The notes beneath the pieces are model-generated. The model ran no database searches. It had not been told where the DNA came from and saw only the letters and a program-made list of their open reading frames with translations. The position numbers were made by a program, and so were the translations under genes. From Physcomitrium patens (Eukaryota > Streptophyta > Bryopsida > Funariales > Funariaceae), in assembly GCF_000002425.4 (NCBI RefSeq), contig NC_037271.1, positions 8,027,838 through 8,091,837 of the forward strand: a stretch of DNA of 64,000 bases, in the 5' to 3' direction. Of this stretch, positions 1 to 64,000 are shown one piece after another; position 1 is the first letter of the stretch; the number at the start of each line of letters is the position of its first letter.

Positions 1-3000
1 TCTTGAAATTCTTAAGGCATTTTATAGGTTGTGGATTACCCTCCTATAAACCAATATTGCCTCTTGTAGAGTCATTTTTGTCATTCTTTTAGAATGGCCG
101 GAGGTCAAGACATTAGTATGACAGAAAGTTCAGAGTCTAAGTTAGATGCTATTATGAATGCCCTCGCTACGTTATCACAAAGAACTGCAGAGATTGAAGG
201 AGTGGTAGCAAGGCTTCATAATGATGGAGTATCTGAGATAGCACAATCTAAACTACACCAGCCTCAAACTTCTGCACTTGGAGAAACAACTTTATCTCAA
301 GTTCGACAAGAACCACTAGTTCTACAACATAAGGAGCCTCAAGTTAGCCTTCCAGATAAGTTTGATGGAACACGTTCCAAGTTTCGAGGATTCGTCAATC
401 AAATCAGGTTGATAACAGTTTTACATCCCGAACGATATCCAATGGAGGAGTCACGTGTTGGGCTTGTTGGAACCTTACTTACGGCACAAGCTCTATCATG
501 GTTTGCTCCTTTGTTTGAGAAACGATCATCCATATTAAACAACTTCGAAACCTTTTTGGAAGCATTTGCGGAAGCATTTGGTGAACACGATAAGGTTCGA
601 TGGGCTACAACAAAGATCCAATCGCTACGATAGGGGGATGCGTTCTACATCAGTCTATGCTTTGGATTTCAGGCAATTAATATGCGACATCAATTGGGAT
701 GAAGAAGCGTTGATGAGTCAATTCTATTGGGGTTTAAGAGATGATGTGAAGGATTTGCTGTTAACTCTTCCTGATCCACGAATGCTCAATGAAGCCATTA
801 GCCAAGCTGTGAAGTGCGATAATCGCCTATTCCAACGTTGCCAAGATCAACGCTCAAGACAACATACAATTTGCCATGCTCCAACTATGTCGGCAAGTAG
901 TGTGAATTCGCATTCAGAGGTGGAAGACATGCAAATTGATGCGGTACGTGTCAAATCTCTTACTATAGAAGAAAAAAAGCGACGTATGGAGGAAAATTTA
1001 TGCTTGTATTGCGGTGGAGAAGGCCACAAAGTCGGAAACTACCCCAAAAAGTAAAATCGAGGCATAGTCAAGACTAGGGGAGTATTTGTTCAGGAAAACG
1101 AGGATGCCCAGCCACAGTAGGAACCGTGCGGCTGGACAATGAAATATCCCAACAACAATCAGGTTCCTTTCTTTCTGCCCAACCTGCACTTTAATTTACA
1201 ATCCCTCTGTTTATCGGCCTTCAAAAACTGAGAACCTTAGAACTACTAGACTCAGGAGCATCTGCTTGTTTTTTAGACGAAGAATTTGCAAAGCATCATA
1301 AGATCCCTTTAGTACAAAAATCAAAACCTGTTCATGTTGAGGTCATAGATGGGCGACCTTTATTGTCTGGTAGCATCACCCATGAATCAAAACCTATAGA
1401 AGTAACGTTTAAAGACCATAGTAGTCATATTATTTTTAATATTATTAGAACCCCATCAAATCCTATTATTCTTGGTCTTTCTTGGTTGGAAAAACATAAT
1501 CCATTGATAGATTGGAGGTTGCGGAAGATGACTTTTCCCACAAAACCACCCAAGAAAAAACCTAGTAAAAAACCTCGAAAAAAGAAATCCTTATTCATTG
1601 GAGCAAGAGCGTTTATAAGATCATCTAAGGAAGGCACTCCATTTGTCATTTATGCGGCTCCAACTACCGAGGAGAAGATCTCAACAACAAGTATACCGGA
1701 GCAATATAAAGATTTTGAAGACGTGTTTCAAAAGAAGAATGCCGACATACTACCAGAACACCGACCATATGATTGTGCCATAGACTTGCAAGAAGGAGCA
1801 CAACCACCTTTTGGCCCAATCTACAATCTATCGCAAACGGAGTTGGCAGAGTTGTGAAAGTATATCCAAGAACTTCATTCGTCATTCAAAATCATCAGCT
1901 GGAGCACCCATCTTATTTGTGAAGAAGAAAGATGGATCATTACGGATGTGTTTGGACTATCGAGGCCTCAACAAGGTAACAAAAAAAAATCGTTACCCAT
2001 TACCCTTGATTTCTAGTCTCTTAGAACAACTTGGACGTGCGAAGATCTTTACAAAAATTGATCTAAGGGGAGCTTATAATCTCGTACGAATCAAGGAAGG
2101 AGATGAGTGGAAGACAACATTCCGTATAAGGTATGGTCATTTTGAATATAATGTCATGCCTTTTGGTCTTACCAATGCTCCAGCGGTTTTCCAACATATG
2201 ATGAATGACATCTTTCGAGAACACCTTAACGATTTTGTTGTCATCTACTTGGACGATATTCTAATATTCTCTAAAAATGAGGAAGAGCAAGAGAAGCATG
2301 TTCGTTTGGTCTTGGAGAAACTACGCAAGCGAGGACTATATGCCAAATTAGAAAAGTGTTTATTTTACCAGACGGAGATGGAGTTTTTGGGGTTCATTGC
2401 GACACCAGTAGGTTTGAAGATGGACCCCAAGAAAGTAGAAGCAATCATGGCTTGGGAGGTTCCGAAGATGGTTAAAGACGTACAATGCTTTCTTGGTTTT
2501 GCTAACTTCTATCGGATCTTCATTAAGAATTATTCTCAAGTTGCTGCTCCTCTCATTCGATTAACATGCAAGGATAAGTTGGAGTGGGGACCTTTGGCGG
2601 AGAAGGCGTTTCAAGATTTGAAGACAGCATTTATTACAGCTCCAATTTTGGTACATTCAGACTTTACAAAGGCCTTCTATTTAGAAATTGATGCTTCAGG
2701 TTTTGCTTTGGGAGCTGTGCTTTCACAAATGAGTGAAGATAAGAAGCTCCATCCAGTTGCATTCTATTCTCGGAAGTTCTCTGCTGCTGAAATCAATTAT
2801 GAGATCCACGATAAGGAACTTCTTGCTATAATGGATTCTTTCGAAGAATGGTGTCACTTTCTTGAAGGAGCTGCACATCCAGTAACCGTATATACGGATC
2901 ACAAGAATTTGGAGTATTTTATGACGGCTCGAGTTTTAAATCGGCGTCAAGCTCGATGGAATATGTCGCTATCTAGATTTGATTTTGTTATCACTTATCG

Positions 3001-4698
3001 ACCTGGAAGGCAGCAAGGACTATCCGATGCTTTATGAAGGAGATCGTATCTTACACCCAAGGTTGAAGAAGCAGCATTTGATCAACAGTGTACAACGTTA
3101 TTGAAGCCAGAGAGATTTCAACTTTGTGCTACTATTGTATCATTTGATGCTGACTTCCTAAACTAGGTACGTGCTATGATCATTGAAGATTCAATAGCCA
3201 TTGATATCAAACAACGTACCAATGACGACAAGTTCAAGGTGGAGGGAGATCTTTTATACTTTGAAGAGCGATTGTACATTCCAAAAGGACTAGCACGACT
3301 CCGAGTTCTTCAATCTCGCCATGATTTACCAGCTGCGGGACATTTTGGATTCAATAAGACCTTGGAGCTTATTTCCCGAGATTTTTGGTGGCTCCAAATG
3401 TGGAAGGATGTGAAAGATTTTGTCCTCTCTTGTGACATCTGTTCAAGATCTAAGAATCCTCGGCATCGCCCTTACGGACTTCTACAGCCATTGCCAATTC
3501 CATGTCGACCATGGTCTTCAATTTCTATGGACTTCATCACAGACTTGCCATCATCAAACTCATTTGACAGCATCTTTGTCGTGGTAGATCGGCTTACAAA
3601 AATGGCACACTTTGTTCCTTGTAAGAAGACATCGTCCAGTGAAGTCACAGCAAGACTCTTTCTCGATAATGTGTATCGATATCATGGACTACCAGATGAT
3701 ATCATATCAGATCGAGGTACCCAGTTCATGTCAAAGTTTTGGAGATCTCTCTTTGGGATATTGAAGGTGGATATCAAGCTTTCTTCAACTTTTCATCCTC
3801 AAACTGATGGCCAAACGGAACGGGTGAACCAAGTCTTAGAGCAGTACTTACGATGCAGCATCAACTATCAGCAAGACGATTGGACTGCATATCTATCGCT
3901 AGCCGAGTTTGCATATTAAAACACCCTCCATGCGTCGACTCAACAAACACCATTCTTTTCCAACTATGGGTATCATCCAAAGCTTGATTTATTGAGTCTG
4001 TCAACAAATAACAATCCAGCAGCTGAAGGATTTACGAAGCAAGTATCAGAGCTTCAAACTATGTTGAAGCTTCAATTACAATCCGCTCAAGAATCCTATA
4101 AGATGTCTGCAGATAGATTTCGGAATCAAGCACCTACTTTCAAAGTTGGAGACAAAGCCTGGCTTCTTTGACGAAATATCAAGACCAAGCGACCATGTGA
4201 TAAGTTGGACTATCGAAGATTGGGACCATTTATCATCCAGAAGTAAATTAATCCAGTGGCATACCGGCTGGAGTTACCGGCTTCTATGAAGGTACATCCA
4301 GTCTTTCATGTTTCTCTGTTGGAACCTTATCGAGAGTCATCTTTTCCTGGAAGAGTGCAATGTCCGCTACCTAGTATTGAAATCGAGAACCACGAAGAAT
4401 ACGAGGTTGAAAAGGTATTGGATTCACGTCGAAGGTGGAGAAAGTTAGAATATCTTGTTCATTGGTGCGGCTATGACATTAATGAGCGAACGTGGGAGCC
4501 TGCTGAAAATCTTGCGAATGCACCACAAAAGGTACAGGAGTTTCATCAAGGACATCTTGATAAATCTAAATCAATTCGACGATAGCTTCTTTCTGAAGCT
4601 TGTTCTCCCAACAATATAAGAAAATGAGAGAGCACCAGCAAAATTCGTAGTTGATGTAGTTATTTTCTCCAAGATAGATCGTAGTTTGGTCTTTTGAT

Positions 4699-5052
4699 AT
4701 GGATAGCCAAGAGATAGATACTATGCCAGTCAGAGCATCGCAACCAAGTAGTTCACGAAGGCGACCCCGAGATGAAGAACTACATGTACCACGACGACGA
4801 CGGAGGATACCGAGTAACCGATCACTGGTGATCGTATTTGAGATCGAGCCTGCTTACGATGGTCAGCCAGAAGGCGTGTTTACAGGACAATTTCACAATG
4901 AGGACACGGAAGTTCATGCTTGGTCAGAAGTCGAAGGCGTGGGCCACTACCGTTGGCTTCAAGGGTCGATGAACCATTTGCCTCGTGAACAACAGCTGGA
5001 GTTCATAGCAAAAGTTATGCGACAGATCTTCATTTTCTTGCGTTGGTACTGA
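4699..5052 (+). CDS. Extra reading frame after the chromodomain, family A
   Basis: A frame of 117 residues separated from the chromodomain by about 110 bp and ending about 50 bp before the 3' LTR. The N-terminus is strongly basic and arginine-rich. The C-terminal half carries LVIV, GHYRWL and NHLPREQ blocks. The same blocks recur after the chromodomain in family B (29600-30022 and 63011-63415) and in the older copy G. I see no signal peptide, membrane segment or known catalytic motif. The function is unknown; nucleic-acid or Gag binding is only a guess from the basic N-terminus. Confidence 0.6.
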   Translation: MDSQEIDTMPVRASQPSSSRRRPRDEELHVPRRRRRIPSNRSLVIVFEIEPAYDGQPEGVFTGQFHNEDTEVHAWSEVEGVGHYRWLQGSMNHLPREQQLEFIAKVMRQIFIFLRWY

Positions 5053-5099
5053 TCAACAACATTGCTTCTCAGAGACCTCGAAGCTAAAGGAAGAGGTGA

Positions 5100-5519
5100 T
5101 GTTAGGGACATATTCCTTAGAACTTTCTAGAGAGAAGTTTCTAGAACTTTCTAGAAAACAAGCCTCTGGAATCTTCTAGAAGAGAAGCCTCTGGAACCTT
5201 TTAGAGAGAAGTTTCTAGAAGCTTCTAGAAAAGAAGTCTTTGGAACCTTCTAGAAGAGAAGTTTCTAGAAGCTTTTAGAAAGAAATCCCCTGGAACTTTT
5301 TAGAAGCTTCCTAGTTAATAGAAGTAGCTCGAGAAGCTTCCTAAGTAGGAGTATATATAGGGATCGAGGCTGAAGAGTTCTTCAGTCTCGACAACACATC
5401 TCTTGGAGTTCTAGCTCAATTTTCTGGTGTTGTTCTTGTACTCATCTGTTTAATCTAGTTCTGCCACTTCTTCTTGAACTTCTTGTTAGATTTCAAGTCT
5501 GTATTTTGTGTCCGTGACA
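5100..5519 (+). repeat. 3' LTR of element A
   Basis: It begins TGTTAGGGACAT and ends TCCGTGACA, preceded by a purine-rich tract (about 5085-5099). U3 is made of GAA/TTC-rich tandem units, followed by TATATATA at 5352-5359 and a predicted start at A5384. It differs from the 3' LTR of copy E at only about 2% of sites. Confidence 0.93.
5120..5280 (+). promoter_or_regulatory. Heat-shock-element array in U3 of LTR A
   Basis: Two perfect runs of five alternating units GAA-nn-TTC-nn-GAA-nn-TTC-nn-GAA are seen at 5134-5156 and 5208-5230. Further shorter runs lie at 5120-5127, 5243-5255 and 5258-5280. The array ends about 70 bp before the TATA box at 5352. Trimeric HSF binds at least three inverted nGAAn units at this spacing. 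Heat-induced transcription is an inference. Confidence 0.75.
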
Positions 5520-8435
5520 TTATAAAGACAACTAATCTCCTATTACAATAAGATTACTATATTTTATTATCAATATGAATTTTTTTTAATTTTTTGTAAT
5601 AGGTATTTGTATTGTTTTTTGGTCATTCTTGAGCTTCTTTTAATTGTGCCTTTATTGATGTTTATAGCTTTGATAAATAATTTTTCTAATCTTCCATTAT
5701 AAGATTATCAACTTTTGAGAAGTCAAAAGTATCAAGTCATGAATGATAACCATAATTTGTAAAAAAAGGTGTTTATTGAGTAAAAAAATGTATCATATTA
5801 TTATAAAAAAAACTCTGTCAATGGCAAAACAATCATCCAATCATCTTGATAGTAATTGATGGTTTATTACAAATACTGTTCTAAAACTTAATTCATTCCT
5901 TTTATTTGTGTATTAGTTTGAAGATAGAAAGTGAAAGATAATTTTATGTCTATCTTCAATATCTTAAAAACTATTCTTTAAAAATTTAATACAAATTGAC
6001 TCTTTTTATTTGATATAATATTCTTTGGATATTTATAATAAGAATAAATATTATCAAGAATTTTTTTATATATTTTTATAAAATATGCCATCTTGATAAA
6101 AAAAATCTAATATTATGATTATAGAGTCACAAGAACTTAAATTTGGAAGATATATAATAAAATTTATAGAAACCAAAGACAATAATTTTTTTGATATAGA
6201 TGATGACAAAAGAAGTTCATAAGGTCAATGACAAAGAATTTTTAATTTCAAACAAACATCACATGATTGTACAAAGTCTTTAATTGTCCACATTTGAAGC
6301 CACCAAAACTATCTTGATAGTAATTCTAATGTTTTGTTGTATTTAAAATATATTGCAATCAAAAAGTCATAACAAGTTTGAAGAACTTTTAATTGTGCTA
6401 TACCTTCTAGAACATATATGTAGTCCTTAAAATATAATAGATTTTTCTTGAATTTATACCTAAAAATATTATGAGATTTAGAAGAATTATTTTCAATATT
6501 ATAAATAAGAATTTCAAAGAATATATTTAATCGAATTTTCTTTAAAAAAATTGAACCTATAGTTAATATTTATTTTATTGTTTAAAGATGAAATTGCTTT
6601 GAATTTAAGATTTTTTTTTTTTTTTTTTTTTTTGATAAAAAACTACATTTCTTTTTTTTAGTGCAAGATAAGAATATTCTATAAATATTATTTTTTTTCT
6701 ATCTAATATATAATCTTGAATTCAAATCTTGATAAAAATATATTCTAATGAGTTTGGTAAAAATTTAAAAGACATGTTGAAATAAAATACTTGAGATTCT
6801 TGTGATATGTACAAACAATCACTAGATTTGAGTAAATTTTAGATAATAGCACTATTTGTAAATTGAATCCATAATTACAAAAAATTCTTCAATTTAGATC
6901 TTAAGTTGATATCTATTATTGAAAATATTTTTGAATAAAAAGCTATAAGATGAAATTTTTTATTTTCATTGATTTATAACAATAATGCATCCAAAATAAA
7001 TACAATGCAAGTGTTTTCATAAAAAATATCTTAGAAAAGTTGACGCAATACAAGGTTGGTGCAAAAATAAAAGTTATTTTTAAAGCTTGAAATGATGCTT
7101 TAACTTCTTTATTCTACTTAAGTTTATCTTTATAAGTTCAATTTATAAGTAGAATTTTAATTTAAAAAAATTTCTTGATAAAGATTCAATAACAATAAGC
7201 AAATTTTAAAAATTATTATTATTATTATTTTTTAAAATATTTTAATCTATAATAGTTTGAATTATTTAGGACCTATTATAAGGCCATTATTTGAAATGAT
7301 ATATTTTAAGAAATCAACTTGAATTCTATAAAATATACACTTCTTCATCTTGGTATATACTTTTATATCTTTTAATTTTAGACATACATATAAAATATAA
7401 ATTTTATGATCTTTTGTATTCATAGAGCAGAATAAAATACCATCTTGATTATAAACAATAAAATCATTCAAAAATTCTTAAAAGATATTATTGATTAAAA
7501 ATTAAAAATATCTAGCTTATCTATTAGTTGAAAAGACATAATATTATATTCAAAATTTCCATACTTGATCAATATTGTAATCATCTATTCATCTCTCTTT
7601 TTAATATGGACAAGGTTGTATACTCTTTATAGATCTATTTTTGTATAGATCCTTGCTTGAATCAATTTATCAAGAAGTTTAGATATCAAAAATAAAAGGT
7701 AGTCATTTTTTATGGTAATTTTATTAAATCCTTGATATTCCATATACATTTGCAATGATCTATCTTTTTTCTTCACAACCAAATATAAGCTCTTACTAGA
7801 AACTATGAATGATATATAAAATTTATGGCTAATTTCTTGTTAATGTATTTTTTGAATTCAACCAATTTATTTTGTAATAAATTATAGATTGATCCAATTG
7901 GTGATTGAAATCTCTTTTAAAAGTAGATTGAATAATTATGAAAGTATTGTTCTAAAAAAGTATCTACATTTTTTTTTTCAAAAATATTTTAATAATCCTA
8001 ACATTAGCTTGAAATATTACTTGAAGTCTTTCCACTATTAGAAATGGATGTGGCTTAAATAATACAATGTAGCTTATAATAAGATTATAAGAATACAATG
8101 ATGTTATTATGATTATTTTTTGCTACATCTATAAGTAAGATTTTATGGATGATAATTTTCATAAAATAATAAATAATATCTATTATTTCTTCATGTATAA
8201 GTTTAATTTTTTTTATTAAAAATATTCTACATTTTTTTAACAAATTCTTCATCTAAAAAATAAATAGATACTTTTAAATTTAACAAAGTACAAGCTTTGT
8301 GGTTTTTAGATTCTAAACAAAAAATCAATTGTAAAACAAAAAGATGGTTCTAAAGAAAAAATAAGACCTTTGCTAATTGTTATTTAAGATTCTAATTACA
8401 CAATTCCTATTGTAGTTGGAAAAACTTCTTTTCTA

Positions 8436-8438
<3 letters not shown>

Positions 8439-8498
<60 letters not shown>
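8439..8498. repeat. (TA)n microsatellite
   Basis: About 30 uninterrupted TA dinucleotides inside decayed element F. Confidence 0.97.
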
Positions 8499-8500
<2 letters not shown>

Positions 8501-9670
8501 AAAGCCATACTCTTTATTTTATAGTTGTATCTTTTTTTTAGTCAATGTTGAGTACTGTGCTTTTATTTTTCATACTATAAGTACAATCTATCTTAACAAT
8601 GATGAGTCTTTTTTTACTTAATAAAAAGTTTAAAATGTACTATATCAATTTTGATGTCTTTTATTTTCAAATATATGTATTAAAAATATATTTTTATTGC
8701 TATTAAATTATAAAAATATTAAGGCATATTTATAAAATTCTTAGATTAAAATTCATAAATCCAATTATTATACTTTACAACCAAGTCAATTCTTTGGTTT
8801 AATGTTTTGGAGATTGAATAATGTGAGTATTAATTTTTTAAATCATATTATAATTTATAAAAAAAATAGTTAATGAATATAGCATCATTTTACTTAATAT
8901 CAATTATAAGTTTTTGAAATTTTAAAATATATAGCATTACTGATTGATTATCTTATCACAAATTATAAATCTTATTGATTATAATTCAAATTATATCATA
9001 TGTTTTATACTTAGATAAAAAAATTCCAAAAAGGCCTCCAAATTATCCAATATTAGATCATATTATTCAAAAAAAGATAAAAAATATGATAAAATAAAAC
9101 TTAATAATAGTATTTTAATAAACTTGACTTGTGATTTTAAGGTTGAGTAGCTTTAGAATTGAAGTTCAATGACAAGTTGACTTAATTGATAAATCTTCAA
9201 AACTTTGATTTTATACTATCAAACTTTTTAAGCAAGACAACTCTTGGTTCTTTAATGCTTGAACAATGTTCTATTATATAAGAAGTAACATGATTTGATG
9301 TAGATTTTGAAGCAACTCTAATCATCTCTATATCATTGTTTCTTATTAATCTTGTCATTCTTTGTGGTAGTAAATTAAGTTGATACATTGCAAGGATTAA
9401 CTCTCTCATTTGTTCTTGTATTTGTACCATTGCACTCTTCATTTTAATAAGCTCTATAATGATAATACAATTAAAAAAAGATGTCTAATATCACTCAAGA
9501 TAAATAGAAAAGGAAAGTCAAGAACAAAAAATATTCTAAAAACTATATTAATTTAGAAGCAGATAATCCACAACTTTTGATATGCTTATATTTTATCAAG
9601 AGAAAGGAATAATATACTTTTAATCAAGAAAATTCAAAGCTTTGATATTGTAAGTAAATTCTTGTCAATT

Positions 9671-10173
9671 TACCAAAGATAAGAATTTAAAGATTTTTAA
9701 TAAATAAGAGAGATGTTTTTCAAAAAAGAATGATAAAATAAAAATAAATAAATATGTATATTTAAGAAAAAATCGGAATGGTTGTTAACAAAGATTAAGA
9801 AATTAGAAACTCTTGAAATTGAACCAAAAGCAAGGAAAGAATTGACAAGAGCGAGGAAGGCATCACTTTTATTTTTATATATAATATCTAAGTAAGAGCT
9901 ATGTGATAATATCTTATAATACTTTCAATACATGTACAACTTGTAAGACACATGTCTAACTTGTAAAACAAGTTTCTTATATATGTGCCACAAATCCAAC
10001 TTATACCACAAGTGGCTAATATGTGCAATACATGGCCAACTTATTGACCAAGTTTTTAATCTACCAATTATCTATAGATATTATAAAAGATATTATAAAA
10101 TTTATTTATTTTTATCTACTATCTATTTATATTATTTAGTTAATTATTAAAATAATTGTGGATGTTTGTAATA
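9671..10173 (-). repeat. 5' LTR of element F
   Basis: On the reverse strand it aligns with the family-B LTR, including the region round the TATA box and start (about 9,840-9,900) and the LTR start with 33 alignable bases ending at 10173. A decayed copy of the family-B post-LTR motif lies just left of 9671. Confidence 0.65.
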
Positions 10174-10449
10174 CATGTAAATTTGAAGCACTTTTCTATT
10201 ACGACTATGAATAAAGCAAAGATTAATATGCCAAAGAAGTTTGATAAAGCAAGATTAGAATTTTAAAGATTTTTATAGCAAAATAAGCTCTATTTAAGAT
10301 TACATCTTTACAAATATCTTCATTGTCTTATTTAAGTTAGATTTTTAGGTGCACTCTTATATAAGAATAATATCTTTTGATTTGTACCTTTGATAAAAAT
10401 AATTTATAATTTCTATATGATTTAAATTCATTCTTAGAAGTATTTACAA
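10174..10449 (+). mobile_element. Ty3 gag scrap (P')
   Basis: Plus-strand residues reading like PKKFD...LEF...LYLRLHLYKYL match the conserved Gag block of families A and B (PxKFDGTRSKFRGF). It abuts the outer edge of element F, so F probably inserted in it, and it is cut at about 10450 by an LTR-like sequence. It is a similar remnant to the one at 39,394-40,007. Badly decayed. Confidence 0.5.
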
Positions 10450-10900
10450 TGTCATGTTATGCAAAAACTAGTCCAAAAATGCACTAAGTATCAAACAATA
10501 GAAAAGTTTGATTTTACCTTAAAATTGGATTTATAATACAAAATAATGCATTAAGTATATTTTAAAATATCTTTTGACTATCTTATACAACCTAATTAAA
10601 CTTCCAATTATCCTAAATACATCTTATTAACTTTAGAAAAATCTTAGATATACCTTGTTATAATCTAACTAATTCCAAATAAATCCTATATAATATTTAA
10701 TAAATTTTAATCAAATTCTAATAAAACTTTAATAGAATTCTAAAAATTTCAAATGAAATCATATTTTTTTTAATTATATAAATAAATCATAATGAAATTT
10801 TTATTAAATCTGATCAAATTCTAATAAATTCTAATAAAAAATTAACCAATTATCATGAATATAACCAACACTTATATTTATCTAAAAATTATAATTAAGA
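10450..10900 (-). repeat. Scrap of an X-type LTR with telomere-like repeats
   Basis: The first about 40 bases from 10450 resemble the left edge of solo LTR X (48,842). From about 10,580 to 10,850 the sequence is a degenerate array of units like TCAAATCCTAA, as in X. The right boundary is unclear. Confidence 0.4.
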
Positions 10901-11621
10901 TAGCTACTTTGCAAAATATGGTAGTAGCCAGGAGCACTAGCATGTTGTCAAGGATCTTCATAGGCCCTTTGAAGGTGTATTTTGTTATTTATTGATGTCT
11001 TATATAAAAGATATTAGAATCTCTAAGAAAATACACTAATTAGAATCTATGAGCCAATAGAGATAAGAAACAATAATCTCAAGCAACTTGTGATGTATTA
11101 TTTCATTCTTTGATTTACAATAGTTGTTTGTATAAAATTCTCTTATTTATTGCTATTTAATCAAGATCTATGATCGATTTTTAAAAATTTAAGTACTAGT
11201 ATAGCACAAATATAGATATTAGAGGTATTTCTACTAAAAAAACATATTGCAGTACTTACTTGACCTTCTCTTTGGTCAAAAATATCCAAGGTAATAAAAA
11301 CAACATAATTTCCTTTTGGACCTAGATTATTCTCCATATTCTTATAGAATATACTTGTTCTCATCAAAGAAGATGCTCAAGACTTGTTTTGAGCTTCTTT
11401 CATTAACTTTATATTAATAAAACATCTTTCTTAAAATTTTTTATAAGATTAGATTAACATTAATCTCTTATCAAACCATCAATGGTGGTTTTTTGAATAA
11501 GAATAATTCAAAGAAATTACCTTATTTTGACCTTTACAATAAAAAATAAAAAAATAAAAACCACAATAACATTAACTCAAAGCTTGTTCCACTTTAATAT
11601 ACACTTGCTATATCTACAATT
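10901..11621. other. No recognisable gene
   Basis: AT-rich sequence. Short frames such as the one at 11161-11367 (minus) show no recognisable motif. I see nothing else that can be supported. Confidence 0.5.
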
Positions 11622-12080
11622 ATGGCAATTGCAATTCAATCTATTGAAATCAAAGAATATCAAATTATCTCTTTAGATCAAATTTTCAAAATTGGACAAT
11701 TTTTTTTTAGAATCATATCCACAATATGTACTAAGATTGGAAAAATAGCATGGATAAGAATAAAGAAGGAGTATCTTAAAAAATCCTCAATTTTTCAATT
11801 GTATGTACTAATCTCTAAGATCAAAATGATACCATCTTCTATTGTTCTACTCATTTTATTTGTAAATAAAGAAGTAGAAATTCTAGTAGAGTACAAAGAT
11901 ATTTCAAGACAATGCAATGATTGTTTAGAATTAGAACATGAAACCACAACATGCATCTATTTGTCTTACACTTATCCACATAAACCAAAAAAGAAATTTA
12001 AAATCTATTGTTTATCACAAGACATAACAAAATCTAAACACAATTGCCTCTATAATATCATTGATCTAAGCAAAGAATAG
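11622..12080 (+). pseudogene. LINE ORF1-like remnant (DUF4283-type plus zinc knuckle)
   Basis: An open frame of 152 residues. Its order resembles plant LINE ORF1 proteins: an N-terminal RNP-like part with ...ICTKIGKIAWIRI..., then VEILVEYKDI and a knuckle-like CNDCLELEHETTTC (CX2C-X4-H-X4-C) at about residues 96-109. That spacing is the standard CCHC knuckle and is intact. The frame starts in mid-domain and is very AT-biased. I could not follow it into a recognisable endonuclease or reverse transcriptase, so it is probably a fragment. It could instead be a retrovirus-like gag scrap. Confidence 0.4.
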
Positions 12081-13619
12081 GAAATTTGCTCAACTATAAG
12101 TTAAAAAACCATCTTCTACTTCCATCTAGGATATACAATTTTCCAACACAAGGAATCTAATACTCATCAATCATTTCTGTCTTCTTCCTTGACTTGAAGT
12201 TGAATAACAATTAATTAGAAAAAATGATTGGATAATAAAATAATCCTCTATAATAAATCAAGCTCCAAAAATCTGTTTGGCTAATAAAAAACAGAACAAT
12301 CTCCTCCAACTTCTTTGAAGCACATATTTGGAAACTACTTAATTTCTCTTCTACTTCTAGAGATATGGAAAAATGCCTATAAGTTTGGTTGGTAATCTAC
12401 AACTTCATTCTTAACTCACATAAAAGATACTTAAGTGATTTGTTAAGGAAGGTCCACAAGATACATATATCCTTTCTAACTGATATTAAACAAATTCTTA
12501 AAGGCATTCATCGATACAGTTGGTAGCAACGTCAAATAAATATTCTCTACATATACAAGATTGATTATTAATTAATATCCTCTTAAAGTTAGAATACAAT
12601 CTATTAGACACATCAATAGCAATGACTCTTAATTGGCAATATAGTTTGTCACATTCTTATTCAATTGGAAGTTCCTATTGGCAAAAATACTTTTTACTTC
12701 AATGAAGTATAGTTCTAGTGAACTAATATAGAAGATCTAAAATTCTAGGCTCATTCCAACTAGAATATGGCACCTAAAGATAGGTATCTATTGACCATAC
12801 TAGTATCTTTGTAGAAAGTAGAAGTTCATCCTATGGACTCAAAAATAAATTTAGTAAATAGTGATTATCTATCTTGACTCAAACATCAAATATTCTATAA
12901 TAGATAAAGAATCTCTACTCTAATCTTCAATCAAAAAAGCATGACACTAAATAAAATGATCATAGATCTCTAAACCGAATTCCATCATAGGAGCCAATAT
13001 TGGTTAATATCTTAATCATATTCTTCTACAATAATAGATTAAGCTTCCTTGATTCAGAGCACCTCCCTCTACAACCTATACCTCCTTCCAACCTCCCATC
13101 TTTACTTCCCTTAGTATTGCTACAAGTGACAATTATCCAAGAATTACACCACATTAAATTATTAAGTATATATTAGTATAAATTAAGAGTAATATTTAAT
13201 AGTGGCTATTAATTGATATTCTAATAGCTAATAAATCAAATCTAATATCTTGTAAAATGGCCTTAATTAATAAAATCAACCTATAGCATACTTTTTCAAC
13301 TATAAGCAATATACTTGGCTACAAACTCACCCATTTTATATTTAGCAAAATAGAAATCATAAGAAAAAAATTCTCAATAAATTTGTGATTAGCTCAATCT
13401 CTTTCCAACTTTTCTATGTACTAAAAAACAAGACTTAGAATAATAGCTCTACAAATATTGGCCCAAAAATAGTTACTCCAACTATTATGGGTGTAAATTG
13501 ATATGAAGTGCATTCAGCTTTGTCACTCACATGTTATGCCATCTTAAAGTGGTTATTTATTCTTTTCTTGTGGCACAATAGTGTAATGATCCTTTGGTTC
13601 TTTGTGATTCATGACCTTG
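12081..13619. other. Unassigned AT-rich stretch
   Basis: No frame over 60 residues and no motif that I can defend. It may be the decayed continuation of the LINE-like remnant, but this was not demonstrated. Confidence 0.4.
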
Positions 13620-13815
13620 ACACAAATCCAAACTAAATTCTAATATTTCTTAGTCAAATCTTAATCAAATCTTAAGTAAATCCAAGTAATCTTAATGAAA
13701 TTTTAATTAAATTTTAACATATTTTAATCAAATCCTAATCAATCCTAAGTAATCCTAAGATATCCTAAAAATCCTAATCAAATCTTTATCAATCCTAACC
13801 AAACCCTAATTAGGA
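13620..13815. repeat. Degenerate telomere-like repeat tract
   Basis: Successive units of the type TCAAATCCTAA / TAATCCTAAG, related to the plant telomere unit CCCTAAA but with about 11-13 base spacing. The same kind of tract occurs at about 10,580-10,850 and 49,080-49,400. Confidence 0.6.
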
Positions 13816-13868
13816 CCAATGAAATTCTATAATAAATACGAAACTTTAATAACTAATAAATTAACCTT

Positions 13869-13919
13869 GTCGATGTCCTGCAATTCAGGAGGATTGGGTT
13901 TAATAAGCCCTACATCGAC
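13869..13919. other. GC-rich three-stem structured segment
   Basis: A 51-base segment of much higher GC than its surroundings. An 8-bp outer stem pairs 13869-13876 with 13912-13919. It encloses a 4-bp hairpin (13877-13880 with 13886-13889) and a 6-bp hairpin (13896-13901 with 13905-13910, one G-U pair). The identity is unknown. Confidence 0.45.
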
Positions 13920-13975
13920 CAGAGCAATAGTCAGTCCGCCACCTCTTCAAAAAAATTTAAAAAATTATTTTGGAC

Positions 13976-14247
13976 TGTTGAAAATGTTTAGAAAGACACA
14001 ATAGTAATAGTAAGTCATACATATACACAAGAGTAGTAGTAAGTCATACATATAAGAGGATTTCTAAGGAGAGAGAGCTTCACATATACAAATCTATTGA
14101 TCTGGTTGTGTCTCATATATAAAAAGAAAAAAGAAGAGAGGATAAACAATACTTCTCCACTAGACTCTAAATATTGTATCTATAGGAATTACTATAGTCT
14201 ACAGTAAATATTATGGAGAGCCCCGACTACATTTAATGATCTCAATA
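13976..14247 (-). repeat. 3' LTR of copia element D
   Basis: In element orientation it follows a purine tract (AAGGAGAAG), runs about 272 bp, contains a TATATATGAG promoter-like block and ends TTTTCAACA. The element-side edge reads TA rather than TG, so that boundary is inferred. Confidence 0.6.
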
Positions 14248-17200
14248 CTTCTCCTTATTCATCATAATATTTACATAATATAAAATTTGTATAGAATTAT
14301 GATCTATACTTTTTTGTGATCTTGCAAGATCAACAATTGTTGCCTCATTAAAATCTTATCTAGAAAAGCCTTATTTTATTTAAGGACAAAATCATAGATG
14401 AAGAAAAAAGAATACATCTTTTTTTTTTATTATTTAAAGAGCTCATTAACTTTCTTATTCAAGAAAAGTAAGTCGTTGCATATCAATGCTATAAATAAGT
14501 CGATGATGGTTTCTTAATGGGAGAGCTTTGGTGAAGAGATCAGCAAGGTTATTTGTAGATTCAATTTTCTTAATTATAAGTACTTGATCAGTAATCAAGT
14601 CATGAGTATAACTAAAATACTTTGGATCAATATGCTTTGTCCTTTCGCCTTTAATGAAACCAACTTGCATCTGTGTAATACAAGCACTATTATCCTCATA
14701 CAAGATAGTTGGAGAATCTTCATATGAAAATCCACAGGTTGTTTGAATGAATTTATCAATTGATCGCAACCAAATACATTCTTGAGATGCTTCATATAAG
14801 GCAATAATTTTTGCATGGTTAGATGAAATTGCAGTTATTATTTGTTTCACTGATTTCCATGATATTGCAACTCTATGTTTTAAAAATACATATCTTGTTT
14901 GAAATTTAGCTGTTGCAATATCAGATTTATATCCTACATCTTAATATCCAATCAATTTTGGATCTTCGAATTTTGTGTAGTATAATCCCAAGTCTTCAGT
15001 ACCTTTTAAATAACGTAATAAATATTTGATGCCATTCTAATGTTGTAGTGTTGGATATGCACTATGTCTTGCAAGAACACTAATTGCAAATGCAATATCT
15101 GGTCTTGTAGATGTAGCTAAATACAGAAATGCTCCAACCACTGTGAGGTATGGATATTGGTCTCCTAATATTTCCTCCTTCTCTTTGCATGGACGGTATA
15201 GATCATGACTATTATGACCACGTCCAACTATTGGTGTAGACAATGGATAAGCATCAATCATAGTAAATCTTCACAAGATTCGTCTAATATACGTTAGTTG
15301 GTAGAAAAAAATGCTACCATCTGTTAAATGCATAATCTGAAGACCAATGTAGAAAGTTATTTTTCCTAGCATTTTCATCTCAAATTCACATATAAGTAGG
15401 TTAGTAGTTGTAACACATGCAAATGTAGTGCCTACTAGATTAAGATCATCAACGTATACAGTGATGATCATAAAACCAATTTTATCTCATTTGATAAACA
15501 AACAAGGGATTAGTGGATTACTTATAAAATTATTTGTAATTAAATAATCTCGAAGACATTGATACCACATTCGTCCGGATTGTTTTAAATCATACAAGGC
15601 CTTACATAATTTAATACCACGATATTTTCCTAGATCGGGTTGATTTGGAGTTCTTGTTTTTAAGCTAGGAGGAACTTTCATATAAATATTTGCATCAAGA
15701 GAATCATATAGATATGCAATTACTACATCCATCAGATGCATCTCAAAGGTGGCATGAATTGTCATTCCAATAATATATTGAAATGTAATTGAATCCATGA
15801 GTAGATTTATAATTAATGCCAAATCGTTGAGTAAATCCTTGAGCAACAAGACGAGCTTTATAGTAGATTATTTGGCCTTGAGCATCTCGCTTGCATATTA
15901 ATACTATTTTATATTCTACAGGGCGAGATGTAAGAGTGTCTACAATTGGACCAAAGACTTTTGTCTTATGCAAAGAGGCATATTCCTCCTCAATAGCAGT
16001 TTTTTATTTTGACTAATCTGAGCGACGCATCGCCTCTTTGATGGTTTGAGGTTCAAGATCGTCTTCTTTGCAAGAAAAGGCTTCTATAATCATATATACA
16101 AATGATTCATCTACCGTAATAGATGGTCTATCCCAAATATCATGTGTAGCACAATACAAAATAGATAAATCTTTACTCAACTTATTCTTATTCATTCCAA
16201 TTCCAAGATTGTTTTTCATAGAAATTGAAGGTACATTATGTATGGATATATCATCATGAATTGGTAGTCCCCTAGGATGAGTGGCAATTTCTTGAAAAAT
16301 AGTATTAGGATTAGTTAATTTTATAGCTTTCTTCTTATGTGGTTGCTTATGTGGTCCACAAGTTCTTTTAGTTGTTGTTGTTATAACTTGAGGTATTGCA
16401 GTCAATGGCACTGCAATCTGAGCAGGTGCATTTTGAGCCTCATTAATAGGAACTCTTGTAATTCTAGGTGCATCATTGAAGCCACTAGGTATTTTATCCG
16501 CGATTCGTTTTAAATGTAAAATCTTAGCAACTTCAATTTCTGCCAAAGATGTCCTAGAATCGGGATTCATTATAAACATTTTTGGTGCTTCAAATATGAG
16601 TACTTTATTTCTTTGTTGATTGGATACTCCTCCTTGAAGAGATAAGAATACAGTTTCTTCAAAATGGTAATTTTGCAAACGTGCACGTAATAATGTGCCA
16701 GTTGATGGATTAACAATATGAATAATGCTTGGTGAATCAAAACCAACATATATGCCTTCTTGTCGATGAGCTCCAATGCTATGCCATTGAGGTTCTGGTA
16801 CTAGAATCCAAGCACGGCAACCAAATACTCGTAAGTGAGATACATTTAGAACACGATCCAAAATAAACTCATGTGGTGAAACAATTTTAAGAGAAGAAGG
16901 ACAGAGGCGTATTAATGCTGTAGCATGTAAAACTGCATGATCCCACATAGATGTAGATAGATTTACGTGAAGGAGGAGTGGCCGAGTAATGAGTTGTATA
17001 TGCTTTATAAATGACTCTGTAAGTCCATTTTGAGCATGTTCGTATGGAACACAATATGTCAACTTAATTTCTATTGCAGTACAATAGTCTTCAAAAGACT
17101 TTGATGCAAATTCTTATGTATTATCCATATGCAATGTTTTTATAGGATAATTAAGAAAATGTGTTCGAAAGAAAATAAGCATAGATATAAGATTGGCAAA

Positions 17201-17926
17201 CACCATATTTCGAGTTGATAATAATGAAACATGTGATTGTTTACCTGATGCATCAACAAGGACCAAAAAATAACGAAATGATTATGATATTGGATTAATA
17301 TGACCACAAATACCACCATGCAATCTTTCAAGCATTGGTGGTAATTCTTGTGGAAGTTTTCAAATTGAAGGCCGAGTAATCATTTTACCTTGCATACATG
17401 TACAACATAATTCCATAGAATCTATATCTGCAGGCTTTAAATTGTGTCCAATTATACATGGAATGATCTTTCTAAATAATGTGGATCTTGGATGTTCCAA
17501 TTGTCCATGCCAGAGAGAAACATGACTCTCTGAGATAGATGATGCAAAATTAAATATAATGGGAGGCCGAATCACAATTCGGTATAAACCATTTTCTGTA
17601 GCAAAAGCTTTTTTAACAACTTTATGGTTCTTTGTAAGAACCAAAACCTCTTTTTTATTTAAAGTGGCAGTCAAGAGGTGATAACCATTAGTACGCACAT
17701 CTCGATAGCTGATCAAACTTCGAGGTACTGAGGGTGCAAACATCGCATGTTTACATTTTATGATGGAATCCGCAAGTAATTTTATTATCATTGTGCCTTC
17801 TTGGAAACAAAATTTATTTGCTCCAGCCATGGTCATTATATTTTTAGTTTGCAAAGTTGAAGATTTTTCAATAAAAAATCGTCTATCTCGCAAGATAGTA
17901 TGTATTGTTGCAGAATCAATGAGTGC
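13976..17926 (-). mobile_element. Ty1/copia element D, partial
   Basis: This minus-strand copia reads from right to left. Protease comes first with IDSATIHT (about 17,360-17,926), followed by the CxxC of the GAG-pre-integrase region (about 17,390). Integrase with an ENGLTESF-like QNGLTESF block and a VFGCRAW block follows (about 16,300-17,330), then RT (about 15,270-15,980), RNase H ending in ADLFTKALP (about 14,455-15,260), a 3' untranslated part containing the usual copia rc(TTAATGAGGCAAC) and the LTR. The order PR-INT-RT-RH defines copia. The gag part and 5' LTR are absent: the element is cut at 17927 by LTR R. About eight to ten breaks. Confidence 0.9.
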
Positions 17927-18837
17927 TGTCGGGGTAGAGAGAATTTGCATCAAGAAAACGCTAGGCTTCTGGGTGTCACTTATTATTCAATTAAGCTTGA
18001 AAATAAAGAAAGTCCTAAGTTTATATATAATTTTTCTCTTTTGAATAAATATACCAAATACACAATCTTGAAGTAACCCACAACTTCCAAAATATGATAA
18101 AATCTTCTAAAACCTTGTTTATACTTATGTAGAGATTTTTCCGAACTTCAACACCTCATATCTCCTAATCTGACCGTCCAAACAAACTCAAATTTTACAT
18201 GAGGTACTGATGTATTCTTATTAACTTCTACAACAAAGTTCAACAGCAAATTCATGGTAAATCTTGAGATATCTTAAAAACCCTAACAGCCGCTTTAAAC
18301 CCTTATTTTTATACATCCACGTGCAATTTTCTTCATATGTCACAAAATATAAGCTCAAATGCCACGAAATTTGTATGTATAGCTTCTTAACACAAAAATT
18401 TACATTCTCCAAAAGTTTGAGCCAAAAATTCATCCGAATACTCAAGTTATGGCTATTACTACAAACAAAACCGCTTACTTACTGCCTTTGATTTGAAAGT
18501 GCTGCTTTCAACTCATAATGACTCCTTCATATAAACTCCAAAAGTAATAATTCTTTTATAAAAGATAGAGGCCTTGAAATCGCCGTTCCAGTCGCACCTT
18601 TTGATCTTCAAAAGCTATTGTAAAACTCCTCGTACTCTCAAAAGAGTAATAATACATCTTAAATAAACACCTTAACTTCAAACGGCTATAAATTTTTCAC
18701 CCTAACTCCAAATCCTCTAAATTTTGTATACAAATTATATCTCAAATCCTAAACTTTACAATCCTAGTTGTAATCTCCAAATGCTCTCTTTGAAGTCACC
18801 GAAACCCTTCCTAAGGTCACGCACAGCCTCCTCAAAG
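17927..18837 (-). repeat. LTR R, partial copy inserted in copia D
   Basis: It is the reverse complement of most of the 1,236-bp unit at 53,442-54,677; similarity runs from the TGTCGGGG edge to about 18,837. There it is cut by the LTR of B1, which is inserted in it. It has no coding capacity. Confidence 0.7.
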
Positions 18838-19399
18838 TGTCACAAACATAATCATGTATGCTAGTAATTACATATACAAATAGATAGAAGTAAGTAAAAG
18901 TAGGTAAAAGTAAGTTAATTCTATAGTATTTATTATGGAAGCTTCCTAGAAGCTTCATAGATGCTGCTTTGACTTCATACGTGTCTTTAATTCACTTTTT
19001 GGATTAGAAATGTGGTCAACAAGTTGGCCATGTGCCAAACATGTTGTTAGCTTGAAGATTAAGCTAACTATGTGGCCCACACATAGAAAAACTTGCCTTG
19101 TAAGTCAATGCATGTGTTCTACAAAGTCAACACATATTGGAGGTCCTATAGAACGTCGCCACTTAGCCCCTAGTTAGATAGTATATATAGAGACAAGAGT
19201 GAAGGCTTCTTCACTCTTGTCAACTCCTTTCTTGCTTCCAGCCTAGTTTCAAGGGTCTCTAGTTTTCTTGTCTTTTGGCAATAGCCATTCTAGTTTCTCT
19301 TTCAATATACATACTTATTTATTTATATTTTTTTTACCTTTCTTTGAGTGAAGGCTCACTTGTCTGAATTGTTTTTTCATCGAGTTCTTGTCCTTGATA
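18838..19399 (+). repeat. 5' LTR of B1
   Basis: 562 bp from TGTCACAAACAT to TCCTTGATA. TATATATA is at 19182-19189, the predicted start at A19213 and the post-LTR primer site at 19402-19412. Confidence 0.92.
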
Positions 19400-19412
19400 G
19401 ATTGACAAGAGT
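19213..19412 (+). promoter_or_regulatory. Self-primer (19213-19223) and primer-binding site (19402-19412), B1
   Basis: ACTCTTGTCAA at 19213-19223 starts 31 bp after the first T of the TATA box. Its exact complement TTGACAAGAGT lies at 19402-19412, two bases after the LTR end. TATCAGAGC, part of the usual initiator-tRNA-Met primer site, follows at 19423-19431. Confidence 0.75.
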
Positions 19413-21412
19413 ACACCTACAATATCAGAGCTTTGTCTAATCTTGATTAAGAGTGGATTATCCTTTTTTCTTGATAAGATATAAGCATATTAGAAGTTGC
19501 AAATTATCCTATTCTAAACTGATATTGTCCTTAGTATTTTCTTTGTTCTCAAGTCCTCTCTTCTATTTGTCTTGAGCGATATTAGACATCTTCTCTTTTC
19601 TAAGTGTTATCATGACAAAACTTATTGAAATGAAGAGTGCAATGGCACAAATGTAAGAGCAATTGAGAGAGTTAATGCTTGCGATGCATCAACTTAATTT
19701 ACCACCACAAGGAGCAACAAGATTGGCAAGAAGTGAAGATATAGAAATAGTTGGAGCTACTTCAATATCTGCATCAAACTATTCCTTTCTCCTATGGTGG
19801 AATGCCCTTCCAGTGTTAGAGAACCAAGAATTGTCCTACCCGAGAAGTTTGATGGCACCAGATCTAAGTTTCGAGGATTTATCAATCAAGTGCAACTTGT
19901 GATTGAACTTCAACCCTAAAGCTATCCACTCCAGGATCGCAAGTTAGATTCATTGGTACGCTTCTTTCAGGTTCAACACTATCATAGCTTTCATCTTATC
20001 TTGAATGACGAGATCCAATATTGGATAATCAAGAGGCTTTTTTGGCGGAGTTTTGATCCATGTATGGAGAACATGATGCAATTCGTGTTGCAACCAATAA
20101 GATCCGTATTTTACGACAAGGCAATCGATCAATAACATTTTACGCTTCACAATTTTGACAACTTGCAACTGATATCAAGTGGGATGATGCTGCACTTATT
20201 AATCAATTTCTCTATGGATTATAATATGAAGTAAAAAAATTAATGCTCAACTTACCTGATCCTCAAACATTGAGTCAAGCAATTGACTTTGTTGTGAAGT
20301 GCGACAATCACTTTTTTGAATTCTGATCTGAGAACCGTACAAGTAGACCTCAACGTTACTATAATTCAATGGCAACACCAACACCTCTTCAACACATACA
20401 TTTGGAAGTAGAGGATATGCAAATTGATGCAATACGTTTCAAACTTCTTACTGAGCAAGAAAAGACTCGTCGTCATCAAAAAAGATTATGTTTATATTAT
20501 GGAGAACCAAAGCACACTTCTCAACATTGTCCAAAGAAATGACGCAATCACAAAATGAGGAGTATGGCTGTGAAAGAAGACAATATGTCGGAAAACGAAT
20601 TTGTCTAGCTACAATAGGAACCATGTGGCTGGAACCTTGTACAACATCTAGTAAAGGTCATGTTCTCTCTTGAGAGTTCTCTCTTTGTTTTACATTAAAT
20701 ATTATTTTAGGACCTAAACACTACAAAGCCTCTGCCTTGTTAGATTCAGGAGCCTCAATGTATTTCTTAAATGAAGAATTTACTAAAAGACATAGCATAT
20801 CTGTAGTAAAGAAAACTAAACTTGTTCATGTAGAAGTCATAGATGGTCGTCTATTGTCTTCTGGAGATAATACTCATGAAACCCTTCCTATAGAAGTAAT
20901 AATCAATGGTCATAATAGCTTAGTAGTATTTAATATCATTAGATCTCCCTCTAATTCAATCTTTTTAGATTTATCGTGGTTAGAAAAATACAACCCCTCA
21001 AATAGATTGGATTACTCGAACTCTTATTTTCTCTAAAAGTATAACTAACAATGTAGTTAATCAAGTAGAGAGTCATAAGTCCAGTTCAATTAAATACGTA
21101 TTTATAGGTACAAAAGCTTTCTTGTATGCTGCTATAAAAGAATCACCATATATTATTTATGCTACACCCGTTTCTATTGGTGAAAAGACTTCAAGTAGCA
21201 TTCCAAGCCAATATCAAGAATTTCAAGATGTATTCGAAAAAAAGAATGCAGATACACTCCCGGAACATCGTTCCTATGATTACTCAATTGACCTTTAAGA
21301 AGGAGCACAATCGCCATTCGGACCAATCTATAATTTATCATAAAATGACTTGACTGAACTCAAGGAGTATATTGAAGAAAATCTAGCCAAGAATTTCATA
21401 TGCTATTTTAAA

Positions 21413-24231
21413 TATCTCCAACCTTAGTAAGTTCAGGATCTATTGTTCCATGACCATTGTTTTCTTACCTTAGAGTACTAATACAGTCATAAAAATACTT
21501 TTGAGTAGTAAGACATATGCCAAAAATCCATATTAAAGTCCATAGACTGACCTAAGAGACAATGATGTTGTTCTTCAGTGAAATCATAAGCAATTGTGGT
21601 GCTAATTAAAAAGCCCATGGCATGCTTCCTTTTATTGATATTAGGTTCTTCATAAGTTTATGAATTGATATTTCAAATCATATCAAGTCAATAGGCTGAA
21701 AATGCAAATGATATTGGAAATATTACAAATATAAGAAATGTGCCATGAAGTACCTCCATCTTATTAAGCAAGGCAAGAAGAGGTTCATCAACCTTAGTAA
21801 CAACTAAGAAATTTGATTATCATCCAAGATATCATCAATATGGCATTTAAGAGATTGTTTAATTCTAATAAATAATTATTTAAGCATATAAAACAATGTC
21901 AAGTTGGTCCAAATTAAATGAAGTCAATGGATATAAGAATCTAAAGCTCCAACATCCACAAAGGTTGAAGGACCAAGTTTTATTTGGCTTGTCATTTGTT
22001 ACATGCTACACTAATGATGTTATCATTTTTAGTATCACCATTCAAGATTATGTGATGTATTTACAAGTAGTATTTAAAAATTATGACAATGGAGATTATG
22101 CTTGTATCATAAAAAGTGTAAATTCTTTCATGAATGGTTACTATAATTAGATCACACAATTATCACAGGAGGTCTTGGCATACAACAAGCAAATGTAAAT
22201 GCCTTGCAAAAAATCTTGATACCAAATAATATTCCATGACTTTGAGCTTTTTTAGAGTTGAAAAAATACTATCAAAGGTTTGTTAAAATTTTAGCATCAT
22301 TACAAAGCCTTTAACTATTTTTAGAAGTAAAGATCAACTATGGACTTGGAGCTATAAATAATAATATGTATTCAATATATTTAAGCAAAAATTGGGTTTA
22401 ATTCTAGTATTTTGATGTCCAAATGTTAATAGACCTTTTCAACTATATTTAAATTAGAATGTAATAGGATTGGAAGTAGTCTTGGCATAAAAAGATGATG
22501 TAGAATAAGAATATATTATTTCATTTGCTTCTAGAAGTAATAACAATAGAAAGTCAAATTACTCATCTTATGAAGCAAAAGCTTTGGCAATAGTTTAGGC
22601 CATTCCTTACTTCTATGATCAATGCTTTATATTAGTAATTGACCATAAACTTTTGAAGTAGCTTATGGAATTAGAGAAGCTTACTAACAAGCTTGCAATT
22701 TGGGCTTTGTTGCTTCAAGAATACAACTTTGAGGTTGTGTATTGAGCGGGCATTACCAATTTCGATGCCAATGGACTTTCTTGTAATCCATGTCCTTTGA
22801 AAGAAGACTTAATTGGAGCTTGATGGCATAGCAATTGTAATCGAGAGATAGTTCTTGGATAGCATGTAGCCACATACTTGACTTTAATATTAGATTTTAT
22901 AACCATGGTTCTTGATTAGAATTCATATGCTCAATTTGACAAGAATCAAATAATTAACAATGTGTGGAAAGTTCTTACAATCTTATATGAGCTTCAAGAA
23001 GGAACATTTCCTTCAACTATCTCTAATATGAAAAGAGATAGAATTAGTTACTGAATAATAAGATTTTATTGAGAGAACAATTTGTTACTTTCAATATGGC
23101 CTGATGGAGCTAGGTACATAGTTCCAAGACCTAATCAAAGAGCATGTATTGTATGGTAAGTATATGAGGAGCTTGGACATTTTAAGATGTGCAAGTCACA
23201 TTTTTTATTGTGCAATTAATATTGGTGGATTAGTATGTATCAATAAGTCACTACATATGTTTCTTGATTTAAAGCTTGTGATCAAGTTAGATCAAGCTTT
23301 AATACCTAATCACCTCAATTGAAGTTGTTATCTATCATGGATTTAGCAAGTGGATTGATTTTAAAGCTATACCACAAAACTCTTCAGAATTGGTAGCTAT
23401 GGCTTTTCTTGATCAAGTATTAGCACATTTTGGAATACTTGCTAAAGTCTTAATGGATAAAAGAAAAAAAAATATTAAGACATTTAAAGATTTATATACT
23501 AAAACTTTGATAGATCATTATACCATGTCTAGAAATCATCTTAAGGCAGATGGCCTAATTGAAGCAGGTTGCTCAAACTATCAAACGTGGTTTACAAAAG
23601 TATCGATTACTTCATAGCAACCATTGTGATTGAGACTTAATATTGTTGTAGACTATGATAGATTATTACTTCAATAGATAAGAGTCTTTAGCATCTTATA
23701 ATTCTTACTAGTTCTTGTATGAATAAGAATTAATTCTATCTAACTTAATACATAAGAAGCTACCTGTAGTTGTAGATTTAGATGATCTTCATATTTGGAC
23801 TCAATATCTACATGACTAAGCAGAGTTTTTTAAACAAGCCATGTCCATGACTATGGAGACCTTATATATTGTTCAACATTGCAAAACTTTATAATATGCT
23901 TTCATTTATAGGAAAGCTTATTGACCTCAATTGCAAAGATTCTCCAAAAGAGATTATATGTATTTGCAATATGAGGTACCTACAACATTTAATGTTAAGA
24001 TAGGGTATATATTTCTAGATATAAAAGATGTATTGTCTAGTAGTATTTTGTTATTAGAAGGCAAGAATGGACAAGAATATTTAAAGAATTGTACTCCTTC
24101 TTATCTTCTTATTTATGACTCTATACATCTTAAATTGGTAGTTGTGTGCATTGGTCTTCTTTGTTTTATATGTGATAAAAATAAAAGGGCTGCAACCATG
24201 CTTTTGTATAATCAATACTAACATGGTTGGC
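21413..24231 (+). mobile_element. Decayed Ty3 element C with PHD-finger-like tail (left part)
   Basis: A third Ty3 type, collinear on the plus strand. It holds the RT tail (about 21,970-22,370), RNase H with FASRSN...NYSSYEAKALAIV...DHK (about 22,430-22,780), the integrase HHCC region (about 23,090-23,290) and the integrase core, with DHY..SRNHLKADGL (about 23,330-23,680). The C-terminus has CFICDKNKRAATMLLYNQY...HGW, a PHD-finger-like stretch, and is cut there by B2; it resumes at 30,626. No LTR was recognised and the first about 550 bp hold nothing identifiable. Old, with dozens of breaks. Confidence 0.7.
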
Positions 24232-24792
24232 TGTCACAGACATATTCATGTAAGCTAGTAGTTAAATATACAAATAGGTCGAAGTAAGTAAAAGTAGATA
24301 AAAGTAAGTTAATTTTATAGTATTTAATATAGAAGCTTCCTAGAAGCTTCATAGATACTGCTTTGACTTCATAGGTGTCTTTAATTGAGTTTTTGGATTC
24401 AAAATGTGGTCAACAAGTTAGCCATGTGCCACACATGTTATTAGCTTGAAGACCTAGCTAATAATATAGTCCACACGTAGAAAAACTTGTCTCGTAAGTC
24501 AAGGCATGTGTCCTACAAAGTCAACACTTATTGGAGGTCCTATAGAACATTGCCACGTAGCCCCTAGTTAGATAGTATATATAGAGACAAGAGTGAAGGC
24601 TTCTTCACTCTTGTCAACTCTTTTTTTGCTTCCAGTCTAGTTTCAAGGGTCTCTAGTTTTCTTGTCTTTTGGCAATAGCCATTCTAGTTTCTCTTTCAAT
24701 ATACATACTTATTTATTTATATTTTTTTACCTTTCTTTGACTGAAGGCTTACTTGTCTGAATTGCTTTTTCATCAAGTTCTTGTCCTTGACA
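24232..24792 (+). repeat. 5' LTR of B2
   Basis: 561 bp from TGTCACAGACAT to TCCTTGACA. TATATATA is at 24576-24583. A perfect 12-bp inverted repeat (GACAAGAGTGAA / TTCACTCTTGTC) straddles the predicted start at A24607. Confidence 0.95.
24576..24617 (+). promoter_or_regulatory. TATA box, predicted start and self-primer of B2
   Basis: TATATATA is followed 31 bp on by a C/A start dinucleotide at 24606/24607. The first 11 bases of the predicted transcript, ACTCTTGTCAA (24607-24617), are the exact complement of 24795-24805. Confidence 0.75.
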
Positions 24793-24794
24793 CA

Positions 24795-24824
24795 TTGACA
24801 AGAGTACACCTATAATATCAGAGC
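24795..24824 (+). promoter_or_regulatory. Primer-binding site of B2 and partial tRNA-Met site
   Basis: TTGACAAGAGT (24795-24805) lies two bases after the 5' LTR and pairs with the predicted transcript start. TATCAGAGC (24816-24824) is 9 of the 12 bases of the common plant initiator-tRNA-Met site (TGGTATCAGAGC), but it sits 23 bases from the LTR and lacks the TGG that would pair with the tRNA CCA end. Confidence 0.7.
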
Positions 24825-27800
24825 TTTGTCTAATCTTGATTAAAGGTGGATTATCTCTTTTTCTTGATAAGATATAAGCATATTAGAAGTTAAAAATTAC
24901 CCTCTTCTAAATTGATATTGTTCTTAGTATTTTCTTTGTTATCAAGTCCTCTCTTCTATTTGTCTTGAGCGATATTAGACATCTTCTCTTTTCTAAGTGT
25001 TATCATGACAAAACTTATTGAAATGAAGAGTGCAATGGCACAAATGTAAGAGCAATTGAGAGAGTTAATGCTTGCGATGCATCAACTTAATTTACCACCA
25101 CAAGGAGCAACAAGATTGGCAAGAAGTGAAGATATAGAATTAGTTGGAGCTACTTCAATATTTGTACCAAACTATTCCTTTCTCCTATGGTGGAATGCCC
25201 TTCCAGTGTTAGAGAACCAAGAATTGTCCTACCCGAGAAGTTTGATGGCACCAGATCCAAGTTTCGAGGATTTATCAATCAAGTGCAACTTGTGATTGAA
25301 CTTCAACTCCATAGCTATCCAACTCCAGGATCACAAGTTAGATTCATTGATACGCTTCTTTCAGGTTCAGCACTATCATAGTTTTCATCTTTTCTTGAAC
25401 AACAAGATCTAATATTGGATAATCTAGAGGCTTCTTTGGCGGAGTTTAGATCCATGTATGGAGAACATGATGCAATTCGTATTGCAACCAATAAGATCCT
25501 TATTTTACGATAAGACAATCGATCAGTAATATTCTACGCTTCACAATTTTAACAACTTGCAACTGATATCAAGTGGGATGATACTATATTTATTAGACAA
25601 TTTTTCTACGAATTATAATATGAGGTAAAAAAATTAATGCTCAACTTACCTGATCCTCAAACATTGAGTCAACAATTGACTTTGCGATGAAGTACAATAA
25701 TTGCCTTTTTGAATTTCGATCTGAAAACTATATAAGTGGACCTCAACATTACTATAATTCAATGGCAACACCAACACCTCTTCAACACATACATTCAGAA
25801 GTAGAAGATATGCAAATTAATGCAATACGTTTCAAATCTCTTACTGAGCAAGAAAAGACTCGTCGTCGTCAAAAAGGATTATATTTATATTATGGAGAAC
25901 CAAAGCACACTTCTCAACATTGTCCAAAGAAATGACGCAATTACAAAATGAGGAGTATGGCTGTGAAAGAAGACAATATGTCAGAAAACGAGTTTGTCCA
26001 GCTACAATAGAGACTGTGCGGCTCGAACCTTACACAACGTCTAGTAAAGGTCATGTTCTCTCTTGAGAGTTCTCTCTTTGTTTTACATTAAATATTATTT
26101 TAGGACCTAAACACTACAAAGCCTCTGCCTTGTTAGATTCAGGAGCCTCAATGTATTTCTTAAATGAAGAATTTACTAAAAGACATAGCATATCTGTAGT
26201 AAAGAAAACTAAACTTGTTCATGTAGAAGTCATAGATGGTCGTCTATTGTCTTCTGGAGATAATACTCATGAAACCCTTCCTATAGAAGTAATAATCAAT
26301 GGTCATAATAGCTTAGTAGTATTTAATATCATTAGATCTCCCTCTAATTCAATCTTTTTAGATTTATCGTGGTTAGAAAAATACAACCCCTCAAATAGAT
26401 TGGATTACTCGAACTCTTATTTTCTCTAAAAGTATAACTAACAATGTAGTTAATCAAGTAGAGAGTCATAAGTCCAGTTCAATTAAATACGTATTTATAG
26501 GTACAAAAGCTTTCTTGTATGCTGCTATAAAAGAATCACCATATATTATTTATGCTACACCCGTTTCTATTGGTGAAAAGACTTCAAGTAGCATTCCAAG
26601 CCAATATCAAGAATTTCAAGATGTATTCGAAAAAAAGAATGCAGATACACTCCCGGAACATCGTTCCTATGATTACTCAATTGACCTTTAAGAAGGAGCA
26701 CAATCGCCATTCGGACCAATCTATAATTTATCATAAAATGACTTGACTGAACTCAAGGAGTATATTGAAGAAAATCTAGCCAAGAATTTCATATGCTATT
26801 TTAAATCTCACATAGGAGCTCCAATTCTATTTGTGAAGAAAAAAGATGGATCATTGCGGATGTGTGTTGATTATCGAGGACTCAACAAGATTACCATCAA
26901 GAACAGGTATCTACTACCTTTAATATTTGGACTTCTTGATCAACTGAATTAAGCTAAGATCTATACAAAAATAGATCTATAGGAAGTATACAATCTAGTA
27001 CGCATCAAAGAAGGAGATGAATGGAAGACTGCATTTCGAACTAGGTATGGACATTTTGAATACAACATCATGCCTTTTGGACTTATAAATGCACGAGCAA
27101 CTTTTCAACATCTAATGAATGATATTTTTTGAGAGTTTTTAGATGATTTTGTGGTTTTTTATCTAGATGACATCTTGATCTATTCTAAGAATCCAGAAGA
27201 ACATGAACTTTATATTCATCGTGTATTACAAAAATTAAAAGATGCAGGACTCTATGCCAAGATAGAAAAGTGCGTATTCTACACTACTCAAGTTGATTTC
27301 TTAGCTTACATCATTTCAAGTAATGGACTTATGATAGATCCTAAGAAAGTTCAAACTATTATAGACTGGAAGATCTCAAAAACGGTAAGAGATATCCAAT
27401 ACTTTTTGGAATTTACCAACTACTATTGGATCTTCATCAAGGACTTCTCTCGAGTTGTAGCTCCACTTACACTTTTGACTTCTAAAGACAAACTCCAATA
27501 GAATCAAGAAGCAAAAGTTGCTTTTGAATCTTTGAAGACAACATTTTTTTTTGTACCAAACTTGTATCGTGTTGATTTTTCCAAAGCATTCTTTATGGAA
27601 ACAGATGAATCAGACTTTGCTCTGGGTACAGTTTTATTACAAATGGGAACAGATGGCAAACTACATCCAGTAGCCTTTCATTCAAGAAAATTCTCAGCAG
27701 TAGAAATCAATAATGAGATCCATAACAAAGAACTTCTTGCAATTGTGGATTCTTTTCAAGAATGGCATCATTATCTAGAAGGCGCTTCTAGTCCAGTCAT

Positions 27801-29599
27801 CGTGTATACGGATCAAAAGAACCTCGAGTATTTTATGTCAGCACGTATATTAAATCATCCTCAAGCTTGTTGGAGCATGTCTTTATCAAGATTTGAGTTC
27901 ATCATCACTTATCGGCCAAGAAAATAAGAAGGTTTGTCTGATGCCTTGTCTAGACATTCTTATCTTGTACTAAAAGAAGGAGATGCAGCTTTAGAGCAAC
28001 AAAGAACGGTTTTCTTGAAGCTAGAGCAATTTCATCTACGAGAAATAAAATCAACATTGACTATTGATTTAACTTTTCTTAAGCTAATCCAGTTAAGTAT
28101 GTCTTCAGACCCTCTTGTTCATGTTATCAAGAATAATTCTTCTAAACCTCATTATCCCTCCAAATTTGAGTTCAAGAACAACCTACTCTATTTCGAAGGA
28201 CGCCTATATGTTCTAAAAGGAATAGTACGTTTATGTATTCTTCAAGCTCATCATGACTTTCCAACAGCAGAACATTTTGGATATAATAAGACTTTGGAGC
28301 TGATATCTAAAGATTTTTGGTGGCCTCAAATGTGGAAGGTAGTCAAAGATTTTGTATAATCATGTGATGTTTGCTCAAGATCAAAAACTCCTCGTCATCG
28401 ACCTTTTTGACTTCTTCAGCCATTATCCATTCTAGAACAACCATGGTCTTCTACTTCTATGGACTTCATCACAGATCTTCCAATCTCAAGTTTCTATGAC
28501 TCTATATTCATGATAGTAGATCGTTTTACCAAGATGGCACATTTTGTACCATGTACAAAATCTATTACAGGTGAAGAAATAGTTATGCTCTTTCTTGACA
28601 ATATCTATGGCTATCATGGATTACCTAAGGATATTATATCAGATAGGAGAACTCAATTTGTATCAAGATTTTGGCGGACTCTTTTTAAGATTCTAAAAGT
28701 GGATATAAAACTATCTTTGATATTCCATCCTTAAATTGATGGACAAACAGAATGTATTAATCAAATTTTGGAGCAATATTTAAGATGTACCATTAACTAC
28801 CAACAAGATGATTAGACAACTCTTTTGCCATTGGCAGAGTTTGTTTACTATAATACGGTACATTCTTCTACAAAACAAACTCCTTTCTTTGCTAATTATG
28901 GTTATCATCCACGACTTGATACTTTTGAATTTTTAAAAGTTGATAATCCTGCTGCAAAAGATTTAGCAATTCATTTATTAGAGCTACATGCAATGATGAA
29001 GGCGTAGTTAAAAGATACTCAAGAACAACAAAAGGTCAATACGGATGTTTATCAAAAGGAACAACCACGATTCTACTTGGGTAATAAGGTATAGCTACTT
29101 TGTTGAAATATGAAGACCACTCGTCCTTGTGATAAGTTGGACTATCAAAGGCTTGGACCATTTTCTATTTCTGCACAAATCAATCCAGTTGCATATCGTT
29201 TATATCTATCGGAGTCAATAAAAATCCATCTAATATTCCACATGTCTTTCCTTGAACCATATAAGATAGTGGACATACTAAGAAGACAAGAGGCTCCACC
29301 TCCTCCTATAGAAGTGGAAAATAATAAAGAGTTTGAAGTAGAAGAAGTCTTAGATTCAAGAAGGTGCTGAAATAAATTGGAATATCTTGTCCATTGGCAC
29401 GGATATGATATTAGTGAACGTACATGGGAGCCAATAAAGAATCTTTTAAATGCAGCAAAGGCGGTGGAGGCTTTTCATCGACGACATCTATCAAAATCAA
29501 GATGAAAACCTTCTTTATAAAAGAAACAACATCTAGGTAAGATAAAATTCTACTTTCAATCCTTGTTCGTAACTTCTTTGCAGTTGTGACACTGAGGAG

Positions 29600-30022
29600 A
29601 TGGAGAACCAACAACCAGCGGATTCGACTCAAGAGCCTTCATTTGCTGACCTGCAAGACGAGACATTACGATTGTCACAATCTTCAAGACGACGCAATCG
29701 AGATTAAGATCTTCAAGAACGACATGTTTTTCTTCGAATAGATGGCGAGATACAACGCGTTTGGTATCACTATTTGGGAAGGGACTCCTGATGTTTGGTG
29801 ATTATGCTAGAGGTAAGAACAACTCTTGATGGTGTTCCAAATATTCTATTCGAAGGAAGTTATGAAGGCCTCAATAATGATCAAATAACTGGGTGGTCTT
29901 CTCGCCCTGATATGGGACACTACCGATGGTTGAGAGGCCCTATCAATCATCTTTGAAGAGAACAAAGATCAGAGTATGTAGTAAATACAATTCGTCGCAT
30001 CATAGATTTCCTCAACATATGA
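29600..30022 (+). pseudogene. Extra frame after the chromodomain, B2
   Basis: It starts MENQQPADSTQEPSF and ends about 40 bp before the 3' LTR. It carries LVIMLE, GHYRWL and NHL..EQ blocks shared with the family-A frame at 4699-5052. This copy is broken. Unknown function. Confidence 0.55.
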
Positions 30023-30064
30023 TGACCGCTCCTTGTGGAACTCGTCCCTTGAAAGGAGGGATAA

Positions 30065-30625
30065 TGTCACGGACATACTCATGTAAGCTAGTAATTACAT
30101 ATTCAAATAGATAGAAGTAAGTAAAAGTAGATAAAAGTAAGTTAATTTTATAGTATTTAATATGGAAGCTTCCTAAAAGCTTCATAGATGTTGTTTTGAC
30201 TTCATAGGTGTCTTTAATTGACTTTTTGGATTAGAAACGTGGTCAACAAGTTAGCCATGTGCCACACATGTTGTTAACTTGAAGACCAAGCTAACTATGT
30301 GGTCCACATGTAGAAAAACTTGCCTTGTAAGTCAAGGCATGTATCCTAGAAAGTCAACACATATTGGAGGTCCTATAGAACGTCGCCACGTAACCCCTAG
30401 TTAGATAGTATATATAGAGACAAGAGTGAAGCCTTCTTCACTCTTGTCAACTCTTTTTTTGCTTCCAATCTAGTTTCAAGGGTCTCTAGTTTTCTTGTCT
30501 TTTGGCAATAGCCATTCTTGTTTCTCTTTCAATATACATACTTGTTTATTTATATTTTGTTACCTTTCTTTGAGTGAAGGCTTACTTGTCTGAATTGCTT
30601 TTTCATCAAGTTCTTGTCCTTGACA
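30065..30625 (+). repeat. 3' LTR of B2
   Basis: 561 bp from TGTCACGGACAT to TCCTTGACA, preceded by the purine tract AAAGGAGGGATAA and followed by ATGGC, the right-hand target duplicate. Confidence 0.95.
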
Positions 30626-30960
30626 ATGGCATATTGTATGTTTAATACCACCTCTTTTGACTATTTCTTTAAGAAATTGGATTTTTTCTTATTGCAAGAA
30701 GTCTTCTGGCTATGTCTCATCTATTTGTAAAGATTGAAGATTTCTTCTATTGTATCCGTTATACACTTTGGTGGCCTAATTATTTTAACTGTAAGTTGGA
30801 GGAATACAATATGGCAATAACGTCATTGTGGCATTCATCTTCAACGATGTGTATTTTGAGGTCCTAACTAATTAGAAGGGTTCTTAATAAATTAAGAAGA
30901 AGTACTTGAAAGTATATTGGTTTTATACTTATATTTTGTTAAAATTACATATTTTATTAT
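30626..30960 (+). mobile_element. Element C, right part (end of PHD-like region)
   Basis: Immediately after B2 the residues WHIVCLIPPL continue the PHD-type WHxxCLxPPL block whose first half ends at 24231. This shows that B2 split element C. The distal limit is not visible. Confidence 0.6.
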
Positions 30961-31990
30961 TAATTTGTAACATTTGATGTATTGTGTGTAATAATCTTTG
31001 TTTACATGACATGATGCTTATAGGTCGACATAAGTGGCCTTATAATAACTTTATATATATATATATCTTACTTTTACATGATAACAAAGCAATAACTTGT
31101 AATTAAATAGAATAGGAGTAAAATTTTGTTTAATTTTTGAATAAAAAATATTAAGTTAAATATTAAAATTTGTTTTTATTACAAATATCTAATTTAGCTA
31201 CTACAACATAAATAATATTGTACTTTTTTACAAGAAAAGAAATTCAAATATTATATAATTAAAGATTATTAATCTTTTAATTACCTTATTTCAATTCTTT
31301 GCTAATTTCTTTAAAAAAAATACTAAAATATTCTTTAATACAAAATCAATTTTAAATAAATTAGATTTTTAAAATTTAATTTTAATTTAGAATTTTCTCA
31401 ATAATCTATAAATTATTGATTAGAAAAAATTAAAAAAATAAATTTTATTTCTTTAAATCTTTTAAATTTTAAATCTTGTAATATAATTTTTTATTATATT
31501 TATTTTTTAGTATTTAAAAATTAAACTTTTGCCTATATTTTATAGCTACAACTATAATTTTCTTGAAGAAACAAATATTGTGGTTTGTATTAGCTTCTCA
31601 TTTCTTTAATTCACAAACGATGAGAGTATAAATATTTTATCTAATATTTTTTCTAATAATAAGACAAATTTTAAACCTAATTAGTCTAAAACAATTAAAA
31701 ATAAAGAAGTTTGTAATATAACATTACCACTATGTACAAAGAAATATACTTTTGATCAATATGTCCATATATGTGTTTTTAATTTAAGAAGTAATGAAAG
31801 ATTTATCATAACTGTGTTTTGAATTATTCACAATTTTAGCAAAGGGATTTAAAAACAAAGTAAATGTTTCATTTGGCTGATTTACTACTCACAAACCAAA
31901 TGTAGTTTAAATTAGAAAGTAAACTGATCATAAATTGTGCTTATCATAGTTACTCCTTACATTCCTTAAAAGATAAGTGTTGATAGAAAA
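30961..31990. other. AT-rich spacer
   Basis: Very AT-rich sequence with short AT runs (about 31,050-31,070). No frame, RNA or repeat boundary that I can support. Confidence 0.6.
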
Positions 31991-32803
31991 GCTTTAAGAG
32001 CATTGTTCTTGGTCAATTTATATCTTTGCAACAGGTCCTCCATGTTTTGTTTTAAAAAAATAAAAACAAAAATACTGTAATGACTGGTTTCACACGTCAG
32101 AAGCCAGCATTGCAGAAAGCAGTCATTGTAAAAAATTCATATAATGCAGCACTTGATGTGTGACAGGGAGGAAAAATAAGTTGAACCGATCACCGAAACA
32201 TTTCTTCGTGTCAGTGCATTCTATGCTCAGCTAGGAATTAGTCAATGAGTCAGTTGAGAAGCTTGGACTAACGCAGCCCAATTTAGGTCAGTTCAGAGAC
32301 AAGTTCTTTTGGATTCTGATTTTGGCGACTCGATTATGTTTTAAATTGTGAGAAAATCGCACCATTTCACTAATCCTCCCCTAGCTGCGAACAATTGTCC
32401 ATGAAGTCTTCCACAGAGAGATGCACATAATACATTACTTCAATGTTTCCGATCCTGATATCAAACATTAAGAGTTTAAACTTCTCTGGTCAAAAAGAAC
32501 AAGCTTCCTGTATGTCGAGTGCTTTCTCTGTTAACGCGCACAACTTTAAAAAAACTCATGGAATCTTCCCATAAAATATGCAGAATGGAAGAGCGCACAC
32601 GAGAGTAGATCTGTCACTAGAGTGACAAGGATATCATAATTCTTCAATCAATTTGTATGGCAGCAGCTGATCACAACCTTGGGCATCTCTTGTAAGTGCG
32701 TGTATGCACAGAACCTCATTAGACTTGAGACAGAAACTGCTAATCAAGAGATAAATGATTTTCACCTGTGATTAAAGCGAAGGTAACAAAGTTTGCACTT
32801 GCT
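31991..32803 (-). other. 3' flank / probable 3' UTR of the CDKE gene
   Basis: GC content rises at about 32,000, marking the edge of the gene island. The stretch lies directly downstream of the kinase stop codon and has no frame of note. No clear polyadenylation signal was identified. Confidence 0.45.
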
Positions 32804-35262
32804 TCAAATTCGCCTAGACTTATTTGGAGGCTGGTAATGGCCAGGGTAACTAACGTTTGACTGCTCTTTCCTTCTGAGACCTTGTTGCTGTTGCTGCTGC
32901 AGCAGCACAGCTGGATTACCTCTCTGCGTATAAATACCTGCGCTAGAGTTCAGTCCGTGCATTCCCACTGGTGGATTAACAACCATGTTGTTTGAGTTTT
33001 GAACTTTGTGTTGTTGCTGCTGCATGTTAACATTCATAGACTGGTGCAGTTGGTTCGAGCCCCCCGACATACTTGAGGGGTTAGGCATCTGTGGAGGAGG
33101 TGGGGCAGTTGTTCCATCGAAGTCTGTTGAGTAATCCACGGGGCGTTGAGGATACGGCACTACCTGACAACCAATAACAGCAACATATATGTGAGCACCA
33201 GAAAGTAGCAATGCAAGAAAGCAGGTGACGTAGATGAGTAATCAAGTTTATGTATATGTGGAAACACATTTCTTGTTCTATATCAAGTACGTGTTTGTTA
33301 TCGATCTCAAAAGTGCTAATCATCCTCTGAAGATTTTGCGTGCTAACCATGAGAGGCCTGAAGAGAGAGCCCAGAAAACCCAGTCAATTGGAAAGGCAAA
33401 TTGACGAAAAAATTCCCAGGTTGATGAGGGCCTAAACTATTTCAGACTCGACTAAGAATCATTCCTGCTTGACATACCAAAAGTCGAACGGTGGGATCAA
33501 CGTGGAAAATCCAACAATTCAATTAGGAAGGACAAGGAAGTTAGAAGTGAGAAAGAATTAGGATTTGGGCATTACACTTCTGTCAACTGTTCAAGGATGG
33601 GGAAGAGAACCTGAATCGTTTAGCTGTTTTCAGATATTATGATCCAAAACGTAAAGCTAACGTTGACAAATATACGCCGAGAAGCGTCACCACACACTCG
33701 GAATTTCAAAATAGGTGAAGAAAAGGCCAAAACAACCAGAAAACTAAGAGAAATCTCAGAATAACTCCAACTCACTCCATCAACGCTACACAATAACAGT
33801 ACTTAAAAAAATATACAATATTATGAATTCATATTACCTTGTCCGCCGCATTGGGTGGAACAAGAGAATTACGGCCTGGAATAGGATCATTTCGAAAATA
33901 ATCGTGCTCTAAGGCTTGCGATGCCGTGATCCGTTTGATGGGATCGTACTCCAGCATCTTCGACAACAAATCAAACCCTGGACTCTTCGGTGGCAACTGT
34001 ACAATACTGTAGAGGCCTGGGTTATCATACTTTCGAGTCTGGATATTTTGACGGTTACTCGCCCAATGTGGTAGAGTGAGAAGTGTCGGCCACTTATCCG
34101 CAGTAGGGTTGCCAAGGACTTTAAAGATTTTGTCCAACTGATCCAACTGGAACGGATTGGGACTGCTTTTGTCCTCTATTCCCTAACAAAAATTACATGA
34201 TCAACACAAAATTCGAATACTTAGCAAATTGTACCCGTTTCAAAAAAGATCAGTTTTCAAGCTCAAGATGCTAACCGAAGTGTACTGCAGAAACAAGAGA
34301 TGAAGCTCGATGGAGAGTACCTGAAAAAGGGGTTTAAGAGTAAGAAGCTCCGCAAAGATACACCCAACTGCCCACATATCGACAGCGCTTGTATAATGCC
34401 TACTTCCAAGTAGAAGCTCTGGAGCCCTGTACCAAATGGTAACCACCACACCATTTTCACTCAAGGACCGCAAAGGCGCCTGAAAGATTCGAGCCAAGCC
34501 AAAGTCCCCGATTTTTACTAATCCTTGCTCATCGCCTTCTCCCATCACCAGGATGTTGGAGGGTTTCAAATCACGGTGAATAATCCAATTGCTATGAAGG
34601 TAGTTCAAGCCATTGAGAATCTGCCAAAGCAAAGACTTCACCGTGTACGCGTTGATACTGCAGTTTATCTTCTCCCGATGATGTCGAATAATCTCGTAGA
34701 GATCGTGCTCAGCGTAATCGAACGCAAGGTACAACGACATGTCACCATGGTTGATGTGAACATTCACGAGCTTCACAATGTTTTCATGTATACACTCTCG
34801 CAGCAACATAATCTCCCGGATTGCTGTCGGGGAAACGCCATCGCCCTCCTTTGACTGCTTGAACTTCTTGATCGCAATTTTAGTGCCCCTGCTATAAGCA
34901 CCAAGAGACAACAATGTCATCAACCTACGAAAAACAGCTCAAACACGTGACGAAGGCATGGCATGCTTCCTTTTCTCTTGAAATGGAAACCCTAAATGAA
35001 TTGTGGTAATTGATGCACAAGCTTGTGCCCAAAATTTACTAGTCCCAACAACGGCACAAACCCTCCGCACTTATTGAATGTCATTCAAATTCTCAAATAG
35101 ATCTACGGAGTGCCCACAACCATAAACCCACCTGTGCGCAGGCTCTTTGCTCTTCGCAAGATACACCAGCCCGTACGTTCCTTCTCCAATCTTCCCAACT
35201 AAATCATACTGCTGCAACCACTCCGGGCGCGCCCGCTGCTTGCCGGATCCATCCGCCACCAT
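32804..35262 (-). CDS. CDKE1: Cyclin-dependent kinase E / CDK8 (Mediator kinase), four exons
   Basis: The predicted nuclear serine/threonine kinase of the Mediator kinase module, partner of cyclin C, acts on RNA polymerase II transcription. Minus-strand exons: 35262-35132, 34888-34321, 34182-33838, 33163-32804. All introns are GT-AG. Total 1,404 bp, 467 residues (Arabidopsis CDKE1 is about 470). Visible: P-loop GEGTYG (26-31), catalytic K51, cyclin-binding SPTAIRE (63-69, plant form of CDK8 SMSACRE), HRDLKPSN (148-155), DFG (172-174), WYRAPE (196-201). The T-loop lacks the usual activating threonine, as in CDK8. The tail is Q-rich and ends NKSRRI, like Arabidopsis NKSRRL. The start MVADGSGK was chosen by homology; an in-frame ATG 48 codons upstream (35406) gives an unrelated extension. 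It looks intact and is the only confident host gene here. Confidence 0.95.
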
Positions 35263-36544
35263 CGCTAAGCCCAGTCTGCTTATCACTAAAACCCAAATCT
35301 TCAACCCCCAATCTTCAAACCTCAGAGACGCAACTTCCCTCCAAAACAGATACCAGCCTTCACCTCCATTCCAGGAGGTTCCGTCATCATCCCGCCATAT
35401 CCACAACTACGATGAATCCAGACACACAAGAACCCTCTGAAACATCCTCATAGCCTATCCCTGCATCTCATCACAGCGTTCACGTTTCAACATGACAGAG
35501 TCTGCTAAGCTTGCAATTCGAATCGTAGCGGAATCCATTACGACGGTTGAATAGTGCCCACCCTGAAACTCAGCCAAGACAACGGTCGCAGCAACGCGTT
35601 GAATGATGCTTTCCTTGGTTCTCTCAACAAGGAACTAATTTCACACAGACGTTGAACGAGATTGATTCCTAGTAACGTTACCCCAATCACAGACTCATGC
35701 ACATGTTTCAACCACCCCCGCGATAAAATACCTTGGCAAGTGCACCAGACGCATGCGAATGGCCAGCGCTCGTGATGCCAATGGAGGTGGAATCATTTAC
35801 CTTTTCTACCAAACTATGATTCTTTTTCTCGAAAACTTATTTCCACTTAGGAAACAAACTAGGGTTACCAAGGGTTGCTGACAAAACTGACTGAAATGGA
35901 TTGGATGAATGATTACAACAGTCACATGATGCACATTTGGTGCTTCGATGATTGATTGTGCATCGATCCCAATGTCGACTTGCGAAATTCAGGATGAAAG
36001 CGTTCATCGGACCATGAAAAAAATATGCACATGAAGTTGAGCACTTGCCAAGCCACTTTGAAACAAAACTCATTTTCAGCCTGCGTCTGAGTACCTGATG
36101 AGTCTAGCAGTGGATGCCGTAGAGAGAAGGACAAGACTTACCAGAATTCTTTGCACATCACCAATTGTGTCAGGACTCCAGCTTTCAGATACGAGTAGGT
36201 AAATTGAACATTGAAGTACTGTACTGGCGAAATGCGAAGTTAGTGTTAGGTGACGCAGTCGGAAATACTCCTCAACAGGTAGCCTAACGCGACCGCAAGT
36301 TTTCAGAGGATTTGTCTGTATGGTTTCCTGGAAAGGAATGGGAATGGATTGAGGTACCTCCGAGAGCATCCGATTTTATTACAATTTTGTTACTGGACAA
36401 GTGGACCCTAAACAGTATTCAATAATGAACTGGAGTATTCAGAGACGTCCGGGCTTATCAAGAGCACACCATTGTGGTGAGATTATAGCACCAAGGACAG
36501 AGGCAATCTCGGCTTCTGGCTAACGTGTGTCGTTGAAACCGGCT
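35263..36544. other. Gene-island spacer: CDKE promoter/5' UTR side
   Basis: Moderate-GC sequence between two minus-strand gene models. It should hold the CDKE 5' UTR and promoter. An open minus-strand stretch at 36076-36369, with a possible acceptor upstream and a GTAAGT donor near its end, could be an exon of the upstream gene or chance. No TATA box is singled out. Confidence 0.4.
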
Positions 36545-37083
36545 TCAATTGCCATAAGTGCCCCGCCAAATATTCCCCAGATAGAAATTGAACTTTTGGG
36601 GTAGTAAAGTCACGTTGCGGTATTCTTGGGCTTGGTTATTGATTCTTGCCTTGCTTTCAAGGAATTGTTCGCAGACTTGTTCACACAACCCATCGGTGCT
36701 GAAGAAAACTAAAAGCCCTGGTGAGATAGACTTTTAGGGCTGTGAGAGCGAGTGGAAGAGGGTGAAATATGTGCTGATTTACTCCCTAATGTTTTTCAGA
36801 AGGAAGAAGATCCACACATTAGGAAACTCAGAACACTGAACCTATCACGCTGTGAGGACAACACAATCAATCAATCACCAAAACCTCGTCAATGTTCAAG
36901 AAAAACTCCAAAGATTCCAACAATATTCTAATGGACTGACCTTAGAGGTACAGCCTTCCCCAGCTCTTCATCATCTTCGTGTGAATCGTGAGCTTCTTTA
37001 GCACTAAGAGCTTCCGCCAAATTTTGATGACTCCAAGTCAGGGAAGGAAACACACTGAAACCAGAGCAAGACAAATGAGTCAT
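36545..37083 (-). CDS. Unrecognised two-exon gene model
   Basis: Not recognised. Exon 1 (37083-36941) encodes MTHLSCSGFSVFPSLTW, then an acidic stretch (HEDDEELGKAVPL). It ends at an AG|GTCAGT donor. A 242-bp intron ends in a pyrimidine-rich TTTTCTTCAG acceptor. Exon 2 (36698-36545) keeps the frame through CEQVCEQFLESKARINN to a stop. Total 297 bp, 98 residues. The serine-rich N-terminus could be an organelle-targeting peptide. In favour: a clean splice pair, preserved frame and gene-island GC. Against: no family match, and another frame over 36,450-36,580 (WGIFGGALMAIEAGFN) also looks protein-like, so the real gene may be longer or spliced differently. Confidence 0.35.
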
Positions 37084-37440
37084 TGTTTGAATAGTCCCAA
37101 CAAACTACCAATTCAAGCATGAAGAGACAATTAACGAGTAATGGAATGCAAGCTAGGATCATCAACGTCGGATGTGTTCGTGCCTCTGACATGAAAGGAG
37201 TGATGCCTGAATAATCTGTCAGAGCAGGTGCTCACGCTTCCGGACCTCGGTGGGTCCCAATTAATGACTTGAGTTGCTGAATATTCCTTTCGCTTAAATT
37301 TTGTTGCATGCCACAATTGTAATCCATGCATGGGGAAGTATCTAGAATTGGGTTCCTTTGCCCGGCGAAGGAAAATCATCTCTACACTTGTACCTTTCTC
37401 CATGAAAGGTTAATCTTTGTAATGAATATTCATGTAAATT
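37084..37440 (-). other. Upstream edge of the gene island
   Basis: It holds a 90-residue minus-strand frame (37131-37403) without recognisable motifs. It may be the 5' leader of the gene model at 36,545-37,083. GC falls sharply at about 37,430. Confidence 0.35.
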
Positions 37441-38666
37441 AAGAATTTGGATAAGTTTGAATTGTTTGGTCCATATATTTGCTTTTAGTAGCTTTAAGTA
37501 GGTGAATTCATTTTTGCACTAAGGCCTTAAGGCCTAGTTGGATTGATTTTGTCCATTCATATATTTGTTTTGGTTGAACAATCCATGTTAGAGTTCAATA
37601 GGGTCTTGACTAGCAACCAAGGTGCAAGACAAACAAAGAATCTTAAGTGGCGATTAGCCATTGAAAAAACCATATGTTGAGAATCTACATGTTACTTATT
37701 ACAAATGTAATACCATTGAGAAATAAGTTGTTTCCAATGCATATTAATTGTTTTTAAGGTTAAAACATTCTTAAAAACAATCAGTAATTTTAATCATATA
37801 AAAAATATTGTTCAAATGAATACCAGTATAAATAACACCTAAATTATGCTTCAAGAAGCATCTAAACTTACTCTCACTCCAAAACATTATTGAATTTGGC
37901 ATAACTATCAAAGTATTATTTTATAAATCATTTCTAAATCTAAATTGTTGTTTTAAGATGTTGTTCTTGTACCAAATAGTATGTATAACATAATGCATCT
38001 CAGATTATTATTATATCAATTATTGATATAATGAAAAATCTAAAAATAACTACTGATTTAATTAAAAATTATATTAATTAAAATATTTTATAATTCTATT
38101 ATTATAACATATTATAAAATTACAATTATTTATGAAAAAATATTATTATAATATTTTATAATTGTAATAAATTATTTTTATTATCATTATATTCATTGAT
38201 AATATATTATGGTATCATTAACTTATTATTATATTATATTATGACATTAATCTTATATTATATAATTATATTTTATAATTATAATATAATATAATTTTTT
38301 AAAAATACTATTGTAAAAAATTAGCATATTATATAAAGCTAATAGATTATAATAATGATTTATTATTATATAATGGTCTCATAAATAATTATTCTATAAT
38401 TTTATTATTATGTATATTATTATATTTTTTTCATATATACTAATATTTTAATATTTTATAATATATTTATAACATCATTCTAATTTTTTACTAGTTAAAT
38501 AATTATAATAAAGATAAATATATACTTTAATTACTTTAGATATTAATTTTAGCCAATTGATTAATGTCAAAAATTTATTGAAATTATGATAATAATTAAA
38601 AAATTATTTTATTTAAGAATCATTCTTTATGGCTTCTAAAAAAATCCTATTATATTATAATACATG

Positions 38667-38711
<45 letters not shown>

Positions 38712-39393
38712 TATATTAATCAATCAATTTAGCTATAAATTTTAATTTTTTATATTTATCTATATTTAATTTAGTCAAAATTTTATTTTTTATTAAAAAT
38801 ATATAATAATCATATTAATATATATAATTGATAAGATTCAATAAAAATCTAGATTGATAATAAAAATCATATTAATAATAATATCCTATTTAATAAATTA
38901 TTCTAATAAAAATTATATATATTAATCACTAATAGTTTATGATTAATTAAATAATATTTTATAAGTTAATCCTTTATACATAGATACTTGATTATCATTA
39001 ATTATGTTGCTAAAGATTACATTTAATATATATTACAAAATCTTTTAAGCCATCATATAGTTAGAAGAAAATTTATTCTTTGTTCTATTAGACTTGTGCA
39101 TCTATATAATTCTTGATGAATAGTATTGAAGTTGGTTATATTTGAAAATCATTTTTTTATAGAATGATTTGAAAAAATATTAAATATAAATTTTTATCAG
39201 TTTAAAATTGAACTATGAATGTTTAGTTATATTATAATTGGTATTTTTATTAAAGAGTATTTTTTTGAAATAAAATAGAATTGATTAAAAAAATGTATTG
39301 ATAATATTTTACGTTGCAAAAAATCTTAGCAATATTTCTACTAATTAGAGGATATTTAAGTATTAAGTTATAATATTATAGTAGTATTAAATC
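37441..39393. other. Extremely AT-rich spacer
   Basis: Long runs of alternating A/T words with no reading frame of note. No element boundary was recognised. Confidence 0.65.
38670..38705. repeat. (AT)n microsatellite
   Basis: About 18 uninterrupted AT dinucleotides in the AT-rich spacer. Confidence 0.95.
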
Positions 39394-40007
39394 TATTATG
39401 GATATACATATTTACTCCAATAATTATCTATATGATTAAGTATAAGTAAATAAAAGTAGATTAAATTCATAAAATCTTTTAGATTTGCAACTATTCTAGA
39501 ACTTCACAAACTTATCAATACTAAAAGAGTAGAAATTTCATGTATTCCAACATGATTTATAAAGGTACTATTCTTATACATATGAAAGAAGTCCAAAGTC
39601 TATAAGAAGAAGTTGTGCAATTAAAGGAAGTAAGTACATTAGCCTCACAACCAAATTTAAGAAGTTTCGGTTGTACAAGCACAAGAGAGATAAGAATTAG
39701 TATGCTTAAGAAGTTTCATGGAATAAGTTTAAAATTTTGAAGATTTTTACAACAAATTAATTTTTATTTAAGATTGCATCTTTTCCAATACTATAATAGA
39801 TTTATTCAAGTATGATTCATAGGCGCACTTATATCAAAAAATAATCTCTTTTGGTTTATACCTTTTATGGAAAAAGATTCACAACCATTCTATGATTTAA
39901 ATTCATTCTTGGAAGTATTTATAGCTACATTTGGAGAAAATGATCAAAAAAAGGTAGTAGAAATTGAGCTCATGTCGCTATAACAAAGATCACATTCAAC
40001 CACCACA
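39394..40007 (+). mobile_element. Ty3 remnant P: LTR start plus gag scrap
   Basis: Bases from about 39,394 resemble the first about 110 bases of a family-B LTR. From about 39,700 to 39,960 plus-strand residues LKKFHG...FIGALISKNNLFWFIPFMEK...FLEVFIATFGEND match the family-A/B Gag block. The parts between are missing. Element G is inserted at its right edge. Confidence 0.55.
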
Positions 40008-40556
40008 TGTCAAAGATAAGAACTTGATGAAAGCAAATAAATAAATGAGATTTTTTCAAAGAAATATGAAAAAATAGAAATAGAAAAATATATATATTAA
40101 AAAAGAAATTAGAATGACTATTGCCAAAAGATAAAGAAACTAAAGACTCTTGAAACTAGAGAAGAACCTAGAAAGGAGTTGATAAGAGTGAAAAAAACTT
40201 TATTCTTGCTTCTATATATATTATCTACATAAGATCTATGTGGCAACGTTCTATAGGACCTCCAAAAATGTATTCTTTTTATATGACATATATCTTAACT
40301 TGCAAGTCGAGTTTTCTATATGAGTGCCACATAATTAGTTTGTTCCATAATTACAAACATATGTAGCACGTGGTTAGCTTATTGACAAAGTTTCTAATCT
40401 ACTAATCAATTACAAACACATATAAAGTCAAAAAAAACATCTAAGAAGTTTCTAAAAATCTTTTTTAGAAGGTATTATGAAATTAATCTACTATTATCTA
40501 CTTCTATCTATTCATATCACTTAGATAACAATTACAATAGATATATATCTATGACA
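40008..40556 (-). repeat. 3' LTR of element G
   Basis: On the reverse strand it runs from TGTCATAGATAT to CTTTGACA, about 549 bp, and is bordered on the internal side by the purine tract (reverse of TTATTCCTCCT). It aligns throughout with family-B LTRs. Confidence 0.75.
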
Positions 40557-42251
40557 TTATTCCTCCTACTAGAGACGAATTCTACAAGAAGTGGTGATCA
40601 AATATTGAAGAAGTCTAAGTTGTGAAAAATTTTATTTGCCACGTACTCTAATCTTTATGCCTTTTGAAGGTAGTTGATAGGTCCTCTCTGCCATTAATAA
40701 TGTTCCATTACAGAGTAGAAAGACCACCTTGTTAATTGATTATTGTTGAAACTTTTGTAACTTCCTTCAAACAAAATATTCATAATACTATTAGGAGTTG
40801 TGTCAACCTCCAATAAAATTATCAAACATTGAGAATGTCTTTTAGGTCATGATACCAAATACATTATATCTCACTATCTATTTGAAGAAGAATATGTCAT
40901 TCTTGGAGGTCTTTATGTCTATTACATCATCTTGAAGGTTGTAATAATCATAATGTCTCATCCAATAAATCAAAAAATCATAGCTCTTCATTTGAATCCA
41001 CTAGTTGTTGGTTTCCCATCTCTTTGATGCCACAATTATACAAAAACTACAACAAGGATAGAAGATAGAATACAATCTTTCCTAAATTTTATTTCTTTTA
41101 TAGTAAAGATTTTCTATCCTTTATTTTGATTTTGATGGGTGTCGTTGATGAAAAGCTTTGACTTTTTTTACTATATTTGTAAGATTTTTTACTGGCTCCT
41201 ATATATATTTGTTAATATTATATCCATACTAATGAATAAGATATTCTAACTTATGTTGACATTGTCTTCAGTCTAAGACTTCTTCTACCTCAAATTTTTG
41301 ATTATTATCTACTTCTATAGGAGGCGGTGGTATTTTTTTTTTTCTTGAGATATTCAATGTCTTATATGGCTCTAAAAAAGATGTGTAAAATATGGGGTGG
41401 ATTTTTATAGACTTTAATGGATGTAATCAATAAACAACTGGATTGGCTTGTTTACAAATAAGAAATAGTCCAAGTCTACAATAATCCAACTTATCACAAA
41501 GGTAAATAGTTTTAATATTATGACAAAGTAACCATATCTTATCACCAATGTAGAAATAAGGTTGTTCCTTACAATAAGCATCTACATTGCTCTTTTGTTA
41601 TTTTTGAGATTCTTTTAATTGTGCCTTCATTGTTGTATATAGATTAGATAAATGATTTGTCAAATCTTTCACTGCAAGATTATCAACTTTTAAAAAATTA
41701 AAAATATTAAGTTATAAATGATATCCATAATTAGTAAAGAAAATTATTTGTTGTATAGAAGAATGTATTGTATTATTATAAGCAAACTTTGCCAATAGTA
41801 AAAGAGTTGTCCAATCATTTTATTCATTATTGATGGTGAATCTCAAATATTACTTAAAAACTTGATTTATATGCTATATTTGTCTATTAATTTGAGGATA
41901 GAAAGTCAAAGATAGTTTTTTGCCTACTTTTAAAATCTTTGAAAGTATTTTCTAAAAAATTGATACAAACTGAGTTCTCCTATCTAATATAATATGCTTA
42001 GGCAATCCATGATAGTGATAGATATTGTCAAAAAAAAGCTTGGCTATTTTTTTTTTTTTACCTATGATAGTTTTTGTATATAGTACAAAATGTGCCATCT
42101 TAGTGAAATGATCTACTATCACAAATATAGAATCATAAGAACTTAAGATTAGAAGATTTATAATAAAATCCATAGAAAGAGAAGACCATGATTGTTTTGA
42201 AATGGATAATGGTTACAGAAGTCTATAGGATTGATGACAAGGAATTTTTGA

Positions 42252-42256
42252 CCTTG
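42252..42256. repeat. Target-site duplicate, left of E
   Basis: CCTTG, repeated at 48422-48426 immediately after the 3' LTR of E. Confidence 0.85.
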
Positions 42257-42274
42257 TGTTAGGGACATATTCCT

Positions 42275-42520
42275 TAGAACTTTCTAGAGAGAAGTTTCTA
42301 GAACCTTCTAAAAAACAAGCCTCTGGAACCTTCTAGAAGAGAAGCCTCTGGAACCTTTTAGAGAGGAGTTTCTAAAAGCTTCTAGAAAGGAATCCCTTGG
42401 AACTTTCTAGAAGCTTCCTAGTTAATAGAAGTAGCTCGAGAAGTTTCTAGAAACTTCTAGAAAGGAAGCCTCTGGAACCTTCTAGAAGCTTCCTATTTAA
42501 TAGATGTAGCTCGAGAAGCT
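42275..42520 (+). promoter_or_regulatory. Heat-shock-element array, 5' LTR of E
   Basis: Many TTC-nn-GAA words. A perfect five-unit run GAA-TTC-GAA-TTC-GAA with 2-bp spacing lies at 42440-42462, with shorter runs near 42,290-42,310 and 42,395-42,415. It lies upstream of the TATA box at 42534. Confidence 0.75.
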
Positions 42521-42533
42521 TCCTAAGTAGGAG

Positions 42534-42576
42534 TATATATAGGGATCGAGGCTGAAGAGTTCTTCAGTCTCGACAA
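42534..42576 (+). promoter_or_regulatory. TATA box, predicted start and self-primer of E
   Basis: TATATATA at 42534-42541; a C/A start dinucleotide at 42565/42566, 32 bp after the first T. The first 11 predicted transcript bases AGTCTCGACAA (42566-42576) are the exact complement of 42704-42714. Confidence 0.75.
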
Positions 42577-42703
42577 CACATCTCTTGGAGTTCTAGCTCA
42601 CCTTTTTGGTACTGTTCTTGTACTCATCTATTTAATCTAGTTCTACTACTTCTTCTTGAACTTCTTGTTAGATTTCAAGTCTGTATTTTGTGTCCGTGAT
42701 AGT

Positions 42704-42737
42704 TTGTCGAGACTACACTAACTTGAGATATCAGAGC
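42704..42737 (+). promoter_or_regulatory. Primer-binding site of E and partial tRNA-Met site
   Basis: TTGTCGAGACT (42704-42714) lies two bases after the 5' LTR and is complementary to the predicted transcript start. A partial initiator-tRNA-Met site TATCAGAGC lies at 42729-42737, without the leading TGG. Confidence 0.7.
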
Positions 42738-45700
42738 TAGTTCTTTCTTAGTAGAGTGTGGATTACCCCTCTACTTGAAGATATACTAGCATTTTTTAGA
42801 GGTTGCGGATTACCTTCCTCTAAACTGATACTTCTTCTGTTACAATATTGGAGTCTTATTCTTCTTGGAGAAAATGTATTACCCTTCTTCTTGAAATTCT
42901 TAAGGCGTTTTATAGGTTGTGGATTACCCTCCTATAAACCAATATTGCCTCTTGTAGAGTCATTTTTGTCCTTCTTTTAGAATGGCCGGAGGTCAAGACA
43001 TTAGTATGACAGAAAGTTCAGAGTCTAAGTTAGATACTATTATGAATGCCCTCGCTACGTTATCACAAAGAACTGCAGAGATTGAAGGAGTGGTGGCAAG
43101 GCTTCATAATGATGGAGTATCTGGGATAGCACAATCTAAACTATACTAGCCTCAAATTTCGGCACTTGGAGAAACAACTTTACCTCAGGTTCGACAAGAA
43201 CCACTAGTTCTACAATATAAAGAGCCTCGAGTTAGCCTTCCAGATAAGTTTGATGGAACACGTTCCAAGTTTCGAGGATTCATCAATCAAATCAGGTTGA
43301 TAACAGTTTTACAGCCCGAACGATATCCAACGGAGGAGTCACATGTTGGACTTGTTGGAACCTTACTTACGGGACAAGCTCTATCATGGTTTGCTCCTTT
43401 GTTTGAGAAACGATCATCCATATTAAACAACTTCGAAACCTTTTTGGAAGCATTTGCGGAAGCATTTGGTGAACACGATAAGGTTCGATGGGCTACAACA
43501 AAGATCCGGTCGCTACGACAGGGGGATGCGTTCTACATCAGTCTATGCTTTGGATTTCAGGCAATTAATATGCGACATTAATTGGGATGAAGAAGCGTTG
43601 ATGAGTCAATTCTATTGGGGTTTAAGAGATGATGTGAAGGATTTGCTGTTAACTCTTTCTGATCCACGAACGCTCAATGAAGCCATTAGCCAAGCTGTGA
43701 AGTGCAATAATCGCCTATTCCAACGTCGCCAAGACCAACGCTCAAGACAACATACAATTCGCCATGCTCCAACTATGTTGACAAGCGATGTGAATTCGCA
43801 TTCAGAGGTGGAAGACATGTAAATTGATGCGGTACGTATCAAATCTCTTACTATAGAAGAAAAAAAGCAACGTATGGAGGAAAATTTATGCTTGTATTGC
43901 GGTGGAGAAGGCCACAAAGTCGGAAACTATCCCAAAAAGTAAAATCGAGGCATAGTCAAGACTAGGGGAGTATTTGTTCAGGAAAACGAGGATGCCCAGC
44001 CACAGTAGGAACTGTGCGGCTGGACAATGAAATATCCCAACAACAATCAGGTTCCTTTCTTTCTGCCCAACCTGCACTTTAATTTACAATCCCTTTGTTT
44101 ATCGGCCCTCAAAAACTGAGAACCTTAGAACTACTAGACTCAGGAGCATCTGCTTGTTTTTTAGACGAAGAATTTGTAAAGCGTCATGAGATCCCTTTAG
44201 TACAAAAATCAAAACATGTTCATGTTGAGGTCATAGATGGGCAACCTTTATTATCTAGTAGCATCACCCATGAATCAAAACCTATAGAAGTAACGTTTAA
44301 AGACCATAGTAGTCATATTATTTTTAATATTATTAGAACCCCATCAAATCCTATTATTCTTGGTCTTTCTTGGTTGGAAAAACATAATCTATTGATAGAT
44401 TGGAGGTTGCGGAAGATGACTTTTCCCACAAAACCACCCAAGAAAAAACCTAGTAAAAAACCTCGAAAAAAGAAATCCTTATTCATTGGAGCAAGAGCGT
44501 TTATAAGATCATCTAAGGAAGGCACTCCATTTGTCATTTATGCGGCTCCAACTACCGAGGAGAAGATCTCAACAGCAAGTATACCGGAGCAATATAAAGA
44601 TTTTGAAGACGTGTTTCAAAAGAAGAACGCCGACATACTACTAGAACACCGACCATATGATTGTGCCATAGACTTGCAAGAAGGAGCACAACCACCTTTT
44701 GGCCCAATCTACAATCTATCACAAATGGAGTTGGCAGAGTTACGAAAGTACATCGACGAGAATCTAGTCAAGAACTTCATTTGTCATTCAAAATCATCAG
44801 CTGGAGCACCCATCTTATTTGTGAAGAAGAAAGATGGATCATTACGGATGTGTATGGACTATCAAAGCCTCAACAAGGTAATAAAAAAAAATCGTTACCC
44901 ATTACCCTTAATTTCTAGTCTCTTAGAACAACTTGGACATGCGAAGATCTTTACAAAAATTGATCTAAGGGGAGCTTATAATCTCATACAAATCAAGGAA
45001 GGAGATGAGTGGAAGACAGCATTCCGTACAAGGTATGGTCATTTCGAATATAATGTCATGCCTTTTGGTCTTACCAATGCTCCAGCGGTTTTCCAACATA
45101 TGATGAATGACATCTTTCGAGAATACCTCGACAATTTTGTTCTCATCTACTTAGATGATATTCTAATATTCTCTAAAAACGAGGAAGAGCATGAGGAGCA
45201 TGTTCGTTTGGTCTTGGAGAAACTACGCAAGCGAGGACTATATGCCAAATTAGAAAAGTGTTTATTTCACCAGACGGAGATGGAATTTTTGGGGTTCATT
45301 GCGACTACAGAAGGTTTGAAGATGGACCCCACGAAAGTAGAAGCAATCATGTCTTGGGAGGTTTCGAAGACGGTTAGAGACATACAATGCTTTCTTAATT
45401 TTACTAACTTCTATCGGATCTTCATCAAGAATTATTCTCAAGTTGCTGCTCCTCTCACTCGATTAACATGCAAGGATAAGTTGGAGTGGGGACCTTTGGC
45501 GGAGAAGGCGTTTCAAGATTTGAAGACAGCATTTACTACAGCTCCAATTTTGGTACATCCAGACTTTACAAAGGCCTTCTATTTAGAAACTCATGCTTCA
45601 AATTTTGCTTTGAGAGCTGTGCTTTCACAAATGAGTGAAGATAAGAAGCTCCATCCAGTTGCATTCTATTCTCGAAAGTTCTCTGCTGCTGAAATCAATT

Positions 45701-47599
45701 ATGAGATCCACGATAAGGAACTTCTTGCTATAGTGGATTCTTTCGAAGAATGGCATCACTTTCTTGAAGGAGTTGCACATCCAGTAACCGTATATACGGA
45801 TCACAAGAATTTGGAGTATTTCATGACGGCTTGAGTTTTAAATCGGCATCAAGCTCGATGGAATATGTCGCTATCTAGATTTGATTTTGTTATCACTTAT
45901 CGATCTGGAAGGCAGCAAGGACTATCCGATGCTTTATCAAGGAGATCGTATCTTGCACCAAAGGCTGGAGAAGCAGCGTTTGATCAACAATATACAACGT
46001 TATTGAAGCTAGAGAGATTTCAACTTTGTGCTACTATTGTATCATTTGATGTTGACTTCCTAAACTAGGTACGTGCTATGACCATTAAAGATTCAGTAGC
46101 CATTGATATCAAGCAACGTACCAATGACAACAAGTTCAAGGTGGAGGGAGATCTTTTATACTTTGAAGAGCGATTGTACATTCCAAAAGGACTAGCACGA
46201 CTCCGAGTTCTTCAATCTCGCCATGATTTTCCAGCTGCGGGACATTTTGGATTCAATGAGACCTTGGAGCTTATTTCCCGAGATTTTTGGTGGCCCCAAA
46301 TGTGGAAGGATGTGAAAGATTTTGTCCTCTCTTGTGACATCTGTTCAAGATCTAAGAATCCTCGGCATCGCCCTTATGGACTTCTACAGCCATTGCCAAT
46401 TCCATGTCGACCATGGTCTTCAATTTCTATGGACTTCATCACAGACTTGCCATCATCAAACTCATTTGACAGCATCTTTGTCGTGGTAGATCGGCTTACA
46501 AAAATGGCACACTTTGTTCCTTGTAAGAAGACATCGTCCAGTGAAGTCACAGCAAGACTCTTTCTCGATAATGTGTATCAATATCATGGACTACCAGATG
46601 ATATCATATCAGATCGAGGTACCCAGTTCATGTCAAAGTTTTGGAGATCTCTCTTTGGGATATTGAAGGTGGATATCAAGCTTTCTTCAACTTTTCATCC
46701 TCAAACTGATGGCCAAACAGAACGGGTGAACCAAGTCTTAGAGAAGTACTTACGATGCAGCATCAACTATCAGCAAGACGATTGGACTGCATATCTATCG
46801 CTAGCCGAGTTTGCATATTAAAACACCCTCCATGCGTCGACTCAACAAACACCATTCTTTTCCAACTATGGGTATCATCCAAAGCTTGATTTATTGAGTC
46901 TGTCAACAAATAACAATCCAGCAGCTGAAGGATTTACGAAGCAAGTATCAGAGCTTCAAACTATGTTGAAGCTTCAATTACAATCCGCTCAAGAATCCTA
47001 TAAGATGTCTGCAGATAGATTTCGGAATCAAGCACCTACTTTCAAAGTTGGAGACAAAGCCTGGCTTCTTTGACGAAATATCAAGACCAAGCGACCATGT
47101 GATAAGTTGGACTATCGAAGATTGGGACCATTTATCATCCAGAAGTAAATTAATCTAGTGGCATACCGGCTGGAGTTACCGGCTTCTATGAAGGTACATC
47201 CAGTCTTTCATGTTTCTCTATTGGAACCTTATCGAGAGTCATCTTTTCCTAGAAGAGTAGAATGTCCGCCACCTAGTATTGAAATCGAGAACCATGAAGA
47301 ATATGAGGTTGAAAAGGTATTGGATTCACGGCAAAGGTGGGAAAAGTTAGAATATCTTGTTCATTGGTGCGGCTATGACATTAATGAGCGAACGTGGGAG
47401 CCAGCTGAAAAGCTTGCAAATGTGCCAGAAAAGGTACAGGAGTTTCATCAACGACATCCCGATAAACCTAAATCAATTCGATGATAGCTTCTTTCTGAAG
47501 CTTGTTCTCCCAACATTATAAGAAAATGAGAGAGCACCAGCAAAATTCATAGTTGATGTAGTTATTTTCTCCAAGATAGATCGTAGTTTGGTCTTTTGA

Positions 47600-47953
47600 T
47601 ATGGATAGTCAAGAGATAGATACTATGCCAGTCAGAGCATCGCAACCGAGTAGCTCACGAAGGCGACCCCGAGATGAAGAACTACATGTACTACGATGAC
47701 GACAGAAGATACCGAGTAACTGATCACTGGTGATCGTATTTGAGATCGAGCCTGCTTACGATGGTTAGCCAGAAGGCGTGTTTGCAAGACAATTTCACAA
47801 TGAGGACACGGAAGTTCATGCTTGGTCAGAAGTCGAAGGCGTGGGCCACTATCGTTGGCTTCAAGGGTCGATGAACTATTTACCTCGTGAACAACAGCTG
47901 GAGTTCATAGCAGAAGTTATGCGACGGATCTTCATTTTCTTGCGTTGGTACTG
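47600..47953 (+). pseudogene. Extra frame after the chromodomain, E
   Basis: Counterpart of 4699-5052 in A, starting MDSQEIDTMPVRASQPSS and with the GHYRWL block. It is broken in this copy. Unknown function. Confidence 0.55.
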
Positions 47954-48001
47954 ATCAACAACATTGCTTCTCAGAGACCTCGAAGCTAAAGGAGGGGGTG
48001 A

Positions 48002-48421
48002 TATTAGGGACATATTCCTTAGAACTTTCTAGAGAGAAGTTTTTAGAACCTTCTAGAAAATAAGCCTCTGGAACCTTCTAGAAGAGAAGCCTCTGGAACC
48101 TTTTAGAGAGAAGTTTCTAGAAACTTCTAGAAAGGAAGTCTTTAGAACCTTCTAGAAGAGAAGTTTCTAGAAGCTTTTAGAAAGAAATCCCCTGGAACTT
48201 TTTAGAAGCTTCCTAGTTAATAGAAGTAGCTCGAGAAGCTTCCTAAGTAGGAGTATATATAGGGATCGAGGCTGAAGAGTTCTTCAGTCTCGACAACACA
48301 TCTCTTGGAGTTCTAGCTCAATTTTCTGGTGTTGTTCTTGTACTCATCTGTTTAATCTAGTTCTGCCACTTCTTCTTGAACTTCTTGTTAGATTTCAAGT
48401 CTGTATTTTGTGTCCGTGACA
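48002..48421 (+). repeat. 3' LTR of E
   Basis: 420 bp, ending TCCGTGACA and followed by the CCTTG target duplicate (48422-48426). A perfect five-unit heat-shock-type run lies at 48110-48132. It is closer to the 3' LTR of A (about 98% identical) than to its own 5' LTR. Confidence 0.95.
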
Positions 48422-48841
48422 CCTTGAATAAATATCACATGATTAGACAAAGTCTTTCACTACCTTCCACATTTATAGCCACTAAAAAACTCTAGATATA
48501 AGTTCTAAAGTATTGTTATATCCAAAATATCTAGCCACTAAAAAATCATGACATGCTTATAGAACATGTAAACATGCTTCTCTTTTTGGAATGTATAGGT
48601 ATCGTTCAAAATAGAATAGGCTATTTTTGAACTTAAACTTAGAAGCATCATGAGACTTAGAAGAAAGATTCTTGATATCATGAACAAGAGGATCAAAGGA
48701 CATATTTGATTGAATTTGATTGACAAGAATTGAATCAATATTGATTTCATTGCTTGAAGATGAAAGTGCTCCAATTTCAAGAAAATTATTCTTTATTAAT
48801 AAAAAAGTGAGTCTCTTTCTTTTAGTATAAGATAAGAACAT

Positions 48842-50250
48842 TGTCGTAATACGTGAAGTCTTGTTTGAGAATGCACCGGATACCTGGTTGTGAAAGATAA
48901 AAGAAAATTACAACAAAAGGTCCTAACAATGCAATAGTATTATAGAAAAATTACAATTAAACGTTAAAAATTATAAACAAAAATTAAACAAGCTCAATTA
49001 AATTATATTGAAGTTATAAAAGAAACACAAGGAAATCCTAAAGAAATATAAAAGAATATTAGAGAAAACTTAGTCAAACCTTAACAAAAATCTAAATAAA
49101 TCTTGAATTCTAACCAAACCCTGATCTTGATCCAACCTTAATCAAACCCTAGACAAACCCTAAATCTTAAACATACCCTAATCAAATCTTAGACAAATCC
49201 TAATCTTAACAAATCCTAATCAATTCCAAACCCTAAACAAATCCTAGTCAAACCCTAGTCAAATCCTAACTCTAAATCCTAACCAAATTCTAATCCTAAC
49301 CAAATCCTAAATCCTAAACCAAATCCTAACCAAATCCTCATCCTAAATCCTAATCAAATCCTAATCCAAATCAAACCCTAATCAAAGATTTAAAATTTAA
49401 ATAACTAAAGATTGAACCGTTGATTCTAATTCAAAATTTGCACACTTCTTGGAATTTAAGTTAGAACCAGTATACAAATTTTGAAGAAAATCACACTTAC
49501 CAATTAGTCAATGACCTCAAAATTCCGCTTAGATGTCGGCCAACCTCTCCTTCTCTAATGTGATGCTAAACTTCCAGTGCCAATATCTCCTTGTTCCACC
49601 ATTCAATTGATTCCAAATTTTACTTACATATAGGAAATCAAGTCTTCTACTGATAAAATCAAAAATCTCTCCAATCCAACTAGTAAATTGCTAGATATCT
49701 AAGAAAACCTTACTGGTCCTCAAAACCCTAAATCTCGAGATCTTAGCCTACAAAAACCTTCATATGTATTGATCTAGCCATTCGATTGACTTCAAATCTC
49801 TTACACACATTCACAACAAGCATATCAATAAGTTTCTAAATTTTCACCTATAAAAATGCTACAAAAGACACGAAATCCAAAAATTTGTAAACTGGTTTTA
49901 TTTCTCAAAGATCTGAATTCACAAAGAACATCACTCGCATTGAAAATCCCTCAAAAATCCAATACTGATCCAAACAACACGAAATTACCTCTCAAAAATC
50001 CCTCCACAAGTCTTCTCTCTAATTCAACTCTCCAATTTTTCAAAGAACCCTTGAGTTGCCATCAGAGTGCGGTTTTGTGCCTCAAGGTCTGATTTCGACC
50101 CAGGTTCATAACTGGTCTTCTTTAATTTTTCTACCCTTTGACTAATATCTACTTTTCCAAGATAATTTGCTACAATATTTTTGAAGTGAGATCTTCAAAA
50201 CATGATATTTTCTTCACCCTTTTCCTTGTCAGCTGTGTTACATCACGACA
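48842..50250 (-). repeat. Solo LTR X (about 1.4 kb) inserted in G
   Basis: 1,409 bp bounded by TGTCGT...ACGACA, a perfect 6-bp terminal inverted repeat. It splits G between RNase H and integrase, and G reads on at both edges with at most a 4-5-bp imperfect duplication. It has no coding capacity, so a solo LTR is the simplest reading. The start in its own orientation matches LTR Z at 56,494. Confidence 0.75.
49080..49400 (-). repeat. Telomere-like degenerate array inside LTR X
   Basis: About 25 units of the kind AAATCCTAACC / CAAACCCTAAT, including several exact CCCTAAA or CCCTAAT words. Confidence 0.75.
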
Positions 50251-51893
50251 ACGTTTAGATAGAATGTTTGATAAACCTTGTTATTTTTTGAATAGATTAG
50301 TGATATTAAAATCAAATCTTCGCAAAAACATGTTCAAATGGGCTTGGTGACAATTCAAAATATGTGCTGATATAAAATATTCAAGATTCTTGTGGTCAAT
50401 ATAAATAATATTTGGATTAGAAGTGCCTTTTGGACAATGGTGCCATTCTTGAAATAAATCCACAATTGCAAAAAGTTCTTTTTCATGAATCTTATAGTAA
50501 ATCTGAATTGTTGAAAATTTTCTTGAATAAAAAGCTATTGAGGGAGGTTTATCATTTATTTCCATTTGCAATAATATGAAAATAAAAAAAAATCCAATTT
50601 GTCTATTTCTATAAAAAATGGCTTAAAAAAGTTGATGCAATATAAAATTAGAGAAAAAATAAAAGATATCTTTAAAGCTTTAAATATTACTTTTGTTTCT
50701 TAATTCCATTGAAGTTTGTCTTTACAAGTCAAACATGTAAGTGGAGCTGCAACTTGAAAGAAGTTTTTGATGAAGATTCGATAGTAGTTGAAAAATTCCA
50801 AAAAACACTAGATATCTTTTATTATTTTTGAAATCTTTCAATCTATAATAGTTTGAACTTTTTTAGAATCCATCATAAGTCTATCTTTGGAAATGATGTA
50901 TCCTAAAAAATTGACTTAAGTAGTATACAATATACACTTTTTTATCTTAGCATATAGTCCTATATCTTTTTATTTTTGTAACACATGATGAACATGAAGT
51001 TCATATTTTTCTATATTTTTAGAATAGATTAAAATATCATCTATATAAAAAATAAAAAAGTCATATTAAAACTCTTAAAAAACATCATTCATTAGATATT
51101 GAAAAGCTGCTAGTGCATTTGTAAGTCCAAAAGGTAGAATGTTGTATTCAAAATGGCTATGACTTGTTTGAAATATAGTCTTCTATACATCTCCTTCTTT
51201 GATGAGTTCCAAATTGTATGATCCTTGTAGATCTATTTTTGTATAGATCCTAGCTTAATTCAATTAATCAAAAAGTCTAGATATCAAAAGTAGTGGATAT
51301 TTATTCTTGATGGTGATTTTCTTGAATCCTAAATTATCAACATACATCTATATTGATCTATCTTTTTTTTTCACAAATAAAATTAAAGCTCTTGCTTTAG
51401 ATTTGGAATAGCATGTGAAATTTCTGGTTAGATTTTCTTCAATATATTCCTTAAATTCAACCAATTTATTTTGTGATAAATTATAAATTGGTCTAAACGA
51501 CAATTGAGCTTTTTCTTGAAGGTCAATTGAATAGTTATAAGGGCAATGTTTTAGAAGAGTGTCTGCATTCTTCTTTTCAAATATATCTTAAAAATCTTCA
51601 TATTGGTTTGGAATGCTATTTAAAGTCTTTCTTCTATTATAAAGAAGTACAGCATAAATAATACAAAGCAATCTTTTTTTTATAGTATACAAGAAAGCTC
51701 TTGCACCTACAAATACAGGTTTAATTATACTAGACTTTTGACTTTCTACTTGATCAATTATATTTTTAATTAATCTTTTAAAAAAATTAAGACTATAAGA
51801 AATCTAATCTATTTTTAGATTATATTTTTTTAGCCATGATAAATCTAAAATGATTAAATTAGAGAGAAATTTAATGATATTAAATATTACAAA

Positions 51894-52550
51894 TGAAACA
51901 AGATTGGTCTACTTCAAGTGTCTAAGGCCCTTTCAATCAATAATAATATAAAATATCATCATAAGACAGGAAAAACTAGATCAAAATAAAACTGAACAAA
52001 ACTAAATAGAATGGGATACAAAAGTAAAAAATGAGCAATCAAAATTATCATAGAACATAACAGAATATGAAGGTACAAAAATCCAATTGTATTAAGAAAA
52101 AGAATCTAGAGCTATATTTGATCAGATGCTCCAAAAGGCCTTGGCCAATCTTATTTATACTTTGTTCTACCACTTGGACTTTCTAGAATGTTCATAGGTA
52201 GTAGATGCAACTAAGATAACTACCTTAAATTTCTTTTAGAATTTTCTATAGTAGACTCTATCTAGATAACCATCTTAAGTCTTTTCTACAAGGTTCTATG
52301 GTGGGCTATACCTAAATAATGACTCTAAATTCTATTTAGAATGTTCTATGGTAGGTTCTATCTAACTTACTAATCTAATATCAATTCTAAGACTTTCATA
52401 GTTCTAATTATCTATTCTTATACAAATATCTTATTTATACCTTGTTACAATTAATTTTCTTCTATTAATGCGGAATGTCCTTATTTTACTTCTTGTAGTA
52501 TCTTCAAATTGTCTCTTGACAAAAGGTGAAGTTTTGTGTAAGTTCCAACA
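51894..52550 (-). repeat. 3' LTR of element H
   Basis: On the reverse strand it runs about 657 bp from TGTTGGAACTTA to TCTTGTTTCA. The TG/CA edges coincide with the end of the chromodomain-side sequence and with the point where G protease breaks off. Confidence 0.6.
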
Positions 52551-53441
52551 TTACATCATAAATGGGATAGTCTTTTTAAAGAATTTTGTATTGAAGTTGT
52601 GGAATCCACTACCATGACAAAGGTAGTTATGCTCCAAAATGCTATCTACTTCATATTTTTGTTGATCATCAATTACAATTGATAGTGGTGGTTGGTGTGA
52701 ATTCAAAAAGCACTTTAGCTTGGAATGAAATTCCTTGAATTGAAAAACATGGAAGATTGGATGGATCCAAATATGTAGCAAAAGCTTGAGGCAATATGCA
52801 ATATTAGAAATTACTACAAAAATGCATAAAGGTTTAAGCCACCGAGTACTAATTTATAGATTTGGATTGATATAATAAGTGGCAAGTTAGTATTAGAGAG
52901 TAATACCTAATCATCCTCTCAAAAGATCTTATGTTGCCGATGGTTATCCGTATACTACTTCTATTAATTTTGTATAGTAAGAAGGAAGTGTCGTACCTCT
53001 TATGAGGCCATTATAAGCTGTTATATAAATACCTCTATTGTCAGGTTGTTGGTATTCATAAAATGATAGAAAGTTGTTAGCCTAATTGGATACTGACCAA
53101 TATTAAGAAAAAATGGTGAATGACCGATACTTCTTTAAATACTATCATTGTAAGCAAACTCCAAAGGCATCATATATTCATTCCAATTACTATGATGAAC
53201 CACCACAAATATCCACCTCATATCCTCTAAGATCTAATTTAAACGCTTTGTTTGTCCATTTATTTGAAAAAAGAAGACTGTAGAGATGGGAAGTTGTATA
53301 TCTACTAGCTTGAATAAGACTTGTCAAAAAATTCCTATGAAGCATGGATTTTGATCTGAAACAATGACATGAGATAATCCATTGTGATAAAAAAATGATA
53401 TTAAAGAGAACTTGTACAAGCGTTGTCATATTATAAAAGCT

Positions 53442-54677
53442 TATAGTATGTAAAAATTAGTTAGAATATATTATATGTTAATAAATCTAGATGTATGTTA
53501 GAATGGTTAATAGATTAATTTAAAGAAAGTGGATTAAAGAAACTTTATTTTGAATTTTTTATTTTTTATTATAGCATTTAAAAAATTATAGGACCTAAAT
53601 GTTTAGTATGAAGCCTTAAGAAGAGATTAGAGCCTAAAGAAAAAAAATCTTTACTAGTAGGAGGCTTATTAAGAGAAATGAAAGCAAGGCATGGTTGGAT
53701 GAAGGCAAGGAATGAAGATCTTCATTCCTATTGGTCAAAGGCCATACCCAATGGGCTTCAAGGAGGCTACTTGAGGCCTTATTAGAGATTAGGGTTACTT
53801 TTTTGAAGTCATTCGAGATTTTAAGGCAAGCATCATCAAGTTTAGGATTTTTGATATGGATTGGGTGAAAATTTTGTATGATTTGGAGTTTTAATGAAGG
53901 AATTATTGGCGCTCAAAGTTAAGGTATCAATTTCATACCTATTGTCACTCTATAGAGCATAACATATGTTTAAAGAAAGTAAAAAAATATCGAAGACTAG
54001 GATTGGAGAGAATACTTTTTCAACTATATTTTTCATATACTGTTTGATGAATTTGGAGTTTGGATGAAGAAGTTATAGAGGGTTGAAGTCAATGCATCCA
54101 AATCATAGGCAGTAAGTAAGTGATTTTGTTTGTAGTAATGGTTAGAGCTATATCTTAAGTTTCTAGAAGAATTTTTGGCTCAAATCTTTTAAAGAAGATA
54201 GATAATTTTATTAAAAAACTATACATACAAACTTTGTGGCATTTGAATATTTAGTTTGTGAGATATGAAGAAAATTACACACAAGTGTATAAAAACTAGG
54301 ATTTGAAGCTATTGTTAGGAGTTCAGTGATATCTTAAGATCCGCTATGAATTTGCAATTGAAATTTGTTTTTAAAAGTTGATAAGAGTACATCAGTACTT
54401 CATGTAAAATTTGAGTAAGTTTGGATAGTCGATTTAAGAGATATGGAGTATTGAAGTTTGGAAAAATTTCTATATAAGGATAAACAAGGTTTTAGAGGAT
54501 TTTATCATATTTTGGATGTTGTTGGTTACTTGAGATTAATGTATTTGGTGTAATTGCTCCAAAAAAAGAATTTTTATATATAAACTTAGTGCTTCTCTTA
54601 TTTTGAAGCTTGATTGAGCAATTAGTGATAGCTAGGAATCTAGTGTTTTCTTGAGGCAAACTCTCTCTACCTCGACA
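53442..54677 (+). repeat. Solo LTR R (about 1.2 kb) inserted in H
   Basis: A 1,236-bp non-coding block ending CTCGACA. It interrupts the integrase of H, with a near-matching 5-bp flank (AAGCT left, ATGCT right). A reverse-complement copy lies in copia D at 17,927-18,837. Confidence 0.7.
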
Positions 54678-54732
54678 ATGCTAAGGCATCAATATTGAAG
54701 TGCATTGCAGCTAAGTAAAATTGCTTCGAGAG

Positions 54733-54924
54733 TCAATCTACAAAGATGGCAATCACACTATGATTATAAGGCATTTGTGGCAAACACATAATAAGACCCA
54801 TAGTCACTTGCTCCCAACGTGCCGTTGGTAACAAAAAATGATTGCAATAGTTTAAGAAGCATTGAGTTGTATTTTTTATTACATTGATATGACTTATAAG
54901 AGTATACGAAGGCTTAAACATCAC
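54733..54924 (-). mobile_element. Integrase N-terminal block of H
   Basis: Residues include LPTARWEQVTMGLIMCLPQMP and IAIFVD, matching the WEQVTMDFI...LP block of Ty3 integrases. It is part of element H and is listed to anchor its orientation. Confidence 0.75.
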
Positions 54925-56493
54925 AATCCAAACCTGCCTAAAATCATGTCCTTAAGATCTGTTCTAAAGTCTTTTCACCTCTTAGATGTCTAGATATTGG
55001 GATGACATGTCTCTCTTGAAATATGCACATCTGGAATATAATATTATTTAATACATAAATTTACTTCTAAAAATAAAATAAGTAATCATTAAGAGTATAA
55101 TCTTGATATTGTATATTATCCACCTTCAATCAATTACTAACAATCTTAAAATAAATATCTCATTGCATAACTTTCTTCTATTTTACATCTTTAATTAGAT
55201 TTGAAATGATACTACTAATGGTAGCGACTTCTGTCTTGTCTCTCAATTCGTCCTTCAAGTCTAGTCTTTGTAACAATCTATCTAGCACAATATGTTTTTG
55301 CCTTTGCTTATACTCAAGGTGGATATCAAGAAGCTGTAGTTGTTTTTTCTAATGATGATGTCATGATTTCATATTTTTCAGATACAAATCATGTAGCAAA
55401 GATTGATGGTCAGTCCAAACTACCATTGGCTTCTCCAAAAAATAGTATTGCCATATCTTTATAGCGAGTACAATTGCTAATTGTTCTTGATATCATGCAA
55501 AGTAATTGCGTTCTTCTCTTTTGAGCTTGCATAATCTATATGCTATAGATTGAAGGTGCCTACCAAAGTCTTCTTGAATCATTATTTTGATAACAAAGTC
55601 AAAAGCATCAATATCAAGCATACAAGGAACTTTAGAATCATATGATTGCAATATTGGAGTAGTAATGAATACCTCCTTTAACTTATTAAACGCACTTTTC
55701 TATTCTAGTTTCCATTCAAATATAGCACCTTTCTCTAATAGATTTGTCAATGAGGTAGTAATGTAAGTAAATCGCCAAAAAAAAATGATAATAATATCTA
55801 GTAATGTTTAAAAATGAGCAGACTTCAGAAATATCCTTAAAGGTTGATCAATCTTCTACTACTTTTATCTTATCTTGCTTCATATTCTTGCCTTTCAAAG
55901 GACACCACATGTTCCCAAAAAGGTGACTTTCAACTCCCAAAGTTTACATTTTGATTGCTTGCAATAGAAGCAACTATCATATAGTTGATATAGTACTTCT
56001 CATAGATGTTGTTTATGCTCTTCAGTGGTTTTATTGTATACAAAGATATCATCAATGAAGAAAATTATATACTTATCCAAAAGGTCATGAAATAATTTGT
56101 TTATGTATCTGATGAAAGAAGCTAGAATATTGGTAAGGCCAAAAGATAAATCAACCATTTGAAATATCTATAGCATGTACAAAATGTTGTCTTTTTTACA
56201 TCTTCTCTTGCAATAGGTGTTTGCCAATAGCCGCTATGAATTCTAATTTACTAAAGATGGTCACACCTTAAAGTTAGTGAAGAAGATCATCCATGCTTAG
56301 AAGTGAATATGCCTTCTCAAAAATCTACTTATTGAGGCCTTGATAGTCAAAGCAAAGGCAAAGTCGACCATCCTTCTTGTGTACAAAGAGTATGGGTGCT
56401 TCCCATAGTAATGTACTTTCTCAAATGAGGTCTTTTTTTAAGATTTTGTTCAATGTCTTCTGTAGCTCTTCAAGTTCTTTTGGTGCTATGTGA

Positions 56494-57638
56494 TGTCATG
56501 ATGTAATATGACTATATAGTGAAAATATAATCAAAATTAAATTTCTAATTAATATTTAATTATGTTGATTCAATAGTAATTTAAGATATTTAAACATGGT
56601 TTTTATAAAAGCCTCTTAATTTATTTTCTTATCTTAATAATTAGTAAGTTGAAGGTTGATTAGGAATTTTACCTTCTATGCTATAGAGAGTCTTCTATTG
56701 CCTTAGAAAAAACATAAATAGATAAAATCAGATTAAAAGACAAATAATTAATATAGTTGATATTATGATTAAGTTGAGGATAGCATTAGACTAAAAGACT
56801 CCTAGGATAGGTTAGATTGATATCTAGGAGTCAACCATTTGTAAAATATGGTCAAAATCAGATCTTTAGCAATTAAAATGACCACTTAAGACAAAATATA
56901 GTTTCATTTGAAGATCAGAGATAAGGATTCAAGAGGTAGCTTAGAGTTTATTATAAAGATGTAAGATTTATTTTTATGAGGTTTTTTTAGACTTAATAAT
57001 GGTTATTTTAAATCAAGATTTGTATTGGAAACTTAAGATTTATACAATATAATTAAAAGTAGTACTCTCAGCTAGTTTATGAAATTGGTGTTATATCTAT
57101 GATTCAAAATTTGATAGTGCTAAATTAGTTGGATGAACTAAGTGTATACAAAAATATGTGAAAAATCTAATAGTATGATTTCGAGATATCTGGATTTTAG
57201 TAGAAGAAGGTATCAGAAGTTGGCACTTTGGGATTGGATAAAGTTTCTATAATATATGAAGATCTACTACTTGGATCAAAATAAAATTTAGCATGGTACT
57301 AGAAGACTTAAAGATTAAGCTATACATCAATTTAGAATTGAAGTAAATAGTTGAAGAAGGAAAAGACATTACTAGAACATTTGCATCAACTTTCAAGTTA
57401 GTAGCCGAGTAACATCAATGTGGTTTTTAGGAAATTTCTCATAATTGGTAACTTGGATTGGAATGAATTCTTTTTAAGCACATAAAAGAATCATAGTGGC
57501 ATTTAAGTGCAAAATTTTACTCTAAGTAGATGGTTGGATTAGAATTTGCTACTTACTAAAGCTTGACTATTAAGATTAAGGTTTATAAAAAAAATTCAAA
57601 ATTACCTAATAATAAAAATAACAAGGCAATTGAAGTTT
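56494..57638 (+). repeat. LTR Z, same family as X
   Basis: It begins TGTCATGATGTAATATGAC, which matches the start of X in its own orientation. It cuts off the RT of H at its left edge and is itself interrupted by B3 at 57639. No coding capacity. Confidence 0.55.
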
Positions 57639-58201
57639 TATCATGGACATACTCATGTAAACTAGTAATTCTAAATAAAAATAGGTAGAAGTAAATAAAA
57701 ATAGATAAAAATGAGTTAATTCTATAGTATTTGATGTGGAAGCTTCCTAAAAGCTTCATAGATGTTGCTTTGACATTATAGGTATCTTTAATTGATTTTT
57801 TGGATTCAAAACGTGGTCAACAAGTTAGCCATGTGCCACAGATGTTATTAGCTTGAAGACCAAGCTAACAATGTAGTCCACACGTAGAAAAACTTGTCTC
57901 GTTAGTCAAGGCATGTGTCCTATAAAATCAACACTTATTGGAGGTCCCATAGAACGTCGCCGCATAGCCCTTAGTTAGATAGTATATATAGAGACAAGAG
58001 TGAAGCCTTCTTCACTCTTATTAACTCCTTCTTTTGCTTCCAGTTTAGTTTCAAGAATCTCTAGTTTTCTTGTCTTTTGGCAATAGCCATTCCAATTTCT
58101 CTTTCAAATATACATATTTGTTTATTTATATTTTGTTACCTTTCTTTGAGTGAAGGCTCACTTCTTTGAATTGCTTTTTCATCGAGTTCTTGTCCTTCAC
58201 A
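57639..58201 (+). repeat. 5' LTR of B3
   Basis: About 563 bp, starting at the equivalent of TGTCACGG (here TATCATGG) and ending TCCTTCACA. The primer and primer-site pair is partly decayed in this copy. Confidence 0.88.
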
Positions 58202-61200
58202 GATTGAGAAGAATATATCTACAATATCAGAGCTTTGTCTAATCTTGATTAAGAAAGGATTACTCATTTTTCTTGATAAGATGTAAGCATATTAGAAGTT
58301 GCGGATTTCCTTCTTCTAAACTAATATTATCCTTAGTATTTTCTTTGTTCTCAAGTCCTCTCTTCTATTTGTCTTGAGCGATATTAGACATCTTCTCTTT
58401 TCTAAGTGTTATCATGACAAAACTTATTGAAATGAAGAGTGTAATGGCACAAATGCAAGAACAATTGAGGGAGTTAATGCTTACGATGCATCAACTCAAT
58501 TTACCACCACAAAGAGCAACAAGATTGGCAGAAAAAGAAGATATAGAAATGGTTGGAGCTACTTCAATATTTGCACCAAATCATGTCCTTTTTCTTATGC
58601 TGGAATGCCCTTCCAATGTTAGAGAACCAAGAATTGCCCTATCCGAGAAGTTTGATGGTACCAGATCCAAGTTTAGAGGATTTATCAATCAAGTGTAACT
58701 TGTGATTGAACTTCAACCCCAAAGCTATCTAACTCCAAGATCGCAAGTTAGATTCATTGATACGCTTCTTTCAGGTTCAGTACTATCATGGTTTTTATCT
58801 TTTCTTGAACGATGAGATCTAATATTGGATAATCTAGAAGCTTTTTTGGCAGAGTTTTGATCCATGTATGGAAAACATGATGCAATTCATGTTGCAACTA
58901 ATAAGATCCGTACTTTATGATAAGGCAAACAATCAATAACATTGTATACTTCACAATTTTGACAACTTGCAACTGATATCAAGTGAGATGATGTTGCACT
59001 TATTAGCCAATTTCTCTATAGATTATAATATGAAGTAAAAAAATTAATGCTCAACTTACCTGATCCTCAAACATTGAGTCAAGCAATTGACTTTGCAATG
59101 AAATATGACAATCGCCTTTTTGAATTTTGATTTGAAAATTGTATAAGAAGACCTCAACATTACTATAATTCAATGGTAATACCAATATCTCTTCAATACA
59201 TACATTCGGAAGTAGAAGATATGCAAATTAATGCAGTATGTTTCAAACCTCTTACTGAGCAAGAAAAGACTGGTCGTCGTCAAGAAGGATTATGTTTATA
59301 TTGTGGAAAACCAAAGCACACTGCTCAACATTATCCAAAGAAATGACGCAACGACAAATTGAGGAGTATAGCTATGAAAGAAGACAATATAACAGAAAAC
59401 GAGCTTGTCCAGCTACAATAGAGACCGTGCGGCTGAAACCTTGCACAACATCTAATGAAGGTCCTATTCTCTCCTGAGAGCCCTCTCCTTATTTTATATT
59501 AAATATTATTTTAGGACCTAAACACTACAAAGCCTCTGCCTTGTTAGATTCAGGAGCCTCAGCATGTTTCTTAGATGAAGAATTTACTAAAAAACATAGC
59601 ATATCTTTAGTAAAGAAAACTAAACCTGTTCATGTAGAAGTCATAGATGGTCTTCCATTGTCTTCTGGAGATATTATTCATGAAACCCTTCCTATAGAAG
59701 TAATAATCAATGATCATAATAGCTTTGTAGTATTTAATATTATTAGATCTCCCTCTAATTCAGTCATTTAAGGTTTATCGTGGTTAGAAAAATATGCCCC
59801 TCAAATAGGTTCGATTTCTCGAATTTTTACTTTCTCTAAAAGTATAACTAACAATGCAATTAATCAAATACAGAGTCATAAGTCCTATTCAATTAAATAC
59901 GTGTTTAGAAGTGCAAAAGTTTTCTTGTATGCTGCTATAAAAGAATCACCATATATTATTTATGCCACACTCATTTTTATTGGTGAAATGACTTCACGTC
60001 ACATTCCAAGCCAATATCAAGAATTTCAAGATGTATTCAAAAAAAAGAATGCGGATACACTCCCTGAACATAATCCCTATGATTGTTCAATTGACCTTTA
60101 AGAAGGAGCACAATCGCCATTCGGACCAATCTACAGTTTATCATAAAATGACTTGACTGAACTCAAGGAGTATATTGAAGAAAATCTAGCCAAGAATTTC
60201 ATATGCTATTTTAAATCTCACACAGGAGCTCCAATTCTATTTGTGAAGAAAAAAGATGGATCATTACGGATGTGTGTTGATTATCGAGGACTCAACAAGA
60301 TTACCATCAAGAACAGGTATCTACTACCTTTAATATCTAGACTTCTTGATCAGCTGAATTAAGCTAAGATCTATATACAAATAGATCTCGAGGGAGTATA
60401 CAATCTAGTATGCATCAAAGAAGGAGATGAATGGAAGACTGCATTTCGAACTAGGTATGGACATTTTGAATACAACATCATGCCTTTTGAACTTACAAAT
60501 ACACGAGCAGCTTTTCAACATCTAATGAATGATATTTTTTGAGAATTTTTGGACGATTTTGTAGTCTGTTATCTAGACGACATCTTGATCTATTCTAAGA
60601 ATCCAGAAGAACATGAACTTCATGTTCGTCGTGTGTTACAAAAATTAAGAGATGCAGGACTCTATGTCAAGATAGAAAAGTATGTATTCCACACTATTCA
60701 AGTTGATTTCTTAGGATACATCATTTCAAATGATGGACTTATGATGGATCCTAAAAAAGTTCAAACTATTATAGATTGGAAGATCCCAAAAAACGGTAAG
60801 AGATATCCAATGTTTTTTGGGATTTTCCAACTACTATTGGATCTTCATCAAGGAGTTCTCTCGAGTTGCAGCTCCACTTATACGTTTGACTTATAAAGAC
60901 AAACTCCAATGGAATCAAAAAACGGAAGTTACTTTTGAATCTTTAAAGACAACGTTTTTTTCTGCACCAATCTTGTATCGTGTTGATTTTTTCAAAGCAT
61001 TCTTTATGGAAACAGATGAATCAGACTTTGCTCTGGGTACAGTTTTATTACAAATGGGAACAGATGGCAAACTACATCCAGTAGCCTTTCATTCAAGAAA
61101 ATTCTCAGCAGTAGAAATCAATTATGAGATCCATAACAAAGAACTTCTTGCAATTGTAGATTCTTTTCAAGAATGGCATCATTATCTAGAAGGCGCTTCT

Positions 61201-63010
61201 AGTCCAGTCATCGTGTATACGGATCAAAAGAACCTCGAGTATTTTATGTCAGCACGTATATTAAATCATCCTCAAGCTTGTTGGAGCATGTCTTTATCAA
61301 GATTTGAGTTCATCATCACTTATCGGCCAAGAAAATAAGAAGGTTTGTCTGATGCCTTGTCTAGACATTCTTATCTTGTACTAAAAGAAGGAGATGCAAC
61401 TTTTGAGCAACAAAGAATGGTTCTCTTGAAGCCGGAGCAATTTCATCTACGAATAATAAAATCAACATTGACTATTGATTTAACTTTTCTTAAGCTAGTC
61501 CAGTTAAGTATGTCTTTAGGCCCTCTTGTTCATGATATCAAGAATAATTCTTCTAAACTTCATAATCTCTCTAAATTTGAATTCAAGCACAACCTACTCT
61601 ATTTTGAAGGACGCCTATATGTTCTAGAAGGAGAAGCACGTTTACGTATTCTTCAAGCTCGTCACGACTTCCCAGCACCAGGATATTTTGGATACAATAA
61701 GACTTTGGAGCTGATATCTAAGGATTTTTGGCAGCCTCAAATGTGGAAGGCAGTCAAAGATTTTGTACAATCATGTGATGTTTGCTCAAGATCAAAAACT
61801 CTTCGTCATCGACCTTTTTGACTTCTTCAGCCATTATCCATTCTAGAACAACCATGGTCTTCTGTTTCTATAGACTTTATCACAGATCTTCCAATGTAAG
61901 GTTCTTATGACTCTATATTCATGATAATAGATCGTTTTATCTAGATGGCATATTTTGTACTATGTACAAAATCTATTAGAGGTGAAGAAACAAATAAGCT
62001 CTTTCTTTACAATATCTATTGCTATCATGGATTATTCAAGGATATTATATCAGATAGGAGAACTCAATTTGTATCAAGATTTTAGTGGACTCTTTTTAAG
62101 ATTCTAAAAGTGGATATAAAACTATCTTTGATATTCCATCTTTAAACTGATGGACAAACGGAACGTATTAATCAAGTTTTGGAGCAATATTTAAGATATA
62201 TCATTAACTACAAACAAGCTGTTTGGACAACTCTTTTGCCATTGGCAGAGTTTACTTACAATAAAACAGTACATTCTTCTATAAAACAAACACCTTTCTT
62301 TGCTAATTATGGTTATCATCCACGACTTGATACTTTTGACTTTTCAAAAGTTGATAATCTTGCTACGAAAGATTTGGCGATTCATTTGTCAAAGCTACAT
62401 GCAACAATGAAGGCACAATTAAAAGAGGCTCAAGAACAACAAAAGGTCAATGCAGATGTTTATCAAAAGGAACAACCGCCATTCTACTTGGGTGATAAGA
62501 TATGGCTACTTTGTTGTAATATCAAGACCACTCGTCCTTGTGACAAGTTGGACTATCAAAGGCTCGGACCATTTTCTATTTCTGCACAAATCAATACAGT
62601 TGCATATCGTTTACATCTATCGGACTCAATGAAAATCCATCCAGTATTCCACGTTTTTCTTCTTGAACTATACAAGGCAGTGGACATACCAAAAAGACGA
62701 GAAGCTCGACCTTCTCCTATAGAAGTGAATAATAATAAAGAATTTGAAGTGGAAGAAGTCTTAGATTCAAGGCGGTGTCGAAATAAATTAGAATATCATG
62801 TCCATTGATGCGGATATGGTATTAGTGAATGCACATAGGAGTCCATAGAGAAACTTGCAAATGTAGCAAAGGCAGTGGAGGCTTTTCATCGATGACATCC
62901 ATCAAAATCAAGATGAAAACCTTCTTTATAAAAGAAACAACATCTCGGTAAGTTAATATTCTATTTTCAATTATTGTTTATAGTTTTTTTGTATTTATGA
63001 TGCTTGGGAG

Positions 63011-63415
63011 ATGGAAAACCAACAACTAGCAGATTTGACTCAAGAGCCTTCATTTGCTGACCTGCCAGACGAGACATTACGATTGTCACAACCTTCAAGA
63101 TGATGCAATCGAGATGAAAATCTTCCTCATATAGATGGCGAGATACAACGCGTTTGGTATCACGACTTGGGAAGGGACTCTCGATGTTTGGTGATTGTGC
63201 TAGAGGTAGGAACAACTCCTGATGGTGTTCCAAATATTCTATTCGAAGGAAGTTATGAAGGCCTCAACAATGATCAAATAACTGGGTGGTCTTTTCGCCC
63301 TGATATGGGACACTACCGATGGTTGAGAGGCCCTATCAATCATCTTCGAAGAGAACAAAGATCAGAGTATGTGGTAAATATAATTCATCGCATCATAGAT
63401 TTTTTCAACATATGA
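63011..63415 (+). CDS. Extra frame after the chromodomain, B3
   Basis: It begins MENQQLADLTQEPSFADLP. The C-terminal 82 residues form a continuous frame (63167-63415) with CLVIVLEVG, a GHYRWLRGPINHLRREQ block and IIHRIIDFF. It ends about 40 bp before the 3' LTR. Same family as the frame at 4699-5052. No known domain. Confidence 0.55.
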
Positions 63416-63456
63416 TGACCGCTTTTTGTGGAATTCGTTCCTAGAAGAGGGAATAA

Positions 63457-64000
63457 TGTCACAGACATACTCATGTAAACTAGTAATTACAAATATAAAT
63501 AGGTAGAAGTAAGTAAAAGTAAATAAAAGTAAATTATTTCTATAGTATTTGATATAGAAGCTTCTTAGAAGCTTCATAGATGCTGCTTTGACTTCATAGG
63601 TGTTTTTAATTGACTTTTTGGATAAAAAATATGGTCAATAAGTTAGCCATGTGCCACACATGTTGTTAGCTTGAAGACCAAGCTAACAATGTGGTCCACA
63701 CATAGAAAAACTTGCCTTGTAAGTCAAGGCATGTGTCCTACAAAGTCAACATTTATTGAAGGTCCTATAGAATGTTGCCACGTAGCCCCTAGTTAGATAG
63801 TATATACAGAGATAAGAGTGAAGCCTTTTTCACTCTTGTCAACTCTTTTTTTGTTTCTAGTCTAGTTTCAAGGGTCTCTTATTTTCTTGTCTTTTGGCAA
63901 TAGCCATTCTAGTTTCTCTTTCAATATACATACTTGTTTATTTATATTTTGTTACCTTTCTTTGAGTGAAGGCTTACTTGTCTGAATTACTTTTTCATCG
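63457..64000 (+). repeat. 3' LTR of B3, cut by the window edge
   Basis: 544 bp present of about 562; it starts TGTCACAGACAT after a purine tract. The last about 18 bases and the right target duplicate lie outside the window. Confidence 0.92.

What the first reader, a model, noticed from the sequence alone, without database searches (positions are those of the whole stretch)
42534..42714. Tf1-like self-priming layout in a plant chromovirus, family A
Seen: the 11 bases starting at the predicted transcription start (AGTCTCGACAA, 42566-42576; 32 bp after the first T of the TATA box, with C at -1 and A at +1) are exactly complementary to the 11 bases lying two bases after the 5' LTR (42704-42714), where the minus-strand primer must bind. 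Known: Tf1 of fission yeast primes with the first 11 bases of its own mRNA, and self-priming has been proposed for several fungal and vertebrate chromoviruses; plant Ty3 elements normally use initiator tRNA-Met. Inference: this plant family self-primes. Length, spacing to the LTR and position at the start all agree with Tf1.
Basis: partly seen in the sequence, partly recalled or inferred. Interest (0 to 1): 0.92.

Follow-up and report, generated by a model that had tools for sequence, protein, structure and literature searches.

The report
Self-priming moss retrotransposon, known kind
A moss jumping gene appears to start copying itself into DNA with the first eleven letters of its own RNA instead of a borrowed transfer RNA; this was already predicted for its group, but here two related families carry different eleven-letter pairs that still match, next to a conserved hairpin that may take part.

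Summary
AGTCTCGACAA (42566-42576) starts 32 bp after the TATA box and is exactly complementary to 42704-42714, two bases after the 5' LTR; a target-site duplication fixes the element's ends. A second family in the window has a different exact pair in the same places, with both sides changed at three of eleven positions. Patterns leaving both 11-mers free find 272 (A) and 791 (B) copies in the window's genome, reversed controls 0. Self-priming is the best explanation. The surprise is smaller than claimed: the host is a moss (closest to Physcomitrium patens), the RT falls with fungal and vertebrate elements, and Neumann et al. 2019 already predict self-priming for most of the moss and club-moss Tcn1 clade. 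Possibly new: (1) a U3/R hairpin whose left arm, outside the transcript's 5' end, follows the 11-mer between families and would mask its 3' copy; (2) a remnant initiator-tRNA site 20-24 nt downstream of the LTR. Against: 10 of 10 copies with one PBS variant did not co-change; one fold leaves the 11-mer unpaired; a Tf1-type 'pretzel' RNA was not supported; no 5'-end data.

The parts
42257..42701 (+). 5' LTR of element A2
   Evidence: LTR alignment and CCTTG duplication
42252..42256 (+). target-site duplication CCTTG, left
48422..48426 (+). target-site duplication CCTTG, right
42534..42541 (+). TATA box
   Evidence: sequence; 32 bp to the 11-mer
42545..42574 (+). U3/R inverted repeat: left arm in U3, right arm contains bases 1-9 of the self-primer
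   Evidence: folds of 3' LTR copies and pair counts
42566..42576 (+). putative self-primer, first 11 nt of the RNA
42704..42714 (+). putative primer-binding site, 2 nt after the LTR
42729..42737 (+). remnant of an initiator tRNA-Met primer site (TATCAGAGC), CCA-pairing bases changed
44095..45834 (+). open frame with protease, RT and RNase H domains of A2
   Evidence: Pfam
46078..46821 (+). open frame with integrase domains of A2
   Evidence: Pfam
47158..47484 (+). open frame with a chromodomain
   Evidence: Pfam
48002..48421 (+). 3' LTR of A2; 11-mer at 48286-48296
5100..5519 (+). 3' LTR of element A1; 11-mer at 5384-5394
24607..24617 (+). family B1 self-primer ACTCTTGTCAA
24795..24805 (+). 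family B1 primer-binding site TTGACAAGAGT
19213..19223 (+). family B3 self-primer
19402..19412 (+). family B3 primer-binding site
58014..58024 (+). family B2 self-primer place, decayed
58204..58214 (+). family B2 primer-binding place, decayed
9842..9852 (-). family C self-primer place, decayed (GCTCTTGTCAA)
9658..9668 (-). family C primer-binding place, decayed (TTGACAAGAAT)

Best explanation
Families A and B are moss chromoviruses of the Tf1/Sushi (Tcn1) kind that self-prime. The RNA starts at the A of the 11-mer; those 11 nt pair with the site two bases after the LTR; the element's RNase H cuts after nt 11 and RT extends the freed 3' end into U5 (start site, cut and extension are inferred, not shown). 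Because plus-strand strong-stop DNA copies the primer, each round can rewrite the PBS from R, which locks the two together without selection on both (inference from the standard reverse-transcription pathway).
For: Exact 11-nt complement at the expected place. LTR ends fixed by a duplication and by 3' LTRs that end at GACA in A1, A2 and B1, so synthesis must start beside the 11-mer. Family B: different 11-mer, changed on both sides at positions 2, 6 and 8. Genome: 408 exact PBS 18-mers, control 0; paired patterns 272 A and 791 B, controls 0; R exact in 85 of the 100 listed A copies and 75 of the 100 listed B copies (counted by eye). In 28 of 28 loci taken from the 408 by exact PBS, R lies 131-145 nt before the 18-mer, 23 exact and 5 with one change. 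Primer:PBS pair probability for R2-R9 is 0.77-1.0 in A2, B1 and B3 over three lengths; R1, R10 and R11 lower, 0.52-0.96. RT apart from two seed-plant and one algal sequence at 100/100, together with fungal and vertebrate elements. Self-priming already predicted for the clade.
Against: No capped 5' ends or primer-linked cDNA seen. The single MFE fold of A2 42566-42760 leaves the 11-mer unpaired. Ten of ten family-B copies with a changed PBS position did not change R (it can still pair as G.U). Decayed copies: B2 0-0.05; C 0.16-1.0 over R3-R11 by the length folded, near 0 at R1 and R2. No convincing Tf1-like flanking duplexes; of six tests the lowest was 23 of 500 shuffles as strong.
Confidence: 0.86

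Rival explanations
1. Initiator tRNA-Met primes at the TATCAGAGC site 20-24 nt downstream, and the 11-mer pair has another role.
For: TATCAGAGC is exact in the leaders of A2, B1, B2 and B3, and one base off in C; a recalled 16-nt tRNA end pairs at -15 to -19 kcal/mol in the four, -8.6 in C.
Against: Two or three of the three bases that should pair with the tRNA CCA end are changed in each of the five copies (AGA, TAA or CAA for TGG); the 3' LTRs of A1, A2 and B1 do not contain the 20-24 nt that would become LTR if synthesis began there.
Confidence: 0.05
2. The 11-mer pair is an RNA 5'-leader fold used for packaging, dimerisation or translation, and the primer is another RNA fragment.
For: The pair closes a 149-200 nt domain with high probability in A2, B1 and B3. 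tRNAs other than tRNA-Met, and tRNA halves, were not searched beyond the absence of TGG.
Against: It does not explain why one side sits exactly two bases after the LTR, the place set by the primer, nor the start exactly at TATA+31/32 in both families.
Confidence: 0.07
3. Chance plus shared ancestry of two related families.
For: A and B are related and could share the layout by descent; an 11-nt match somewhere in the LTR is not impossibly rare, 39 and 49 of 20000.
Against: The two families differ at three of 11 positions and each difference is matched on the other side; conservation in hundreds of copies.
Confidence: 0.02

Closest known systems
Tcn1 clade of plant chromoviruses (mosses, club-mosses; Neumann et al. 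2019, PMC6317226, passages and section 13 read)
   Same: Moss host, chromodomain, RT on the fungal/vertebrate side; self-priming predicted for most members
   Different: What I read gives no R/PBS sequences, hairpin or tRNA remnant. A Selaginella member (SM-Tcn1, PMC2864245, passages read) was reported with neither tRNA nor self-priming evidence.
Tf1 of fission yeast
   Same: First 11 nt of the RNA complementary to the PBS; cut between bases 11 and 12 in Tf1 (PMC7175516, passage read)
   Different: The Tf1 three-duplex 'pretzel' (PMC10085805, passages read) is not supported here
tRNA-Met-primed plant chromoviruses (most plant chromovirus clades other than Tcn1)
   Same: A remnant of the same tRNA site is present downstream
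   Different: No tRNA-complementary site at the LTR edge; RT apart from the two seed-plant sequences tried

Membership tests
Tf1/Sushi (Tcn1 clade) chromoviruses | RT groups with fungal and vertebrate elements, apart from seed-plant chromoviruses | tested here: met
   24-row tree, support 100/100; rows are A1, A2 and 22 of the 120 listed hits chosen by me; no named Tcn1, Tf1 or Sushi reference was in the tree, so the clade name rests on host groups and literature
Tf1/Sushi (Tcn1 clade) chromoviruses | Chromodomain with aromatic cage | tested here: met
   Pfam Chromo E 4.4e-16; Y, W, Y at the cage places by my reading, no alignment made
Tf1/Sushi (Tcn1 clade) chromoviruses | About 11 nt at the RNA 5' end complementary to the PBS at the LTR edge | tested here: met
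   that the 11-mer is the RNA 5' end is inferred from TATA+31/32
Tf1/Sushi (Tcn1 clade) chromoviruses | Transcript starts at the first base of the self-primer | not testable with these tools
   TATA+31/32 and a C/A start agree; no 5'-end data
Tf1/Sushi (Tcn1 clade) chromoviruses | RNase H cut between nt 11 and 12 | not testable with these tools
   none
Tf1-type pretzel RNA | Two further duplexes between PBS-adjacent sequence and R/U5 | tested here: inconclusive
   Shuffles as strong, after PBS and before PBS: A2 68 and 497 of 500; B1 272 and 23 of 500; B3 163 and 154 of 500; the forced fold cannot show such pseudoknots
tRNA-Met-primed plant chromoviruses | tRNA-complementary site directly after the LTR | tested here: not met
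   No site at the LTR edge in A2, B1, B2, B3 or C; remnant 20-24 nt away

The most novel reading that the evidence does not exclude
A three-part lock: the U3/R hairpin hides the 3' copy of the self-primer so that only the hairpin-free 5' copy can anneal to the PBS. When R changed between families, the PBS followed through reverse transcription and the U3 arm followed through selection; the lineage replaced tRNA priming, whose dead site is still visible.
Probability: 0.3. Interest if true: 0.62.

Novelty: new member of a known kind. Interest (0 to 1): 0.42.

Why it matters
It gives base-level evidence, including compensated differences between families, for self-priming in land-plant chromoviruses, a prediction in the papers read here. 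These families are in a laboratory moss with hundreds of copies, so the start site and primer can be tested with ordinary RNA data. A dead tRNA site beside a working self-primer would show how one priming mode replaced the other.

Tried and rejected
Tried without result: viral contigs for related loci (none confirmed); Rfam at gathering scores and a tRNA scan of the window (none); de novo scan for the layout (matches of 9 nt or more) in 20 sampled 10-kb stretches plus the window, 264 kb: 12 edge-filtered hits, four of them A or B copies and no clear third family, against 12 in the reversed control; unfiltered 133 against 139. Tests for Tf1-like flanking duplexes gave nothing convincing.

Rejected: a seed-plant host. 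Within-family covariation is not claimed: for the one PBS variant looked at, R was unchanged in 10 of 10 copies, and 30 of the 40 variant R copies among the 200 listed carry only C-to-T or G-to-A changes (by eye). The paired table of R and PBS per copy could not be completed because listed matches are cut at 80 letters and the reverse pattern did not complete. Pair counts rest on 47 rows: 9 from the window and 38 loci fetched by PBS sequence (28 exact A, 10 B variants), so the 43 rows with a PBS lean on that choice; L037 gave no row, and no row was lost to the limit of two changes in R.

Full report
OBSERVATION. The element is one insertion, 42257-48421, with the duplication CCTTG on both sides; the 3' LTRs of A2 and A1 end CCGTGACA, so the 5' LTR end at 42701 is secure, and the complement starts after a two-base spacer. 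The 11-mer starts 32 bp after the first T of the TATA run. A match of 11 nt or more anywhere in the LTR with offset 0-6 arose in 39 of 20000 resamplings for A2 and 49 of 20000 for B1, before counting its exact place.

HOST AND CLADE. Exons at 32804-35406 (minus) encode a CDKE kinase 97% identical to a Physcomitrium patens protein over the 453 aa typed, so the host is a moss. The genome held for the window has 470 Mb in 101 contigs. Separate open frames of A2 carry gag-like, protease, RT, RNase H, integrase and chromodomain matches. In a 24-row RT/RNase H tree A1 and A2 fall with fungal and vertebrate elements and unnamed environmental proteins, apart from Tanacetum and Closterium at 100/100. 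No named Tcn1 reference was in that tree. Novikova et al. 2010 (PMC2864245, passages) place P. patens elements with Tcn1-like elements, and Neumann et al. 2019 (PMC6317226, passages and section 13) say most elements of that moss and club-moss clade lack tRNA sites and were predicted to self-prime. The kind is therefore known.

SECOND FAMILY. Family B in the window (5' LTR copies B1, B2, B3) has the same layout with ACTCTTGTCAA and TTGACAAGAGT, starting at TATA+31, two bases after the LTR (B1 and B3). It differs from A at positions 2, 6 and 8 and each change is matched in the PBS. B1 and B3 are exact; B2 and the older copy C are decayed. One search used a wrong LTR end for B2 (its 'none' for B2 should be ignored); searches use the right one.

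GENOME. The A PBS 18-mer occurs 408 times, control 0. Patterns that leave R and PBS free find 272 A and 791 B copies, controls 0; these are lower bounds. In the first 100 listed of each, counted by eye, R is exact in 85 and 75. Of 51 listed A copies that fall within the range listed, 40 have the exact 18-mer (by eye). The 28 loci fetched by the exact 18-mer, of 408, have the R 11-mer upstream, 23 exact and 5 with one change. Against tight within-family covariation, ten family-B copies with G at one PBS position kept the common R in 10 of 10; the change leaves a G.U pair, and two of the ten PBS have further changes.

HAIRPIN. In both families the 11-mer is the right arm of an inverted repeat whose left arm lies in U3, between TATA and start. 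In four 3' LTR copies folded as RNA in three lengths of context, R1-R6 are paired with U3 at probability 1.0. Over 47 rows standard pairs form in 44, 45 and 43 at R2, R6 and R8, with both sides differing between A and B, and one subfamily (four rows) has an A-T pair replaced by G-C in the inner stem, outside the primer. Weak points: at R9 only 18 of 47 pair (A has a mismatch), and 27 of 47 have G.U at R3. The U3 arm is in the 3' part of the genomic RNA only, so the hairpin could hide the 3' copy of the primer; that role is inference. A DNA-level role of the palindrome is not excluded. Paper searches showed no description of such a U3/R hairpin in the listings and passages seen; one passage (PMC3601003) says that some chromoviruses use hairpin priming, without detail. 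The primary Tf1 papers tried are not held, and those on Sushi and Tcn elements were not looked up.

tRNA REMNANT. TATCAGAGC, the body of the initiator tRNA-Met site (recalled), lies in the leader in A2, B1, B2 and B3 and with one change in C; two or three of the bases that would pair with CCA are changed in each. The LTR boundaries exclude priming there. It suggests an ancestor that used the tRNA, or a retained second role; neither is shown.

RNA FOLDING. Primer:PBS pairing at R2-R9 has probability 0.77-1.0 in A2, B1 and B3 over three lengths, but the single best fold of A2 42566-42760 leaves the 11-mer free, while that of B1 pairs it. For C the value over R3-R11 falls from 0.9-1.0 to 0.16-0.18 as more leader is included; for B2 it is 0-0.05. 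Further duplexes as in Tf1 are not supported.

VERDICT. Self-priming is very likely. It extends a known prediction with exact sites, between-family compensation and genome counts; the hairpin and the dead tRNA site are the parts worth following.

Noticed in passing
42257-42701, 48002-48421, 5100-5519: The two LTRs of A2 differ at 30 of 420 aligned sites plus a 25-bp indel, while its 3' LTR differs from that of the separate insertion A1 at only 8 of 420. LTRs of one insertion should start identical; gene conversion is possible.
   Followed up: partly
32804-35406: Split exons of a CDKE (CDK8-type) kinase gene between the retrotransposons, used to identify the host.
   Followed up: partly
49088-49397 and 13648-13810: Degenerate tandem stretches of AAATCCTAATC / AACCCTAA type, telomere-like to the eye.
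   Followed up: no
38061-38465: A stretch matching its own reverse complement at about 67%, with overlapping direct repeats.
   Followed up: no
14455-17953: Minus-strand open frames that look like a decayed copia-type element, by eye only.
   Followed up: no
44095-45834: The closest RT relatives (80-90% identity) come from unnamed JGI and ENA sequence sets, so close relatives are recorded outside this assembly.
   Followed up: no
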